From assembly GCA_003599885.1 (NCBI GenBank), contig QZKW01000012.1, forward strand, positions 1-64,000: DNA of 64,000 nt, in the 5' to 3' direction. Below, piece after piece: positions 1 to 64,000 of this stretch (its first letter is position 1; each line of letters starts with the position of its first letter). The stretch is from Desulfobacteraceae bacterium (lineage in GTDB: Bacteria; Desulfobacterota; Desulfobacteria; Desulfobacterales; Desulfosalsimonadaceae). The notes under the pieces were generated by a model, which worked only from the letters and a program-made list of their open reading frames with translations, did not search any database and had not been told where the DNA came from. Position numbers and translations under genes: made by a program.

Positions 1-569
1 CTGGTGTTTTTGACCATGAAAATCCAGTCGGTCATGGCCGGAGAATATACGGCGCCACCTGCCGTGGGCCCCATAATGGCGGAAATCTGCGGAATCACTC
101 CCGAACAAAGGGAATTGCGGTAAAAGATTTCACCGTATCCGCACAGGGCGTCCACCCCTTCCTGGATTCGGGCGCCGCCGGAATCGTTCATACCCACCAC
201 CGGTGCGCCCGCCTTGTGGGCCATGTCCATAATTTTGCATATTTTTTTGGAATGCATCTCCCCAAGCGATCCGGCTCTTGCCGTGAAATCCTGGGCATAG
301 GCAAACACCGGCCTCCCCTCCACCCGGCCATATCCGGTGATCACGCCGTCTGCGGGGATATCAACCGATTCCATGCCAAAGTTAACACACCGGTGTTTGA
401 CGAACATATCCACTTCACGGAACGTATCCGGGTCAAACAGTGCTTGCAGCCTTTCTCTGGCTGTCAGACGTCCTTTTTCCTTGTGTTTTGCTACCGCTTT
501 GTCGCCGCCCATGGCATGCATTTTCTGCTTCAGCGCCTGGAGTTCGTTAATTTTTTCCGCAGTGCCCAT
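1..569 (-). CDS. Acyl-CoA (propionyl-CoA type) carboxylase carboxyltransferase subunit, partial
   Basis: About 189 N-terminal residues are present and the rest lies beyond the left edge. The translation starts [11 protein letters not shown] and contains the biotin-dependent carboxyltransferase signatures [29 protein letters not shown] and [14 protein letters not shown], where the glycine-rich loops bind acyl-CoA and biotin. The start at 569 follows GGATAAG. It is the last visible gene of the tetR-mce-mcm-meaB operon, 51 bp after meaB. The context points to propionyl-CoA/methylmalonyl-CoA interconversion. Propionyl-CoA carboxylase beta, methylmalonyl-CoA decarboxylase alpha and the transcarboxylase 12S subunit share this fold and cannot be separated from the fragment. 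Confidence 0.9.
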
Positions 570-620
570 TATCTTATCCTTTATGCATGTGAATAAATCC
601 GGGTGAATACATCCGGTTCT

Positions 621-1601
621 TCAGTTAACGTTTATCGCATCCAGCATTTTTTTAACCGCAGTGGTCGGTGTGATGGTTCCCTTTACCACCGCATTCGTCA
701 ATTCCGGCAGCATGTGACGGATCCGGGGCATCTGATAAAACCAGTCCTTAAGTCCTTCTTCCAAGAGCTGGCCCATCCATTCTAAAGCCTGTTCTTGTCT
801 TTTGCGACCAAGCGCGCCGCTTTCGGTCATGGCTTCACAGTACTTACAAACAACCCCCCAGATTTCCTCAATGCCGGCGGTTTGGATGGCGCTGCATGTA
901 AACACCTGCGGCGTCCATCCGGTATCCGATGGCGCAAACAGATGTAGAGCGTTTTCATAGGCCTTTTTCGCCACCATGGCTTTTTCAATATTATCATTGT
1001 CGGCTTTGTTGACGGCAATGGCATCGGCCAGTTCCACAATCCCGCGTTTGATCCCCTGTAGCTCATCTCCTGCCCCGGCCAGGATCAGCAGGAGAAAAAA
1101 ATCCACCATAGATGCGACGGATGTTTCCGACTGCCCCACGCCAACGGTCTCAATAATAATCACATCATAACCGGCAGCTTCGCAGGCCAGCATGGATTCC
1201 CTGGTTTTCCGGGAAACACCGCCTAACGTTCCGCCGGTAGGGGATGGGCGGATAAAAGCGTTTTCCTCGACTGAAAGTTTTTCCATGCGGGTTTTATCGC
1301 CCAGGATGCTCCCGCCGCTGCGGGCGCTGCTGGGGTCCACGGCAAGAATCGCCACCCGGTGGCCACGGGAGGTAAGAAGCATCCCAAGGCTTTCAATAAA
1401 TGTGCTCTTACCGACCCCCGGTACGCCGGTGATGCCCAGCCGGACAGACTTGCCGGTATAAGGCAGAAGTCCTTCCATGACCAAAGCCGTCAATTCCTGA
1501 TGTGCGGGAAGCGCGCTTTCAATCAGGGTAATGGTTTTTGCGAGAATCTTCCGGTTACCCGCCCGAACCCCCGCCACATAATAGTCGGGATCGGTTTCCA
1601 T
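621..1601 (-). CDS. meaB: MeaB/ArgK-type GTPase, methylmalonyl-CoA mutase chaperone
   Basis: This 326-residue G3E-type P-loop GTPase belongs to the family that loads and protects adenosylcobalamin in methylmalonyl-CoA mutase. Visible motifs are Walker A GVPGVGKST at 59-67, the VDPSS segment near 89, ETVGVGQSE near 151 and the guanine-specificity motif NKAD at 198-201. Its ATG overlaps the stop codon of the mutase gene by one base (TAATG), which implies translational coupling with its client. Length is normal for the family. The old ArgK kinase name for this family is obsolete. Confidence 0.95.
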   Translation of the reverse strand: METDPDYYVAGVRAGNRKILAKTITLIESALPAHQELTALVMEGLLPYTGKSVRLGITGVPGVGKSTFIESLGMLLTSRGHRVAILAVDPSSARSGGSILGDKTRMEKLSVEENAFIRPSPTGGTLGGVSRKTRESMLACEAAGYDVIIIETVGVGQSETSVASMVDFFLLLILAGAGDELQGIKRGIVELADAIAVNKADNDNIEKAMVAKKAYENALHLFAPSDTGWTPQVFTCSAIQTAGIEEIWGVVCKYCEAMTESGALGRKRQEQALEWMGQLLEEGLKDWFYQMPRIRHMLPELTNAVVKGTITPTTAVKKMLDAINVN

Positions 1602-3727
1602 TAAAGATTTTCCAACACGTTCAGCACCTGGTTGGCGGATTCGGTGATGACCGAACCGGGACCGAAAATTTTGGAAACACCCGCAGCATACAGGAAGTCA
1701 TAATCCGCAGGGGGAATCACCCCGCCGGCAACCACCAGCACATCTCCGGCGCCATCTTTTTTCAGGTTTTCTATCAGCTCCGGTATCAGGATTTTATGAC
1801 CTGCTGCAAGGCTCGACACCCCCACCACATGCACATCGTTTTCAATAGCCATGCGGGCGGCCTCAGCCGGGGTCTGGAACATGGGACTGATATCCACATC
1901 AAACCCGAAATCCGCAAACGCGGTGGCAACCACTTTTATGCCCCTGTCATGGCCGTCCTGGCCCATTTTGGTTACCAGGATGCGAGGGCGGCGCCCATGT
2001 TTTTCCGCAAACAGTCCGGTTCGTTTCCGCAAGGACGCGACGATTTCACTGTCCTTAAACTCAGACGCATAAACGCCTGAAATACACTGAGTGGTAGCCA
2101 CATAGCGTCCAAATACATTTTCCATGGCGTCTGAAATCTCTCCCACTGAGGCCCGTGCACGGACTGCGTCAATGCAAACTTCAAGCAAGTTACCGCCGGA
2201 TGCGGCGCAATGGGTCACGGCAGCAAGGGCTTTTTCAACTGCAGCTTTATCTCGTTTTTCCTTTATCTCTTTGAGCCGGGCCACCTGCTGGTTTCTGACT
2301 TCCGCCGATATTTCACGCACATCAATAGCCGCTTCATCGGGCACCAGATATTTATTCACGCCCACAATCACATCTTTGCCCTGGTCAATGCGTGCCTGAC
2401 GGCGGGCTGCGGATTCTTCGATCCGCATTTTCGGCATTCCGGAGATAATGGCCTTGGCCATGCCGCCCATCTCATTCACTTCATCAATAATTTTCCGGGC
2501 TTTCTGGATGATGGCCTGGGTCAGGGATTCCACATAATAGGAACCGCCCAGGGGATCCACCACACGGGTGACCTGGGATTCCTCCTGAATCACAATCTGG
2601 GTATTTCGGGCGACCCGGGCCGAGAGATCCGTGGGCAGGCTCACCGCTTCATCAAATGAATTCGTATGCAGGGACTGGGTGCCGCCCAGAACAGCAGCCA
2701 GACACTCCAGTGTGGTCCGGATGATATTGTTGTAAGGATCCTGCTGAGTCAGGCTCCACCCGGATGTCTGGCAATGGGTGCGCAGCATCAGGGACTGCGG
2801 ATTTTTGGGATTGAACTGCTTCATCAGATCGGCCCACAAAAACCGGGCAGCCCGGAGCATGGCGATTTCCATAAAAAAATTCATACCGATGCCGAAGAAA
2901 AACGATAACCGGGGGGCGAAATCATCAATATCCAGGCCTGCGTTTAATGCGGCCTTCACATATTCAATGCCGTCGGCGATGGTGAAAGCCGTCTGAAGCA
3001 CGGAATCCGCGCCGGCTTCCATCATATGATACCCGCTGATGCTCACGGTGTTGAATTTTGGCATATTCCGGGAGCAATAGCCGATAATGTCCGACACAAT
3101 CCGCATGGAGGGCTCCGGCGGATAGATATAGGTGTTCCGGGTCAGGTATTCTTTTAATATATCATTCTGAATCGTTCCGGAAAGTTTCGACTGAGGAACC
3201 CCCTGCTCTTCACCGGCCACAATATACCCGGCCAGCACCGGCAAAACAGCGCCGTTCATGGTCATGGACACCGACATTTTATCCAGAGGGATGCCGTCAA
3301 ACAGAATCTTCATGTCTTCCACCGAATCCACCGGCACTCCGGCTTTTCCCACATCACCCACGACCCGCGGATGATCGGAGTCATAACCCCGATGGGTGGG
3401 AAGGTCAAATGCGACGGACAGGCCTTTTTGTCCGGCAGCCAGATTTTTCCGGTAAAAATCATTGGATTCTTTGGCGGTGGAAAAACCGGCGTATTGGCGG
3501 ATGGTCCAGGGGCGGTTCGTGTACATGGTGGCCCGGACCCCTCTGACAAAGGGATCAATCCCCGGAAGGCCATTGACAAAATCTATGTTTTCGATATCTT
3601 CCGCTGTATAAAGCGGTTTGATATCAATACCTTCAGGCGTTGAACGATTCAATGACTCGACCGTCTCATTCCGCAACTCTTTTGCCGCAAGCTGGTTCCA
3701 AACCAGCATTTCAGGATGTTCTGACAT
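1601..3727 (-). CDS. Methylmalonyl-CoA mutase, single-chain
   Basis: A 708-residue adenosylcobalamin-dependent mutase that interconverts (R)-methylmalonyl-CoA and succinyl-CoA. The N-terminal TIM barrel carries [15 protein letters not shown] and the substrate region [14 protein letters not shown]. The C-terminal B12 domain has the base-off cobalamin motif DGHDRG followed by the glycine-rich ASSLAAGHK-like loop. Both domains lie on one chain and no small subunit gene is adjacent, so a homodimeric form is likely. The start at 3727 is chosen because GAGGAAAG lies 5 bp upstream; an in-frame ATG at 3742 would add five residues and has no ribosome site. It sits between mce and meaB and completes propionyl-CoA oxidation or synthesis. 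Confidence 0.95.
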
Positions 3728-3795
3728 ATTGGCTTTCCTCATTTATTGATAGATATCAATATCAATCGCACCGGTTTAAGTTGCCGACAAAATAA

Positions 3796-4200
3796 TTATC
3801 CCCGCTCGCACAATTCCACCAGCACACCGCTGGTGGCTTTTGGATGCAGAAACGCAATTTTAGCGCCACCGGCACCTTTGCGCGGAATTTCATCAATCAG
3901 ACGAACGCCTTTTGACTTAAGCTCGGCCAAAGCACTTTCAATATTTTCGACCCGAAACGCGATATGTTGAATGCCTTCGCCTTTTTTTTCAATGAATTTG
4001 GCGATGGGCCCATCCGGAGAAGTGGATTCCAGGAGTTCCACCTCGCTTTCCCCGACCGGGAAAAAAGCCGTTTTAACCTTCTGTTCGGCCACGGTTTCAT
4101 CCCCTTCAAAAGATAATCCCAGGATATCCGACCAGAAATTTTTGCCGTTATCCATGTTTTCAACAGCAATGCCGATATGATCGATTTTCAGTATTTTCAT
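3796..4200 (-). CDS. mce: Methylmalonyl-CoA epimerase
   Basis: A 134-residue vicinal-oxygen-chelate protein that epimerises (S)- and (R)-methylmalonyl-CoA. The duplicated betaalphabetabetabeta fold is visible, with probable metal ligands H8 (DHIGIAV), H79 (QHIAF) and E129 (LVELCE). The ELLE segment near 55 is typical of the family. It lies 68 bp upstream of the mutase in the same operon and supplies the mutase with the correct stereoisomer. Length is exactly that expected. Confidence 0.95.
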
Positions 4201-4248
4201 CCCTCTCTCCTTATAGATTCTTTTAACACATTATATACGATCTTAAAA

Positions 4249-4881
4249 TCACATTTTCCGGGTAATTCCATGAAACAGAATTTCGCACAGGTTGTCGGCC
4301 ATGGCGTCATTATCAATGGAATGATCAAAAATAATGGCCGGAAGACAGGCATGTTCAATACCTCCCAGAATCAACTGGCGGATGCCTGAAGGCGTAATAT
4401 CCTTTCGGATCTCCCCATTTTCAATGCCTTCCTCGATGATTGCCGTTAAAAGACCGGCATACTTTCTGACTATCTGATAAGTTTCACTTTCAAAATATCC
4501 GGGAAAATTCCGGACTTCGAGCAGCTGAATTTTTGAAAACACCCGATCTTCATCATAATAATGAATGGACGCCCAAATGAATTTCCGTATTTTGTTGATG
4601 GCCCCGTGAATGCCCTTCAGATCAAACGTGAGATTTGCGACAAAATCCTGCAGATATTCCGACAGAACCGCATGCAGCAACCCCCTTTTATCTATAAAAT
4701 TCCGATATATCAAGGCCTCGTTCACCCCGGCCACCCGGGATATTTCAGCGGTGGTAATGGAATTGAAATCCTTGTTCCGGAGCAGCTCTTTTAGCGCCTG
4801 GGTGATCTTGAGACGGCTGGGAGGAACGGCAGGCTTTGCCTGAGCCGGTTCAGAAGATAATAATTTTGATTTTTTTACCAT
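4249..4881 (-). CDS. TetR/AcrR-family regulator of the methylmalonyl-CoA operon
   Basis: A 210-residue one-component repressor. The N-terminal helix-turn-helix spans about residues 25-70 (ALKELLRNKDFNSITTAEIS followed by AGVNEALIYRNF). The C-terminal all-helical ligand domain is divergent, as usual. It is the first gene of the operon, 48 bp before mce, so it probably controls its own transcription and that of the propionyl-CoA genes, with an acyl-CoA as a plausible effector. The assignment as local regulator is inferred from position only. Confidence 0.85.
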   Translation of the reverse strand: MVKKSKLLSSEPAQAKPAVPPSRLKITQALKELLRNKDFNSITTAEISRVAGVNEALIYRNFIDKRGLLHAVLSEYLQDFVANLTFDLKGIHGAINKIRKFIWASIHYYDEDRVFSKIQLLEVRNFPGYFESETYQIVRKYAGLLTAIIEEGIENGEIRKDITPSGIRQLILGGIEHACLPAIIFDHSIDNDAMADNLCEILFHGITRKM

Positions 4882-4912
4882 ATCATTATGATGCCTCTAT
4901 CCATGTAAGTAC

Positions 4913-4940
4913 GTATTACTTTATCACGATACCATGTCAA
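4913..4940 (-). promoter_or_regulatory. Candidate sigma-70 promoter for tetR-mce-mcm operon
   Basis: On the minus strand TTGACA (4940-4935) is followed after 16 bp by TAATAC (4918-4913). The -10 overlaps an imperfect palindrome centred on TACGTA (about 4905-4919), a suitable place for a TetR operator. Inferred from consensus only. Confidence 0.4.
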
Positions 4941-4996
4941 TATATTTTTAATACTTCAATATAATATTCTGATATAATACAACTTAAAAATTGATT

Positions 4997-5033
4997 AAAA
5001 AAAAAGACAAAGTAAGCTTTGCTTACTTTGTCT
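4997..5033 (-). terminator. Rho-independent terminator after the GspE-type gene
   Basis: A perfect 13-bp stem (5005-5017 with 5021-5033, AGACAAAGTAAGC) and a TTT loop. On the minus strand it is followed by a run of U from the A tract at 4997-5004. It lies 120 bp after the stop of the ATPase gene and 116 bp before tetR. Confidence 0.9.
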
Positions 5034-5152
5034 GAAATACGCCCAACGTCAGAAGGGGGAAAAATTATGGAATACACAAATTCCGGCCGGCATTATGGAA
5101 TGTCTTTAGGGTTAAGAAAACCGTCTCTATCACCTGCTGCGAGATCTTGAAT

Positions 5153-7459
5153 TTATTTAATACAGACTTTACGAACTTCCTTCAGGTCCGTATGACCATC
5201 GAACACCTTTGCAATGCCATCCTGCTTCAGAGTGGTCATGCCTTCTTCAATGGCCTGATCACGGATTTCGCTCATGGTGCGACGGGTCTGGATCATCTCC
5301 TTGATCTTGTCGGTCCCGATCAATAACTCATGGATACCCATCCTGCCCCGATATCCGGTACCATTGCACACATCACATCCCTCCGGTTTATAGAGGTTCA
5401 ATTCGCTTGTATAGGGAATGTTGATATTCTTTTCAAACAACTCCGGATCATATTCACGGACCAGTTCGTCATATTCAGACCGGGAGGGATTAAACGGTTT
5501 TTTACAATTTTTGCACAGTGTTCGGACCAACCGCTGGGCCAGTATGGCAAGAAGCGCATCCGCAAAATTAAAGGGGTCCATACCCATATCCAAAAGCCGG
5601 GTAATACTTTCAGGGGCGCTGTTGGTATGCAGGGTGGAAAAAACCAGATGCCCGGTAAGAGAGGCTTCAATCCCCATTTGGGTGGTTTCGTGATCCCGCA
5701 TTTCACCGACCATGATCACATCCGGATCCGCACGCAAAAAAGCCCGCATGGCGGTCGCAAAATCAAAACCAATCTTGGGGTGCACCTGGACCTGACGCAA
5801 TCCCCTTTGGGTAATTTCAACCGGATCCTCAGCCGTCCATATTTTGGTTTCCACTTTATTAATAAAAGACAGCGCGGAATGCAGCGTGGTGGTTTTACCG
5901 GAACCCGTAGGGCCGCAAACAAATATCAGGCCGTAAGGCTTAATGATCGTATTGGTAAAACGCTCATAATTGCGTTCTGAAAACCCCATTTTACTAAGCG
6001 GTAGAGGTTCGCCAGCTGCAAGAATACGCATGACCACATCTTCAAGACCGCCCTGGGACGGGACCGTGGCAACACGGAGTTCGATATCCTTTCCCCCGTA
6101 TTTTTTAAAAGCGATTTTGCCGTCCTGGGGTTTGCGCCGTTCGGAAATATCCAGTGACGCCATGATTTTAATACGGGACACGACTGCATTTTTATAGCTG
6201 AAAGGGATTGTCTGATACAAAGTGCAAGCCCCGTCCACACGGATCCGGACCTGGGTGTTCTGCTTTCCGGGATAGGGTTCCAGGTGAATATCGGAAGCCC
6301 CCCGGGCGCAGGCATCCAGAATAATCTTGTTGACAAGCTGCACCACTGCGCTGCTTTCTTCAGAAACGCTGGCTGTTTCTTCTTCAATTTCAGCATCTTC
6401 TGTCTGAAGTTTGGAAAGAATATCATCGATTGATGACATTTCCTTAACATCAGATGTAAACAGGGCGATAATTTTAAGTATATCTTCCTTTAAAGCATAG
6501 GCCAGCTTGATTTTTCTTCGGGAAAAGAGTGTGCGAATCTCATCCACCCGCTGCATGTCTTCGGGATTGTCAATCGCGATGACAATTTCATCCTTTTCCG
6601 TGCGGATCGGCACCCAAACATTGTTTTTCATGAACCCGACCTTTAATCCGGTAAGGAGCTCACCGGGGATAGGCAGGTTTTCTTTGTACTGGATCAAGGG
6701 CAAATCATAATACCGGCTTAGGGCTTCAGCCACGTCTTTTTTGGAAATTTTTAACTCGTCAATCAGAATATTGACAATGGGGACATTTTTTTCACGGGCT
6801 GTGGCAATGGCTTTATTTAATTCTTTCTGAGTCAAAATATTGTTTTGCAGCAGGTAATCAAATTTGCTTTTCCGGCTGCTGGCCATTTTTTTCTGCTTAT
6901 ACAGGGCGATGCCCATAATATTGGCCAGCTCGGTCACGTTCGATTCATCTGTGACAACAAATGGCCCGCCCTCTTTTCTATTGATCAACTGGATGACGCC
7001 CAGAACAAATGATTTGAATATAATCGGGACGACCAGAACCTGCTGGGTCCGGAAACCGGTTTTTTTATCCCAGCTCCGGTCAAATTTTAATTCCGCGTCA
7101 ATAGCGGACAATTCATCCTCATTATAGACATTCTTTATGTTCAGGAGTTTCTGGTGGGCAGCGGCATAACCGGAGATACTGGCATTCGAAATCGGCACAC
7201 GGATTTCAGACACCTCATTGCCGGACTTGAACCTGGACACCAGTTCCCTTTTCACGCCGTCCACATAATAAATGGTGATCCGTTCGGCATTGACCAGATC
7301 AATCATGTCGTTTTTAAGATCAATTAATATTTCATCCAGATTGGACGCGGCATAAATTGAATTGGATATTTCCTGGAGCTTGGTCCGGTATTCGACTTCT
7401 GATTTTAAATGCTGAATATCAGAAGACTGTGCGGTTTTAATATGGGTGTTTAAGACCAT
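5153..7459 (-). CDS. GAF-domain type II secretion/type IV pilus assembly ATPase (GspE/PilB family)
   Basis: A 768-residue hexameric secretion-ATPase family member. Residues about 25-190 form a GAF sensor domain, 200-340 an MshEN/GspE N-terminal domain, and 370-768 the motor. Walker A GPTGSGKTT is at 516-524, the Walker B region DPDVIMVGEMRD at about 578-589, and the His box is GHLVFSTLHTN. A zinc site of two CxxC pairs (C649/C652 and a later CDVC) is typical of GspE/PilB. The ATG at 7459 follows GGAGG by 5 bp; an upstream TTG at 7471 is less likely. No other pilus or type II secretion gene is adjacent, so it is an orphan motor. The GAF fusion suggests ligand control. Confidence 0.9.
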   Translation of the reverse strand: MVLNTHIKTAQSSDIQHLKSEVEYRTKLQEISNSIYAASNLDEILIDLKNDMIDLVNAERITIYYVDGVKRELVSRFKSGNEVSEIRVPISNASISGYAAAHQKLLNIKNVYNEDELSAIDAELKFDRSWDKKTGFRTQQVLVVPIIFKSFVLGVIQLINRKEGGPFVVTDESNVTELANIMGIALYKQKKMASSRKSKFDYLLQNNILTQKELNKAIATAREKNVPIVNILIDELKISKKDVAEALSRYYDLPLIQYKENLPIPGELLTGLKVGFMKNNVWVPIRTEKDEIVIAIDNPEDMQRVDEIRTLFSRRKIKLAYALKEDILKIIALFTSDVKEMSSIDDILSKLQTEDAEIEEETASVSEESSAVVQLVNKIILDACARGASDIHLEPYPGKQNTQVRIRVDGACTLYQTIPFSYKNAVVSRIKIMASLDISERRKPQDGKIAFKKYGGKDIELRVATVPSQGGLEDVVMRILAAGEPLPLSKMGFSERNYERFTNTIIKPYGLIFVCGPTGSGKTTTLHSALSFINKVETKIWTAEDPVEITQRGLRQVQVHPKIGFDFATAMRAFLRADPDVIMVGEMRDHETTQMGIEASLTGHLVFSTLHTNSAPESITRLLDMGMDPFNFADALLAILAQRLVRTLCKNCKKPFNPSRSEYDELVREYDPELFEKNINIPYTSELNLYKPEGCDVCNGTGYRGRMGIHELLIGTDKIKEMIQTRRTMSEIRDQAIEEGMTTLKQDGIAKVFDGHTDLKEVRKVCIK

Positions 7460-7560
7460 TATATCCTCCAAAAATGCGTTGATAAAATCGTAACAACCAG
7501 AATATCCCCATAATGAATGCTTGCGACGTTTTTTGGTTTATCGCGAAGGGCATGCCGGCT

Positions 7561-7875
7561 TTAATCATTGTTCATGGGATTGTTTTTTCTGCTTGAAGAG
7601 GGCCAGTATTTGGTTATTTTTTTAATCCCCCCGCCCATAAGAATGACGGCGATAAGATAAAAACAAAAGCGGAGAAAATACAATCCGGAAGAAAGTTCGC
7701 CTGCAGTTAAAATCCGTTCGGCCACAACAGGGACGCGGAATATTACACCGATCCCCATCACAAATAACGCAACCCCCCATATCAACTGAACCGGATTTTT
7801 ATTGAAATGATCATCTGATTTTATTTTGTCTGATTTCTTTTTGATTGACGGATCTTTTAACTGTAATGGTTTCAT
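7561..7875 (-). CDS. Small two-helix membrane protein, unknown function
   Basis: About 104 residues, not recognised. A lysine- and aspartate-rich N-terminus is followed by two hydrophobic segments (around LIWGVALFVMGIGVIF and LYFLRFCFYLIAVILMGGG) and a basic C-terminus, so an inner-membrane protein with two helices is likely. The ATG at 7875 is preferred; a TTG at 7902 would extend it by nine residues. It lies between the GspE-type ATPase and another small membrane protein on the same strand. No function is assigned. Confidence 0.55.
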   Translation of the reverse strand: MKPLQLKDPSIKKKSDKIKSDDHFNKNPVQLIWGVALFVMGIGVIFRVPVVAERILTAGELSSGLYFLRFCFYLIAVILMGGGIKKITKYWPSSSRKNNPMNND

Positions 7876-8030
7876 TTTAATTACGGATCTCCCTGTAAAC
7901 AACCCATGGAATAAATATTTTTTTACAAGCGGTTCCTTAGAAATGAACCAACTATATCCGTATTGAAGATAGGTGTCAATCTGGCATCATAAAGGCCTTA
8001 TCTCCGATTCTTCGGTATTTCTGCCCGGAT

Positions 8031-8195
8031 CTATTTTTTTTCCGGTTGGATATGGTTCTTGTCTTTCTTTTGGGGAGTGGTCTCTTCCCTTGATTTTTTG
8101 TTCTGCCTGCGATCATGAACAATATAGATGGCGATCAAGGCAAGAATGGTGATACTCGTAAAAAATTCCCACATATAATAATAAGTTTCTGTCAT
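8031..8195 (-). CDS. Small single-helix membrane protein
   Basis: A 54-residue protein with one N-terminal transmembrane helix (about residues 9-27, FFTSITILALIAIYIV) and a highly charged Lys/Glu/Gln tail. The start at 8195 is preceded by AGAGGCG; a longer reading from 8261 lacks a ribosome site. The layout (short periplasmic or buried N-terminus, one helix, charged cytoplasmic tail) resembles small membrane accessory subunits, but no family is recognised. Confidence 0.5.
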   Translation of the reverse strand: MTETYYYMWEFFTSITILALIAIYIVHDRRQNKKSREETTPQKKDKNHIQPEKK

Positions 8196-8268
8196 TTTAA
8201 AGCGCCTCTGTATTAAAATAAAACGTAAACAACCGATCCATGCATTCGTATCACCGGTCACTGTTCAT

Positions 8269-10140
8269 CTAAGCCGACTCCATTGTATCCAGTTCCTGCA
8301 GACGCTGATCAAATGGAATGCGCAGAGATTCGAGGGTTTCAGACAAAGTTTCAAACTCTTCAAAATCGCGGTCAATCAGGCTCTGGCACTGATGAATCTG
8401 CCTCGACATTTGCGAGATTAATTTGCCGTCATTCTTTTCAGATGCGGTTTGCATTTGCGTGTGCAGCTCCCTTAACTGATTTTCATTAACGTCAATGCGT
8501 TTTTCAAGCTCGGCAATGCGTTTTTCAAGGGGATTTAAAGACTTGCCTCTTTCTGAAATAATGGTGGATCGAAGGCGCCGGATCTCCTTTTTATTGATTT
8601 TGGGCAACTTGGCGTCCGAATCGGGAATCTGGGCCTGGGCACTGATATCGTCAACCCCGTCACCCCAGCCATCCATATCCAGAAAACGCTGATAATCGCC
8701 TTCAAATACGGAAATTTCATTGTTTTGAAAAACAATCAGCCGTTCGGCAATCGCATGAAGAAACAGTTCATTATGGGTAACCATAACCACGGCTCCGTCA
8801 AAATTATCAATGGCGGCCAGCAGCGCATCACAGGATTCCATATCAAAATGATTGGAAGGCTCATCCAGGATCAGAAGGTTTATGGGTTGACACAGAAGCT
8901 TTCCGAGCATCACCCGGCTTTTTTCCCCTCCGGACAATACCCCGATTTTTTTTAACGCCGAATCTCCCTCAAACAGCATGGCGCCGGCAATATTCCGGGC
9001 AATCTGGCGGTCAATATCCGGGCTGGTATAAAGAATTTCTTCTTCGATGGTTCGTGAATCATCCAGGGAGGACACATTGGTTTGTTCAAAATACCCGGCG
9101 GACACATCCGAATGATAGCTAATTCCGCCGGTATCCGGCGTCAGTACACCACCGAGCAGTTTTAAAAATGTCGTCTTTCCTGCCCCATTTCTTCCAATCA
9201 CGCAAATCCGGTCTTTGGGAGCGATGGTCAGACTGACATGCGGAATTAATGGGTTGTTTTCATTGTATCCGTAGGTGAGATCTGTAACAGAAGCGAACAT
9301 TTTCCCAGCAAACGGTTTGTTGCGGAAAGAAAAATCAAGATTTTTTAATTTTTCGAGCTTATCCCGTTTTACCAGCTTGTTGAGGGTTTTGACCCTGGAT
9401 TGCACCATACCGGCCAAACGGGCTTTGGCACGGAAACGCGTGACAAACTCTTCAATTTCCCGGCGACGTTTTTCCTCATTGGTGCGTGTTTTTTCATGGA
9501 TCTCTTCCTCAAGAGCGATCTGCATGTAATATTTTTCTGTATTTCCGGTGATTTTACGCACCCGTTGACGATGGATGCCCATTACATGCGTGACGATGGC
9601 ATCCATGAATCCCCTGTCGTGGGTGATAATAAACACTTCATGGGGCCAGTTGATCAAAAACCGCTTAATCCACCTGATTGAGGTGATGTCAAGGTAATTG
9701 GTCGGCTCATCGAGCAATAAAAGGTCTGGTTCCGACAACAGTTCTTTGGTTAAATTCAGCCTTACCTGGAATCCGCCAGACAATTCCCCTGGATTACGCT
9801 GTAAATCATCGGGGGAGAATCCCAGTCCCGCTAGAATTTTATCCACTTTCCAGTATTGCGATTCATCAGCATCTGGGAGGCCTTTTCTTCCTTCGGCCAA
9901 TACTGTTTTTTCCGTAAAAGCAATACTCTGGCGAACATAACCGATGCGGTAATTTTTAGGAAAGGATATTTTTCCGGAATCCGGTTCTTCCAGACCGGCA
10001 AGGATGCGAAACAAGGTGGTTTTGCCATGTCCGTTGCGGCCGACAAGCCCGACCCGTTCCCGGCGATTGATTTTGAAGCAGGCATTTTCAAACAAGATGC
10101 TTGCGCCAAAACTTTTGGTGAGATTATCCGCACTAATCAT
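8269..10140 (-). CDS. ABC-F family ATPase (ribosome-associated)
   Basis: A 623-residue tandem-ATPase protein without membrane segments. ABC domain 1 has GRNGHGKTT (34-42) and signature LSGGFQVRL. A charged interdomain linker contains the basic P-site tRNA interaction region. ABC domain 2 has GRNGAGKTT and LSGGEKSRVML. The C-terminal roughly 90 residues form a coiled coil of the Uup/YheS type (IAELEKRIDVNENQLRELH). ABC-F proteins act on the ribosome E site to relieve stalling or confer protection. Which subfamily it belongs to needs a tree. It is preceded by an NtrC-type regulator 68 bp upstream on the same strand. Confidence 0.9.
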   Translation of the reverse strand: MISADNLTKSFGASILFENACFKINRRERVGLVGRNGHGKTTLFRILAGLEEPDSGKISFPKNYRIGYVRQSIAFTEKTVLAEGRKGLPDADESQYWKVDKILAGLGFSPDDLQRNPGELSGGFQVRLNLTKELLSEPDLLLLDEPTNYLDITSIRWIKRFLINWPHEVFIITHDRGFMDAIVTHVMGIHRQRVRKITGNTEKYYMQIALEEEIHEKTRTNEEKRRREIEEFVTRFRAKARLAGMVQSRVKTLNKLVKRDKLEKLKNLDFSFRNKPFAGKMFASVTDLTYGYNENNPLIPHVSLTIAPKDRICVIGRNGAGKTTFLKLLGGVLTPDTGGISYHSDVSAGYFEQTNVSSLDDSRTIEEEILYTSPDIDRQIARNIAGAMLFEGDSALKKIGVLSGGEKSRVMLGKLLCQPINLLILDEPSNHFDMESCDALLAAIDNFDGAVVMVTHNELFLHAIAERLIVFQNNEISVFEGDYQRFLDMDGWGDGVDDISAQAQIPDSDAKLPKINKKEIRRLRSTIISERGKSLNPLEKRIAELEKRIDVNENQLRELHTQMQTASEKNDGKLISQMSRQIHQCQSLIDRDFEEFETLSETLESLRIPFDQRLQELDTMESA

Positions 10141-10208
10141 AGATGGTTTAAGACTCTGATGAAAATAAAATCATATTGGGATAAACAGAAAAAAAGAAAA
10201 AATCCCAT

Positions 10209-11612
10209 TTAATCGGAGGATTTTTCAATATCCAGCTTACTGCACCGGTAGCGCATGGAGCGCAAACTGATACCCAGCAAATCCGCTGCATCATTTTTGT
10301 TTCCACGGGTGCATTTGAGCGCTTTTTCAATATAGGACCGTTCGATTTCTTCAATAATCGAGTCAAGGGCCACGCCTCTTTCCACTTCTTCAATATCGAA
10401 ACGCCGGTTGGGAATACCCTCGATCCACCGCCGCTTGTGCATGGACAGGGACAGACTGTCCGGAAGGATAATATTGGTGCTGGAAAGCGCCACACTTCTT
10501 TCAATGAGATTTTCCAGTTCCCGGATGTTTCCCGGAAAATTATATTTTTGTAAAAGATCAATGGCGTAAGATGAAATTTTGGTGATTTCTTTACCGGATT
10601 CACGGGAAAATTTATCGAGAAAATGCTGGGCCAGGGTGCGCAGATCGCCTTTCCGGTCACGCAGGGGAGGCACTTTGATTTCCACGACATTAATCCGGTA
10701 AAAGAGATCTTCCCTGAATTTTCCGGCAATCACTTCTTCATCCAGTTTTTTATTGGTGGCGGAGATGATGCGGATGTCGACCTCAATTTCTTCATTGGTG
10801 CCCACCGGTTTGAACGAACGTTCCTGAACCACACGCAGGAGACGGACCTGCATGGGCAGACTCAGTTCGCCGATTTCATCTAAGAAAACCGTCCCGGTAT
10901 TGGCTGCCTCAAACAGGCCTTTTTTATCCTGGGAGGCACCGGTGAACGCACCTTTTCGGTACCCGAAAATCTCACTCTCAATCAGGTTTTCTGGAATACT
11001 GCCGCAATTGATAACAACAAACGGCTTGTTCCTGCGATCGCTTTCAAGATGCAGGGCCCGTGCAATCAGTTCTTTGCCGGTCCCGCTTTCACCGGTAATC
11101 AGCACATTGGTTTTGGTTTTGGCGATTTGCTTGATGATTTCATAGATATGCTGCATCCGGGGGCTGTTGCCGACAATCAGACCAAAATGCAGGTTTTTTT
11201 TAAGCTCATCGTCAAGGCTCTTCTTCTCATCGGAAAGGGTCCGCAAATCCAGAGCCTTGGCGATTGCCTGTTTAAGTTCGCGGTTGTCGAAGGGTTTGGG
11301 CAGGTAATCATAGGCACCGTCGTTCATGGCTTCAACGGCGTTTTCTGCCGTGGCATAGGCTGAAATCATGATAACGGTGGAATGGGGGCTGACGGATTTG
11401 GCCTTTCGAAGGACATCAAGTCCGGAGATATCGCCGAGCCGGATATCACAGAGAATCAGATCAAAAGCGGTTTTTTCGATCTGCTGCAATGCCAAACGGC
11501 CGTTGGCGGCACAGGTAACCTGATACCCCTCTTTGGTCAGCATCAGTTCCAGTAATTCTCTCATGCTGAGTTCATCGTCAACAACAAGTATATGCGCAGG
11601 GGCGGAATTCAT
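10209..11612 (-). CDS. NtrC-family sigma-54 response regulator (PilR/AtoC-like)
   Basis: A 467-residue three-domain activator. The receiver domain spans residues 6-120 with phosphoacceptor D56 in CDIRLGD. The AAA+ domain (about 148-390) has Walker A GESGTGKE, the sigma-54 contact loop KGAFTGA and the arginine-finger region. The C-terminal Fis-type helix-turn-helix is NDAADLLGISLRSMRYRC. It activates RpoN-dependent promoters, and rpoN itself lies at 20668-22113. It begins 12 bp after pyrC on the same strand, so it may be co-transcribed with the pyr genes. No cognate histidine kinase is visible, and its targets are unknown. Confidence 0.92.
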   Translation of the reverse strand: MNSAPAHILVVDDELSMRELLELMLTKEGYQVTCAANGRLALQQIEKTAFDLILCDIRLGDISGLDVLRKAKSVSPHSTVIMISAYATAENAVEAMNDGAYDYLPKPFDNRELKQAIAKALDLRTLSDEKKSLDDELKKNLHFGLIVGNSPRMQHIYEIIKQIAKTKTNVLITGESGTGKELIARALHLESDRRNKPFVVINCGSIPENLIESEIFGYRKGAFTGASQDKKGLFEAANTGTVFLDEIGELSLPMQVRLLRVVQERSFKPVGTNEEIEVDIRIISATNKKLDEEVIAGKFREDLFYRINVVEIKVPPLRDRKGDLRTLAQHFLDKFSRESGKEITKISSYAIDLLQKYNFPGNIRELENLIERSVALSSTNIILPDSLSLSMHKRRWIEGIPNRRFDIEEVERGVALDSIIEEIERSYIEKALKCTRGNKNDAADLLGISLRSMRYRCSKLDIEKSSD

Positions 11613-11624
11613 AATAAGTCGGCC

Positions 11625-12941
11625 TCAGGATTCAAAAACGACACGGCCATCAATGACCGTGCATATCGCCGCCCCTTTGAACTCCCAGCCGTCGAAGGGT
11701 GAATTGCGGCTTTTTGAAAACCCGTCCTCGACGCGATAGGTATGAATGCGGGCAGGATCAATCAGGGTAAAATCCACAGCAGCGCCGACTGTGATATCGT
11801 TGGATATACCGAGTATTTTGGCGGGATTTTTGGACATCTTCCGGATGAGGAGTTCAAATGAAAGTCCTCTTTCTTCCATCAACCGAAGCCCTAGCGGGAG
11901 TGCGGTCTCCAGCCCGATGATTCCATTGGCCGCCGCATCAAACTCCAGATCCTTCTCAAGCACGGAATGGGGGGCGTGGTCTGTGGCGATCACATCAATG
12001 GTTCCGTCGGCAAGTCCTTCTATGATGGCTTCCCGGTCTTCAACAGAACGGAGGGGCGGGTTCATTTTGGCGTTGGTATTATAAAATCCTACTGCTTCAT
12101 CCGTTAATGTGAAATAATGAGGCGCTGTTTCGGCCGTCACAAGGACGCCCCTGCCTTTCGCCTCCCGGATCGCACGAACAGATTCCCGCGTACTGACATG
12201 GGCGACATGAACCGGGCTGGCGGTCAATTCGGAAAGTGCAATGTCCCGCATGACCATAACGCTTTCAGCGGCGTTTGGTATGCCGGCAAGACCCAGACGG
12301 GTGGCGGTCAGTCCTTCATTCATTACCCCATGGGAAAGCGAAGGCTCTTCGCAATGGGAAATAACAAGGATGCCCACCCCTTTCGCATATTCAAGGGCCC
12401 GGCGCATCAGCTGAGCATCCGACACCGGCAACCCGTCGTCGGACACAGCGACAGCTCCGGCATCGAACAACTCGCCAAATTCAGACAATTCCAATCCTTT
12501 GGAGTCACGGCTGATGGCAGCAACCGGATAAACTTTGACGGATTGCAATCGTTTTGCGGTATTAATAATATATTCCGTTGTCTGGCGGTTATCATTGACC
12601 GGCCGGGTGTTGGGCATGCAGCATACAGCAGTGAAACCACCGGCAGCTGCCGCCTGGATTCCGGTTTCAATGGTTTCTTTATATTCCTGGCCGGGGTCTC
12701 TTAAATGGACGTGCATATCGATCAATCCGGGAACGACGTATAAGCCTTTGGCATTGATTACGCGATCAACCTGTTTTTCCAAATCAGCACAAGAGTCAAT
12801 TGATGACGGCGAGTTTGAAGCGGAATTTTCTTTTCCAGGAAATTTGATATCCGCTATCCGGCCGTTCTCAATCAGGATATCCGCCACCGCATCGATACGG
12901 CCCGGATCAACGACATGTCCGCCTTTAATGATCATCCGCAT
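11625..12941 (-). CDS. pyrC: Dihydroorotase
   Basis: A 438-residue class I dihydroorotase of the amidohydrolase superfamily, catalysing ring closure of carbamoyl-aspartate in pyrimidine synthesis. Zinc-site motifs are [16 protein letters not shown] near the N-terminus, a second histidine in ISHCEE, HVAHVST, and the catalytic aspartate in ATDHAPHS. An insertion of about 25 residues ([20 protein letters not shown]) near position 40 is unusual. The start at 12941 lies 8 bp after GGGAGG and overlaps pyrB by 17 bp, so the two are coupled. Confidence 0.95.
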
Positions 12942-13863
12942 TGCGCATTCCTCCCGCCACCAAATATAAAAGGGCCATGCGTAAAGCGACTCCGTTGGTC
13001 ACCTGATCCAAAATGGCAGAGCCCACACTATCCGCCGCATCGGGTGAAATTTCCACTCCACGGTTGAGGGGTCCGGGATGCATGATGGTGACATCCGGCT
13101 GCGCCTTTTTGAGCCTTTCCAAAGTAAGACCATATCGTCGGGAGTATTCACGCTCTGTGGGAAATAAAAAATTTCTCTGTCTTTCTTTTTGTATCCTTAG
13201 CATCATAATCACATCAGCGCCGTCGATGGCTTCATCAAAATCATAAGTGACTGTTACGCCGAAAGATTCAATGCCTGTCGGCATCATGGTCGGAGGGGCT
13301 GCCAGCCGGACTTCCGCGCCCATTTTGGAAAACCCGATGATGTTGGATCGGGCCACACGGCTGTGCGAAATGTCACCGACAATGGCCAGACGCAGACCGT
13401 TTAACCGGCCCTTGACCTCCCTGACGGTCATCATATCCAGTAAGGCCTGGCTTGGATGGGCGTGCATGCCATCTCCAGCGTTAATAATCGGCGTCGAAAC
13501 TTTTTGGGACAACAGAAAGGGAGTGCCGGCAGATGAATGACGAATCACAATCACATCCGGCTTCATGGCCTCAAGGTTGCGGGCCGTGTCGACCAGGGTC
13601 TCACCTTTAACCAGGCTGCTGGAGGAAGCGGAAATGGAAATGGCGTCTGCGGACAATCGTTTGGCAGCAATATCAAAAGACACTCTTGTCCGGGTGCTGG
13701 GCTCATGGAAAAACAGCACCACAGTTTTCCCCCGCAGCGTCGGCACCTTTTTAATTGTTCTCTGGGAAATTTCTTTCAGTCCGTCCGCAGTATCCAAAAT
13801 GGCGGTGATTTCTTCTACTGAAAGGGATTCCATGTCGAGAATATGTTTTTTACTCCACATCAT
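12925..13863 (-). CDS. pyrB: Aspartate carbamoyltransferase catalytic subunit
   Basis: A 312-residue transcarbamylase. It has the carbamoyl-phosphate loop [11 protein letters not shown], the HPSQALLDM segment and the aspartate-binding [10 protein letters not shown] region. It makes carbamoyl-aspartate, the substrate of the product of the overlapping pyrC. No pyrI is visible, in keeping with the class of PyrB that works with dihydroorotase. The gene begins with two consecutive ATG codons (13863 and 13860). Confidence 0.96.
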
Positions 13864-13878
13864 GCTGCTGTCCCTGCC

Positions 13879-14532
13879 CTATTTTAACAATGAGCCGATT
13901 CGCCCCCATCTGACGCCAAAAGCTTCACTGTTCCATGACCAATATATGATAAACGCCTTGCCCTTGATGGCTTTTTTGTCTACAAACCCCCAGAACCTGC
14001 TGTCATAGCTATTGTCCCGATTATCGCCCATCACGAAATAGGATTCCGGCGGTACGGTCACGGGTCCAAAATTATCTCTCGGATTCATCCTCCCGGAAAG
14101 CACATGGGAATCCGAGTGAACACCGACGTCATGTTCAACAGGAATATTGTTGACATACACCCGTTTGTTTTTAACCTCCACCGTATCGCCAGGCACACCG
14201 ATGAGGCGTTTGATAAAATCCTTATCCGGGTCTTCAGGGTATCTAAAAACTATTATATCAAAATGCTGTGGATCTTTAACCGGGACAATGGTGTTGCCTA
14301 AATAGGGGACTTTGACCCCGTAAATAAATTTATTAACCAGAATATGATCACCGATTTCCAGGGTCGGCTGCATGGACCCTGAAGGGATTTTAAACGCTTG
14401 CACAATAAATGTCCGGATAAAGAGAGCCAGAATGACGGCGATTGCGATGGCTTCAATATTTTCCCGGAGCTTGCTCTTTACCGGAAGGTTTTGTTTTGCT
14501 TCCAGGCCGGTAGACACGGTTTTTGATTTCAA
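13879..14532 (-). CDS. lepB: Signal peptidase I
   Basis: A 217-residue membrane-anchored S26 serine peptidase that cleaves Sec and Tat signal peptides. One N-terminal transmembrane helix (about 25-46) precedes box B PSGSMQPTL with catalytic S53. The general base is K108 in DFIKRLIGVPGD, and the C-terminal box is GDNRDNSYDSR. It appears to use a TTG start at 14532 with GAGG upstream. It lies 15 bp before pyrB on the same strand. Confidence 0.95.
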   Translation of the reverse strand: MKSKTVSTGLEAKQNLPVKSKLRENIEAIAIAVILALFIRTFIVQAFKIPSGSMQPTLEIGDHILVNKFIYGVKVPYLGNTIVPVKDPQHFDIIVFRYPEDPDKDFIKRLIGVPGDTVEVKNKRVYVNNIPVEHDVGVHSDSHVLSGRMNPRDNFGPVTVPPESYFVMGDNRDNSYDSRFWGFVDKKAIKGKAFIIYWSWNSEAFGVRWGRIGSLLK

Positions 14533-14569
14533 ACTGTTTATGCCTCAATAACCCAATAAAATGAATATA

Positions 14570-15739
14570 TCAGTGAACCGGCAACGTGAACTGCGGTTCC
14601 CCTATAGTAAATTTGTCTCTTTGAATCCAGTCTTTCAATAGATTTGCAATTTCCCGGGCCTTGGCCACACTGGACAACGGAACGGTCGGCACATCCTTGC
14701 CGTTAAGTTGGATAACGCCGTTTTTGAGTTCTTCATAGGTGACAAACCCGTAATTTTTACTGATGCCATTGGGATAATCATGGCCATAATCCACAATCTG
14801 GACGGGGATGTCTTTATCAGTTACGGCTGTATATTGCGCCATTTCCTCATTTAATATGGGGATCGGAACGCCCATACCGACAGCCAGAGAAACGCCATAA
14901 CCCAAAATACTGACCCCCACAATCCATTTCGAAGTCATCTGCTTAAGATCCCCCATGACCCACAGGGTTCCTGACGGGGTTTTGGGAATTCCTTTTTCTG
15001 TTCTCTCCGCAGTTGGACGATGCTGGGTGCCGTGCCAGGTCACATAGCCTTCTCCACCACCGAGAAAAATCCTTGTACCAAGTCCGATGGTTTTATAATA
15101 TGGATCATTAAACAAGGGGCTGAGTTGGCCGGAAGTGGAATAATTGGCGTTACCTGCTTTGGGTTTTAAGGTGCCCATATAGGTATAAATGGTTTTATTG
15201 GACAGATTCACAGCACAATTATAATTCTGATATCCGTTTCGGGGATTGCACAATGTGGCCTGGGGAAGATCGTCAAGGGTGACGTCTTTTTCCATTTCCC
15301 GGTTGGGATAACAGGAAGTGCCGTATCCTTTGGCCAGTAAATGAACTTTTTTTCCGGCGACAAGATCCTGAATCACATGCCCGCCGCCATAGTTGAATTC
15401 GCCTGGCCAGACTTTATTCAAGGGGTCTTCCAGGCAGGCTTCCGTGGCGCCGATATAACAGTCCACAGCCGCCAGGCCAGCATATGCCGGTACATTGTTC
15501 AACCATACCTGAGACGCCTTAATGGTCGGAACGGTTTGCCCGAAATTAATAAACGCTCCAGAAGAACACATGGGCGCAAACGTCCCCGTGGTCACCACGT
15601 CAATGGTTTTCGCCGCTTCAACCGGCCCCTTATTTTTGACAATATCAATCATCTCATCCGCAGTCACGACAACCACTTCTCCGGACCGGATTTTATCATT
15701 GATTTCTTTGTATGTCTTATTGACCTTGAACTTACCCAT
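14570..15739 (-). CDS. DUF39 protein, L-aspartate-semialdehyde sulfurtransferase-like (homocysteine synthesis)
   Basis: A 389-residue DUF39/COG1900 protein. In methanogens and sulfate reducers this family, with a NIL-ferredoxin partner, inserts sulfide into aspartate semialdehyde to form homocysteine. Conserved features are TGTFAPMCSSGA (C58), DCYIGATEAC (C94, C102), a glycine-rich GGGHVIQDL and GYGTSCYP (C143); these cysteines are candidate sulfur carriers. No CBS domains follow, unlike the archaeal two-domain version. The ATG at 15739 follows GAGGAA; a TTG at 15757 is less likely. The probable partner NIL-ferredoxin is at 39810-40238. Confidence 0.85.
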   Translation of the reverse strand: MGKFKVNKTYKEINDKIRSGEVVVVTADEMIDIVKNKGPVEAAKTIDVVTTGTFAPMCSSGAFINFGQTVPTIKASQVWLNNVPAYAGLAAVDCYIGATEACLEDPLNKVWPGEFNYGGGHVIQDLVAGKKVHLLAKGYGTSCYPNREMEKDVTLDDLPQATLCNPRNGYQNYNCAVNLSNKTIYTYMGTLKPKAGNANYSTSGQLSPLFNDPYYKTIGLGTRIFLGGGEGYVTWHGTQHRPTAERTEKGIPKTPSGTLWVMGDLKQMTSKWIVGVSILGYGVSLAVGMGVPIPILNEEMAQYTAVTDKDIPVQIVDYGHDYPNGISKNYGFVTYEELKNGVIQLNGKDVPTVPLSSVAKAREIANLLKDWIQRDKFTIGEPQFTLPVH

Positions 15740-15773
15740 GGAGCTTTCATTCCTCAAAAATAAAAATTATGTA

Positions 15774-17168
15774 TCAGTTGCCCGCCATGGCCTTTACTGA
15801 CTCTATCTTCTTGGTGATATTGTTGGCTATCCAGCTTGCGTCCCACCATTCTATGGGATTGACAAAGACATGATCAATAAACAAGCCAAAATGCAAATGA
15901 TCTCCGCCAGCCATTCCGCTGGTGCCTGAGAAACCGATAATATCATTTTTTGAAACCAGATCGCCGGGTTGAACCGTAATTTGATTCAAATGGCCATAAA
16001 TGCTCATCAAACCAAATCCATGATCAATACAAACGAGATTGCCGTAAATGCCGACATAATCCGCAAACACGATTTTTCCATTATTCGCTGCCGGAACTTC
16101 AACATGCTGGGTTGACGCGAGATCAATACCCATATGCACAGCGTTGCTGATAATGGTTCCATTATATTCATAATCACGATAATCGGCAAAATTCGCTTTT
16201 GGGGCTGAATTCGGAAGCCGGCCGAAGGGCCCATTCCAGTATAATTGATTCTCGGTTTTTGTTCCGTTTGCGAAAATGGTTTGATTGTTCTGTTCCCGCA
16301 ATTCACTGTTAATAAAAACAAACTGCTCTACAGGGGATTGAGCGGTATCAACTCCTTGAATATTTTGAAATTCCGGAAGCTTGGCGTTTAAAAAAGTGTC
16401 GGATATTTTAAGGACGTCTTTACGGAACATCTTCTTTTTCAAATAATGATAAAAACCGCTTCTTGCAGAGTTTCCTGCAGGGTCAACGGCAGTGGCATAA
16501 AGATCCTTGTCGGCAGTGTGGTCAATCGGTACCGCAAAAAAGGCCAGATAAATGTTTTTATCCGGAAAATAACCGGCATGCCCCGGAAAAAACTCATCCC
16601 CCACCATGATTCCGTTCTTGGGGCAGGGTTCTGATAATCGGTAAATAACCAGACCGGAACCGCCCTGACTGACATTGTGCTGGCTGGATAAAACAGTTAA
16701 TTGGGGCGGTTGGGTGTCAAACACAATTTCTTTTTCAATGGTTGTTTTATTGCCGTTCCACCAGTCACGCCAGGAATAATCCCGGACAACGAAGGTTAGC
16801 GTTGCCTTTCCATCGGGAAATTCATTTTTGGAAACATTGACAGGTATATTGATGGGATCACTCAGAGCGCTTCCTTTTTGAAACCAACCTGGCGAATCAT
16901 AAATTTTGTCCAGCAGAACAGTTTCTTTGCCACTTCTGGATAAACTGACCCGAATTTTTTTTAATCCGCTTTTGTAATCATAAACTTTTCCAAGGATCTC
17001 AAACCTGGCAGAAACCATTGTCGGCAAACGATCAATCTCGATGGTGGGTTTTTCGCCTTCAAATTTTACAAAAAGCATCCAAACAACGGGGACGATCACC
17101 AGGAAACAAAAGATAGTGATCAGCCCTGTTTTCAGCTTTTTCCCCTTTTCTTTTCGCTTAAATTGCAT
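15774..17168 (-). CDS. M23-family membrane-anchored peptidoglycan endopeptidase
   Basis: About 464 residues. A basic N-terminus and one transmembrane helix (about 14-34, TGLITIFCFLVIVPVVWML) are followed by a periplasmic region of beta-rich, Ig-like character, and then a C-terminal LytM/M23 metalloprotease domain. Zinc and catalytic motifs are HMGIDLAS and GDHLHFGLF, with IYGHL between. M23 enzymes cut peptide cross-links in murein, or activate amidases if degenerate; here the ligands are intact. The ATG at 17168 follows AGGAA; another in-frame ATG at 17198 has no ribosome site. Confidence 0.85.
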   Translation of the reverse strand: MQFKRKEKGKKLKTGLITIFCFLVIVPVVWMLFVKFEGEKPTIEIDRLPTMVSARFEILGKVYDYKSGLKKIRVSLSRSGKETVLLDKIYDSPGWFQKGSALSDPINIPVNVSKNEFPDGKATLTFVVRDYSWRDWWNGNKTTIEKEIVFDTQPPQLTVLSSQHNVSQGGSGLVIYRLSEPCPKNGIMVGDEFFPGHAGYFPDKNIYLAFFAVPIDHTADKDLYATAVDPAGNSARSGFYHYLKKKMFRKDVLKISDTFLNAKLPEFQNIQGVDTAQSPVEQFVFINSELREQNNQTIFANGTKTENQLYWNGPFGRLPNSAPKANFADYRDYEYNGTIISNAVHMGIDLASTQHVEVPAANNGKIVFADYVGIYGNLVCIDHGFGLMSIYGHLNQITVQPGDLVSKNDIIGFSGTSGMAGGDHLHFGLFIDHVFVNPIEWWDASWIANNITKKIESVKAMAGN

Positions 17169-17265
17169 AACAACATTCCTGACGATTTGCTTGATCATCC
17201 ATAGTAGATAAATTGGGTATATTTAACAGGTATAGCCACTGTTGGCAAGGCCTTATTTTCGTTTC

Positions 17266-17294
17266 TTGACATTTCGAAAGGCGCAGGATAACAG
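17266..17294 (+). promoter_or_regulatory. Candidate promoter upstream of kdsA operon
   Basis: TTGACA at 17266-17271 with a weak -10 (TAACAG, 17 bp spacing). It lies between the divergent M23 gene and kdsA, about 120 bp before the kdsA start. The -10 is poor. Confidence 0.35.
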
Positions 17295-17413
17295 GTTCAT
17301 GTACTTGAAAAAAACAAATTATAAAAAGCAAACCAACGCTCGCCGGAGAGTTTTGCAAACGCTCTTTTGAGCCGACAATGATGACATGTTTTTGCCCCGA
17401 TTGAGGAGATATC

Positions 17414-18232
17414 ATGGTGAACACGGTACGTATTAAAGATATTACCATCGGACGGCCTGCGCCGTTTGTTCTGATCGCCGGCCCCTGCGTCATTGAAGAC
17501 GATCAAACCACTTATGATATCGCCGCCGCCCTTAAGCAACTATCTGATAATCTGAACATACCGTTAATATTTAAAGCATCCTATGATAAAGCCAACCGGA
17601 CCTCAATTGACTCATATCGGGGGCCGGGCATTAAAAAAGGACTGGCAGTTTTATCTGATATCCGCAAAACCTTCGGGCTTCCCATTATTTCAGATGTTCA
17701 CCAGGTCAGTGAAGTGGAATTGGCCGGTGAAATTTTAGATGTGATCCAAATCCCCGCTTTTTTATGCCGCCAGACCGATCTGCTTGTGAGCGCCGCAAAA
17801 ACCGGAAAGCCCGTTAACGTCAAAAAGGGACAATTCCTTGCGCCCTGGGACATGCGGCACGTGGTAAAAAAGATCCAGGCTTCCGGCAACAATAATATTA
17901 TTTTGACGGATCGCGGGGTCTCGTTTGGGTATAATAATCTGGTGTCCGACTTTCGCTGCGTAAAAATCATGCAGGATCTCGGCTGTCCCGTGATATTTGA
18001 CGCGACGCACAGCGTTCAGCTCCCCGGCGGGGCAGGCGCATCTTCTTCGGGTCAGCGGGAATTTGCTCCATTGCTGGCCAGAGCAGCCATTGCGGCAGGC
18101 GCCGACGGTGTGTTCATCGAAACTCACACCAATCCGGAAAAGGCGCTTTCCGATGGCCCGAACTCCATGAGACTGGATGATCTGGAAGCATTACTGATCC
18201 AACTGAAAGCCATTCAGAAAGCATTACAGTAA
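17414..18232 (+). CDS. kdsA: 3-deoxy-D-manno-octulosonate 8-phosphate synthase
   Basis: A 272-residue TIM-barrel aldolase-type enzyme condensing PEP with arabinose 5-phosphate to give Kdo-8-phosphate for lipopolysaccharide. Motifs are LIAGPCVIED, FKASYDKANRTS and FDATHSVQLPGG. The presence of C25 in GPC, with the conserved H, E and D in ATHS, FIETHTNP and SDGPNS, places it in the metal-dependent class II. The ATG follows GAGGAG. It is the first gene of the Kdo/Lpt/rpoN cluster. Confidence 0.96.
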   Translation: MVNTVRIKDITIGRPAPFVLIAGPCVIEDDQTTYDIAAALKQLSDNLNIPLIFKASYDKANRTSIDSYRGPGIKKGLAVLSDIRKTFGLPIISDVHQVSEVELAGEILDVIQIPAFLCRQTDLLVSAAKTGKPVNVKKGQFLAPWDMRHVVKKIQASGNNNIILTDRGVSFGYNNLVSDFRCVKIMQDLGCPVIFDATHSVQLPGGAGASSSGQREFAPLLARAAIAAGADGVFIETHTNPEKALSDGPNSMRLDDLEALLIQLKAIQKALQ

Positions 18233-18278
18233 TATATTTAACAATTTATACTTTTTTATTCATGTATTGCATTAAATA

Positions 18279-18794
18279 ATGATCCAATCTAAACTCAACC
18301 TTATCAAACTGCTGCTGCTGGACGTGGATGGCGTTTTAACCAATGGCCAGATTGTTTACGGCAACGGAAACCTTGAAACCAAATCCTTTAATGTCAAGGA
18401 TGGCTTAGGTCTTCGATTACTGCAATCCGCCGGCATCAAAGTCGGCATTGTGACCGGCAGAACCTCTGAAGCCCTGTCGCACCGGTGCATGGATCTTGGC
18501 ATTACCATGATTTATGCTGGGGTCAAGGCCAAAGGCGATCTTTTGGATCCGATTTTGTCTGCGTCCGGATTTTTGGCCCACGAAGTGGCGTTTGTCGGCG
18601 ATGATTTACCGGACATCCCTCTTTTAAAAAAAGTCGGCGTCAGTATTGCAGTGGCTGACGCCCATGATCTGGTCAAAAAAACCGCGGACATGGTGACCAT
18701 AAAAAAAGGGGGGGCCGGCGCAGTCAGAGAAGTATGCGAACAGATACTCGAAGCCAAGGGTTTATGGAAAAAGATTGTACAGACTTGCATATAA
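18279..18794 (+). CDS. kdsC: 3-deoxy-D-manno-octulosonate 8-phosphate phosphatase
   Basis: A 171-residue capless C0-type HAD phosphatase. Motif I is DVDGVLT (nucleophile D15, acid D17), motif II GIVTGRTSE and motif III GDDLPDIP. It hydrolyses Kdo-8-phosphate, the product of the upstream kdsA gene, 46 bp away. No clear ribosome site is seen. Its 3' end overlaps lptC. Confidence 0.95.
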   Translation: MIQSKLNLIKLLLLDVDGVLTNGQIVYGNGNLETKSFNVKDGLGLRLLQSAGIKVGIVTGRTSEALSHRCMDLGITMIYAGVKAKGDLLDPILSASGFLAHEVAFVGDDLPDIPLLKKVGVSIAVADAHDLVKKTADMVTIKKGGAGAVREVCEQILEAKGLWKKIVQTCI

Positions 18795-19366
18795 AGACTA
18801 CAAATAAAACAAACCGCATCAATATTTTTTTCATTACACTGATTGTTCTCCTGATTATCAGCATTGTTGCTGTCTTTGTCCGGAATCGCGGGGCTCAAAA
18901 AAATTCTTCTTCCCCTCCCCCCCCGGAAACCACCAAAGCCAATCTGACCATTAAAAATTTTCAGCATGTCGCCACTGAAAACGGCGAAAAAAAATGGACG
19001 CTTGAAGCCAGTTCAGCAAGCCTCTATACTCAACAGGACTCTGCGCGCTTGACGGATATTTCAGTTACTTTCTCAATGAAAAAAGGCAACGACCTTTCTG
19101 TGCATGCTGATAAAGGCGTGTTAAATATAAAAACAAATGATATGACCATCTCGGGTAATATTATTGCTCAACTGCCTGACTATTCGCTGACAACCGAAAA
19201 CTTGAATTATCAGCATGCTTCGCGTATGATACAGGTCAACGAACCAGTGGAGATTATCGGGCAGTCAATGACGTTAAAGGCCGGTTCATTGACTTATGAT
19301 TTAATGACCGGAACCTTGACATGCGAAAATCATGTGGAAGGATCATTTATTGAAATTCATCAATAA
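18764..19366 (+). CDS. lptC: LPS export ABC transporter periplasmic protein LptC
   Basis: About 200 residues. One N-terminal transmembrane helix (about 18-40, INIFFITLIVLLIISIVAVFV) precedes a periplasmic beta-jellyroll with LEASSASLY, LTDISVTF and LYDLMTGTLTC-like strands typical of LptC. It links the inner-membrane LptBFG machine to LptA. The start is placed at an ATG 30 bp inside kdsC; an ATG at 18734 would add ten residues. It is followed by lptA and lptB. Confidence 0.88.
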   Translation: MEKDCTDLHIKTTNKTNRINIFFITLIVLLIISIVAVFVRNRGAQKNSSSPPPPETTKANLTIKNFQHVATENGEKKWTLEASSASLYTQQDSARLTDISVTFSMKKGNDLSVHADKGVLNIKTNDMTISGNIIAQLPDYSLTTENLNYQHASRMIQVNEPVEIIGQSMTLKAGSLTYDLMTGTLTCENHVEGSFIEIHQ

Positions 19367-19409
19367 CTATACGATAAAAAAACAAATTATTACCATTTCC
19401 GGATTATTG

Positions 19410-19946
19410 ATGAAACTGACAACGGTGTGGATAATTTTATTGATTCTTCCCGCCTATGGTTTTGCTCAAAAGAAAGGTCTTGCTGATGCTGTGTCTGGCG
19501 GCGAGAAAATACAGATTGCGGCAGATCGGCTGGTGGCCAGTCAGAATAATCAAATGGTTGTTTTTTCAGGCCATGTGAAAGCGACCCATGGAAAGGTGAC
19601 GATCCTCTCTGATACGCTGAATGTGTTTTACAGTGATCCGAAGACTTCAACCAGCAAAGGATACAATAAAGACAGCATTCAACGCATTGTCGCATCAGGA
19701 AATGTGACCATTGAGATGGAAGGAAAAACAGCCACCTGTGATCAGGCCGTTTATCAGACATCCACGAAATCCATGACCCTGACCGGCGATAACACCCGGA
19801 TACAAAGCGGGGATAACTATATAACTGGCAAAACCGTTACGATTTATCAGGATACCGGCCAAATCACGGTGGATGGGAATGACACGGAAAGAGTCAATGC
19901 AGTTTTTCAGCCGGAAGACAAATCAATTGCGACAGACTTCAAATGA
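19410..19946 (+). CDS. lptA: LPS transport periplasmic bridge protein LptA
   Basis: About 178 residues, with a signal peptide ending near YGFAQ and an OstA-type jellyroll (IQIAADRLVASQN, VVFSGHVKATHG, IVASGNVTIE). LptA oligomers bridge LptC to the outer-membrane LptDE. The start at 19410 gives a clean signal peptide; the in-frame ATG at 19332 would add 26 hydrophilic residues and overlap lptC. The 3' end overlaps lptB by four bases (ATGA). Confidence 0.88.
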   Translation: MKLTTVWIILLILPAYGFAQKKGLADAVSGGEKIQIAADRLVASQNNQMVVFSGHVKATHGKVTILSDTLNVFYSDPKTSTSKGYNKDSIQRIVASGNVTIEMEGKTATCDQAVYQTSTKSMTLTGDNTRIQSGDNYITGKTVTIYQDTGQITVDGNDTERVNAVFQPEDKSIATDFK

Positions 19947-20665
19947 CCACATTGTCCTTAAAAGACCTTATAAAAACATTCAATAGCCGTCGCGTAGTGA
20001 ATTCCGTCAGCCTGACCATAAACAGTGGTGAGATCGTCGGCCTTCTGGGCCCCAACGGCGCGGGAAAGACCACCACTTTTTATATGACGGTCGGTTTGAT
20101 ACGCCCTGACAGCGGCACTGTGTTTCTTGACACTGAAGACATTACCGACTATCCCATGTATCAAAGGGCAAGGATTGGCGTTGGTTATTTACCGCAGGAA
20201 TCATCAATTTTTAAAAAACTGAGCGTAAAAGACAATTTGATGGCCATTCTTGAATCCTTGCCGATCTCCAAAAAAGAGCAGGAAAAAAAGGCAGATGCGC
20301 TCCTGGATGAACTGGGGATCAAGCGGCTGTCCGGCCAAAAAGCAGCTGTCCTTTCCGGCGGCGAGCGGCGGCGCCTGGAAATCACCCGTGCACTGGCGAC
20401 CGATCCCTCATTCATCCTGCTGGATGAGCCGTTTGCCGGTGTAGATCCGCTGGCTGTAATTGACATTCAAAATATCATCAAACACCTCGCCAAACGTCAG
20501 ATCGGGGTGGTGATATCCGATCATAATGTGCGCGAAACACTGGGGGTTTGCGATCGGGCATATATTTTGAGCAACGGACAGGTTGTGGAATCCGGATCTC
20601 CGGAAGTGATCGCGTCAAGTCCGACAGCACGTCAAATTTATTTGGGTTCGGAATTTAAATTATAA
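19943..20665 (+). CDS. lptB: LPS export ABC transporter ATP-binding protein LptB
   Basis: A 240-residue ABC ATPase with Walker A GPNGAGKTT, Q-loop GYLPQESSIF, signature LSGGERRRLEI, Walker B FILLDEPFAGVDP and H-loop ISDHN. The PQESSIFKKL segment after the Q-loop is characteristic of LptB. It energises extraction of LPS from the inner membrane. It overlaps lptA and ends 2 bp before rpoN, a widespread arrangement. The lptF/G genes are not in the window. Confidence 0.96.
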   Translation: MTTLSLKDLIKTFNSRRVVNSVSLTINSGEIVGLLGPNGAGKTTTFYMTVGLIRPDSGTVFLDTEDITDYPMYQRARIGVGYLPQESSIFKKLSVKDNLMAILESLPISKKEQEKKADALLDELGIKRLSGQKAAVLSGGERRRLEITRALATDPSFILLDEPFAGVDPLAVIDIQNIIKHLAKRQIGVVISDHNVRETLGVCDRAYILSNGQVVESGSPEVIASSPTARQIYLGSEFKL

Positions 20666-20667
20666 AT

Positions 20668-22113
20668 ATGGCGATTGAACTTCAACAACATCTCCGACTT
20701 CAACAGTCGCTGGTTATGACCCCGCAGCTGCAGATGGCGATTAAGCTTCTGCAGCTTTCAAGACTGGAACTGGTTGAAATGATCCAGCAGGAAATGGAAA
20801 CCAATCCGACACTGGAAGAGACCGTTGAAACGTATAATGAAGATTCGATGGAGGAATCTCCCGGCGAAACCATTGCTATAGAGGCCAAAGAGCCTGACCA
20901 GCTCAAAGAAGTCTCTATGGATGAAAAATTTGACAGCTACCTGGATTGGAACAGTGATGCTGACGATTTCAGTGGCACCGGAAAAATGCAATTTGAGGGG
21001 GAGAGAAAAGAGAGCACGGATTTCGAAGCTTTTACCACAAACAAAACATCGCTGGCCGATCATCTGCGATGGCAGCTTTTGATGACACGTCCTTCACCTG
21101 AAGATGAAGAACTCGGCAGCCTCATTATAGGCAACATCGACAAGGACGGCTATCTGGATATTTCAGTGGAAGAAATTGCCCAGACTACCAATAGCTCACC
21201 TGAAAAAATCAGCCGAATACTGGCTTTAATGAAAACTTTTGATCCTCCGGGAGTATTTGCTTCAGATCTCAAAGAATGCCTGTTGTTACAGGCCAGGCAC
21301 CTGGGCGTTGATGATCCTTTGATCATCGATATGATTCGTTATCATTTAAAAGACCTTGAAACAAAGCGCTACAAAGCCATTGCCAAAGCATTAAAAACAG
21401 ATCTCGATCATGTGATTGCAGCAGTCAGCTTTATCCGGTCTCTTGACCCGAAACCCGGTGACAAATTTAACGATGCCCAGCAAATATATATTGTTCCGGA
21501 TGTTTATGTATTTAAAGAAGGTGACGATTATTTAATTTTATTAAATGATGATGACATACCGAGACTGCATATCAATGCCTATTATAAAAAAGCGGTGCGA
21601 CGCGGTGAAAAAATTGCCGATGAAACAAAAACGTATCTTAAGGACCGCCTCCGCTCTGCGGAATGGCTGATAAAAAGTATTCATCATAGGCGGAAAACCA
21701 TATATAATGTCATGGAAAGTATCGTAAAAGCCCAGCGCGACTTTTTTGACCACGGCATTAGCCACCTGAAACCGATGGTGCTCCGGGATATCGCTGATGA
21801 CATTGAAATGCACGAATCCACGGTCAGTCGGGTGACCAATAACAAATACGCCCACACTCCACAGGGGATTTTTGAGTTAAAATTTTTTTTCAACAGTTCC
21901 ATTAATCGGTCCAATGGCGACACGATCGCCTCGGCCAGTGTTCAGGAAAAAATCCGGAAAATCATTGAAAATGAACCGCCTAAAAAACCGTTGAGCGATT
22001 TGAAACTTGTTGAAATTTTAGAAGCAGCCGACATTCATATCGCCAGACGCACGGTGGCTAAATACAGGGAAATGATGGGCATTTTACCTTCGAGCAAACG
22101 CAAACAATTTTAA
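20668..22113 (+). CDS. rpoN: RNA polymerase sigma-54 factor
   Basis: A 481-residue sigma-54. Region I is glutamine- and leucine-rich (MTPQLQMAIKLLQLS), region II is acidic, and region III contains the core-binding and DNA-binding parts, ending in the RpoN box ARRTVAKYRE that reads the -24 element. It would work with NtrC-family activators such as the one at 10209-11612. It lies in the conserved lptB-rpoN-hpf-ptsN-rapZ order. Confidence 0.97.
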   Translation: MAIELQQHLRLQQSLVMTPQLQMAIKLLQLSRLELVEMIQQEMETNPTLEETVETYNEDSMEESPGETIAIEAKEPDQLKEVSMDEKFDSYLDWNSDADDFSGTGKMQFEGERKESTDFEAFTTNKTSLADHLRWQLLMTRPSPEDEELGSLIIGNIDKDGYLDISVEEIAQTTNSSPEKISRILALMKTFDPPGVFASDLKECLLLQARHLGVDDPLIIDMIRYHLKDLETKRYKAIAKALKTDLDHVIAAVSFIRSLDPKPGDKFNDAQQIYIVPDVYVFKEGDDYLILLNDDDIPRLHINAYYKKAVRRGEKIADETKTYLKDRLRSAEWLIKSIHHRRKTIYNVMESIVKAQRDFFDHGISHLKPMVLRDIADDIEMHESTVSRVTNNKYAHTPQGIFELKFFFNSSINRSNGDTIASASVQEKIRKIIENEPPKKPLSDLKLVEILEAADIHIARRTVAKYREMMGILPSSKRKQF

Positions 22114-22126
22114 GGAGGACACTTTT

Positions 22127-22672
22127 ATGCAGACATCTGTAACATTTAAAAATCTGGATCCCTCCGATCATCTGAAGGCTTATGTGCAAAACAAACTCAA
22201 CAAGCTCGATAAACTGCTCGATAATCCAGCCGAGGCCAATGTGGTTCTTTCAGTTGAAAAAATTTGGCATATTGCTGAAATCAAAGTAACGGGCGACAGA
22301 CTGAATATTAATTGCCGTGAAAAAACAAACGATATGTATTCATCCATCGATATGGCCCTGGATAAGCTTGAGGCTCAAATCAAAAAAAGCAAACAGAAAA
22401 TAAAAAACCACCGTTCAGGTTCTCGCGTCGATTACAAGGAAACGCAATCTTTGAACGAAGCAGTCTCCGGTCTGCAAACTGAAGAAAAAACAGAACCCCA
22501 GATCAGGGTTCAGACGATTGATTTTAAACCCATGGATATTGAAGAAGCCAGCATGCAGATAGAACTGGTGCCGGATAATTTTATTGTATTCACCAATTCA
22601 CGAACCGACCAGGTCAATGTGCTTTACCGAAGAAAAGATGGAGACCTCGGACTCATCCAACCTCTGGGCTAA
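22127..22672 (+). CDS. hpf: Ribosome hibernation promoting factor, long form
   Basis: A 181-residue protein. The N-terminal RaiA-like domain (about 1-100) binds the decoding centre. A charged linker and a C-terminal roughly 55-residue domain (FKPMDIEEASMQIELV, FTNSRTDQVNVLYRRKDGDLGLI) mediate 100S dimer formation. The long-form architecture indicates dimerisation by itself, without RMF. The ATG follows AGGAGG, 13 bp after rpoN. Confidence 0.94.
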   Translation: MQTSVTFKNLDPSDHLKAYVQNKLNKLDKLLDNPAEANVVLSVEKIWHIAEIKVTGDRLNINCREKTNDMYSSIDMALDKLEAQIKKSKQKIKNHRSGSRVDYKETQSLNEAVSGLQTEEKTEPQIRVQTIDFKPMDIEEASMQIELVPDNFIVFTNSRTDQVNVLYRRKDGDLGLIQPLG

Positions 22673-22724
22673 ATGGCTGACGCTTTTAACCAACCCTCAA
22701 TTTTATTGAAATTAACGTATAATA

Positions 22725-23183
22725 ATGAAATTACTTGATTTTATAGATCAAAAAACAATTATTACCGAACTCAGATCCACTGATAAAAAAAACGTGTTAG
22801 AAGAACTCTCTCTTCCGGTTTCTGAAATCACCCAGATCGAACACAGGGAACTGGTCAGGGTTCTGATCGAACGGGAGAATCTTGGAAGCACCGGGATCGG
22901 CAACGGCATCGGGATTCCTCACGGTAAATTGAAAAGCCTTAAAACGCTCATTCTCGGTATTGGCCTGAGCCGCAAAGGCGTTGATTTTGACGCGATGGAC
23001 GGAAAACCGGCATATCTTTTCTTTTTGCTCTTAACGCCTGACAATTCAACAGACCTTCATTTGAAGCTTCTGGCCCGGATTTCTAAAATCTTGAAAAACG
23101 ATGCATTTAAAGAAAAAATTTTAGGCGCAGCAAAACCTGAAGACGTGCTTCAGCTGATTGCCGATATCGATGAAGATTTTTAA
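22725..23183 (+). CDS. ptsN: PTS IIA-like nitrogen-regulatory protein
   Basis: A 152-residue EIIA(Ntr)-family protein with phosphoacceptor H66 in GIGIPHGK. It receives phosphate from the NPr/EI(Ntr) relay and acts as a regulator rather than a sugar transporter component. It sits between hpf and rapZ in the usual cluster. No EIIB/EIIC sugar permease is nearby. Confidence 0.94.
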   Translation: MKLLDFIDQKTIITELRSTDKKNVLEELSLPVSEITQIEHRELVRVLIERENLGSTGIGNGIGIPHGKLKSLKTLILGIGLSRKGVDFDAMDGKPAYLFFLLLTPDNSTDLHLKLLARISKILKNDAFKEKILGAAKPEDVLQLIADIDEDF

Positions 23184-23222
23184 TTTTGAAGGCTCCAGGG
23201 TCTTTGCAGTAGATATAACCAA

Positions 23223-24098
23223 ATGAAAAATCATAAAATCATCATTATTACCGGGCTGTCAGGATCGGGGAAAAGCACTGCCATTGCAGCATTGGAAGAT
23301 GCGGGTTTTTTTTGTGTCGACAACATGCCCGTAAAACTCCTGCCGAAGTTCCTTGAATTGCCGGTTCAGGATGATACAGGCATTAAAGGCCTGGCATTTG
23401 TTATGGATGTCCGGGAAAAAAATTTTCTTGAATCCTGGCAGCCGGTTTTTGAAGATCTTCGGCAAAATGGATATCATTTCGAAATTCTTTTTTTAGAAGC
23501 GGATGAAACCGTTCTTTTAAAACGATTCAGCCAAACGCGCAGACATCATCCCCTTACCGGCGATAAAACACTTCTCCATGGTATCCGGGATGAAAAAATA
23601 CTGCTGGAGCCATTAAAAGACAGGGCAACACAAATCATTAATACCTCCAATTACAATATTCATGATTTAAAATCAGTTATTTTCAACATTTCCCGCTCCC
23701 AAAGTTCAACAGAATCTCTCCCAATGCGCTTAAACGTCACATCGTTCGGCTTCAAACATGGAATCCCTCACGACTCCGACCTTATTATTGACGTCCGCTT
23801 CCTGGCAAACCCATATTTTATTCCTGAACTGAAAACCCAGGACGGGCAGAATGAAGACGTGAAAAACTTTGTTTTAAACCATCCAGTCACCCGTGAATTC
23901 CTGAAAAAATTCATAGATCTTATTGATTTTTTGATCCCGTTATATGAAAAGGAAGGGAAATCATATTTAACGATCGCTGTCGGCTGCACTGGCGGACAAC
24001 ATCGATCCGTTGTGATCGCGGGTGCAGTTTCTGATTATATAAAAAAAACCGGACGACCGGTAAACATCAGCCATCGTGATATTGATATTAAAACTTAA
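23223..24098 (+). CDS. rapZ: RNase adapter protein RapZ
   Basis: A 291-residue P-loop protein (YvcJ/RapZ family) with Walker A GLSGSGKST near residue 11, Walker B-like FVMDVRE and the C-terminal motif GCTGGQHRSV. In enterobacteria it guides RNase E to GlmZ and senses glucosamine-6-phosphate; in other phyla it is a nucleotide-binding regulator. It is bracketed by ptsN and an EIIA(Man)-type gene, which suggests a PTS-linked regulatory module. Confidence 0.94.
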   Translation: MKNHKIIIITGLSGSGKSTAIAALEDAGFFCVDNMPVKLLPKFLELPVQDDTGIKGLAFVMDVREKNFLESWQPVFEDLRQNGYHFEILFLEADETVLLKRFSQTRRHHPLTGDKTLLHGIRDEKILLEPLKDRATQIINTSNYNIHDLKSVIFNISRSQSSTESLPMRLNVTSFGFKHGIPHDSDLIIDVRFLANPYFIPELKTQDGQNEDVKNFVLNHPVTREFLKKFIDLIDFLIPLYEKEGKSYLTIAVGCTGGQHRSVVIAGAVSDYIKKTGRPVNISHRDIDIKT

Positions 24099-24113
24099 AG
24101 TCAGGATTTTTTT

Positions 24114-24530
24114 ATGCTTGGTATCGTCATTGTCACCCATGGAAAACTTGGGGAAATATTAATTGAAACATCTGAAATAATTTTATCTGCAAAACCGGAT
24201 TCTGTGGTGTCCGTATCCATTAATCTGGCAGAAAATGTGGAAAAATTAAGACAAAAAATCGAAACAGCTATCAAATCCGTCAACAGCAACAAGGGCATAT
24301 TAATTTTAACGGATATGTTTGGCGGCACACCATCCAATTTAAGCTATTCATTTCTTGAGGAAGGACGCATTGAAGTCTTATCCGGTGTGAACCTCCCCGT
24401 GCTGATCAAAGCCATCAATCTGCGAAAAAAAACCATAGAAATCCATCAAATGGCCAAAACGATAGAAGACTACGGCAAAAAAAGCATATCACTGGCCAGT
24501 GACATTTTAAAAGGAAACAAACGAACATAA
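24114..24530 (+). CDS. PTS mannose-family EIIA component (regulatory)
   Basis: A 138-residue EIIA-Man fold protein with phosphohistidine H9 in GIVIVTHGKLGE and the conserved DMFGGTPSN loop. No EIIB, EIIC or EIID gene follows, so it more likely takes part in regulation with ptsN and rapZ than in sugar uptake, as in other deltaproteobacteria. It is 15 bp after rapZ. Confidence 0.9.
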   Translation: MLGIVIVTHGKLGEILIETSEIILSAKPDSVVSVSINLAENVEKLRQKIETAIKSVNSNKGILILTDMFGGTPSNLSYSFLEEGRIEVLSGVNLPVLIKAINLRKKTIEIHQMAKTIEDYGKKSISLASDILKGNKRT

Positions 24531-24531
24531 A

Positions 24532-24993
24532 ATGATGGATGGCTGGCGGGTTGAAGCAATGACTGAGGAATCGATTGATCCGGTGGTCGCAATTGAAACC
24601 GCTTCTTTTTTGAATCCATGGAGTAAATTATGTTTTTTAGAGGAGTTATCGTTTAAAGATTCGCATAATTTTATTTTAAAACTTGAAAATTCGATTCAAG
24701 CATATCAGATTGTCGCCTATCTTTGTTGCCGCGTTCTTGTTGACGAACTTCATATTTTGAAGTTAGCCGTTCACCCTGAACATCGACGCAAAGGCATTGC
24801 AACCGGCTTTTTAAGCCATTGTCTGAACACGTTCGGGACACAACAAATCAAAACAGTGATCCTTGATGTGCGAAGTTCCAATTCTGCAGCTATCGGCCTT
24901 TATCAAAAACTTGATTTTCAAATTATTGGACAACGTCCGAATTATTATTTCGATACAGGGGAAAGCGCCTTTCTCATGCGAAAAATTTATTAA
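24532..24993 (+). CDS. rimI: RimI-like ribosomal protein S18-alanine N-acetyltransferase
   Basis: A 153-residue GNAT protein. It has the acetyl-CoA loop HPEHRRKGIATGFL, the LDVRSSNSAAIGLYQKLDF motif typical of RimI, and IGQRPNYY near the C-terminus. It acetylates the N-terminus of S18 in characterised members. It begins 1 bp after the EIIA gene with tandem ATG codons and no clear ribosome site, suggesting coupling. Confidence 0.88.
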   Translation: MMDGWRVEAMTEESIDPVVAIETASFLNPWSKLCFLEELSFKDSHNFILKLENSIQAYQIVAYLCCRVLVDELHILKLAVHPEHRRKGIATGFLSHCLNTFGTQQIKTVILDVRSSNSAAIGLYQKLDFQIIGQRPNYYFDTGESAFLMRKIY

Positions 24994-25005
24994 AGGAGAG
25001 CTCAA

Positions 25006-26010
25006 TTGACTATTAAACTGGCGATTAATGGACTTGGAAGAATTGGAAGGCTTGTCTTCCGGTCCGCTTTAAAACGTTCTGACATCGAAATTGTTGCAGT
25101 AAATGATTTAATGGATCCTGAATCCATTGCGCATTTACTTTCTTATGATTCCACTCACGGAAAACTGAATTTCCAGGTTACACCCAGGGAAAAATCCATA
25201 GAAATCAACGGTAAGTCAATTGCTGTTTTCTCAGAGAGAGATCCGGCCAATCTGCCGTGGCGTAAATTCAGTGTTGATATTGCCGCTGAATGTACAGGGC
25301 TTTTCCGGGACAAGGTCAGTGCATCCAAACACATGCAGGGTGGGGCCAAGAAAGTCATTATCTCTGCCCCCGCCAAAGACCCGGATGTCACCATCGTTTT
25401 AGGAGTCAATACATCCGCCTATGACGCAGCTAACCATCACATTATATCGAACGCTTCATGCACCACAAATTGCCTGGCGCCCGTCGCCAAAGTGCTTAAT
25501 GACGAGTTCAACATTGTCTGCGGTTTGATGACCACCGTTCATTCTTACACAGGAGATCAACGGCTTCTGGATGCTCCACACAAAGATCTTCGACGGGCAA
25601 GGTCCGCCTGTCTTTCGATGATTCCGACAACAACCGGCGCAGCCAAAGCCGTGGGAATTGTTCTTCCGGAATTAAATGGAAAGTTGAACGGTCTTTCGAT
25701 TCGCGTCCCTACCCCGAATGTTTCGTTGGTGGATCTGGTTGCCACCATTAATAAATCCGGCGTTAGTGCGGCGGAGGTGAATGCGGCGCTCAAACATGCT
25801 TCAGAAAATTCACTTGCCGGCATACTGGGATACAGTGAACTTCCCCTGGTCTCGAGCGACTACAATGGCTGCACCCTTTCTTCCGTCGTTGACGCGCCAA
25901 CGACATACATTATAAAAAACATGGTAAAGGTATTATCCTGGTACGATAATGAAGCCGGCTATTCTGAAAGAATGGTGGATTTGATTCAAATGATCGGCCA
26001 AAAATTATAA
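25006..26010 (+). CDS. gap: Glyceraldehyde-3-phosphate dehydrogenase, type I
   Basis: A 334-residue tetrameric NAD-linked dehydrogenase. It has the Rossmann motif NGLGRIGR, D34 in AVNDL (NAD preference), catalytic C152 in SNASCTTNCLAP and the general-base histidine in TTVHSYTGDQ. It starts with TTG at 25006 preceded by AAAGGAGAG. It heads a glycolytic pair with tpiA, 92 bp downstream. Confidence 0.97.
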   Translation: MTIKLAINGLGRIGRLVFRSALKRSDIEIVAVNDLMDPESIAHLLSYDSTHGKLNFQVTPREKSIEINGKSIAVFSERDPANLPWRKFSVDIAAECTGLFRDKVSASKHMQGGAKKVIISAPAKDPDVTIVLGVNTSAYDAANHHIISNASCTTNCLAPVAKVLNDEFNIVCGLMTTVHSYTGDQRLLDAPHKDLRRARSACLSMIPTTTGAAKAVGIVLPELNGKLNGLSIRVPTPNVSLVDLVATINKSGVSAAEVNAALKHASENSLAGILGYSELPLVSSDYNGCTLSSVVDAPTTYIIKNMVKVLSWYDNEAGYSERMVDLIQMIGQKL

Positions 26011-26102
26011 CGATTTAATTTTAAATTTTATTAGACAAGAGTTATCAAATCGGACTCTGTCAAATTTTTCCCATCACCACCTCAACCACAGGAGCTTTCT
26101 AT

Positions 26103-26870
26103 ATGAAGGATGGCGCGATAGTAAGGGTCCCGCTTATTGCAGGAAACTGGAAAATGTTTAAAACCGCCACTGAAGCAGAAGAAACAACCAGTCAATTAAT
26201 TCGTCTGGTGTCTGACGTCGAAAATGTCGAGATAATGATCGCCCCTCCTTTTACAGCACTGTCTATTGTTGCAGGACTCACGAAAGACTCACGGGTTGAT
26301 CTCGGCGCCCAGAATTTGCACTGGGCCAAAGAAGGGGCTTTTACAGGCGAAATTTCAGCCGCTATGCTGGTTTCAGCCGGATGCAAATACGTTATCGTTG
26401 GGCACTCGGAACGCCGTCAATATTTCGGTGAAACAGATCATACAGTTAATCAAAAAATTCATGCGGCGAGCCTGTCCGGATTGGTCCCCATCCTGTGTGT
26501 CGGAGAAACAGAGATGCAACGGGACGAGAAAAAAACATTTTCCGTACTTGACAAACAGATTGAGAATGGGTTAGAAGGGCTAACTTTTGATGCGCTTCAT
26601 CCGCTTGTTGTCGCCTATGAACCGGTTTGGGCCATTGGAACAGGAAAAAGTGCTACTCCGGATCAAGTTCAGGAGGTTCATTTGTACCTTCGGAATCTGA
26701 TTGAAAAAATGTTTGGAAATATACTTGCAAAGGCTACCCGAATACTATATGGAGGTAGCGTTAAACCGGACAATGTGTCAGAATTGATGGCGCTGCCGGA
26801 TGTTGATGGGGCACTCGTTGGAGGAGCCAGCTTACAAGCGGATTCATTCAGCAAAATTATTCATTTTTAA
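26103..26870 (+). CDS. tpiA: Triosephosphate isomerase
   Basis: A 255-residue TIM barrel with substrate lysine in GNWKMFK, electrophilic histidine in IVGHSERR, catalytic glutamate in VAYEPVWAIGTG, and phosphate loops LYGGSVKPDN and GALVGGASL. It interconverts dihydroxyacetone phosphate and glyceraldehyde 3-phosphate. It lies between gap and secG, as in many bacteria. Confidence 0.97.
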   Translation: MKDGAIVRVPLIAGNWKMFKTATEAEETTSQLIRLVSDVENVEIMIAPPFTALSIVAGLTKDSRVDLGAQNLHWAKEGAFTGEISAAMLVSAGCKYVIVGHSERRQYFGETDHTVNQKIHAASLSGLVPILCVGETEMQRDEKKTFSVLDKQIENGLEGLTFDALHPLVVAYEPVWAIGTGKSATPDQVQEVHLYLRNLIEKMFGNILAKATRILYGGSVKPDNVSELMALPDVDGALVGGASLQADSFSKIIHF

Positions 26871-26894
26871 TTCAATATAAAAAATAGAAGGCTC

Positions 26895-27422
26895 ATGACT
26901 GCATTAATTATCACTATACACATTATTGTTTGTATCGCCCTGATTCTGATCGTGCTTTTGCAAACCGGTAAAGGCGCGAGTATGGGTGCAGTATTCGGCG
27001 GCGCAGGCAGCCAAACGCTTTTTGGAAATACCGGGGCATCCTCATTCTTGAGTAAGATGACCACATGGGCTGCCATTGTTTTCATGATCACTTCACTGAC
27101 CTTGGCATATATTTCAAAAAGCGGCGGCAAATCGGTAGTGTCAGATATTCAGCCGCCAACCCAACAGACTCAGGTGCCTGTTACAGAAACAATCCCGGTT
27201 GCGACTCCTCAGACGCCGACAGCACCTTTATCTGTTAGCGAACCGGAACCAATCTCAACAGAGATTCCGGCTCAACCTCAGACAGAACAGCCTGCTGCCT
27301 TGACGCCGGTTGAAGATAAAAAAGTCGAACCTGTTGAACAACAGGTTGATGCAAAGACAACAGCACCGGCCATTGAAGAACCTGTGCCTGAGCCATCTTC
27401 GCAGAAGCCTGCAGCACCATAA
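26895..27422 (+). CDS. secG: Preprotein translocase subunit SecG with long acidic/proline-rich tail
   Basis: A 175-residue protein. The first about 75 residues are a normal SecG, with helix 1 (IITIHIIVCIALILIVLLQ), the QTGKGASMGAVFGG loop and helix 2. The remaining about 95 residues are a low-complexity tail rich in Pro, Gln, Glu, Thr and Val, longer than in E. coli SecG. It is part of SecYEG in the inner membrane. The tpiA-secG-tRNA-Leu order is common. Confidence 0.93.
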   Translation: MTALIITIHIIVCIALILIVLLQTGKGASMGAVFGGAGSQTLFGNTGASSFLSKMTTWAAIVFMITSLTLAYISKSGGKSVVSDIQPPTQQTQVPVTETIPVATPQTPTAPLSVSEPEPISTEIPAQPQTEQPAALTPVEDKKVEPVEQQVDAKTTAPAIEEPVPEPSSQKPAAP

Positions 27423-27446
27423 ATAAAAAACCAAACCTATTATTTT

Positions 27447-27532
27447 GCCGAAGTGGTGGAATTGGTAGACACGCTATCTTGAGGGGGTAGTGGGTTACGC
27501 CCGTGCCGGTTCAAATCCGGCCTTCGGCACCA
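27447..27532 (+). tRNA. tRNA-Leu (anticodon GAG)
   Basis: 86 nt including an encoded CCA. The 7-bp acceptor GCCGAAG/CTTCGGC, a long type II variable arm and the T-arm GGTTCAAATCC are present. The anticodon loop TTGAGGG gives GAG (27481-27483), reading CUC and CUU. Confidence 0.97.
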
Positions 27533-27540
27533 TCATAAAT

Positions 27541-27573
27541 AAAGGGCAAGGAAAATTTTTTCCCTTGCCCTTT
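27541..27573 (+). terminator. Terminator after secG-tRNA-Leu
   Basis: An 11-bp stem (AAAGGGCAAGG at 27541-27551 with its complement at 27563-27573), a T-rich loop, and a U-rich stretch downstream. Confidence 0.75.
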
Positions 27574-27598
27574 ATCTTTAAAATTCTATTGGCGATCC

Positions 27599-27808
27599 AT
27601 GTATCCAGTCATTAAAAAAACTTATGCCCAGTTCATCTTTTTCTTCTTAAAACTTCCTCTCATTTATATCACGTTGGCCGTTGGCTTTGTTTTCGAATAC
27701 CTAGTTTCTTTTCCGTATATCATTTTGTGTACCATGGACAGCATTTCAATTAGGAAAAAAAACAGAAAACGAGTTAATGCTTCAGGCATTTCTTCCACAG
27801 GTGCCTGA
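27599..27808 (+). CDS. Possible small membrane protein
   Basis: A 69-residue open frame with a hydrophobic core (FIFFFLKLPLIYITLAVGFVFEYLV) and a basic tail. No ribosome site and no recognised family. It follows a terminator directly, so it would need its own promoter. It may not be a gene. Confidence 0.25.
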   Translation: MYPVIKKTYAQFIFFFLKLPLIYITLAVGFVFEYLVSFPYIILCTMDSISIRKKNRKRVNASGISSTGA

Positions 27809-27826
27809 CTCAATTTCCTGATAGTG

Positions 27827-28201
27827 TCAGATAGTAGACATACTTTCCAGTTTGTTCATTTTGCTGATGATGCATTTCTGTAATTTTGCCAAATCAATGG
27901 ATGTAAAGCGGATCCCGATACCTTCTCGGGTCGAATGGACTACTAGTCCTGATATTCGAATGACCATTCCGGATGTTGTTGACTCGGGATCAAAATTAAT
28001 GATGATATCTGCCGGGGCATCAATCGGTACGAATTCATTGGTTTCCAAAAACATGCCATTAGACCCGAGATTCACGACCTTCCCTTTGATCGTGACCTGT
28101 CTTCTTGACTTTGAACCAAAAGCTTCTGCGACTTTAATGGTTGCTTCGGTGTCCGGCCAGACCTGGCTTCGCGTATTTCTGCGTTTATTACTGTATATCA
28201 T
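27827..28201 (-). CDS. PilZ-domain protein
   Basis: A 124-residue single-domain PilZ protein. The c-di-GMP contact motif RRNTR lies near the N-terminus and the NLGSNGMFLET strand matches the (D/N)xSxxG element. The remaining beta-barrel strands include VVHSTREGIGIRF. Such proteins relay c-di-GMP to motility, envelope or secretion targets. It lies 26 bp after the glutaredoxin gene and may belong to the asnB operon. Confidence 0.88.
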   Translation of the reverse strand: MIYSNKRRNTRSQVWPDTEATIKVAEAFGSKSRRQVTIKGKVVNLGSNGMFLETNEFVPIDAPADIIINFDPESTTSGMVIRISGLVVHSTREGIGIRFTSIDLAKLQKCIISKMNKLESMSTI

Positions 28202-28227
28202 AAATAGTTCCTCTGGTGATTAAACGG

Positions 28228-28503
28228 TTAAGCCGTCTGATAATTATCCAAACCCAGTAGTATATTTAACTTCCCGCTTTGATCCAAGGCAAGTAGATCA
28301 TCATAACCGCCGACATGATAATTTTCAATAAAAATTTGTGGGACTGTCCGCATTCCATCGCTTCGCTTCAGGGATTCGGCAATTAATTCCGGCTTCCCAT
28401 CAATGATAAGTTCATGATACGAAACGCCTTTATTTTTCAGGATATTTTTTGCCCGAACACAATAGGGACATGAACGCGAAGTGTAGATATCAATTTTTTT
28501 CAT
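28228..28503 (-). CDS. Glutaredoxin
   Basis: A 91-residue GrxC-like protein with the dithiol site SCPYC near residue 12, the TVPQIFIE cis-proline loop and the GGYDDLLAL glutathione-binding element. It reduces disulfides or mixed disulfides using a low-molecular-weight thiol. It lies 31 bp after a glutamate-cysteine-ligase-like gene, so a thiol-related operon is likely. A longer reading from 28605 would overlap the upstream gene and is not favoured. Confidence 0.92.
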   Translation of the reverse strand: MKKIDIYTSRSCPYCVRAKNILKNKGVSYHELIIDGKPELIAESLKRSDGMRTVPQIFIENYHVGGYDDLLALDQSGKLNILLGLDNYQTA

Positions 28504-28534
28504 GACTAGTCCGAAGGCCTTCTTTAAAAGTTCG

Positions 28535-29461
28535 CTATATTTTCTCAAGCATTGAAACAAACAAATTCCATTTGCGCTTGAACTGGTCTGTAGGCAAGCT
28601 GTCAAGTGTTCTTAATTCTAATGTCGGTCCTTTCAAATTGAACCGGACATCCGTAAACAATGTGGTCATATGATATAAAAATGCTCTAAATGATTGATCC
28701 GATGATTGATCGAATGACACATCCTCTCCTAGAACTTCAACATCCATCGAATATCGGATCAATCTTTCAATTAATGTTTCAGGCGTTTCAATCTCAGCAA
28801 AACAACAAGGAGGGGAACCGCAACGTACGCTATCCGTATGATTCCAGATATCCCTTCGGGCCTGAGACATTTTAAAATCATCAGAAATGGACAATTGGCA
28901 AAGACAGTTAAATAAGGGCAACAATTCATCAAGCTTTGAAATAACAACATGCAGATGAATCGATGCCGTGCCTTTCATCATTTCAAGACCCCGGCTATCC
29001 GATTTTGTCAACCGGTCGTGCAGTTTGACATATCGGTCATCCGCAAGACACAATGGCGCATCTGCGCGTCCCGGCAAATACCCGGTCCCTAAATATTCAA
29101 TGCCAAGCCGCTGACGAATGGTTAAATTAATTTGATCAATGAAAGATAACAAAGAATTAAAGCGCTTGTCATCACCTGAAAACAATGGCGGGCTGTTGTA
29201 TTCGATCTGGCCGCCGGGTTCAAAATTCACGCGAAGCCCATTTTCCGCCTTGAACTCGGTGCCTTCAGAGGCAAAACCGATCTCGGGCAACAAACCGGCA
29301 ACCCTGCTCATATCATCCAGAGAAAAAGGGCATCGCGGCAAGAACTCATATTCAAATCCATAACTTCTCGGACCGTTGCCGGCTAATCCGGATAAATGAG
29401 CAATATACTGCTGCATAAAGCTTTGGATCATTGTATTCCGGCGGGTCAACATGGTCGTCAT
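28535..29461 (-). CDS. GCS2-type glutamate-cysteine ligase-like protein
   Basis: A 308-residue carboxylate-amine ligase of the GCS2 family (GshA/EgtA/plant type). Supporting motifs are GFEYEFLP, FEPGGQIEYNSPP, TASIHLHV, the IWNHTDSVRCG segment and DVRFNLKGPTLELRTLDSLP near the C-terminus. It is shorter than characterised members (about 370-450 residues). The family joins glutamate through its gamma-carboxyl to cysteine or a related amine with ATP. It starts 18 bp after asnB and is followed by glutaredoxin. The product is unknown; gamma-glutamylcysteine is the simplest guess. Confidence 0.78.
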   Translation of the reverse strand: MTTMLTRRNTMIQSFMQQYIAHLSGLAGNGPRSYGFEYEFLPRCPFSLDDMSRVAGLLPEIGFASEGTEFKAENGLRVNFEPGGQIEYNSPPLFSGDDKRFNSLLSFIDQINLTIRQRLGIEYLGTGYLPGRADAPLCLADDRYVKLHDRLTKSDSRGLEMMKGTASIHLHVVISKLDELLPLFNCLCQLSISDDFKMSQARRDIWNHTDSVRCGSPPCCFAEIETPETLIERLIRYSMDVEVLGEDVSFDQSSDQSFRAFLYHMTTLFTDVRFNLKGPTLELRTLDSLPTDQFKRKWNLFVSMLEKI

Positions 29462-29479
29462 CTTATCCGATTACCTGCA

Positions 29480-31366
29480 TTAAGCAAAAAAGGTCTGATA
29501 CCATAGCGTAAAGATAATAATCGAAAAAACCCGATCAGCCGATGATACCAGTGTTTCAGGCCCAATATCTTTTGTGGTTATCTCTCTGACAAGAGATTTC
29601 GCATACTCAGGATTAATGATTCCCTGTTGATTAATTAAATTTCCCATCAAAATTTCCTGTAAAAAATCTGGCAATTTTTCCGGTTTTGACAGCCAGTCCG
29701 CCAAAGGTATCGTGAAGGGCTGCTTACGTCGATAAGCTGTTTCATGGTCTAAAATTTGATGTTTCTGGTAGGAATAACTGCAAATGAATTTTTCCAGGAC
29801 CAATTCCAGGTTAGCCTTGAAACCCACCGGCAGAGTTGCGGCAAATTCCGCCAGCCGATAATCCAGAAGCGGTGTCCGAGCTTCCAATGAGTGGCGCATG
29901 GACAGCCGATCCAAACGCAATACAACATAATCCGGCAGGCGGAACCTGGTTTCAAACGCGATCATTGTATTAAGAGGATCTTCCTTCCCTGTTAAAAATG
30001 GTTTCGCATCATCCGAAAATAACGATGGTTGAGGCTTCATACCGGTCAATTGTTCAATTTCACTTGATGAAAACAAAGTTTCATTTTGAATATATCGCTC
30101 TGCCGGATCGCTATTTCTTTGTCTCATATATAAATGGAGTTCAGGAAAATGGGTCAGCAATTCCTGCCGGGTTCCCACCGGCAATTTATAAAACTGTGAC
30201 GCTGCGGCCTCAATCATAAATTTTCGGTAACCGGCGAAAATCTCATCCGCCCCTTCTCCGGTTAAAACCACCTTGACCTGTTTTGCCGCCATCTCACATA
30301 CCATATCCGTTGGCAGCAAGGTTCCTAACGACAGCGGTTCTTCAAGAGAGCGCACAATGTCTGGCAATCGATTCAGATGGCCTTCCCGACAAATTTGCGT
30401 ATTGAGCTGCGCACGGCTAAATATCTCCGGATTGGCCGATAAAAAGGCCTTCACCTTTGGCAGTTCATTGTATTTATTTGACTCAAAGCCCATGGTAAAA
30501 AGACGAATCAACGGCTGATGTCTGGCAGCTTGGGCCGAAACCGCTGAAGAATCAATGCCGCCGCTGATCAACGAACCCACTTCCACATCAGATTGCAACC
30601 GGATTCTGACTGCATCGGAGAATAACTCATGAAACTGGTCTGCAGCGTCTTCAATTGTCGTTTCAGGATGAATGCGGTCAAGATGATAGTTCCAATAGCG
30701 ATTGATCGAGAATTCACCCGTGATGAGATTATAATCGAGATAAGCGCCAGGAGGGACTTTTTTTATTCCGGAAAACAATGTGTCATTGCCGGGTACATAG
30801 CGATACGTAAAAAAAGCTGCAAGCCGATGACGGTTCAATTCCCCTGGGACATCACGAACAGACAAAAGCGGCTTGATCTCTGAAGCAAAAGCAAAAAGAC
30901 CGCGACTGGCAAAAAAATACAAAGGTTTAATGCCAAACCGGTCTCTGAAAAGCAACAAGCGCTTCTTTTGCGGGTCGAATATTGCGCCGGCATACATGCC
31001 ATTCAAACTATTTAAAAAAGCCAAACCCTTTAGGCGATATAAATGTAGCGCGACCTCCACATCGCCGTTTGTCATAAACGGCTCATGTTTCACCATGTTC
31101 TTTAGCTCGATGTAATTATATATTTGCCCATTGCAAAGAATCATGCTGCCATCAACGCTACATCGAATCGGCTGCATTCCAGTGTGGAGATCAAGGATTG
31201 CAAGTCTTACAAAACCAAATCCAAGGGCCTTCCCAGCAAAATTACAAACAATATTTTTTTGGTCATCCGGCCCGCGATGATGCAGGACATTGCCCATAAA
31301 TTCCAGCTGTTTGCTGACACGTTCGTGGGATGGATCAGACGATACAACTCCATAAATTCCGCACAT
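29480..31366 (-). CDS. Asparagine synthetase B-like amidotransferase
   Basis: A 628-residue AsnB-family enzyme. The class II glutaminase begins MCGIYG with the catalytic cysteine directly after the initiator, followed by RGPDD. The synthetase domain has the pyrophosphate loop SGGIDSSA and LTGEGADEIFAGY. The start at 31366 is fixed by the need for an N-terminal Cys; an upstream TTG at 31372 would mask it. The family makes asparagine or amidates other carboxylates. The operon partners (GCS2-like ligase, glutaredoxin) raise the possibility of amidating a peptide rather than aspartate. Confidence 0.9.
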   Translation of the reverse strand: MCGIYGVVSSDPSHERVSKQLEFMGNVLHHRGPDDQKNIVCNFAGKALGFGFVRLAILDLHTGMQPIRCSVDGSMILCNGQIYNYIELKNMVKHEPFMTNGDVEVALHLYRLKGLAFLNSLNGMYAGAIFDPQKKRLLLFRDRFGIKPLYFFASRGLFAFASEIKPLLSVRDVPGELNRHRLAAFFTYRYVPGNDTLFSGIKKVPPGAYLDYNLITGEFSINRYWNYHLDRIHPETTIEDAADQFHELFSDAVRIRLQSDVEVGSLISGGIDSSAVSAQAARHQPLIRLFTMGFESNKYNELPKVKAFLSANPEIFSRAQLNTQICREGHLNRLPDIVRSLEEPLSLGTLLPTDMVCEMAAKQVKVVLTGEGADEIFAGYRKFMIEAAASQFYKLPVGTRQELLTHFPELHLYMRQRNSDPAERYIQNETLFSSSEIEQLTGMKPQPSLFSDDAKPFLTGKEDPLNTMIAFETRFRLPDYVVLRLDRLSMRHSLEARTPLLDYRLAEFAATLPVGFKANLELVLEKFICSYSYQKHQILDHETAYRRKQPFTIPLADWLSKPEKLPDFLQEILMGNLINQQGIINPEYAKSLVREITTKDIGPETLVSSADRVFSIIIFTLWYQTFFA

Positions 31367-31372
31367 TGCCAA

Positions 31373-31723
31373 ATCCTGCTTATCGAATGATCACGATTGG
31401 TTTTAAATTTGTCAGCTGCTGGTTCGCAGCAAATATATGAATAATCGATTTAATTGAGTATTTTTAACAAAATTGAATCTTGATTTTACATATTCTTAAA
31501 AATGAGAATTGATGTCAAACCTTTTGCTGTCATCCCTAAACTATTATTAATCCAAATGTAAAAGCATATTGACAAAAAGATAAGATTTTAATATAGAAAT
31601 ATAACGCTTATTATTTAATAAAAATTTAAATTCTGTATTTTTTCGCTACAAACGCAATCAGGTATTTAACGAAATCATGGCATTTAATTTTTTTTAACAA
31701 CATGAAATGACAATGAGGCCATC
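31373..31723. other. AT-rich divergent intergenic region
   Basis: About 350 bp of very AT-rich DNA between the divergent asnB operon and the secreted protein gene at 31724. It holds one strong promoter (listed separately). No small gene is seen. Confidence 0.6.
31569..31597 (+). promoter_or_regulatory. Strong sigma-70-type promoter for the secreted protein gene
   Basis: Perfect TTGACA (31569-31574), 17-bp spacer, TATAGA (31592-31597). A start near 31604 would leave a leader of about 120 nt before the ATG at 31724. Confidence 0.65.
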
Positions 31724-32728
31724 ATGTCAAAACAGTCGATCGGTACGTTAGCTGCGCTGTTGATCCTTGGATTCATACTCAATATAACTGCAATAATACT
31801 CACACCCTGTTCATCGCACGCACAAATGTCTGAACTCTCGGAAATTCAAAACGGCATTTTCCATCTTTCAATCAAGAGCCTGGACATGAGCTCGGAAACT
31901 TTTGCAAACGATAAATACATTGATGAAGACCAGGCTAAATTAATTGCAGCCTCATCGCTCCCAAAGCCGTATACGCCTGCAGACGATAACTATCCATTTT
32001 CCCTTGTTGACAATTATCTTTTAGATTCTGACCTGGAGATTGACTACAATTATAACGCAATAGCATGCTCAGCTTATCCAGGGAAAGCCTATTTGAGCCG
32101 CAACAATTATTCATATGCTGATTTTTCGAATCTCCCACCTCAACCGGATGCATTCCTTAGTGTAATTAAAGGCACCGAACCCTATACCGGAGAAAAAGTA
32201 ACCGCAACTTACATGAAGGTCACTGACTACGAGGTCACGGTACCTGAAATGAAGACCAAAGCCCCACAATCCTCATGGGCCGTTACCCAGTGGGAAGATT
32301 GCACCAAAAAGAAGGCTTTTTCACCTGGAACCAATACATGTTTACCCAAATCTGATCTTGTCCCAACAGAAGCTTGCACTCCTGCCGAACCTTGCTATTC
32401 ATACGTTTATAATACTTATGTTCGTGTTGACAGCGCCCAATTATGGGTATGGCTCAATCCAGGCGACAATGATTTATTGAAACGGTGCGCTCCCGTAACC
32501 AAGCCCAACTCATGTCTTCCGCCTTCGGCTATTCGTCGCGTGGCCCCTCTCCAACCCAAAGTTAACACATGCCTCCCGCCTTCAGCCATTCGCCCCAGGA
32601 CAATACCTGTAACCACATGCGCCAATAACGGACTGGAACTGTCATGGAAAAATCTTCTTCCATACAGAAGCCAAGGTGGAGAAGCACCAAAAACAAATTC
32701 CTTCTCTGTCAGCCCCTGCCGCACTTGA
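31724..32728 (+). CDS. Secreted cysteine-containing protein of unknown function
   Basis: A 334-residue protein, not recognised. The N-terminal signal peptide (hydrophobic 10-28) ends near SSHAQ. The mature part contains scattered cysteines (CTKKK, NTCLPKSD, EACTPAEPC, RCAPV), favouring disulfides, and two copies of an N-x-CLPPSAIR motif near the C-terminus. Tyrosine, asparagine and proline are frequent. A strong promoter lies upstream and a GC-rich hairpin downstream, so it is a single transcription unit. Its neighbour is an IS110 element and the upstream DNA is AT-rich, which fits recent acquisition. Confidence 0.7.
   Translation: MSKQSIGTLAALLILGFILNITAIILTPCSSHAQMSELSEIQNGIFHLSIKSLDMSSETFANDKYIDEDQAKLIAASSLPKPYTPADDNYPFSLVDNYLLDSDLEIDYNYNAIACSAYPGKAYLSRNNYSYADFSNLPPQPDAFLSVIKGTEPYTGEKVTATYMKVTDYEVTVPEMKTKAPQSSWAVTQWEDCTKKKAFSPGTNTCLPKSDLVPTEACTPAEPCYSYVYNTYVRVDSAQLWVWLNPGDNDLLKRCAPVTKPNSCLPPSAIRRVAPLQPKVNTCLPPSAIRPRTIPVTTCANNGLELSWKNLLPYRSQGGEAPKTNSFSVSPCRT
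32509..32593 (+). repeat. Tandem CLPPSAIR-coding repeat
   Basis: Two copies about 59 bp apart encode N-(S/T)-CLPPSAIR followed by RRVAPL or PRTIPV. The DNA copies differ at several third positions, so the peptide rather than the DNA seems to be conserved. Confidence 0.6.
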
Positions 32729-32741
32729 CAATAAAGAATCT

Positions 32742-32756
32742 GCCCCCGGAGGGGGC
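32742..32756 (+). terminator. GC hairpin after the secreted protein gene
   Basis: GCCCCC-GGA-GGGGGC, 6-bp perfect stem, 13 bp after the stop. There is no U-run, so it may be a weak or factor-assisted terminator, or a boundary structure of the insertion sequence. Confidence 0.4.
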
Positions 32757-34560
32757 GATAAACAAAATTTCCCTAAATTCTTCTAAGTTTGACTCCGTTA
32801 CCAATTAAAAAGCGTCCCCCTCGGCGGGCCGAGACCAAACCTATAAGTAACGGTTGCCATCCAACATTTTTTGAGTATACATTTGCCATCAAAGGCGGTG
32901 CGAAGTAGGCCGGATAATCAATGGTGTCTTCTGCAGGATTGCAGGAACCCGTTAAATAGCGTGGCCCCGAATGCCGTGAACCGATCATTGGTGAAGCTGT
33001 ATATCCACAATTGGAATACAGGTCTATCCCGTATAGAAGAATACCTTTTTTATCACCATTCGGCCACCCCCTTTTTCAATCATGAATCTGTAAAAGGAGA
33101 CTGGAAATGGCAAAAGGTCAAGAGCAAAAAAAGTCAGACGAAGTTCAGTCTCTTCATGAGCTTCAGCCCAACGCCGCCGGGGTTGACATCGGCGCAAGAG
33201 AAATCTATGTCGCCGTGCCTGCCGGGAGATCAACAAAATCGGTCAGACGATTTTTGACATTCACTGACGATTTGCACGAGGCCGCACGATGGCTTAAGGA
33301 CTGCGGTATCGAATCCATCGCTATGGAGTCGACAGGGGTTTACTGGATACCGGTATTTCAAATCCTGGACGATTATGGATTTGAAGTGATTCTTGTGAAC
33401 GCCCGGCATGTTAAAAATGTTCCGGGCCGAAAAACCGATGTCAAGGACTGTCAATGGCTGCAACACCTTCATTCCGTGGGGTTATTGCGTGGATCTTTCC
33501 GGCCGGATCAGGATGTTTGCGTTGTCCGCTCTCTGCTCCGGCACAGGGACAATCTGGTGAAAGCTGCGGCCTCCCATGTGCAGCATATCCATAAATCTTT
33601 GACGCAGATGAATCTGCAAATCCATAATGTTATCAGCGACATCACAGGGGTAACCGGCATGGCCATTATGGATGCCATCATTGCAGGAGAGCGGAATCCG
33701 GAAAAACTGGCAGAGTGCAGAGATCCGAGAATCAAAGCAGACAAACAGACGATTGTCAAATCCCTGACTGGCGACTATCGCCTAGAGCATCTGTTCACTC
33801 TTAAACAGGCTTTACAGACGTGGCGTCATTACCAGCAGATGCTTCGGGAATGCGATGTGGAAATCGAAAATCATCTCAAGGAGTTTGATTCCCGCATCGA
33901 CCCGAATGAACCCCCCCTGCCGCCGCCAAAAAAAAATCAGCGTAAGCATAAAGGCAATGGGCCTGATTTTGACATTAGGGCACACATGTATCGGATACTG
34001 GGAACTGATCTCACCCAAATTGACGGGGTCAGCAGCTTGACCGCTAATGTCATTTTCACTGAAATTGGACCGGATCTTTCCGATTTTCAGAATGCCGGGC
34101 GCTTTTGTTCGTGGCTGGGCTTATGCCCAAACAATAATATCAGTGGTGGAAAAATACTCTCATCCCATACACGGCCGGGATCAAACCGGGCTGCCGCGGC
34201 GTTGCGGCTTTGCGCCAACTCCCTCTGGAACAGCAAATCCTATCTGGGTGATTACTTCCGAAGAATGCGTGCCCGCCAAGGAGCGCCAAAAGCGATAACC
34301 GCAACCGCTCATAAACTGGCCCGGATTATTTATCATCTCATCAAAAATAAAACCGCTTTCAATGCATCTGTGTTTGTTGAAGAAGAGAATAAACATCAGC
34401 AGCGCCTGAAAAAATGTCTCATTAACCAAGCGAAATCATTGGGCATTCAGTTAATTCCAGCCTGGTCGTGAAATGTTGTTACATAGAAGAAGAATTTAAC
34501 ACTCCACTACCTCTTCATACCCAGTATCCTTCAATTCCTTCTGCCCTGTTTTTCAACTGT
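32757..34560 (+). mobile_element. IS110-family insertion sequence (boundaries approximate)
   Basis: The transposase gene at 33107-34471 is flanked by non-coding DNA, about 350 bp on the left and up to about 110 bp on the right before the EF-G promoter. IS110 elements normally lack terminal inverted repeats and target duplications, so the ends cannot be set by eye. In IS110 elements one non-coding end is known to encode a bridge RNA that pairs with donor and target; the left stretch is the candidate. Confidence 0.6.
33107..34471 (+). CDS. IS110-family DEDD transposase
   Basis: A 454-residue recombinase. The N-terminal RuvC-like DEDD domain has D27 (GVDIG), E74 (MESTG), and D111/D114 (GRKTDVKD). 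The C-terminal Tnp20 domain has SWLGLCPNNNISGGK and the serine-containing segment RPGSNRAAAALR. A proline-rich insert (NEPPLPPPKKNQRKHK) lies between the domains. All catalytic positions are present and the frame is intact, so the element may be active. The ATG follows AAAAGGAGA. Confidence 0.95.
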   Translation: MAKGQEQKKSDEVQSLHELQPNAAGVDIGAREIYVAVPAGRSTKSVRRFLTFTDDLHEAARWLKDCGIESIAMESTGVYWIPVFQILDDYGFEVILVNARHVKNVPGRKTDVKDCQWLQHLHSVGLLRGSFRPDQDVCVVRSLLRHRDNLVKAAASHVQHIHKSLTQMNLQIHNVISDITGVTGMAIMDAIIAGERNPEKLAECRDPRIKADKQTIVKSLTGDYRLEHLFTLKQALQTWRHYQQMLRECDVEIENHLKEFDSRIDPNEPPLPPPKKNQRKHKGNGPDFDIRAHMYRILGTDLTQIDGVSSLTANVIFTEIGPDLSDFQNAGRFCSWLGLCPNNNISGGKILSSHTRPGSNRAAAALRLCANSLWNSKSYLGDYFRRMRARQGAPKAITATAHKLARIIYHLIKNKTAFNASVFVEEENKHQQRLKKCLINQAKSLGIQLIPAWS

Positions 34561-34582
34561 TTCTATAAAAATTATTTTCTTA

Positions 34583-34611
34583 TTGACTTGCGTTGAAAAA
34601 AATATTATCAT
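34583..34611 (+). promoter_or_regulatory. Sigma-70-type promoter for EF-G
   Basis: TTGACT (34583-34588), 17-bp spacer, TATCAT (34606-34611), about 80 bp upstream of the EF-G start and downstream of the IS110 transposase. Confidence 0.55.
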
Positions 34612-34691
34612 TATGAGATTTTATTATCTATCATAATAACATAAACCCTAATAAACATTCGAGCAAAACGACCGGAAAGAAGTTATTTACA

Positions 34692-36776
34692 ATGGAAACA
34701 TCAATCCAAAAAGTCCGCAACATCGGGATCAGCGCACATATTGATTCCGGAAAAACCACCCTAACCGAAAGATTTCTATATTTTACAAAAAAAATTCACC
34801 GCATCCATGAGGTTAAAGGAAAAGATGGCGTCGGCGCCACCATGGATTCCATGGAACTTGAAAAAGAACGCGGCATTACCATTGCTTCAGCAGCCACCTA
34901 TTGTCAGTGGAAAAACTATGAAATCAATATTATTGATACACCCGGGCATGTTGATTTTACCATCGAAGTGGAACGGGCGCTGCGGGTTCTGGATGGCGCC
35001 ATTTTGGTACTTTGTTCTGTTGGCGGCGTACAGTCCCAATCAATAACCGTTGATCAGCAGATGAAGAGATATAATGTACCATGCATTGCGTTTATTAATA
35101 AGTGTGACAGAAATGGCGCAAATCCCTTTCGCGTTATTGAGCAGTTGAAAGAAAAATTGAACCATAATGCCGTGGCTATTCAAATCCCCATTGGACTGGA
35201 AGCTGATCTGGAAGGCGTCATTGACCTGATTTCTATGAAAGCTGTATATTTTGATGGCGCTTTTGGGGAAACCATTCGCATTGAGGACATTCCTGACGCT
35301 TTAATCGACACAGCAAAATCCAAGCGGGAAGAGCTTGTTGATGCTGCCTCAGTATTTTCTGATGAACTGACAGACGCTGTCCTTGAAGAGAGTGAGATTT
35401 CTGAAAAGCTGCTGGTATCCGCCATCCGGCAAGGTACGCTTCAGCGCGGCCTGACACCTGTTGTCATGGGATCTGCCTATAAAAATAAAGGGATTCAACT
35501 GGTTCTGGATGCTGCAAACCTCTATCTACCATCCCCTCTGGACGTGAAAAACGAAGCACTGGATATTGACAAGAATGAAGAACCGGTAACCCTTACCGGC
35601 AACAAAAATGATCCGCTGGTTGCGCTGACATTCAAACTGGAAGACGGTCAGTTTGGACAATTAACATATATTCGAGTGTATCAAGGAGTTATTCAAAAAG
35701 GTGAATCCTATGTTAATGTTCGTACCGGGAAAAAAGTCAAAATCGGCAGAATTGTTTTAATGCATGCCGATCAAATGGAAGATGTGGATAAAATTGAAGC
35801 AGGATATATCGGTGCCCTTTTTGGTGTGGATTGTGTTTCCGGCGACACGTTTACTTCTCCTGATTTTAAAGTCTCCATGACATCAATGTTCGTGCCGGAA
35901 CCGGTTATCTCACTTGCTGTAAAAGCTAAAGACATTAAGTCGGAAAGCAATATGGCCAAAGCACTGAACCGGTTTTCAAAAGAAGATCCCACGTTCCGTA
36001 CCTTTGTCAGCAAAGAAACTAACGAAACCATTATCTCCGGAATGGGTGAACTGCATCTCGAGGTCTATATCGAACGGATGAGACGGGAATATAAAGTCGA
36101 ACTCATCGCCGGAGAGCCCAGTGTGGCATATAGAGAAACCATTACACAATCGACGCCTTTTAACTATATACACAAAAAACAAACGGGCGGTTCCGGACAA
36201 TACGGTCGTGTCGCCGGATTTATGGAACCGATTGACGAAGATGATTTTATTTTTGAAAACAAGGTCACCGGCGGATCAATTCCAACTCAATTTATTTCTG
36301 CCTGCGAAAAAGGATTTTTATCATGCCTCGATAAAGGGCCCTGGATGAAATATCCTGTCACCGGAATAAAAATTGTTATTAATGACGGGGCCTCACATTC
36401 TGTCGACTCATCCGAAATGGCGTTTCAGGCTGCGGCCAGGGGCGCTTTTCAGCAAGCCTATTTTAAAGCCCAGCCTGTCCTTCATGAGCCGGTTATGAAA
36501 GTGGTGATTGAAACACCGGATGAATTTCAGGGAAATGTTATGGGATCCTTAAATCAGCGGCGCGGCATGATCATCGGATCACAGGATGAGGGGAATATGA
36601 CTTCTATTGAGGCGCAGGTACCGCTGGCGGAAATGTTCGGATATTCAACTGTTTTAAGATCCATGACTCAGGGAAAAGCTCAATTTACAATGGAGTTTTC
36701 CACGTATAAACAAGTACCTAAAAGCGTTCTCGAAGAAATCGAAAAAAAAAATGATAAAAAGACTAAAACTGGTTAA
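34692..36776 (+). CDS. Elongation factor G, spd/mitochondrial EF-G1 type
   Basis: A 694-residue translational GTPase. G1 is AHIDSGKTT (15-23), with Ser in place of the Ala of canonical EF-G. G3 is DTPGHVDF and G4 is NKCDR where canonical EF-G has NKMD. The segment after G1 ([25 protein letters not shown]) matches the mitochondrial EF-G1/spdEFG1 group found in spirochaetes, planctomycetes and deltaproteobacteria. Domains II-V are complete. It has its own promoter and no str operon neighbours, as expected for this group. Known spdEFG1 proteins translocate, while a second paralogue does recycling; that paralogue is not in the window. Confidence 0.92.
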
Positions 36777-36855
36777 TATAATGCACTGCCTTTTTTAAAT
36801 CCAAGATGGTAAACAGCGTTTAATATCGACCATTAACTAATATGAGGGTTATTAC

Positions 36856-37569
36856 ATGTTAAAAAATCAATTGATCTTAAAAGACCCTTTGAATTCCCTG
36901 GGGTTTGGAACGGAAGAGACGGAAAAAGCCGGTAATTTTGGCGCTGTTGCCTCACGAGCTGGTGTCGGCAAAACAGCATTCTTGGTACAAATCGCCATCA
37001 GTAGCCTTTTAAAAAATAAAAATGTCCTCCATATCAGCATTAAGGATCCGGTTGAAAAGGTCAATTTATGGTATAAAGAAATGTTTTTCAATCTGACCCA
37101 ACCTTCCAGAACAAAGCAAGATAAAGAATTGTGGGAATCCTTATTGACTCGTCGCTTTATTATGACATTTGAAACTGAAAATTTTGATCTCTCAAAACTA
37201 ACTTCCCGCATTGACGGGCTGAAAACCCAGAATATATTCTCCCCTCAATTGATTATCATTGATGGACTTTCATCAGAAGAACCCATTGCTTCTGATCTTA
37301 TCCGATTAAAAGAATATGCGACACGCAACAACTTTATCATCTGGTTTTCGGTTCGCACCCACAGGCATCAAACAGCTGATCCTGTGACCATAATTCAACA
37401 GCTTGGCGGAAACGATAACAGTGATTTGTTTAATATGGTCATACAGTTACTCCCCGAGAAAGAAATGATTCAAGTTAAACGACTATCCCTTATCCAGGAT
37501 ACTGCGAATCACCCTTCTCTTCTCCTTGACCCATCGACGATGATGCTTAAAGAGGATGCCGTCAATTAA
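36856..37569 (+). CDS. RecA-like P-loop ATPase of unknown role
   Basis: A 237-residue protein with a Walker A-type loop SRAGVGKTA near residue 36, a Walker B-like LIIIDGL and a beta-strand/Arg region resembling the RecA/DnaB/RadA core (FIIWFSVRTHRH). The family was not recognised. It has no helix-turn-helix, membrane segment or zinc site. The ATG follows GAGGG. It follows EF-G by 79 bp and is followed by a large hairpin, so it may share the EF-G transcript. Confidence 0.65.
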   Translation: MLKNQLILKDPLNSLGFGTEETEKAGNFGAVASRAGVGKTAFLVQIAISSLLKNKNVLHISIKDPVEKVNLWYKEMFFNLTQPSRTKQDKELWESLLTRRFIMTFETENFDLSKLTSRIDGLKTQNIFSPQLIIIDGLSSEEPIASDLIRLKEYATRNNFIIWFSVRTHRHQTADPVTIIQQLGGNDNSDLFNMVIQLLPEKEMIQVKRLSLIQDTANHPSLLLDPSTMMLKEDAVN

Positions 37570-37632
37570 CAAAAGCCGGACTTGTCAGTAAATCACGGGA
37601 ATAATTATCCCTGTCATTTCTCCGCCATCTCA

Positions 37633-37681
37633 CCAGAGCAAGGAGTAAGTGCTGACCATTTCAGCGACTCCTTTCCTCTGG
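37633..37681 (+). other. Large structured inverted repeat
   Basis: CCAGAG at 37633-37638 pairs with CTCTGG at 37676-37681. Inside it AAGGAGT pairs with ACTCCTT, and TGCTGA with TCAGCG. The whole is a nearly 20-bp interrupted stem around CCATT. No U-run follows. It could be a terminator, a small RNA or a repetitive extragenic element. Confidence 0.5.
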
Positions 37682-37748
37682 CATGCGTTATCGCAACCTA
37701 TTCAATCGCCCTACCCTTTTAACCATCAGATGCCATAAATTTATTTTG

Positions 37749-37777
37749 TTGAATTCAAGAAAACAAAATGCTATTTA
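37749..37777 (+). promoter_or_regulatory. Candidate promoter for the OmpA-family gene
   Basis: TTGAAT (37749-37754), 17-bp spacer, TATTTA (37772-37777), about 120 bp upstream of the start. Confidence 0.4.
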
Positions 37778-37897
37778 AAACAAAATACACTGTTCCGCAA
37801 AAAAATAATCAACCGCACTAACGCCTATCCTTCAATTTGGTTGGCCAAATGACGATCATCTCATTACATTTACTTCGGCAAGGGAGACTTATTAGAC

Positions 37898-39514
37898 ATG
37901 AATCGTAAAAAAATATTATTTATTTTGGCCGCCGTATTCTTTTTATCGGTTTTTTCCATTCCAGCATATTGCAATGAAAAACCGACCTGCGTAGTGTTGA
38001 TGTTTTTTCCGGACGTCGACTCCACCCGAATGAGCGAAACTGAAAGATTTTCAGCTCAGTACACAGAGATATTAGGCCGCCTGGGTTTGTTTGAGGTGAT
38101 GGATTATCAGACCGTTGCCCGGATGATTCAGGAAAAAAATGTTGCCGACCTGAAATTACCATGTACCAGCAAGGATTGCGCTCTGAATGTCGGCCGATTA
38201 TTGAATGTGGATTATGCAGTCTACGGCGTCATCGGTCACATAGGTAAACTCTATTCCCTGGAGACCACTTTGGTCAATATCGATAGGGGAACCGAAGCCC
38301 AGTATGCTGTTACCGATTATGAAGGCACTCAACAGGGATTTGAAGCTACAGCACCCGCCGAAAACATTAAATCTCTTTTTGGCGTCAATAATATTCCGCA
38401 AGCAAAAGAAACCATGCAATCCGGCACTGAACAAATCTCTGGCGCGGCAGCCCCCATTGCGGCAGATACTGAAACCGCCAAAGCTCCAACAGCCGAAGAA
38501 GTCCATCCCATCAAAACTGAAAAAAATTTATTTGTCACACCCAGAATCGGCATGGGAGCCACCGATGACAGCGTCGAATTCGGTGGAGGCCTGGAAGTGC
38601 AATACAAGCATCTGTCCTGTGGACTCTTAATTGGAGCAGATGGTTATACCGGTGCTCTTTCTTATTATTTAAAACCCAATACCAGTTCTCCGTTTTTAGC
38701 TTTCACAGGGATATATTATGATACTGAAAATCACGGTGTTGATGAAATCGGACGGATTTACGGACTGATGCTAGGATATCGACTGAATATCAACGATCAT
38801 TTAAACGCGCGTTTAGGGCTCGGTGCTGGTTATGTGAACTGGGATCAAACTGAGTTAAACAAAAATAATACAAAAGATAACGACGAGGAATATATCCCCG
38901 TTTTTGAGGTTTCCATTGGCTATAGTTTTGGCTTGGGTTCAAAAAGCTCCCCCCCTGCCCCGGTCACAACTGCAAGTACTTACCCGATGGAAATGTCCAA
39001 AACGGACGATGACGCAGACGGGGTCTATGATGCTGATGACGCATGCCCGAAGACACCTGCTGGCGCTTCCGTTGATGCAAAAGGATGCCCCCTTGACACC
39101 GATAATGACGGCGTACCCAATAATATTGATCAATGCCCCAACACTCCGACAGGAGCAAAAGTGGACGCAAGAGGATGCTGGGTCATTCCGGGCATTGCGT
39201 TTAATACGGACCAGTCGACTCTCAACGATGAAAACGCCAAGAGTATTCTGGACGCCGTTATCATCGTTATGAATAACCTTCCCGACCGACGATATGAAAT
39301 ACAAGGATATACCGATAATGTCGGTTCAGCGATGTATAATCAGGAATTATCTGAAAAACGTGCGTTCTCCGTAAAAAATTATCTTATCAAAAATGGTATC
39401 AGCAGTGACCGTTTAACCACCAAAGGGTTTGGACTTAACAACCCGGTTGCATCCAATGAAACGGAAGAAGGCAGAGCCTCAAACCGCCGAGTGGAGATAA
39501 AACCTATTTTTTAA
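37898..39514 (+). CDS. OmpA-family outer-membrane protein with TolB/CsgG-like domain
   Basis: A 538-residue protein. Signal peptide 1-25 (ends PAYC). Residues about 28-165 form an alpha/beta domain resembling the TolB-N/CsgG-type nucleotide-like fold (CVVLMFF, DYAVYGVIGHIG). About 205-350 are beta-strands with aromatic ends, typical of a small barrel. About 365-420 are two thrombospondin type 3-like calcium repeats (DDDADGVYDADDACP, DTDNDGVPNNIDQCP). The C-terminal OmpA/MotB domain (about 425-538) has the peptidoglycan-binding GYTDNVGS and RAFSVKNYLI. It probably tethers the outer membrane to murein. The order TolB-like, barrel, TSP3, OmpA is uncommon. Confidence 0.85.
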   Translation: MNRKKILFILAAVFFLSVFSIPAYCNEKPTCVVLMFFPDVDSTRMSETERFSAQYTEILGRLGLFEVMDYQTVARMIQEKNVADLKLPCTSKDCALNVGRLLNVDYAVYGVIGHIGKLYSLETTLVNIDRGTEAQYAVTDYEGTQQGFEATAPAENIKSLFGVNNIPQAKETMQSGTEQISGAAAPIAADTETAKAPTAEEVHPIKTEKNLFVTPRIGMGATDDSVEFGGGLEVQYKHLSCGLLIGADGYTGALSYYLKPNTSSPFLAFTGIYYDTENHGVDEIGRIYGLMLGYRLNINDHLNARLGLGAGYVNWDQTELNKNNTKDNDEEYIPVFEVSIGYSFGLGSKSSPPAPVTTASTYPMEMSKTDDDADGVYDADDACPKTPAGASVDAKGCPLDTDNDGVPNNIDQCPNTPTGAKVDARGCWVIPGIAFNTDQSTLNDENAKSILDAVIIVMNNLPDRRYEIQGYTDNVGSAMYNQELSEKRAFSVKNYLIKNGISSDRLTTKGFGLNNPVASNETEEGRASNRRVEIKPIF

Positions 39515-39643
39515 CGGAAGTGAATCAGGTTCTTACTTTTTCGAAGGATCTGAGATGAACAGAGAATAATTTTTTGTTAAAAAACCTTCTCTGCAGAGTG
39601 GCAAACCCAACCATAACTGAACATCTTTATCTTTACTTTTTAA

Positions 39644-39680
39644 AAAAAAGCGCGGGGGTATTCCATCCCTGCGCTTTTTT
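39644..39680 (+). terminator. Rho-independent terminator after the OmpA-family gene
   Basis: A 14-bp stem with one G-U pair (39644-39657 with 39667-39680), A-run before and T-run after, so it can work on both strands. Confidence 0.85.
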
Positions 39681-39729
39681 GTATCTAAATCATTCGAAAA
39701 TTGACAGCAACGATAGTGATTCAAATCGG

Positions 39730-39756
39730 TTGACATGTATACATCAATTTTATAAA
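39730..39756 (+). promoter_or_regulatory. Promoter with palindromic spacer for the NIL-ferredoxin gene
   Basis: TTGACA (39730-39735) and TATAAA (39751-39756, spacing 15) or TAAACA (39753-39758, spacing 17). The spacer contains the perfect palindrome ATGTATACAT (39735-39744), a likely operator site. Confidence 0.55.
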
Positions 39757-39809
39757 CAGTTTAATGAAAAAAAGCATTTAAGCCATCGACCAACATCAGG
39801 AGATCTGTT

Positions 39810-40238
39810 TTGTACTCAAAACTTCTTATACTGCATTTTTCAGGCCGGGATATTGAAAAACCGGTTGTTTGCAACCTTACCAAACTTTATGATCTGACGT
39901 TTAATATCCATAAAGCGACCATCCTCCCCCGTAAAGAGGGAATAATGGTGATTGAGCTGACAGGGCTCAAAAAAAATTTCAAGGACGGCATTCAATACCT
40001 GAAAGATCAGGGTGTAATCGTCAAAAATGCGTCTCAGGAAGTCACCCGTGATGAAGACAAATGCATTCATTGCGGTGCCTGCACGGCTGTTTGTCCGACG
40101 GCGGCTTTGTGCATCAGCCGCCCGGATATGCATGTGGTGTTTGAGAAAAAAAAATGCAGCGTTTGCGAACTGTGCATCCGCACATGCTTTACCCGGGCGA
40201 TGAAAATACACCCGACCACCGAAATTTTTTTTGAATGA
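39810..40238 (+). CDS. NIL-domain 2x[4Fe-4S] ferredoxin, homocysteine synthesis partner
   Basis: A 142-residue protein. The N-terminal about 75 residues form the small NIL domain. The C-terminal part binds two clusters through CIHCGACTAVCP and CSVCELCIRTCF; the second motif lacks the usual proline. Proteins of this layout are the electron-transfer partner of DUF39 enzymes in sulfide-dependent homocysteine formation, and a DUF39 gene is present at 14570-15739. The start is TTG at 39810 with AGGAG 8 bp upstream. It overlaps mnmA by four bases. Confidence 0.85.
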   Translation: MYSKLLILHFSGRDIEKPVVCNLTKLYDLTFNIHKATILPRKEGIMVIELTGLKKNFKDGIQYLKDQGVIVKNASQEVTRDEDKCIHCGACTAVCPTAALCISRPDMHVVFEKKKCSVCELCIRTCFTRAMKIHPTTEIFFE

Positions 40239-41359
40239 TACCGGAAATCGCCGTTGCCATCAGCGGAGGCATTGATTCCCTGGTAACCGCTTATCAATTA
40301 AAAAAACAGTATGGTAATAACATTATCGGGTTTCACTTTCTTACAGGTTATGAACAGACAGACACAGACAATTTTCTGCCCCCGGCTACCCCATCCAATT
40401 CCTTAAATCCTTTGTTCAACCCTGAGATACCGATTATATGTGACCCCCCGACGGATCATCCCATCCAGCACATCGCCAGCCAACTGGATATCCCGATCAA
40501 ATTAATGGATTGCCGGAATGCGTTTAAACAAAAAATCGTTGACTATTTTGTTCGCAGTTATCAAACCGGCGAAACGCCCAACCCCTGTGTTTTATGCAAC
40601 CAAAGTATTAAATTCGGTATTTTACTGGATGCTGTCCAAAATATGGGAATCCCCGCTCTTGCCACAGGTCATTATGCGAGAATCATACAGAGAAACGGAA
40701 TGTTGCATATATACAGGGGAGTCGATGCCATTAAAGACCAGTCTTATTTTCTCGCCTTTTTAAAGCCTGAGAGCCTTCCCTTTATCCGGTTTCCTTTAGG
40801 TGATTTAACCAAAAACCAGGTAATTGAATTTGGCGCATCAAAAAAATTAACCCCTGTTTCCGCCAAAGAAAGCCAGGATATCTGCTTTATCCAAAATAAC
40901 GATTACACCGGATTTATCGCCTCTCAACCGGATTTTTCAGCTGAACCAGGCCCGATCACTGATACAACGGGCAAAATTCTTGGATTCCATGATGGGCTCT
41001 ATCAATTTACCATCGGGCAACGGCGAGGGATCAACTGCCCGGCGGCAGCGCCCTATTATGTGACTAAAATAGACTCAGCCAGCAACCGTCTGATAGTTGG
41101 GTATAAGGAGGAAGTTTACAAACGGGAATGTTTCATCAACACCATTAACTGGTTCATCCCGCCTCCGTTCTCCCCAATAAAAATTTCCGCTCAAATCCGA
41201 TACCGGCATCAGCCGGTGGACGCCATACTCTTTCCGGCGAGCGATGCAGGTTCTTCGATTCTCCGCTTTGAAGACCCTCAGGCCGCCATTACCCCTGGTC
41301 AGGCGGCTGTATGCTACTTGAACGATCAGGTCATTGCCGGGGGGTGGATTCATGCATGA
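40235..41359 (+). CDS. mnmA: tRNA-specific 2-thiouridylase MnmA
   Basis: A 374-residue PP-loop enzyme that thiolates U34 of Lys, Glu and Gln tRNAs. It has the pyrophosphate loop SGGIDS (10-15), nucleophile region TPNPCVLCNQSIKFG, substrate loop GHYAR, the second catalytic cysteine in SQDICFI, and the central and C-terminal beta domains (GQRRGI). An insertion near 55-80 (DNFLPPATPSNSLNP) is unusual. It overlaps the NIL-ferredoxin gene (ATGA) and mtaB, forming a sulfur-linked operon. Confidence 0.93.
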   Translation: MIPEIAVAISGGIDSLVTAYQLKKQYGNNIIGFHFLTGYEQTDTDNFLPPATPSNSLNPLFNPEIPIICDPPTDHPIQHIASQLDIPIKLMDCRNAFKQKIVDYFVRSYQTGETPNPCVLCNQSIKFGILLDAVQNMGIPALATGHYARIIQRNGMLHIYRGVDAIKDQSYFLAFLKPESLPFIRFPLGDLTKNQVIEFGASKKLTPVSAKESQDICFIQNNDYTGFIASQPDFSAEPGPITDTTGKILGFHDGLYQFTIGQRRGINCPAAAPYYVTKIDSASNRLIVGYKEEVYKRECFINTINWFIPPPFSPIKISAQIRYRHQPVDAILFPASDAGSSILRFEDPQAAITPGQAAVCYLNDQVIAGGWIHA

Positions 41360-42719
41360 CTCTCCTCCCGTGACCCGTCGCAAGGTTTGTGTCACAACCC
41401 TTGGCTGTAAGGTCAACCAGTTTGAGTCCGAATCTCTCCGCTCAGAACTGCAAAGCCTTGGCTGGCGTTTTTCCGATGGAGCCGAACCCGCCGACGTTTG
41501 CATAATCAACACCTGTACCGTCACACAGAAAGCATCCATGCAATCCAGACAAGCCATTCGACGGGCCATTCGGGAAAATCCCGGGGCGATCATCGTTGCT
41601 ACCGGATGTTACGCCCAGTCCGAACCCCTTGAATTGCAAAAAATCGAAAATCTGGATTATATCATCGCAAATTCAGATAAGCACCGGATTGCCCGGATTG
41701 TTACGGAGGCATCGCAACCGTCCAAAGCAGATACAAATCCGGTAATTCTTCATCATGATATCCGTCTTGAACGATGCTTGCACAATATCAGCGCACCGAT
41801 CACCTCTGAGCGAACCCGCCCTTTTATAAAAATTCAGGATGGGTGCGATCACTTTTGCACCTACTGTATTGTTCCATACACCCGCGGCAGAAGCCGCAGC
41901 CTGCCGGTTGATATGGTGATGAACGAAATCTGCAATCTGCCTCCTGACAAATCAAATGAAATCGTCCTGACCGGCATTCATCTGGGGCGCTACGGCCTGG
42001 ATTTTTCCCCGCCCTCTTCTCTTCTGGATCTTTTAAATCGGATTCACGAAACAGACAAGATAGGGCGCATTCGACTTTCTTCCATTGAACCACTTGAATT
42101 CACAGATTATTTGTTAAACTTTTCTGCGGCATCAAAGCGTATCTGTCATCATTTTCACATCCCGCTCCAAAGCGGAGATGCCTCCATATTAAAAAAAATG
42201 AACCGGCCATACGATCCTGCTTTTTTTGATGAATTGATACAAAAAATACACGTTGCCATCCCCGATGTTTCCATAGGTGTGGATGTCATGGTCGGATTTC
42301 CCGGAGAAACAGATGAGGCGTTTGCTAACACTTATCAATTATTAGAAAAACTTCCTATTGCGTATCTTCATGCCTTCCCTTTCTCCCCTCGTCCCGGCAC
42401 CCCGGCCAGTCAGTTTAAAGATCAGGTGGATACGGCAGTTATCAAAACAAGACGCAACAGATTATTAACTCTGGGCATGAAAAAAAAAGCCGCATTTTAT
42501 CATGACATCATCGGCAAAACCCTTGTGGTTCTCGTGGAAAATAAAAGAGATACCGCCACCGGTCTTTTGACCGGCGTTAGCGGCAACTACGTGAGGGTGC
42601 TCCTTGATGGCGATGATCGCCTGAAAAGTCAGCTGATTCCCTGCCGAATTTTAAAATCATTGGGAAAAAAAGCGGTTTTGGGCGAAGTGATCCCTATTGA
42701 CGCAGACATTGAAATATAA
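41352..42719 (+). CDS. mtaB: tRNA t6A37 methylthiotransferase MtaB
   Basis: A 455-residue radical SAM methylthiotransferase. The N-terminal UPF0004 domain begins TLGCKVNQFESE, which fits MtaB rather than MiaB or RimO. The radical SAM cluster is CDHFCTYC, followed by IVPYTRGRSRS. A C-terminal TRAM domain ends the protein (VENKRDTATGLLTGVSGNYVRV). It adds a methylthio group to t6A37. The ATG at 41352 follows GGGGTGG; a TTG at 41334 is an alternative. It overlaps mnmA by 8 bp. Confidence 0.93.
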   Translation: MHDSPPVTRRKVCVTTLGCKVNQFESESLRSELQSLGWRFSDGAEPADVCIINTCTVTQKASMQSRQAIRRAIRENPGAIIVATGCYAQSEPLELQKIENLDYIIANSDKHRIARIVTEASQPSKADTNPVILHHDIRLERCLHNISAPITSERTRPFIKIQDGCDHFCTYCIVPYTRGRSRSLPVDMVMNEICNLPPDKSNEIVLTGIHLGRYGLDFSPPSSLLDLLNRIHETDKIGRIRLSSIEPLEFTDYLLNFSAASKRICHHFHIPLQSGDASILKKMNRPYDPAFFDELIQKIHVAIPDVSIGVDVMVGFPGETDEAFANTYQLLEKLPIAYLHAFPFSPRPGTPASQFKDQVDTAVIKTRRNRLLTLGMKKKAAFYHDIIGKTLVVLVENKRDTATGLLTGVSGNYVRVLLDGDDRLKSQLIPCRILKSLGKKAVLGEVIPIDADIEI

Positions 42720-42789
42720 GATAAAAATTATAAAATTTACATCCGAAGATTGGCAAATATGATCGGTAACACTATAAAATGAGGTCACC

Positions 42790-43203
42790 ATGAACCAAGA
42801 TGAAGCCAAGGAAACCAACCTGTTTACAATTTCGGAACTGGCGGATGAGTTGGACATCAGCACCCGTGCCATCCGGTTTTATGAGGAAAAAGGACTGATC
42901 CTGCCCGAGCGTACCAAGGGTAACCACCGGGTATACAGCAAGCGGGACCGCACACGCTTAAAACTGATCCTAAGAGGCAAACGCCTGGGGTATTCTTTAG
43001 AAGAAATTTCTGAAATGATTGGCTTGGCGAATTTCAATATGGATGAAACCGAGCAGCTTAAAAAAAGCTTCGCTTACGGCAAGAAAAAACTTATCGAAAT
43101 CAATGAACGCATGCAGGAGCTGCAAATCCTCAAAGAAGACCTGCTGGCTATTCAGTGGAAAATATCCAACCGGATGGATGAACTTAAAATCGATGCATCT
43201 TAA
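42790..43203 (+). CDS. MerR-family regulator (LiuR-like)
   Basis: A 137-residue regulator. The N-terminal winged helix-turn-helix (FTISELADELDISTRAIRFYEEKGLI) is followed by HRVYSKRDR and a long C-terminal coiled coil for dimerisation, with no cysteine effector site. The length and the YSLEEISEMIGL segment resemble the acyl-CoA-catabolism subgroup of MerR (LiuR). It stands 36 bp before the crotonase gene and probably controls it. The ATG follows GAGG. Confidence 0.88.
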   Translation: MNQDEAKETNLFTISELADELDISTRAIRFYEEKGLILPERTKGNHRVYSKRDRTRLKLILRGKRLGYSLEEISEMIGLANFNMDETEQLKKSFAYGKKKLIEINERMQELQILKEDLLAIQWKISNRMDELKIDAS

Positions 43204-43239
43204 AAACATCCAGATGCAGAAAAAAGGGAGATCAACACA

Positions 43240-43962
43240 ATGGCAATTATCGAATGGGAAAAAGATGAAACTGTTGCTGTTATCAAATTAAACAACAGCG
43301 AAAACCGTCAAAATCTTGAATTTGCACAGACCATGTGCCGGGTTCTGGATGAGATCGTAGAGGAACCAAGCATTTCTGCCGTCGTCATCACATCAACTGA
43401 TGAAAAAAGCTGGTCCCTTGGCGTGGATATCAACTGGCTGGGAAAGCAGTTTCAGGATCAGGCCATGGATAACATCAAACTTTTTATGTACGGCATGAAT
43501 GATGTATTTAAAAAATTGCTGCTACTCCCGGTTCCTGTCATTGCATCCATTAACGGGCATGCCTTCGGCAATGGCGCCATCCTGTCATGCGCATGTGATT
43601 TCCGGTTCATGAAATCGGATCGCGGGTATTTCTGTTTTCCGGAAGTGGATCTGGGCATTCCGTTTCTGCCGGGCATGATCGCTTTTGTCCGGAAAGCCAT
43701 TCCGGAATATCAATTCAATGCCATGAAACTGACCGGAAAAAAAGTGGGGGCAGTGGAACTGGCCGAACACCACGTGATTGAAAAAGCCTGCGCCAACTCC
43801 GAAGAAGTGCTTGCGGAATCCCTGGCGTTTGCCAAAACCTTTCAGAAAAAACGCGGAATATTCAAAGAACATAAAAAACGGATGCATCAGCACATTATCC
43901 AGGTAATCGATTCAGAAGATGCGAAATATATCGAACCGCTGTTTTTAATGATTTCAGATTAA
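43240..43962 (+). CDS. Crotonase-family protein, probable delta3-delta2-enoyl-CoA isomerase
   Basis: A 240-residue crotonase-fold protein. The oxyanion-hole segments WSLGVDINWL and SINGHAFGNGA are present. The glutamate usually found after the GG(G) loop in hydratases (Glu144 of rat crotonase) is Ile114 here, while the second glutamate is kept as E135 in CFPEVDLGIPF. A single glutamate at this place is a mark of enoyl-CoA isomerases of the ECI1 type. It may act on unsaturated or branched acyl-CoAs with the enzymes encoded downstream. Substrate unknown. Confidence 0.78.
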   Translation: MAIIEWEKDETVAVIKLNNSENRQNLEFAQTMCRVLDEIVEEPSISAVVITSTDEKSWSLGVDINWLGKQFQDQAMDNIKLFMYGMNDVFKKLLLLPVPVIASINGHAFGNGAILSCACDFRFMKSDRGYFCFPEVDLGIPFLPGMIAFVRKAIPEYQFNAMKLTGKKVGAVELAEHHVIEKACANSEEVLAESLAFAKTFQKKRGIFKEHKKRMHQHIIQVIDSEDAKYIEPLFLMISD

Positions 43963-44042
43963 GCAATGATTCATGTGCCGTACGATGAAAAAGGGGCATG
44001 AAAAACAACCAATAACAAAGAAGTTGGACACATTTTAAACGA

Positions 44043-44660
44043 TCAGGCAAAGGCCGTCACATTGATAACCTTCAGGGTTTCTTTGGCGGCCTTTATATAC
44101 TCTTCCCGCTCAAGATTCATCATGGGCCGGAAAAAATTTTCACCGGACACAAAATTGTGGATGGCGTTCATGATAGATAAAACCTTCATTTTGGCGTCCA
44201 CCGGCACATTTTTCCGGTCACTGGCAAGCCCCATGGAATAAGCAATGTCTGAGATGTATTCAGGCACTTTAAAATCAAGAATGCTGCCGTGACGGGTTTT
44301 GGTGAAATACCGGAAAAGGGTCAGGTTGGATATCTCCGGGTTTTCAAAAAGATAATCCGCCATCTCGTCAATGGCTATTTGGATCCGCTCTGAAAGCGGT
44401 TTTCCTTTGATGATTTTCTCCACCTCGATCAGTCTCTGCCGCATGCCTTCAGTGATATCCATTACCACTGCCTCATATAAGTCCCCCTTTTCCCCCCAGT
44501 GATAATACAAAGTGGAGATATCAATATCCACGGCTTTAGCGATCATACGGGTGGTGGTGCCATGAAAACCGTATTCGCCGAATATTTTTCGGGCGGCAGT
44601 GAGGATTCTGGCTTTCATGGAATCCGGATTCTGTTTTGCTTTTTCAAGGGATGATGCCAT
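44043..44660 (-). CDS. TetR-family regulator
   Basis: A 205-residue regulator with N-terminal helix-turn-helix (ILTAARKIFGEYGFHGTTTRMIAKA then DISTLYYHWGEKGDLYEAVV) and a helical ligand domain. It is encoded after the racemase-like gene on the same strand (84 bp gap), so its expression would follow that promoter. A candidate operator is at 45959-45971 in the divergent region. Its role as regulator of the branched-chain locus is inferred from position. Confidence 0.82.
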   Translation of the reverse strand: MASSLEKAKQNPDSMKARILTAARKIFGEYGFHGTTTRMIAKAVDIDISTLYYHWGEKGDLYEAVVMDITEGMRQRLIEVEKIIKGKPLSERIQIAIDEMADYLFENPEISNLTLFRYFTKTRHGSILDFKVPEYISDIAYSMGLASDRKNVPVDAKMKVLSIMNAIHNFVSGENFFRPMMNLEREEYIKAAKETLKVINVTAFA

Positions 44661-44744
44661 ATTTTAAAAACCTTTTGATTAATGTCCAGGTGTTCTGTTC
44701 GAATGTAATCAAGTAAATAATTTTTACTATTTAAAATCCAGGCG

Positions 44745-45893
44745 TTAAATGATTCCGTCTCTGGTGAAAAGCTTTATTTGATCGTCTGAATAACCAAATT
44801 CCATCAGCAAACGGGTTGTGTTCTCACCAAAACCCGGTGGAAGCGTGCACACAGATCCGGGAGTATGGCTGAGTTTGACCGGAACACCTAAAAATTGTTT
44901 ATTCACGCCATTGTCATCCGGTATCTCAACCACCATTTCCCTGGCTTTAAACAAAGGATCATCCAAGGCTTCGTCAAGGGTTTTGACCGGCCCCCAGCAG
45001 ATGTCCTTGCCATCCAATGCCGCCAGCCACTGAGACATTGTTTTTTGTTTGAATTCGTTCCGTAAAAAATCAATGATTTCCTGCCGTCGACCATCATCAT
45101 ACTGCAATGAAATAAATTCCGGCTTTTTAAAATAAGTACAAAGATTTTTCCAGAAACGATTTTCCACCGCACCGATGGAAAGATAACGGCCATCGGACGT
45201 TTCATAGGTGTTGTAACAGGCATACCGGTGGGATAAAAACGAATCCGCCCGGTTTACCGGAAGCCCGGTGAACTGTTTAAGACTCAAGACCAGTGACAAG
45301 AGGCTTAGAGACCCGTCCGTCATTGAAATATCAATATACTGGCCCTTCCCGGTCTGGTGTCTTGCATGCAACGCCAACAGAATACCAATCACTGCGTTCA
45401 TGCCTCCGCCGGCCAGATCTGCGATCTGAATGCCGGGAATGGATGGGGGCCGGCCTTTTTCACCGATGAGATCCAGAACACCGGCAACACTCAGATAATT
45501 GACATCATGACCGGCTTCATTCCTTAAGGGGCCGGTCTGACCGTAGCCTGAAATCGAACAGTAAATAATACCGGGATTCAAAGCCGACAAAGCTTCATAG
45601 TCAACTCCAAGGCGCTGAACAACACCCGGGCGAAACCCTTCAAGAACGATATCCGCCTTCTCCGCCATCTTCAAAAAAATTTCCCGGCCTGCATCCGACT
45701 TCAGATTCAATGTCATGTGTTCCTTGTTTCGCAGTACTGTGGCATTCCCCCCGGCTTCCACTGCGTATCGGCTGTCTTCGATGGCAATGACCCGGGCGCC
45801 ATGGTCTGCCAGAGTCATCGAACAAAAAGGTCCGGGCAAAAGCCGGGATAAATCCAGAACCAGTAATCCACTTAAAGCACCGGGACGGGTCAT
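44745..45893 (-). CDS. Alpha-methylacyl-CoA racemase-like class III CoA-transferase family protein
   Basis: A 382-residue CaiB/BaiF-fold protein. It shows the racemase catalytic pair H129 in NEAGHDVNYLSVAGVL and D159 in IADLAGGGMNAV, equivalent to His126/Asp156 of mycobacterial MCR, and a long LRNKEHMTLNL segment as in AMACR. Racemases of this type epimerise 2-methylacyl-CoAs so the (2S) isomer can enter beta-oxidation. CoA-transferase activity (needing Asp at a different site) is less likely. The start at 45893 follows GGAGGTG; an ATG at 45914 is an alternative. It is divergent from the MaoC-SDR-SCP2 gene. Confidence 0.85.
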   Translation of the reverse strand: MTRPGALSGLLVLDLSRLLPGPFCSMTLADHGARVIAIEDSRYAVEAGGNATVLRNKEHMTLNLKSDAGREIFLKMAEKADIVLEGFRPGVVQRLGVDYEALSALNPGIIYCSISGYGQTGPLRNEAGHDVNYLSVAGVLDLIGEKGRPPSIPGIQIADLAGGGMNAVIGILLALHARHQTGKGQYIDISMTDGSLSLLSLVLSLKQFTGLPVNRADSFLSHRYACYNTYETSDGRYLSIGAVENRFWKNLCTYFKKPEFISLQYDDGRRQEIIDFLRNEFKQKTMSQWLAALDGKDICWGPVKTLDEALDDPLFKAREMVVEIPDDNGVNKQFLGVPVKLSHTPGSVCTLPPGFGENTTRLLMEFGYSDDQIKLFTRDGII

Positions 45894-45958
45894 AACACCT
45901 CCGTATCCTGTCAAAATTCAAATAAATGCATACAGTTTCAAACGATTGTTTCCATCAT

Positions 45959-45971
45959 TTGCTTGAAGCAA
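45959..45971. promoter_or_regulatory. Candidate regulator operator
   Basis: Perfect odd palindrome TTGCTT-G-AAGCAA about 65 bp upstream of the racemase-like start, flanked by ATTGTT (45945-45950) and AACAAT (45969-45974). Its size fits a TetR site. Confidence 0.4.
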
Positions 45972-46126
45972 CAATATATTTTCAAATTGTTCAAAGTCAA
46001 CAGTGTTTTTAAAGGAGAGGAGAAAACAGACATCCCACGTTCCTTGATTTTTATATAAGTAATGTATTTTCAATGTTTTAATAAAAATTTTTCAAAAACC
46101 AAAAAAAATATTTTGACACACATCAG

Positions 46127-46166
46127 AAAACAGATTACTGTTTTTTCCATCAAATGTTGGAAAAAA
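46127..46166 (+). promoter_or_regulatory. Two overlapping hairpins in the leader of the MaoC-SDR-SCP2 gene
   Basis: Stem 1: AAAACAG (46127-46133) with CTGTTTT (46138-46144). Stem 2: TTTTTTCCA (46141-46149) with TGGAAAAAA (46158-46166). They share 46141-46144, so they exclude each other, a layout seen in attenuators. Confidence 0.4.
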
Positions 46167-46401
46167 CTGACTAGAAAACAATGGTTAACTAATGATTGAT
46201 CGTTTACCGACATTAACACACGTCCACCCCATCCATCGCCCTTTTCATACCCGGTCCCGGTCATGACACAGCACGCTTTGAACAGATTTATCGGCAATCC
46301 CCCTGGACGTATAAACTTCAATCGAAAATCTTGCTTAGATCTTGTTTATTCTTCATCCGATCCGTTTCAACTTGAAATTAATCACATAAGGAGGACAACA
46401 A

Positions 46402-48513
46402 ATGGCGTTAAACCTTGATGCTGTCGGGAAAAAGCTTGGCCCGGTTTCCAAGGAGTATACTTGGAAAGATGTGGTGTTGTATGCTTTGGGCGTCGGTGCC
46501 GGATTCAATGATCTGGACTATTGTTATGAAAAAAACTTAAAAGTCATCCCCACGTTTTCCATTGCCACGATATTTGACTTTCTGTCCCATTATGCGACAA
46601 ACGCCAATATCAACCTGGCCGGGATTCTTCATGGTGAACAGGACCTGATTTTTCACGCGCCCATCCCGCTTGACGGCACGCTGACCACTGAAGGCAAAAT
46701 CACCCATATTTATGACAAAGGGGCTAAAAAAGGCGCGCTCATCATCGGCGAAAGCGAAACCCGACATTCCAGCGGGAAAAAACTGTTCACCAGTATTATG
46801 ACACTTTTCAGCCGGTTTGACGGCGGCTTTGGCGGTGAAAACGCGCCGCAGGAAACCTTTCTTTATCCGGACAGAGCTCCTGACTTTGAAATCAATGAAA
46901 CCCCTTCCCTGGACCAGCCCTTGCTGTACCGGCTTTCCGGCGACGTGTTTCCCCTGCATGTGGACGCTGATTTCGCTAAAATGGCCGGTTTTGAAAAGCC
47001 CATTATGCATGGGTTGTGCACCTACGGTTATTCCTGCCGAGCTCTGATGCAAAGCCTGACCCCCGGTTCGCCGGATAAGGTCCGGCGGTTAAAATGCCGT
47101 TTCTCAAGGCCCCTGATGCCGGGAGACCCCATCACCATCCAGATCTGGAAAACCGGGGATGAACAGGCCATCTGGAAAACCATCAACACCAAAACCGGGG
47201 AGGAAGTCATCACCAACGGTATTTTCGAATTCGGTGATATCCCCAAGGATGAAATCCGTTTTGACGGTCAGGTTGCCGTTATCACCGGCGCAGGCGGCGG
47301 TTTAGGAAGGGTCTACGCTCTGGAACTTGCAAAACGCGGGGCCAAAATCGTGGTCAATGACCTTGGCAGCGCAAGGGACGGTTCGGGCGGCGGGTCCGCC
47401 ACACCCGCACAAAAAGTCGTGGATGAAATCAAGGCTGCCGGGGGCGAAGCGGTCGCCAATTACGACAGCGTGTCAACTCCCGAAGGCGGTGAAAATATCG
47501 TCAAAGCCGCCCTGGAAGCTTTTGGTAAGGTAGACATTCTCATCAATAACGCAGGTATTCTCCGGGACAAAAGTTTTACTAAAATGGACCCTGAAAACTG
47601 GCGGACCGTTCTGGACGTTCATTTAAACGGCGCCTATCATGTTTCCAGACCCGCCTTTAAAGTGATGCGTGAAAAAGGCTATGGCCGCATTGTCATGACC
47701 ACCTCTGCCGCCGGTTTATACGGCAATTTCGGTCAGACCAATTATTCGTCCGCCAAAATGGGTCTGGTGGGGTTGATGAATGCAATGAAACTCGAAGGCA
47801 AAAAATACAACATCAATGTCAATACGGTGGCCCCGCTGGCTGCGTCACGGCTTACCGAAGACATTCTTCCGCCGGAATTGTTTGAAAAAATGAAGCCGGA
47901 ATTTGTGTCTCCGCTGGTGGTGTATCTTTGCTCAACTAAATGCGCTGTTACCGGCAACATCTACAACGCAGGCATGGGGTTCTTTAACCGTGCAGCGGTG
48001 GTGACCGGCCCTGGCACCACCATCGGCAGCGCAGAACACCCCCCGGCCATCGAGGATATTATTGAAAAACACGCCACTGTCGCGTCCCTCAAAAACGGCA
48101 AATTTTATTTTGAACTCAACGAACAGGTGGGAGATCTCATCAACGCCTTCAGTGCGCCGGCCGAGTCAACTACAGCTGAAGCCCCCAAACAGACCTTGAC
48201 CGTGGCTGACATTTTCAGCGCCATGCCGGGATCTTTCAATGCAGCAGGCGCAGCCGGTGCGGACGTGGTCTTTCAATATCATATTTCGGGGCCGGGCGGC
48301 GGAGACTGGAACTGTGTTGTTCAAAACAACTCATGCGCCATCAATCAGGGTATCCATGAAAAGCCTACTTGCACCCTGAAAATGTCGGACAATGATTTTA
48401 TTGACATGATCGGCGGAACGCTTCCGGCCATGAAAGCCTATACATCCGGAAAACTTAAAATCGAAGGGGACATCATGAAATCCCAGCTCATTGAAAAACT
48501 GTTCCGCCGGTAA
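46402..48513 (+). CDS. Multifunctional MaoC hydratase - SDR dehydrogenase - SCP2 protein (MFE-2-like)
   Basis: A 703-residue fusion. Residues 1-280 are a double hot-dog (R)-hydratase 2. The catalytic-motif region reads YRLSGDVFPLHVD, with D181 and H186 kept but Phe183 where family members have Asn. Residues 286-540 are an SDR with TGAGGGLG (295-302), NNAG (382-385), S435, Y448 and K452, closely resembling the (3R)-hydroxyacyl-CoA dehydrogenase of MFE-2. Residues 595-703 are an SCP2 lipid-binding domain. Eukaryotic MFE-2 has the same three parts but with the SDR first. Expected role: hydration and oxidation of 2-enoyl-CoA. The ATG follows AAGGAGGA. Confidence 0.92.
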   Translation: MALNLDAVGKKLGPVSKEYTWKDVVLYALGVGAGFNDLDYCYEKNLKVIPTFSIATIFDFLSHYATNANINLAGILHGEQDLIFHAPIPLDGTLTTEGKITHIYDKGAKKGALIIGESETRHSSGKKLFTSIMTLFSRFDGGFGGENAPQETFLYPDRAPDFEINETPSLDQPLLYRLSGDVFPLHVDADFAKMAGFEKPIMHGLCTYGYSCRALMQSLTPGSPDKVRRLKCRFSRPLMPGDPITIQIWKTGDEQAIWKTINTKTGEEVITNGIFEFGDIPKDEIRFDGQVAVITGAGGGLGRVYALELAKRGAKIVVNDLGSARDGSGGGSATPAQKVVDEIKAAGGEAVANYDSVSTPEGGENIVKAALEAFGKVDILINNAGILRDKSFTKMDPENWRTVLDVHLNGAYHVSRPAFKVMREKGYGRIVMTTSAAGLYGNFGQTNYSSAKMGLVGLMNAMKLEGKKYNINVNTVAPLAASRLTEDILPPELFEKMKPEFVSPLVVYLCSTKCAVTGNIYNAGMGFFNRAAVVTGPGTTIGSAEHPPAIEDIIEKHATVASLKNGKFYFELNEQVGDLINAFSAPAESTTAEAPKQTLTVADIFSAMPGSFNAAGAAGADVVFQYHISGPGGGDWNCVVQNNSCAINQGIHEKPTCTLKMSDNDFIDMIGGTLPAMKAYTSGKLKIEGDIMKSQLIEKLFRR
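47257..47931 (+). repeat. SDR module copy 1
   Basis: Codes for residues 286-510 of the MaoC fusion. It is highly similar at protein and DNA level to 50033-50707, 2.8 kb downstream. Both keep GLGRVYALELA, NNAGILRDKSF, TSAAGLYGNFGQTNYSSAK and NTVAPLA. Confidence 0.8.
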
Positions 48514-48559
48514 CCGGATTATTAAATTAAACAAGACCTTTAACATAAAGGAGAACCCA

Positions 48560-51307
48560 ATGATTGGAATCACATCTTACGGCGCGTATATCCCCCGCCT
48601 CAGGTTAAACCGCATGTCCATTTTTCAGAGCATGGGATGGTTTGCGCCCGCCATCATCATGGTGGCCCAGGGCGAACGCTCCATGTGCAACTGGGATGAG
48701 GATGCCATTACCATGGCTGTTGCCGCTTCCAGGGATTGCCTGAAAGGAAAAAACAAACTGCTGCTTGACGGTCTGAATCTGGCGTCCACCACACTGCCCT
48801 TTGCCGACCGGCAGAACGCCGGCATCGTTTCCACAGCCCTCAATCTCCGCAGCGACATCCTCACATCGGATTTTACTTCCTCCCAGCGGGCCGGCACCAA
48901 TGCGTTGCTGGCGGCCCTTGAATCTGTAAAAAGCGGAGACCGGCACAACGTTCTGGTGACCGCCGCCGACAAGCGTGAAACCAAACCCGCTTATTTTTAT
49001 GAAATGTGGTTCGGGGATGGGGCAGCCTCCCTGATGGTCGGCGATTCAGATGTTATTGCTGAATACAAGGGGGCCTATTCGGTTTCCTATGATTTTGTGG
49101 ACCATTATCGCGGTGCGTTTAAAAAATACGACTACAACTGGGAAGAACGGTGGGTGCGCGATGAAGGCTATTCCAAAATCATCCCTGAGGCAGTCAATGG
49201 CTTACTCAATAAGCTTAGCATCGGCATAAAAGATGTGACTAAGCTGATCTATCCCTGCTTCTTCAAAGCGGAACACAGCAATATCGCCAAAAAAGTGGGC
49301 GCATCCAAAGACCAGGTCATGGACAATATGCATGAAGTCTGCGGAGAAACCGGCACCGCCCATGCCCTGCTCATGCTGGCCGCCGCACTGGACACCGCCA
49401 AACCCGGAGATAAAATCCTGGTGGCAGGATTCGGGCAGGGGTGCAACGCGTTTTTATTTGAAGTCACGGAAAATATCCTCCAAATATCAGACCGCAACCG
49501 TTTCCAACGCACTTTGGATAACAAGGAAACCACAGAAAATTACCTGAAATTCCTGAAATTCCGGGGGCTGATTCATCCGGAAATGGGGATCCGGGCCGAA
49601 GCGCCTACCCAGACCGCCGTCACCGTCCTCTGGCGCCGGCGTAAAATGCTGCTGGGCCTTGTGGGAGGAAAATGCCGGGAATGCGGCACGACGCAATTTC
49701 CCAAAACCGAAGTCTGCGTCAATCCCGAATGCGTGGCCCACCGGTCCCAGGATGAATATGAATTTGCGGACATTCCGGCTAAAATAAAGACATTCACCGG
49801 CGACCTGCTGGCCGTATCCGTTGACCCGCCCCATAAATACGGCATGATCCAGTTTGAAGGCGGAGGCCGGTTTATGGCGGATTTCACGGACTGTAAAATG
49901 GAAGACATCAAAGTCGGTCTTCCGGTGCAGATGGTCTTCCGCAAGCGCACGGATGATGAAGAACGCGGATTTGTGAATTATTTCTGGAAAGCGGTTCCGG
50001 TTCCCGGCGCCCTGGCTGAGATGAACAAAATCAACTTTGAAGGCCGCGTCGCCATCATTACCGGTGCAGGCGGCGGTTTGGGTAGGGTTTATGCCCTTGA
50101 GCTGGCCAGACGCGGAGCAAGCATTGTAGTCAATGATCTGGGGGGGGCCAGAGACGGCTCAGGCCTTGGGTCCACCACTCCTGCACAAAAAGTGGTGGAA
50201 GAAATCGAAACCCTCGGCGGAAAAGCGGTCGCCAATTATGACAATGTCGCAACACCGGAAGGCGGCGAAAATATTGTTAAAACCGCCATGACAGCATTCG
50301 GTCGGGTGGATATTGTCATTAATAACGCCGGAATTCTGCGGGACAAAAGTTTTCTTAAAATGGATCCGGAAAACTGGAATGCAGTTATGAACGTGCATTT
50401 AAACGGCGCTTATAATGTCACCAAGCCTGCATTTGCCATCATGCGTGAAAACGGTTATGGCCGGATTGTCATGACGACATCCGCGGCCGGACTATACGGC
50501 AATTTCGGTCAGACCAACTATTCGTCCGCCAAAATGGCCTTGGTGGGTCTCATGAACACTTTAAAACTCGAAGGCCAGAAATATAATATACGGGTCAATA
50601 CGGTCGCCCCTCTGGCCGGCTCCCGGCTTACCGAAGACATCATGCCTCCGGAAATTTTCGACAAAATGAAACCAGAATTTGTCTCACCCATGGTTTTATA
50701 CCTGTGCAGTGAAGAATGCACGGATTCCGGCCAGATTTTCAACGCGGGCATGGGCTATTTCAACCGGGCAGCCATCCTGACCGGCCCCGGCGTCCAGCTC
50801 GGTGATGCCGACCATCCGCCTACCCCCGAACAGATCAGCGAAAACATGGAAAAAATCAACGATATGGAAGGGGCCAAGGAATTTTCCGATCTAAATGCTG
50901 CCATGTTTGATCTCATGACGCCAAAAGCCACAGACGCCAAGCCTCCAGTGGATTCAGCGTCAGCCCCCCCGGCTTCCAGCGGTCTGACAGTCCAGAACGT
51001 GTTCGACAACATGGCGTCTGCCTTCCAGCCGGGCGCTGCTCAGGGCGTGAATGTGGTGTTTGGGTACAATATTTCCGGACCCACCGGAGGTCGTTGGAGC
51101 ATCACCGTTAAGGACGGGTCATGCGTCGTCGCCTCCGGCAAGGCCGACAAACCCACCTGCACATTAAACATTAAGGATACGGATTTCCTGGATATGATTT
51201 CCGGAAAACTTGATCCCATGAAAGCCTTCACATCCGGCAAACTGACCATTGACGGCGATGTCATGAAATCCCAGTTGATCGGAAAACTTTTTAAAATGGC
51301 CCGTTAA
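48560..51307 (+). CDS. Four-domain HMG-CoA-synthase-like - DUF35 - SDR - SCP2 fusion
   Basis: A 915-residue protein. Residues 1-340 follow the thiolase-superfamily/HMG-CoA synthase fold (YGAYIPRLRLNRMSI, GDGAASLMVGD, AGFGQGCNAF). The nucleophile position in the archaeal C-K-A-G-T motif reads Q109-R-A-G-T, and the partner His and Glu also appear replaced, so condensing activity is doubtful. Residues 350-480 are DUF35: a zinc ribbon (C372, C375, C386, C391) and an OB-fold. Residues 492-760 are an MFE-2-type SDR (TGAGGGLG 501-508, S641, Y654, K658). Residues 805-915 are SCP2. The ATG at 48560 follows AAGGAG; a frame open from 48491 would overlap the upstream gene. It is followed by a thiolase gene. 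Confidence 0.88.
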   Translation: MIGITSYGAYIPRLRLNRMSIFQSMGWFAPAIIMVAQGERSMCNWDEDAITMAVAASRDCLKGKNKLLLDGLNLASTTLPFADRQNAGIVSTALNLRSDILTSDFTSSQRAGTNALLAALESVKSGDRHNVLVTAADKRETKPAYFYEMWFGDGAASLMVGDSDVIAEYKGAYSVSYDFVDHYRGAFKKYDYNWEERWVRDEGYSKIIPEAVNGLLNKLSIGIKDVTKLIYPCFFKAEHSNIAKKVGASKDQVMDNMHEVCGETGTAHALLMLAAALDTAKPGDKILVAGFGQGCNAFLFEVTENILQISDRNRFQRTLDNKETTENYLKFLKFRGLIHPEMGIRAEAPTQTAVTVLWRRRKMLLGLVGGKCRECGTTQFPKTEVCVNPECVAHRSQDEYEFADIPAKIKTFTGDLLAVSVDPPHKYGMIQFEGGGRFMADFTDCKMEDIKVGLPVQMVFRKRTDDEERGFVNYFWKAVPVPGALAEMNKINFEGRVAIITGAGGGLGRVYALELARRGASIVVNDLGGARDGSGLGSTTPAQKVVEEIETLGGKAVANYDNVATPEGGENIVKTAMTAFGRVDIVINNAGILRDKSFLKMDPENWNAVMNVHLNGAYNVTKPAFAIMRENGYGRIVMTTSAAGLYGNFGQTNYSSAKMALVGLMNTLKLEGQKYNIRVNTVAPLAGSRLTEDIMPPEIFDKMKPEFVSPMVLYLCSEECTDSGQIFNAGMGYFNRAAILTGPGVQLGDADHPPTPEQISENMEKINDMEGAKEFSDLNAAMFDLMTPKATDAKPPVDSASAPPASSGLTVQNVFDNMASAFQPGAAQGVNVVFGYNISGPTGGRWSITVKDGSCVVASGKADKPTCTLNIKDTDFLDMISGKLDPMKAFTSGKLTIDGDVMKSQLIGKLFKMAR
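50033..50707 (+). repeat. SDR module copy 2
   Basis: Codes for residues 492-716 of the HMGCS-DUF35 fusion and is the duplicate of 47257-47931. The linked SCP2 ends are also alike (AYTSGKLKIEGDIMKSQLI versus AFTSGKLTIDGDVMKSQLI). Confidence 0.8.
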
Positions 51308-51366
51308 AAATATCCGGCTTAAATTTTCTGGCAAATAATCGCCATACAGCATCAGGAGGAATTACC

Positions 51367-52572
51367 ATGGCTACAGGAATAAAAGACAAAGTTGCGATCA
51401 TCGGCATGGGCTGCACCAAATTCGGAGAACGATGGGATGTTGGCGCTGAAGAACTTATGCTTGAGGCATATGAAGAATGCCTGAAAGACGCAGGTATTGA
51501 ACAAAACGACATCGGAGCCGCCTGGTTCGGGACCTGCATGGACGAGGTTAATGTGGGCAAAACCGCCATGCCGCTTGCCACCACCCTCCGGCTCCCCATG
51601 ATTCCGGTAACCCGGGTGGAAAATTACTGCGCCACCGGAACCGAAGCCTTCCGGGGCGCGTGTTATGCAGTGGCATCCGGCGCCTATGACATCTGCCTGG
51701 CTCTGGGTGTGGAAAAATTAAAAGACACGGGTTACGGTGGTTTGCCGGGCGGCGGGTCCAGCACGGGCTCCCTGCTCTGGCAATGGTGGCCGAACCTGAC
51801 CGCACCCGGCTCCTTTGCCCAGCTTGCATCCGCCTATTGTGCCAAGTACAAAGTCAAGGACCAGGATCTGAAGCGGGCCATCGCCCATATATCAGCCAAA
51901 AGTCACGCCAATGGCGTTTTGAATCCCAAGGCCCATCTTCAGAAAAAAGTGACCGAAGACCAGATTATGGCATCCCCCATCATCGCCCACCCGCTCGGAC
52001 TGTTTGATTGCTGCGGCGTCAGCGACGGATCGGCCTGCGCCATTGTCACCACTCCGGAAATCGCCAAAAAACTGGGTAAAAAAGACTTTGTCACGGTCAA
52101 GGCCCTTCAACTGGCCTTAAGCAGCGGCCAGGAAACCGCCTTTAACGAGTGGGACGGGGACCATTTCATGACCACCACCCATTGCAGCAAAAAAGCCTAT
52201 GCGGAGGCCGGGGTCACCGATCCCCGGAAAGAAATCAGCATGATGGAAGTTCATGACTGTTTTTCCATCACGGAATTCGTCACCTATGAGGATTTGCACA
52301 TTTCCGAGCGGGGTAAGGCGATTAAGGACATAATGGACGGGTTCTATGATCTGGACGGCGGGGTTCCATGCCAGGTGGACGGCGGCCTGAAATGCTTCGG
52401 CCATCCTATCGGCGCATCCGGATTGCGGATGCTCTATGAAATGTATCTCCAGCTTCACGGCAGGGCCGACAAACGCCAGCTTGAAAATCCCAAACTGGGG
52501 TTAACCCACAACCTGGGCGGGTTCCCGTTCCAGAATATTTGCAGTATATCCATTATCGGAAAATACGAATAA
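51367..52572 (+). CDS. SCPx-like thiolase
   Basis: A 401-residue thiolase-superfamily protein of the SCPx/archaeal acetoacetyl-CoA thiolase type. It has nucleophile C88 in VENYCATGTEAFRGA, H296 in MMEVHDCFSITE and H346 in CFGHPIGASG. The C-terminal glycine loop is altered (THNLGGFPFQN). Thiolases of this type cleave 3-oxoacyl-CoA; the mammalian SCPx enzyme handles 2-methyl-branched substrates and releases propionyl-CoA. Its N-terminal partner protein here carries a DUF35, which in several systems is essential for such thiolase-like enzymes. It is 59 bp after the four-domain fusion. Confidence 0.88.
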   Translation: MATGIKDKVAIIGMGCTKFGERWDVGAEELMLEAYEECLKDAGIEQNDIGAAWFGTCMDEVNVGKTAMPLATTLRLPMIPVTRVENYCATGTEAFRGACYAVASGAYDICLALGVEKLKDTGYGGLPGGGSSTGSLLWQWWPNLTAPGSFAQLASAYCAKYKVKDQDLKRAIAHISAKSHANGVLNPKAHLQKKVTEDQIMASPIIAHPLGLFDCCGVSDGSACAIVTTPEIAKKLGKKDFVTVKALQLALSSGQETAFNEWDGDHFMTTTHCSKKAYAEAGVTDPRKEISMMEVHDCFSITEFVTYEDLHISERGKAIKDIMDGFYDLDGGVPCQVDGGLKCFGHPIGASGLRMLYEMYLQLHGRADKRQLENPKLGLTHNLGGFPFQNICSISIIGKYE

Positions 52573-52601
52573 TCAGGATACGCATGCCTTAGCGCCAGCT
52601 A

Positions 52602-52640
52602 AAAAAAGCGTTGTCAGCAGATTGCCGACAACGCTTTTTT
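52602..52640 (+). terminator. Terminator of the branched-chain operon
   Basis: A perfect 14-bp stem (52602-52615 with 52627-52640, AAAAAAGCGTTGTC), 11-nt loop, T-run at both ends, so it acts on both strands and also ends the convergent barrel gene. Confidence 0.92.
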
Positions 52641-52679
52641 GATTTTTTGAATGATGGACTGCCGGTTGTGTGCCGCCGA

Positions 52680-53591
52680 TTAATATTTAAGCGCCACACC
52701 GCCCTCCACCACATGCCGGTCATATTCGTATTGATCAATATTGGAATTGGCGTGAATAAATGAATAATTTGTGTAAAGCCCCACGTGGGTGGTGAACTGA
52801 TATACCATATCAAGGCCCGCAACAACCATATTGTCTGACCGTTTATCCGTGTGCAGGGGATTCATATCATATTCCGACAGACGCGCGTCATAATCCGTAT
52901 GCTGATAGTCAAGGGACAGGCGCACCCGGCTTTTGTTCTGGAAAAAATACAGGTAGGCGCAGCCCCCCCCAAGGGATTCCCCGTCTTCATCGGTATTGAC
53001 GTCATCCCGATCATCAATCAGCGCGCCAATGCCATAGAGGGCCACCGCCTGACTGGTTTCCGGAATTAAATACGTCACTGTGGGCGCAAGGGAATACCGC
53101 TGATAATCTCTTTTACCCGCTTCCATGGCATAATTAAATGTGGTCGGCAGGCTGTAAACAAACGGGCCGTTATTGTACTGGGGCTCCAGTGAAACGCTCT
53201 GGTCAATCACATCATACTGGTCAAGATTCTTCCCATCAACCTGATGAAAATCCGCATAACCGCTGTAATCCATCCGCAGCCCCATATTCCCTTCCATTGG
53301 CGCCTGCCATCCGGCATTTAGCGTTGTGGCCATACCCGTGCTGCTTTCGTCATCCCCGGTGCCGGAAGAGGACCCTACACGGGAATCATAAAAGCCGCCG
53401 ATCCGAAAGTCTGCGTTAAACGGTGAAACATTGTCTTTCATCTGCTGAACCCGGTTTTCGATGCCGCCCTTCCCCACCGGGGAAGCGCTCCGTGACGGAG
53501 CAGAGCATCCTCACCCAGCGGCCCAGGCGTTGATGGAAGGGTGAAGAATGAAACATGCCAGGATAGTGGCAATAAATAACCGTAATTTCAC
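52680..53591 (-). CDS. Outer-membrane beta-barrel protein interrupted by an in-frame UGA
   Basis: From a GTG at 53591 with AAAGGAG upstream, 26 codons encode a clear signal peptide (basic start MKLRLF, hydrophobic core, AWAAG). A TGA follows at 53513-53511. The frame then stays open for 276 codons to 52680. Residues after the TGA begin Gly-Cys-Ser. The body is a predicted barrel with alternating strands and an aromatic end (YDRHVVEGGVALKY). A 265-residue product could start from a GTG at 53477 but would lack export. The gap may be a pseudogene mutation, a read error or, less likely, selenocysteine. Function unknown. Confidence 0.65.
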
Positions 53592-53876
53592 AATAAACTC
53601 CTTTCAAACGTGATGACTGTATAAAAAACCACTTACGGTTTTTGTTTTTAAATGAAAATGATTTCTTTTTCAAGGTAATTAAATTGCATGGCGAATCATT
53701 GGTTATGACAGCAAATTTTGTTTAACCCTTTTTGAAAAACTATTTATTTGATTGTTATTATTATAAATTACTTAAAATTTGGTAAATTTAATTTCTTGAC
53801 GGTATACTTATGCTGTGGTAGGAAATTAGAGATATAACCCGTCTTGATATTTTAACCCCGAAGTAAGGAGCATGCG
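53592..53876. other. Intergenic region before the alcohol dehydrogenase
   Basis: 285 bp, AT-rich, between the divergent barrel gene and the iron alcohol dehydrogenase. A candidate promoter lies at 53779-53808; nothing else is recognised. Confidence 0.5.
53779..53808 (+). promoter_or_regulatory. Candidate promoter for the Fe-ADH/SCP2/AOR operon
   Basis: TTGGTA (53779-53784), 18-bp spacer, TATACT (53803-53808). A TTGACG overlaps the spacer. About 70 bp upstream of the start. Confidence 0.4.
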
Positions 53877-55052
53877 ATGTTGCCTGATTTTTTTGAGTTT
53901 TACAATCCCACTAAAGTCGTGTACGAAGCCGGTGTTGCGACTGATTTAAAGCCCGAACTGGATATTATCGGCATCAAAAAATATTTTATCGTATCCGATC
54001 ATGTGATCAACAATCTGGGTTTTGTGCAGAAGGTCGCAGACGGATTGGCCGAAGCCGGGTGTGAAGTGACGGGTGTTTACCTTGAAGTCAAGCAGGACGC
54101 GCGACTCAACGATGTGAAATTGTGTTTGGCGCAGGCACAGGCATCCGGCGCGGAAGGCCTTATCTCCATCGGCGGCGGCAGCGTCATTGATACGGCCAAA
54201 GCAGTGAACATTCTGCTTTCAGAAGGCGGAGATCTGGTAGACGATTATTCCGGGGCTCACACCCTGACCCGGCCCCTGAAACCTCATGTGGTGATTCCCA
54301 CTACCGCCGGAACAGGCAGCGAAGTGACGATGATCTCAGTCATCTATGATGAAGACAACAAGGAAAAACTGGCTTTCGTGGATAAATTCCTGCTTCCGAA
54401 TCTGGCGGTTCTGGATCCGGAAATGACCCTTTCCCTTCCACCGAAACTGACTGCCGCCACCGGAATGGACGCCCTCACGCATGCAGTGGAAGCCTATGTG
54501 GGCACACAGAATTCACCGGTTTCCGACGCGTTTGCTGAAGGCGCCATCCGGCTCATTATGCAACATCTCGTCAACGCTACAAAAGACGGCTCTGACGTGG
54601 AAGCCAGGGGCGGCCAATTGATCGCCGCCACCATGGCCGGCATTGCCTTCTCCCATTCCATGGTAGGCTGTATTCACGGGATGGCCCATGCAACCGGCGC
54701 TCTTTACCGTGTGCCTCACGGAGTTGCGAACGGGATCCTCCTGCCTTTCGGACTGGAATATAACTTTGATGAAATCGCTGAAAAACTCGCCCGGCTGGCT
54801 CCGGTCATGGGGGAGGACTGTTGCGGGTTGTCCGATGAAGAAGCCGCCCGGCTGGTAATTGCCGCCATCCGGAAACTTTCCGGACAGCTCAATGAATTGG
54901 GAGCCCTGCCCTTGCGTTTAAGAGATGTAGGTGTTCCCGAAGACGGACTGGCGGCCATTGCAGAAGGGGCAGTCAATGACGGCTCCTCTTTTTACAATCC
55001 ACGGGAAGTGGATGCAGAAGAATTATTACCGTACCTTCAGAACGCATATTAA
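53877..55052 (+). CDS. Iron-containing (group III) alcohol dehydrogenase
   Basis: A 391-residue enzyme. The nucleotide-binding GGGSVIDTAKAV and PTTAGTGSEVT motifs are present. Metal ligands are D198 and H202 in GMDALTHAVEAY, H267 in CIHGMAHA and H281 in VPHGVAN. It interconverts primary alcohols and aldehydes with NAD(P). Start at 53877 follows AAGGAG. It heads a three-gene unit with an SCP2 protein and an aldehyde:ferredoxin oxidoreductase, suggesting aldehyde turnover linked to the adjacent acyl-CoA locus. Confidence 0.93.
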   Translation: MLPDFFEFYNPTKVVYEAGVATDLKPELDIIGIKKYFIVSDHVINNLGFVQKVADGLAEAGCEVTGVYLEVKQDARLNDVKLCLAQAQASGAEGLISIGGGSVIDTAKAVNILLSEGGDLVDDYSGAHTLTRPLKPHVVIPTTAGTGSEVTMISVIYDEDNKEKLAFVDKFLLPNLAVLDPEMTLSLPPKLTAATGMDALTHAVEAYVGTQNSPVSDAFAEGAIRLIMQHLVNATKDGSDVEARGGQLIAATMAGIAFSHSMVGCIHGMAHATGALYRVPHGVANGILLPFGLEYNFDEIAEKLARLAPVMGEDCCGLSDEEAARLVIAAIRKLSGQLNELGALPLRLRDVGVPEDGLAAIAEGAVNDGSSFYNPREVDAEELLPYLQNAY

Positions 55053-55077
55053 ATCATATTAAAAAGGAGAAAGCGTC

Positions 55078-55515
55078 ATGGGAATGTTCAAAACTACCGA
55101 AGAATTTGAAAAAGTTATTGTGGGTTTTTTTCAATTGGTCGGGAACACACCGATTATCGCCGACAAACTGCTGGAATCGAAAATGGTCATTCGCTTCACC
55201 TATACGGATCCGGACCTTGTGGTGGTGGTGGATTGCGCCGGGGAAAAGACAGAGGTCAGACCCCATGATACGGAAACCAAAGCGGTGGTTGAAATGACCA
55301 TGTCTTCGGACATCGCCCACCGGTTCTGGTTCGGCATGGTCAATCTGACCAAAGCCCTTACCCGAAAAGAAATGGTGGCCAAAGGCCCCATCCCGAAAGT
55401 CTTAAAACTCCTTCCGGCCATTAAACCGTCATATGCCATGTATCCCCAGTATCTGGACGCCAATGGATTCGGACAATACAACATCACCAAGGCATATACG
55501 CCGCCGACAGCATAA
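55078..55515 (+). CDS. SCP2 sterol-binding domain protein
   Basis: A 145-residue stand-alone SCP2-type lipid-binding protein (LLESKMVIRFTYTDPDLVVVVD, VVEMTMSSDIAHRFWFGMVNLTKALTRKEM). The ligand pocket of this fold holds hydrophobic acyl or sterol-like molecules, or acyl-CoA. It lies 25 bp after the alcohol dehydrogenase and 11 bp before the aldehyde oxidoreductase. It is distant from the SCP2 ends of the two fusions, so it is not just a split copy. Confidence 0.85.
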   Translation: MGMFKTTEEFEKVIVGFFQLVGNTPIIADKLLESKMVIRFTYTDPDLVVVVDCAGEKTEVRPHDTETKAVVEMTMSSDIAHRFWFGMVNLTKALTRKEMVAKGPIPKVLKLLPAIKPSYAMYPQYLDANGFGQYNITKAYTPPTA

Positions 55516-55526
55516 AGGAGACCATT

Positions 55527-57401
55527 ATGGGCGGTTATGCAGGACAAATTCTTTATGTGAATCTGACTTCCGGGGCCATTGAAAAAAAACCGCTGGATAT
55601 GGATTTTGCCAGAAAGCACATTGGCGGGCTCGGATTTGGGGCAACCATCTATCTCGATCTCATTAAAAACCATCCGGTTGATTTTGACCCTCTCTCTGAA
55701 TTAAATCCTTTTGTACTCATGACCGGGCCGCTCACCGGCATGAAAATGAACGGGGTTGCCCGGTGGACTGTTTGTTCGAAATCCCCGCTCACCGGATTTT
55801 ACGGGGACAGCAATGTGGGTGGTTTTTTCGGTGCGCAACTCAAATTTGCCGGCTATGACGGTATCGTGATCACCGGCAAGGCGGCGGTCCCTTCTTACCT
55901 TTATATTAATGATGACATTGTAGAAATCCGAACCGCTGAACCCTACTGGGGCAAAGATGTCTATACGGTAACGGATGCACTTAAAGAAGACTTAAAAGAA
56001 GGCCAGAAATCCGGTCAGGCGCTTGTTATCGGTCCGGCGGGTGAGCGCATGGTCAAGTTTGCCTCCATTATCAACAATAAAGGCCACGCAGCAGGCCGCA
56101 CCGGTATGGGGGCGGTTTGGGGTTCGAAACAACTCAAAGCCATCTATGTGAACGGCACGGGAAAAATCAAAATCGCCAAACCGGAAGCGCTCGATGAGCT
56201 GCGCGCTGAACTCAAAGAACTTTATGCGGACAGCATCGGCATCATGGCCCTTCATTCCGCAGGAACAGCAACGCATATGGATGTCGGCATTATCGGCGGG
56301 GATATCCCGATTAAAAACTGGCAGCAGACCGAATGGGACGACATCGACGATATCGGACCCACAGTCATTGAAGAAAAGATATTTGCGGGCCATAAAACCT
56401 GTTTTGGATGCGGCGTGGCATGTAAAAAAAGCGCGGAAGTCAAAGAAGGTCCCTTTCAGATGGAAAAAGGCCCCGGCCCTGAATACGAAACCATCGCTAC
56501 TTTTGGTTCCATGTGCCTGAATTCCAACATCGAGTCCATCGCCAAAGCCAATGAAATCTGTAATCGTTACGGCATGGACACCATCACCTGCGGATCCACC
56601 ATCGCGTTTGCCATTGAATGCTTTGAAAACGGTTTGATTACCGAAAAAGACACGGATGGGTTGCGTCTAACCTGGGGCAATTCCGATGCCATCGTTAAAA
56701 TGACGGAAAAAATTGGAAAACAGGAAGGATTTGGTGCGATTTTAAGCCTTGGCAGCGCAAAAGCCGCAGATCATATCGGCGGCATTGCACGGGATTTTTT
56801 AACCACGGTCAAGGGACTGGAAGCACCCATGCATGACCCCCGAAGCGCCCACGGCTATGGTCTGGCCTACGCTGTCTCACCCAGGGGTGCGTGCCATGAA
56901 GCAAGCCTGACCTTTGAAGCTGAAGGCGGCTTGATCTTTATCCCGGAAATCCCCGAGCTGTCAGCGGATCTGCCCGAAGGCAGTGAAGACCGGGCCCAGC
57001 TTAATGTGGCCTGTCAGGACTACGGCATGTTCTTTTCCAACTGTGCGATCTTCTGCAACCTCGGCGGCTCTCCTCTCAACGCCACCCAGGCCATTGACAT
57101 GGTCAACCATGTGACGGGGTTTGACTACACGCTGGATGAGATACTGAAAATCGGCAGGCGGTTATGGTATTTAAAACGGGGACTTACCAACTTGTTCGGC
57201 GCAAGAGCCAAAGACGACCGGCTCCCCAACCGTTTGATGACCGTTCTTGAAGCCGGCCCCACGGAAGGCAGTGTCCCGGACATGGACCGGATGCTGGCTG
57301 AGTTTTATGAATTACGAGGCTTTAACGCCGAGGGTGTTCCTGAAAAACAGATACTCGAAAGCGTCGGACTGCCGGAACTGGCAGGCTTGCTGCATCTCTA
57401 A
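55527..57401 (+). CDS. Tungsten aldehyde:ferredoxin oxidoreductase
   Basis: A 624-residue AOR-family enzyme, oxidising aldehydes to acids with ferredoxin at a tungstopterin. The [4Fe-4S] ligands are C292, C295, C299 (CFGCGVAC) and a C-terminal cysteine, C506 or C510 in NCAIFCNLGG. Pterin motifs include GLGFGATIYLDL, AGRTGMGAVWGSK and DPRSAHGYGLAYAVSPRG. The length is typical. It is last in the ADH-SCP2-AOR unit. It could remove aldehydes formed by a retro-aldol step, or reduce acids to aldehydes. Confidence 0.93.
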   Translation: MGGYAGQILYVNLTSGAIEKKPLDMDFARKHIGGLGFGATIYLDLIKNHPVDFDPLSELNPFVLMTGPLTGMKMNGVARWTVCSKSPLTGFYGDSNVGGFFGAQLKFAGYDGIVITGKAAVPSYLYINDDIVEIRTAEPYWGKDVYTVTDALKEDLKEGQKSGQALVIGPAGERMVKFASIINNKGHAAGRTGMGAVWGSKQLKAIYVNGTGKIKIAKPEALDELRAELKELYADSIGIMALHSAGTATHMDVGIIGGDIPIKNWQQTEWDDIDDIGPTVIEEKIFAGHKTCFGCGVACKKSAEVKEGPFQMEKGPGPEYETIATFGSMCLNSNIESIAKANEICNRYGMDTITCGSTIAFAIECFENGLITEKDTDGLRLTWGNSDAIVKMTEKIGKQEGFGAILSLGSAKAADHIGGIARDFLTTVKGLEAPMHDPRSAHGYGLAYAVSPRGACHEASLTFEAEGGLIFIPEIPELSADLPEGSEDRAQLNVACQDYGMFFSNCAIFCNLGGSPLNATQAIDMVNHVTGFDYTLDEILKIGRRLWYLKRGLTNLFGARAKDDRLPNRLMTVLEAGPTEGSVPDMDRMLAEFYELRGFNAEGVPEKQILESVGLPELAGLLHL

Positions 57402-57450
57402 GGAGCATAAAAGCATTCACGCATCTTTCACAATAGGTGAGATCATTATT

Positions 57451-57504
57451 AAAAAACAGACAGCAACGCCGGAACCGGATGAAACCGGCCCCGGCGTTGC
57501 TGTC
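57451..57504 (-). terminator. Terminator of the YkgJ-like gene
   Basis: A perfect 14-bp stem (GACAGCAACGCCGG at 57459-57472 with 57491-57504) plus a further inner CCGG pair. On the minus strand it is followed by a U-run. It overlaps the stop codon of the minus-strand gene by a base and also lies downstream of AOR. Confidence 0.85.
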
Positions 57505-57842
57505 TATCGAATTATTCCGGACCAGCTCCGCATAATTTGAAACCCGTCTGCCATTCTATTGATGGCCTGATAACGGTCGCAATAGTGAGCCTGGCAGGCA
57601 AGCGGTCGATGGATGTATATGCGGCATGTTCCCGTTCCGCTCAAGTTGGGGCAAACCTTTCGCCTGCAGCCAGGACGGGGAGAAGAATCTATAGCCTCAC
57701 CGGTCACCGGATGCCTGCCGCAGCACTCATGAACTTTGTCGTCAATTGCGCAATCTTCACATGGATTCATTCGCCTAATCCTTTCCAAAAAAACTTGGAA
57801 ATAATTGACTGCCTTTTCCGACAGTTTAGGATTTTCGAACAC
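57504..57842 (-). CDS. YkgJ-family cysteine-cluster protein
   Basis: A 112-residue protein of the YkgJ/Fe-S or zinc cluster family. Conserved cysteines are NPCEDCAI, HECCGRHP, PGCRRKVCPNL, GTCRIY, RPLACQAHYC. The family has a proposed metal-binding site but no proven biochemical function. It is isolated between AOR and a small helical gene and ends in a hairpin terminator. Confidence 0.75.
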   Translation of the reverse strand: MFENPKLSEKAVNYFQVFLERIRRMNPCEDCAIDDKVHECCGRHPVTGEAIDSSPRPGCRRKVCPNLSGTGTCRIYIHRPLACQAHYCDRYQAINRMADGFQIMRSWSGIIR

Positions 57843-57931
57843 ATATTCACCGTTCCGAATGGATAATCATTTGATTTCCTCAGAATAATTTGTTAAATAC
57901 GGCCCGAAACCTATGAATAAAGGGAACTGCA

Positions 57932-58264
57932 ATGCTGAAACATACGTTAGATAGAATCGAAGAAAAAATCAAGCTGTCGCCGAATATTCCTGAAGAAAAA
58001 AAAGCCGAATATTTTGATCTGCTTCATGAGTTAAATAATGAAATTAATGAATTAAGTAAAACAGAACAGGAAAAAGCCCAAAGCATCAAAGGGTTTACCA
58101 AAATCACCGCTCACGAAGCCACCCGGGAAACCATTGACCCCCATCTGATGCAAATATCCCTTGATGGTCTGTCGACATCCGTCAGGGAACTGCACGCGTC
58201 CTACCCTAAACTTGTCAATACTGTGAACGCCATCTGTTCGTTTTTATCTAAACTGGGCATTTAA
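57932..58264 (+). CDS. Small helical protein, DUF4404-like
   Basis: A 110-residue, mainly alpha-helical, charged protein without signal or membrane segment. The start LKHTLDRIEEKIK and the C-terminal HASYPKLVNTVNAICSFLSKLGI resemble short proteins of the DUF4404 type. The ATG follows GGGAA. It lies 34 bp before a monoglyceride-lipase-like gene, but no function is known. Confidence 0.6.
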   Translation: MLKHTLDRIEEKIKLSPNIPEEKKAEYFDLLHELNNEINELSKTEQEKAQSIKGFTKITAHEATRETIDPHLMQISLDGLSTSVRELHASYPKLVNTVNAICSFLSKLGI

Positions 58265-58298
58265 TGCCGTCAGCCCATGAAAGAGAGGCGCCCATATA

Positions 58299-59150
58299 AT
58301 GAACCCATCTGAAACGAAGGGAAACTTTATTTCCGGAAACGGTGTTTCCATCTTCTACAGACACCGATCTGCAACCTCTGAGCGCGCCAGATTGGTCCTT
58401 TCCCATGGTTTGGGCGAGCATTCTGGGAGATACAGCCATGTGATTGATCGCATGGCTGACATGGGCATATCCGTCTGGGCCCTTGATCATCAGGGCCATG
58501 GACAAAGCGGCGGCAACCGGGGCCATATCGAACGCTTTGAACTGTATCTGGATGATCTGAAACAAGTTATCGACATGGCAAAAAAGAATTTGCCGGATGG
58601 CATGAAGTGTTTCCTGCTGGGGCACAGCATGGGCGGCCTGATCGTACTTCGTTTTGCCGAAATATATAATGGTTTTATCGACGGGGTGATCGCCTCGTCG
58701 CCGGGGCTCGCGCCTGCCATTAAAATCCCAGTGGTCAAGGGGGGTGCCGCAAAATTTTTATCAAAAATCTGGCCGTCCCTGACTTTCGACAATGAACTGG
58801 ATACTTCCCAATTAAGCCATGATTTGGATGTTGTTCAGGAGTATATTGATGATCCCCTCGTCAACCGGAGAATCAGCGCCAGATGGTTTACGGAGTTTTT
58901 GTCCGCTATGGAAGCCACAAACACCGCTGCTGAAAAAATCCAAATTCCTACGCTCATACAGGTGGCCGGGGCAGACCGGATTGTGGACCCCGGCGCATCA
59001 AAAACATTTTTCAATTCCCTGACCACCAAAGACAAAACCCTTTTCATCTATGATGATTTATATCATGAAATTTACAATGAAGTGAACACTGACAGAGAAA
59101 AGGTGCTGAACGACCTTTCGCAATGGGCGGAACACCAAATTCAAAATTAA
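58299..59150 (+). CDS. Alpha/beta hydrolase, monoacylglycerol lipase-like
   Basis: A 283-residue PldB/MGL-type serine hydrolase. The oxyanion segment is SHGLGEHSGRY, the nucleophile S110 lies in GHSMGG, the acid in AGADRIVDPGAS and the histidine in YHEIYNE. No signal peptide, so a cytoplasmic lipase or lysophospholipase is likely. Downstream genes also handle lipids. Confidence 0.88.
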   Translation: MNPSETKGNFISGNGVSIFYRHRSATSERARLVLSHGLGEHSGRYSHVIDRMADMGISVWALDHQGHGQSGGNRGHIERFELYLDDLKQVIDMAKKNLPDGMKCFLLGHSMGGLIVLRFAEIYNGFIDGVIASSPGLAPAIKIPVVKGGAAKFLSKIWPSLTFDNELDTSQLSHDLDVVQEYIDDPLVNRRISARWFTEFLSAMEATNTAAEKIQIPTLIQVAGADRIVDPGASKTFFNSLTTKDKTLFIYDDLYHEIYNEVNTDREKVLNDLSQWAEHQIQN

Positions 59151-59189
59151 TCAAGAAAGCAGCCAGTTGAGCGCAATACAGGACAGGCC

Positions 59190-60305
59190 ATGAACTTAAA
59201 ACCTCAAGTTGTTTACCGGTATACCCAGAACATATCCATATTTCTTCCCGGAATTTTTCTCGTCTTGTTCATGTTAGTAACTGTATTTGCCGATCATTCA
59301 GAAGCAGCAGTGTCTTCTGAAGAAACCAAAACCGGCGATGTGTCTGTCGAAGCAGAACCAGATACCTTCGGCCTCTATCTTGAAAACGATTATTTCGCCC
59401 ATTCTGACGGGGGCTACACCAGCGGTCTGAAATTGTCATGGAGTTCAGGGCTACATGACGAGTATCCTCAATATGCATGGCCCCACCGCTGGCTGTATCC
59501 GCTCATCAAACATATACCTTTTGAAAAAAAGCCCGATCTGAAACGCAATATCACCTTTGCCCTGGGACAAAATATTTTTACTCCGGAGGACATCGATTCC
59601 GAAGAAGTGGTTGAAGATGACCGGCCTTATGCCGGCGTCACCTATCTTTCAATGGGATTTCACACCCGCAAGGACCGGTCAATGGATTCAGTGGAAATGT
59701 TGCTTGGACTGGTCGGTCCCAGTTCCGGCGCTGAAGAATGCCAGAAAGCGGTTCATCGCGTGTTTGACGATATCCAGCCCAACGGATGGGACAATCAATT
59801 AAACAATGAAGCCATCATAGATCTGGTATATGAACACAAAAAGAAAATAAAGCGCCCTGATCCCAATGGCGGGTTTGGATATGATGTTATTCTTAACACC
59901 GGCGGCGGCATCGGAAATGCGCTGACCTTTTACAATCTGGGGCTGATGTTTCGTACAGGATGGAATATTCCAAATGATTTCGGAATTATGCCAATCCGGC
60001 CCATCAGTTCCTTCAATGGGGCGATGGCCCATTCCGGCAGCGGGATTGCTTCGGACTTAGGGGTCCAGTTTTTCGTTTCAATCGAAGGAAGAGCTGTTTT
60101 TCAGAATATCTTTTTAGACGGGAACACGTTCACGGACAGTCACAGTGTCGATAAAAAACCAATGGTGGGCGACCTGATGACCGGCGTCAATGTCAACATG
60201 GGACGTGGCCAGCTCAGTTTTGCCCTGGTAAAACGTTCCAAGGAATTTGAAACCCAGAATGAGCCCCAGGAATTCGCCAGCATCAACCTTTCTTATGCCT
60301 ATTAA
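59190..60305 (+). CDS. LpxR-like lipid A deacylase (DUF2219)
   Basis: A 371-residue outer-membrane barrel. Residues 18-40 are a hydrophobic signal. The LpxR-type site begins N66-D67 in YLENDYF and continues HSDGGYTSGLKLSW; the probable catalytic histidine lies in SMGFHTRKD. Barrel strands end in LSYAY. LpxR enzymes remove the 3'-acyloxyacyl group of lipid A using calcium. Kdo and Lpt genes at 17-21 kb show that LPS is made. Confidence 0.82.
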   Translation: MNLKPQVVYRYTQNISIFLPGIFLVLFMLVTVFADHSEAAVSSEETKTGDVSVEAEPDTFGLYLENDYFAHSDGGYTSGLKLSWSSGLHDEYPQYAWPHRWLYPLIKHIPFEKKPDLKRNITFALGQNIFTPEDIDSEEVVEDDRPYAGVTYLSMGFHTRKDRSMDSVEMLLGLVGPSSGAEECQKAVHRVFDDIQPNGWDNQLNNEAIIDLVYEHKKKIKRPDPNGGFGYDVILNTGGGIGNALTFYNLGLMFRTGWNIPNDFGIMPIRPISSFNGAMAHSGSGIASDLGVQFFVSIEGRAVFQNIFLDGNTFTDSHSVDKKPMVGDLMTGVNVNMGRGQLSFALVKRSKEFETQNEPQEFASINLSYAY

Positions 60306-60412
60306 CTCTTCATATTTTTTCAAAAACCGCTCGGATGTATTGAGTTCAATCTGCGATCAGACCCAAACCCACTTAAAACCCGCGCCAACCAAAATTAAAC
60401 AAGGAGAAAAAA

Positions 60413-61477
60413 ATGAAAGTATTTAAAACCCGATTATTAAGCATCACCACCGTCCTGCTGCTCTCCCTGATGCTGATGCTGCCTGCCGGGACATTTGCAA
60501 AATCCTTTAATAAAATCATTGCCTTTGGTGACAGCCTCTCTGATCATCATGGTTTGGAACAATATTTGAGTCTTTACGACCCGATAAGCAATCCAAACGG
60601 TGTGCTGGAAGCATGGACAAACGGGGATGTGTGGGTTGAATATCTTGCAGACATCATGGGCGCAACACTGGATAACAACGCCATTGCCGGCGCAATGACC
60701 GAGGGCCATGAAAATGAATCGATTCAGGCCCTTTCAGACCAAGGCGCCTTGCCCCAGCTGGGTTTGATCGGTCAAGTCAACAGCTTTAGCAATGAGAATC
60801 CATCCTTTTTGCCAAAGGACACGCTTTTTACCATATGGATTGGGGGAAATGACCTGCTTGAATATGGAAGGGGCGAGTCTGACGCAGCATCTGTCGACGC
60901 ATTGCTCAGCGACGCCACAGACAACATCATCAATTCCATGAGCAAGCTCGCCAGTGAAGGCGCAACCAATTTTCTGGTTTTAAATCTTCCTGATCTTGGC
61001 AAAACCCCGGCCTATAATTCGAGAACCCCTTCCGAAATTGCCGGCGCGACCTCGTTATCTCTGATGTTTAATGCAGCGCTTGAAACCGGATTAACCAACT
61101 TTAAAAAATTGTTCCCTGATGTCAAAATCTACACATTAGATGTCTTTACCTTGATGAACAAAATGATCGCTGATGGCGAATTTGTCAATTCCACCGATAC
61201 ATATATGGTTCTGGACGAAAACGGCAATTATACCGGCGCTGTCAATGAACCGGCCGCCGATTATCTCTTCTGGGACAATATTCATCCTATGACCAAAGCG
61301 CATGAACTGGTGGCGATCAATGCCGATGACAAGATACAAGACGAGAACGATGACGATGATGACAGCTGCTTTATTGCTTCGGTTGTAACCCCTGTGGACT
61401 ATCGAGCGGGCGCGATGCTAATCGCTGCTGTTTTCTCAATCTCCGGGTTTGCCGGCTTGTTGCGAAAAAAGCATTAA
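60413..61477 (+). CDS. Secreted GDSL-family esterase/lipase with C-terminal anchor
   Basis: A 354-residue protein. Signal peptide about 1-29. The GDSL blocks are S41 in AFGDSLSD, GGND in IWIGGNDLLEYG and the catalytic D/H pair in WDNIHPMTKAHE. The C-terminus has an acidic linker (DDDDD), then SCFIAS and a hydrophobic helix ending in RKKH. This resembles the CFI-box-plus-helix ends seen on surface-anchored proteins. A phospholipase or esterase role at the cell surface is likely. The ATG follows AAGGAGA. Confidence 0.85.
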   Translation: MKVFKTRLLSITTVLLLSLMLMLPAGTFAKSFNKIIAFGDSLSDHHGLEQYLSLYDPISNPNGVLEAWTNGDVWVEYLADIMGATLDNNAIAGAMTEGHENESIQALSDQGALPQLGLIGQVNSFSNENPSFLPKDTLFTIWIGGNDLLEYGRGESDAASVDALLSDATDNIINSMSKLASEGATNFLVLNLPDLGKTPAYNSRTPSEIAGATSLSLMFNAALETGLTNFKKLFPDVKIYTLDVFTLMNKMIADGEFVNSTDTYMVLDENGNYTGAVNEPAADYLFWDNIHPMTKAHELVAINADDKIQDENDDDDDSCFIASVVTPVDYRAGAMLIAAVFSISGFAGLLRKKH

Positions 61478-61500
61478 CTAATTTATCATAGATTGACTTT

Positions 61501-61530
61501 GCATCAGGCGGGTACGCGTCCGCCTGATGC
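61501..61530 (+). terminator. Hairpin after the GDSL gene
   Basis: A perfect 11-bp stem GCATCAGGCGG with CCGCCTGATGC around GTACGCGT. No U-run. An in-frame ATG of the next gene (61527) lies inside it, which argues for a later start there. Confidence 0.5.
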
Positions 61531-61556
61531 AATCCATGAGCCCGAGCCAAACAAAA

Positions 61557-62303
61557 ATGATACATGAAAAACACATTACTGTTCAATATGCGGAAACCGG
61601 CGTCAACGGGAAACTCAAGCCGGTCAATATCTTGAATTATTTTCAGGATATCGCCAGCGACCACAGCGCCGAGATGGGTGTTTCCGCCATGGATCTGTTC
61701 CCAAAAGGGCTCGCATGGGTGATATTTCAGTATCAAATTAATATTTTCCGCTATCCCTCCTGGAAGGACAATCTTCGGATGCGCACCTGGCGTTTTCCGT
61801 ATAGAAATTTATATGAGCTGAGACAGTACGAAATTTTTGACGATCAGGACAATCTGCTGATTTCATCCAAAAGTTCGTGGGTGCTGACCAGCACGGTTTC
61901 TAAAAAACCCGTTCGACTCGACAAACATCTGCCGGTGGAAATGATTGACGGCCTGCAGCAGCCCGTCATCGAAGATTTCATCTCACTGCCGGAAATATGC
62001 AGCAGTGATGCGGGGCGCTCATTTAATGCCCGGATGCATGATCTGGACTTCAATCGCCATGTCAACAATTCAGTCTATGTGGTATGGGGCGTCGAAACCG
62101 TTCCCAGGGATATTATCCAAACCTGCCGGCCCACATCAATCAACGTGAATTATCTGGGGGAATCCCTCTACGGCGACCCGGTCACGGTAAAAACCCAATG
62201 CATGCAATCCGGTCCGGCATCAACGTTTCTTCACTCCATCATCAATGAAGGCTCGGGAAAAGAAATCACCCGCCTTCAAACCCGCTGGGAAAAATTTGAA
62301 TAA
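61557..62303 (+). CDS. Acyl-ACP thioesterase (FatA/FatB type)
   Basis: A 248-residue double hot-dog thioesterase. Each half shows the fold (VQYAETGVNGKLKPVNILNYFQDIA; MHDLDFNRHVNNSVYVVWG), with the catalytic Asp-Asn-His region DLDFNRHVNN in the second half. It releases fatty acids from acyl carrier protein. The start at 61557 is used as it avoids the hairpin; the frame is open back to an ATG at 61527. It is followed by an acyl-CoA ligase, which could activate the free acids. Confidence 0.83.
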   Translation: MIHEKHITVQYAETGVNGKLKPVNILNYFQDIASDHSAEMGVSAMDLFPKGLAWVIFQYQINIFRYPSWKDNLRMRTWRFPYRNLYELRQYEIFDDQDNLLISSKSSWVLTSTVSKKPVRLDKHLPVEMIDGLQQPVIEDFISLPEICSSDAGRSFNARMHDLDFNRHVNNSVYVVWGVETVPRDIIQTCRPTSINVNYLGESLYGDPVTVKTQCMQSGPASTFLHSIINEGSGKEITRLQTRWEKFE

Positions 62304-62431
62304 CCCCGGCTTCCAATAACAATTTGATTTAACGCCGCCGGTATATTATTTAAAGAACATAACACCCCTGCAAATTCCGAAAATTCAAACCAAACACTTG
62401 CCATGCCATTTCGGGCAAAATGGAGGATTCA

Positions 62432-64000
62432 ATGACGACCTCTGACGACAGACCTTGGCTGAAGGCTTATGACCCCGGAATTTTACCGGACATTGATATC
62501 CCGGACAAAACCTATGCCGATGCGTTGGTTGAAGGGTTAACGGCTTTCCCGGACCGTGCCGCCATGCATTTTATGGGCACCACCCTTACCTTCCGGCAAC
62601 TGAATGACATGTCGCGCCGGTTCGCCGCTTTTTTGACGAACAGCGGCGTTCAATCCGGCGATGTCGTGGGGTTAAGTCTGCCGAACATTCCCCAATTCCT
62701 GATTGCCCTTGCCGGTTCGGTGCGTGCCGGTTGCACAGTTTCCGGCGTATCGCCCCTTCTGGTACCCAGGGAACTTTCCCACCAGCTCAATGATTCCGGA
62801 TGCAGGGTGCTGGTTACTCTGGATGCGGTGTTCGAAAGAGCGTTAACCCGCATCACCGACCCCCTGCCGCACCTTTCGCATATCGTTACTGCAAACATCG
62901 GTGATTACCTGCCCCCGGTCAAACGCCTGATTGGCAACCTTTTTAAAAAGATACCTTCGGGAAGGGTAACGCCGTTTGCCGGCAAAACCATCCGTTCCTT
63001 TCCCCAGGTGATGACTGTGCCCCCTTCGGCAACACCCGCAGCTGTCACCTCTCCGGACGACATCTGCCTGATTCAATATACCGGCGGCACCACCGGGATC
63101 CCTAAAGGTGTCGAGCTGACCCACCGCAACATTTTTGCCAACCTGACCCAGGTGCGGCACTGGGCCGACTTCCAGTCAGGTCAGGACGTCCTGTGTTCCG
63201 GTTTTCCATTTTTCCATCTGGCCGGTCTCATGTTCGGCATGACGGCCCTGTCAACGGCAAACACCCAGTGCCTGATTCCGGATCCCCGCAACACCGGACA
63301 TATCGTGAAGGAGATTCAAAAATACAAGCCCACGATTTACGCCAATGTGCCCACGCTTAACCAGATGCTGATGGAGAATCCCGGATTTAAAAAACTCAAT
63401 TTTTCTTCGGCAAAAATTTTTGTGTCCGGCGCGGCCCCGTTTCCTGTTGAATCGATCCGTTCGTTTGAGGCAACCGTGGGCCAGGGCAAAGTCGTGGAAG
63501 TTTACGGCATGACGGAAACCAGCCCAATCATCAGCGGCAACCCTCTCAAAGGGATAAAAAAAATCGGTTCTGTGGGCGTACCCGTTTCCAACACTTTTGT
63601 AAAGATTGTGGATATTGAGGATGGCAGTTCAGTGATGCCGGTGAATACACCCGGCGAGCTGATTGTGCGCGGCCCCCAGGTGATGAAAGGTTATCATGAG
63701 AATCCCGGGGAAACCGCTGTTGTCATGAGGCCTCATGACGGAGAAATCTGGCTGCATACCGGCGATATCGCCCGCATGGATGAGGATGGCTACCTGTATA
63801 TCGTTGACCGGTCCAAGGACATGCTCATTGTGGGCGGCTACAAGGTATTTTCCCGCGAAGTGGAAGAAATCCTGCACCGGCATCCGGCGGTGGATTACTG
63901 CGCCGTCATCGGCTTTTCGGACCCGGACCGGCCCGGCAGCGACATCGTCAAGGCGGTGATTCAACTGGCTCCGGAAAGCAGGAGCAGGGATGCCGGACTC
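62432..64000 (+). CDS. Long-chain acyl-CoA ligase (AMP-forming), partial
   Basis: 523 residues are visible; the C-terminus is beyond the right edge. It is an ANL-superfamily ligase with P-loop YTGGTTGIPKG (216-226), YGMTETSP, HTGDIA and DRSKDMLIVGGYKVFSREVEE, which holds the hinge. It couples fatty acids to CoA. The ATG follows GGAGG and it lies 128 bp after the thioesterase. The specificity cannot be set from sequence. Confidence 0.92.
   Translation, partial: MTTSDDRPWLKAYDPGILPDIDIPDKTYADALVEGLTAFPDRAAMHFMGTTLTFRQLNDMSRRFAAFLTNSGVQSGDVVGLSLPNIPQFLIALAGSVRAGCTVSGVSPLLVPRELSHQLNDSGCRVLVTLDAVFERALTRITDPLPHLSHIVTANIGDYLPPVKRLIGNLFKKIPSGRVTPFAGKTIRSFPQVMTVPPSATPAAVTSPDDICLIQYTGGTTGIPKGVELTHRNIFANLTQVRHWADFQSGQDVLCSGFPFFHLAGLMFGMTALSTANTQCLIPDPRNTGHIVKEIQKYKPTIYANVPTLNQMLMENPGFKKLNFSSAKIFVSGAAPFPVESIRSFEATVGQGKVVEVYGMTETSPIISGNPLKGIKKIGSVGVPVSNTFVKIVDIEDGSSVMPVNTPGELIVRGPQVMKGYHENPGETAVVMRPHDGEIWLHTGDIARMDEDGYLYIVDRSKDMLIVGGYKVFSREVEEILHRHPAVDYCAVIGFSDPDRPGSDIVKAVIQLAPESRSRDAGL

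Follow-up and report, generated by a model that had tools for sequence, protein, structure and literature searches.

The window, a 64,000-nucleotide stretch of DNA from a Desulfobacteraceae bacterium, contains an open reading frame in which an HMG-CoA-synthase (HMGCS)-like part, a DUF35 part, an SDR part and an SCP2 part follow one another in one chain. The frame lies between genes for an MFE-2-like fusion and a thiolase (Table 1).

Table 1. Features of the fusion locus and its surroundings; positions refer to the window.
Feature	Position	Strand	Distinguishing marks
Enoyl-CoA hydratase/isomerase-family protein	43240..43962	+	conserved in close relatives
TetR-type regulator	44043..44660	-	
Alpha-methylacyl-CoA-racemase-like protein (CoA-transferase family III)	44745..45914	-	H136, D166, E251
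Hydratase-2/SDR/SCP2 fusion, MFE-2-like with another domain order, 703 aa	46402..48513	+	
Four-domain fusion protein, 915 aa	48560..51307	+	open frame, ribosome-binding site, domain matches
HMGCS-like part (putative pseudo-enzyme), residues 1-338	48560..49573	+	T77, Q109, P232 at catalytic Glu, Cys, His positions
DUF35 part, residues 357-481	49628..50002	+	zinc ribbon C372, C375, C386, C391 and OB fold
MFE-2-type SDR part, residues 489-790	50024..50929	+	S641, Y654, K658
SCP2 part, residues 809-912	50984..51295	+	preceded by variable linker
SCP2-thiolase-like thiolase, 401 aa	51367..52572	+	C88, H296 (HDCF), H346; ribosome-binding site AGGAGG 51354-51359
Iron-containing alcohol dehydrogenase	53877..55052	+	only in the window's close relatives
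Stand-alone SCP2 protein	55078..55515	+	
Aldehyde:ferredoxin oxidoreductase (AOR)	55527..57401	+	

The fusion is encoded by a single intact frame from ATG to stop, with AAGGAG six bases 5' of the start codon. Pfam models matched it above their gathering scores along its length: ACP_syn_III_C at residues 218-296 (2.4e-8), zf-ChsH2 at 367-391 (1.1e-5), OB_ChsH2_C at 420-461 (2.5e-7), adh_short at 496-684 (2.1e-42) and SCP2 at 825-912 (1.6e-18). The predicted structure of the whole chain had a mean pLDDT of 76.1 and a pTM of 0.56, and a two-domain model, predicted as a single chain, reached a pTM of 0.79; the structural matches listed for the fusion model mainly cover residues 1-477, and the SCP2 part was barely tested. 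Pfam and structure agree with the order proposed in the sequence-only reading, HMGCS-like/DUF35/MFE-2-type SDR/SCP2 in one 915-residue chain. The possibility that a frameshift or misassembly had produced the fusion is ruled out, because the domain order recurs in open frames of many genomes and 52 complete fused ORFs are uninterrupted by a frame change, which also excludes chance. Our literature search, which covered few subscription papers and no preprints, found no description of this architecture, in keeping, as a weak absence, with the earlier statement that no described enzyme has this domain order.

The HMGCS fold is present in the N-terminal part. Over residues 1-346 the fusion model matched the archaeal HMGCS 6esq_I (Z 42.1, over 1-337) and PhlA 9skh_C (Z 41.0), and the NCBIfam HMGCS model PRK04262 matched residues 1-338 (3.5e-58) with 197 bits, under its 244-bit cut-off. 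The suggested relationship of this half of the chain to archaeal proteins of the HMGCS and DUF35 families is supported. A working HMG-CoA-synthase site is unsupported: Thr77 takes the place of the catalytic Glu, Gln109 that of the Cys and Pro232 that of the His. None of the three catalytic residues is kept, where letters are readable, in any of 116 aligned homologue rows (66 fused and 50 two-domain, duplicate genomes left in). Judged from these positions, the HMGCS-like part is a catalytically dead pseudo-enzyme that resembles PhlA of PhlABC rather than the working archaeal HMGCS. According to the available portion of the published account, PhlA is without the Cys and Glu, and the thiolase-like subunit alone is catalytic in PhlABC (PMC6392133).

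Mean pairwise identity is 67.7% for the HMGCS-like part versus 73.3% for the SDR part, and conservation so near that of the SDR despite a dead site fits a structural role. The former Cys position is variable (Q in 47, L in 14, V in 2 and E in 1 of the 66 fused rows, and mostly L in the two-domain rows), indicating that no fixed catalytic residue substitutes for the Cys. C233, present in 66/66 fused and 45/50 two-domain rows, corresponds in the alignment to the position following the HMGCS His, not to the nucleophile.

The remaining parts of the chain retain their characteristic residues. All four zinc cysteines of the DUF35 part are C in each of the 66 fused rows, and all 38 aligned fusions share the SDR residues S641, Y654 and K658. 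The SDR part matched the rat MFE-2 dehydrogenase 1gz6_A (Z 32.6 over residues 489-732 at 53% identity; 49-53% identity to the rat enzyme overall) and 1zbq (E 3.1e-95), and has an Asp after the second strand (NDLG), a feature typical of NAD+-linked SDR enzymes. Pfam places no hydratase-2 domain in the fusion chain, which is not a full MFE-2.

The thiolase gene that the sequence-only reading placed beside the fusion is found there, and one lies directly downstream in 51/52 fused loci. It keeps the nucleophilic Cys, the HDxF-type His and the GHP His: C88 in 103/104 aligned rows (1 gap), H296 in 100/104 (4 gaps) and H346 in 99/104 (5 gaps). NCBIfam assigns it to acetyl-CoA acetyltransferase NF004810 with 707 bits (cut-off 403), while the BbsB model scored 141 bits against a cut-off of 750. 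The thiolase is a gene of its own, separate from any SCP2 chain, and hence not an SCPx. An apparent thiolase-scaffold fusion in genome G479 (frames of 878 and 1218 aa) proved to be only upstream extensions of the open frame.

The gene directly upstream, overlooked at first, is a fusion itself with a paralogous SDR; it shares 65% identity with the four-domain protein across the SDR-SCP2 part, and its hydratase residues D181 and H186 are kept in 61 of 62 rows (1 gap). Further upstream on the opposite strand, a 'CaiB' gene has as its nearest solved structure an alpha-methylacyl-CoA racemase (1.5e-60), with CoA-transferases next (3e-51); the models listed by NCBIfam were of the CoA-transferase type apart from one CoA isomerase, and none reached its cut-off. 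Its H136, D166 and E251, which we take to be H126, D156 and E241 of the M. tuberculosis racemase, are kept in 30/30 rows (two of them duplicates), and we regard the protein as a putative alpha-methylacyl-CoA racemase with retained active-site residues.

Homologues were drawn from 34 regions hand-picked from pattern matches and from the best 80 of at least 578 relatives, the latter leaning to close relatives. The two sets share some genomes; duplicates were removed from locus and neighbour counts and left in the thiolase and hydratase alignments. Among 110 distinct homologous ORFs read, 61 were fused, and 52 of these were complete after truncated ORFs were dropped; SCP2 was present in 42 of the 52 and absent from 10, one of them interrupted. 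Fusions are common in the class: of 389 genomes sampled, at least 91 have a frame of 600 aa or longer. Thirteen pattern matches in viral contigs included no true relatives, and a viral origin was discarded. Broken copies also occur: in L141 the coding sequence passes from one frame to another within DUF35, and L085 has an SDR match that ends after 40 residues and no thiolase downstream.

Gene order around the fusion is conserved. Neighbour counts took in loci with at least 1,200 bases of upstream and 700 of downstream sequence; a hydratase-2/SDR gene lies directly upstream in 46/49 fused loci. Among 30 fused loci with at least 5 kb on both sides, 16 have acyl-CoA dehydrogenases by the module and 14 a racemase-like gene within 8 kb (13 at 50% identity or more), versus 11 and 5 of 20 two-domain loci; an alcohol dehydrogenase and AOR accompany only 9 of the 30 and are thus not core. 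Unfused equivalents also occur. Locus L172 encodes racemase-like, HMGCS-DUF35, thiolase, MaoC and SDR (69%) proteins as separate genes, and L174 combines HMGCS-DUF35, thiolase, AMP-ligase-like, SDR and hydratase-2 genes with two acyl-CoA-dehydrogenase-like genes. In a Syntrophus record (L093) the HMGCS-DUF35 protein is without the SDR-SCP2 part, which indicates that the second SDR is dispensable; its absence from some relatives had gone unremarked.

Racemase, hydratase-2, MFE-2-type SDR, SCP2 and SCP2-type thiolase together make up the peroxisomal branched-chain set. With a racemase-like gene in the cluster, 2-methyl-branched acyl-CoAs are the suggested substrate, and the earlier choice of branched 3-oxo- and 3-hydroxyacyl-CoAs as candidates gains support. 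We give an even chance to the hypothesis that the fusion supplies both dehydrogenase and scaffold in a multi-enzyme complex carrying out the last two beta-oxidation steps on such esters. The sequences show the domains, the residues, the conservation of gene order and the unfused equivalents; the physical complex, its direction, the role of SCP2 and the substrate are what we infer. The upstream hydratase-2/SDR/SCP2 protein would convert enoyl-CoA to 3R-hydroxyacyl-CoA, which an SDR, either that protein's own or the fusion's, would convert with NAD+ to 3-oxoacyl-CoA. The thiolase, joined to the dead HMGCS-like part by way of the DUF35 part, would then cleave the 3-oxoacyl-CoA; in the archaeal complex DUF35 links HMGCS to the thiolase, and in PhlABC it does the same for PhlA, as described in the accessible part of PMC12329534. 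The HMGCS-like part would serve as scaffold and cavity wall, like PhlA in PhlABC, and the SCP2 part on its flexible tether would bind or present the hydrophobic acyl-CoA. Cleavage of a 2-methyl-branched acyl-CoA would yield propionyl-CoA, as in peroxisomal AMACR/MFE-2/SCPx. A broader and more tentative view, somewhat short of an even chance, is that anaerobic bacteria possess their own peroxisomal-type 2-methyl-branched beta-oxidation with racemase, acyl-CoA dehydrogenase, MFE-2 and SCP2-type thiolase, in which the dead HMGCS scaffold bears the dehydrogenase and tethers a lipid carrier to the thiolase, and the 3-oxo intermediate is handed over unreleased.

The same complex and chemistry might serve substrates that are not 2-methyl-branched, such as other bulky or straight acyl-CoAs or CoA esters formed after hydrocarbon activation. 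The racemase-like protein would in that case act on esters of the alkylsuccinyl type or have no connection with the module. We consider this a serious contender, though on balance unlikely. It would account for the racemase-like gene being near only 14 of 30 fused loci, a count that weighs against the branched-chain reading together with acyl-CoA dehydrogenases at 16 of 30 and the 10 of 52 ORFs missing SCP2, and for Desulfosarcina alkanivorans carrying both a fused (L086) and a two-domain (L152) locus. Also against the branched-chain reading, the published proposal for such racemases concerns alkane degradation: in n-alkane degraders a member of this family was proposed to epimerise methylalkylsuccinate (PMC6776118, as far as its available text goes). 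When five of six PFL-like matches to glycyl-radical-type genes in the window's own genome were searched, no benzyl- or alkylsuccinate synthase name appeared among the NCBIfam matches listed, a weak negative given uncertain model coverage. Against this alternative, the gene set equals the peroxisomal one.

A biosynthetic or acyl-transfer complex like PhlABC and MucABC, with the thiolase catalysing acyl condensation or transfer and the SDR acting as a reductase on the product, would suit the HMGCS-like part, which by sequence as well as fold is closest to PhlA and archaeal HMGCS, and the acetyltransferase name given to the thiolase. We judge it improbable: the acyl-CoA dehydrogenase, hydratase-2 and racemase-like neighbours look catabolic, as do the alcohol dehydrogenase and AOR found in relatives of the window, the cluster genes scanned included none recognisable as polyketide-type, and the NDLG Asp is typical of NAD+-linked enzymes. 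An independent activity of the HMGCS-like part seems more doubtful still. KSQ domains decarboxylate with Gln at the Cys position, Q is the commonest residue there in fused rows, and C233 is nearly invariant; against this, the position also holds L, V or E, and C233 does not align with the nucleophile. Least probable of all is a thiolase acting as a retro-aldolase on 3-hydroxyacyl-CoA. Ltp2 and Sal do have a thiolase fold and a DUF35 domain as binding partner, but the aldolases have a YDHF or YDCY motif (both from the accessible part of PMC12329534) where this thiolase has HDCF, and no readable row departs from C88 or H346. The two SDR parts, moreover, would be superfluous with an aldolase, which requires no 3-hydroxyacyl-CoA dehydrogenase.

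The fusion unites the pseudo-HMGCS/DUF35/thiolase scaffolds with the branched-lipid enzymes of the MFE-2/SCP2 type, a pairing not found in the literature searched. It offers a two-gene system for probing what part an HMGCS fold without catalysis plays and whether substrate is channelled in DUF35 complexes, the latter being left unanswered in the available text of PMC12329534. If the branched-substrate reading is true, the fusion would mark anaerobic turnover of branched carbon and may be a bacterial counterpart, in a sulfate-reducer-like organism, of the human peroxisome pathway; the scaffolded module may give sulfate reducers a route to consume isoprenoid or sterol-like carbon.

Among known systems, PhlABC (5m3k, 5mg5, 9skh) and MucABC (9vbo, 9vbt) share the HMGCS fold without catalytic Cys and Glu, the DUF35 partner and the thiolase-like catalytic subunit, and the fusion model matched MucA with a Z of 36.7. 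They differ in having separate chains, whereas HMGCS-like, DUF35, SDR and SCP2 parts form one chain here, and in that the gene set around this fusion looks catabolic; PhlABC is marked by transfer of acyl groups to a phenolic acceptor. The archaeal acetoacetyl-CoA thiolase/HMGCS/DUF35 complex (6esq) has the same three folds and is the structure that the N-terminal part matches best, but its HMGCS catalytic residues are replaced here, and the thiolase is separate while the rest is fused. In the BbsAB benzoylsuccinyl-CoA thiolase (7pxp), a DUF35-type subunit accompanies a related thiolase (E 2.8e-40); BbsCD are separate SDRs in its pathway, and we know of no HMGCS-like or SCP2 part in BbsAB. The steroid complexes Ltp2/ChsH2-DUF35 and Sal/Shy-DUF35 likewise combine a thiolase-fold enzyme and DUF35 in the breakdown of bulky CoA esters, but their aldolase motif is absent here and their DUF35 is fused to a hydratase instead of an HMGCS-like part. 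SCPx resembles the locus in setting a thiolase related to the SCP2-thiolase beside an SCP2 part, which here sit on two chains. MFE-2/D-bifunctional protein (1gz6, 1zbq, 2et6) shares the SDR and the C-terminal SCP2; here HMGCS-like and DUF35 parts replace its hydratase-2, which is instead found in the neighbouring gene, in the order hydratase-2, SDR, SCP2.

The reading frame at 48560-51307 (+) is real: it opens with an ATG behind a good ribosome-binding site and encodes 915 amino acids with no internal stops. Within its own genome, the HMGCS-DUF35 part has a single match, the fusion itself, while the SDR-SCP2 part has one close paralogue (65% identity), encoded by the gene directly upstream, the remaining SDR matches reaching at most 34%. 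An AlphaFold2 prediction from 38 sequences (pLDDT 76.1, pTM 0.56) yielded a model in which, by structure comparison, residues 1-346 match archaeal HMGCS and PhlA (the HMGCS-fold subunit of PhlABC) and residues 489-732 match rat MFE-2 dehydrogenase.

Parts of the fusion protein encoded at 48560-51307 (+)
Part	Residues	Basis
HMGCS-like	1-338	domain search and alignment
DUF35	357-481	domain search and alignment
SDR	489-790	domain search and alignment
SCP2	809-912	domain search and alignment

The HMGCS-DUF35 part was matched in 41 of 60 relatives, 151 of 389 genomes of the class and 115 of 297 genomes of the phylum. At least 91 of the 151 matching class genomes (own genome excluded) carry an open frame of at least 600 amino acids: at least 64 with 850 or more, at least 21 with 700-849 and at least 6 with 600-699, where short frames may be contig ends. 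By record title, among the best 80 of 578 relatives in named genome records, fused ORFs occur in Desulfobacteraceae, Desulfobacterales, Desulfosarcina, Desulfatibacillum, Desulfomonile, Desulfohalobiaceae, Syntrophales, Syntrophobacterales and Smithella, and under the bare titles Deltaproteobacteria, Proteobacteria and Thermodesulfobacteriota; two-domain ORFs (HMGCS-DUF35 only) are additionally found in Chloroflexi, Nitrospirae, Myxococcales, Spirochaetes, Alphaproteobacteria, Rhodoferax and Desulfovirgula.

The 110 distinct ORFs comprise 61 fused and 49 two-domain ones. A quick-search, midpoint-rooted tree built on the HMGCS-DUF35 part placed all 61 fused rows, the window included, together with ten two-domain rows in a single group of 71 (support 84). 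Four of these ten stop at a contig end (L094, L113, L123, L127) and L141 is frame-split, leaving L093, L118, L133 and both of L111 as unfused. Because the tree requires eight label changes, at least five of them forced by strongly supported branches, repeated gain or loss of the fusion is possible. SCP2 is present in 42 of 52 complete fused ORFs, and the SCP2-less L052, L053, L054 and L056 form one tree group.

Some unfused loci encode the same functions in separate genes. L172 carries racemase-like, HMGCS-DUF35, thiolase, MaoC (by Pfam) and SDR (69%) genes; L174 carries AMP-ligase-like, HMGCS-DUF35, thiolase, SDR (37%), hydratase-2 (41%) and two acyl-CoA-dehydrogenase-like genes (49% and 35%); and L063 and L059 are similar. 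Functions that other loci spread over neighbouring genes are thus united in the fusion. A Myxococcales record (L121:2792 onward) has the same parts joined differently, as a two-domain HMGCS-DUF35, a thiolase and a separate 804-aa SDR/SCP2/hydratase-2 protein.

Alignment to the archaeal thiolase/HMGCS/DUF35 complex (6esq) places the catalytic HMGCS Glu, Cys and His at T77, Q109 and P232 of the fusion. We tabulated these positions in 116 rows, a few of them duplicates (66 fused, window included, and 50 two-domain). In fused rows the Cys position reads Q 47, L 14, V 2, E 1, one X and one gap, the Glu position T 64 and two gaps, and the His position P 65 and A 1. In two-domain rows the Cys position reads L 24, Q 14, I 4, M 3, T 2, A 1, N 1 and S 1, the Glu position T 43, L 4, V 2 and A 1, and the His position P 43, S 3, N 1, Y 1, A 1 and D 1. 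With all three replaced across the table, known HMGCS chemistry is impossible in every readable row, and the HMGCS-like part is a pseudo-enzyme; one structural study describes the Cys and Glu as catalytic (PMC6392133). Beside the lost His, every one of the 66 fused rows has a Cys (C233), as do 45 of the 50 two-domain rows. The HMGCS-like part is conserved nearly as well as the SDR (mean pairwise identity 67.7% versus 73.3%, 38 sequences), with DUF35 at 70.7%, SCP2 at 58.5% and the linker before SCP2 at 17.0%. The first linker (residues 339-356) is 75.7% conserved, yet of low confidence in both structure models, and probably orders on a partner.

The next gene downstream is a thiolase in every fused locus counted except the interrupted L085 (51 of 52) and in 38 of the 43 two-domain loci. 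Immediately upstream, 46 of 49 fused loci and 5 of 43 two-domain loci have the hydratase-2/SDR gene; the three fused loci missing it are L074 (contig starts inside the gene), L102 (called ORFs overlap) and L126, where an SDR-SCP2 adjoins the fusion but no hydratase part was found beside it. In alignments, thiolase, hydratase and racemase active-site residues are intact in all rows with a letter there. The racemase-like protein matches Pfam 'CoA_transf_3'; its closest solved relatives are alpha-methylacyl-CoA racemases (1.5e-60), then CoA-transferases (3e-51), and all 30 aligned rows (28 distinct), two-domain loci among them, retain its His, Asp and Glu. One or two acyl-CoA dehydrogenases (named by Pfam on one of each kind) follow the thiolase in L047, L051, L055 and L057, and L044, L045 and L046 each have a large one between the thiolase and alcohol dehydrogenase genes.

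Within 8 kb of 30 fused loci with at least 5 kb on both sides, we counted hydratase-2 in 29, TetR in 23, acyl-CoA dehydrogenase in 16, racemase-like in 14 (13 at 50% or above), and alcohol dehydrogenase and aldehyde:ferredoxin oxidoreductase (AOR) in 9 each. The corresponding counts around 20 two-domain loci were 5, 4, 11, 5, 0 and 0, with a separate SDR (at least 55%) in 6. The racemase-like, acyl-CoA dehydrogenase and alcohol/aldehyde counts weigh against generality of the gene set. Found near 9 of 30 fused and 0 of 20 two-domain loci, alcohol dehydrogenase and AOR are an addition in the window's relatives, where they may point to an alcohol precursor.

The SDR parts of the adjoining genes 46402-48513 and 48560-51307 bear signs of gene conversion in some loci. 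In 5 of 43 distinct loci (L057, L097 at 86%, L101 at 87%, L112 and L120, the margin in the last two being only about 2 points), the fusion SDR is closest to its own neighbour's, compared with the other 84 SDRs; the L097 pair is 93-100% identical over the first 210 residues, then drops sharply. The window's pair (71% identity) lacks such a sign. Farther along, in close relatives, the thiolase and alcohol dehydrogenase genes flank one of the 52680-53477 (-) type, whose product, barrel-like and outer-membrane by eye, had no match in a Pfam search. Seven of 34 hand-picked regions (L040, L041, L048, L050, L054, L056, L058) have look-alikes, by eye, of the alpha/beta-hydrolase (lipase-like, Hydrolase_4) gene at 58299-59150 close to the module. 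The cluster is followed at 59190-62303 by genes for an LpxR-type outer-membrane protein, a GDSL lipase and an acyl-ACP thioesterase. The ORF at 33107-34471, flanked by housekeeping-type genes, is presumably transposase-like, as named from its sequence.

As judged from sequence, the SDR, thiolase and hydratase-2 of the operon-like row all have their catalytic residues intact. We propose that fusion and thiolase would form a physical complex within which a 3-oxo intermediate is passed on, that the SCP2 part would carry substrate, and that the substrates are probably 2-methyl-branched. Propionyl-CoA could be taken up by the product of 1601-3742, which we take from its sequence to be a methylmalonyl-CoA mutase-like gene, but this is 45 kb distant and of a kind common in such bacteria. 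The fusion is a true, widespread domain architecture, directly testable and, as far as our literature searches went, undescribed. It is assembled from known parts. In two systems of known structure, relatives of its HMGCS-like/DUF35 part bind such a thiolase (PMC6392133, PMC12329534).
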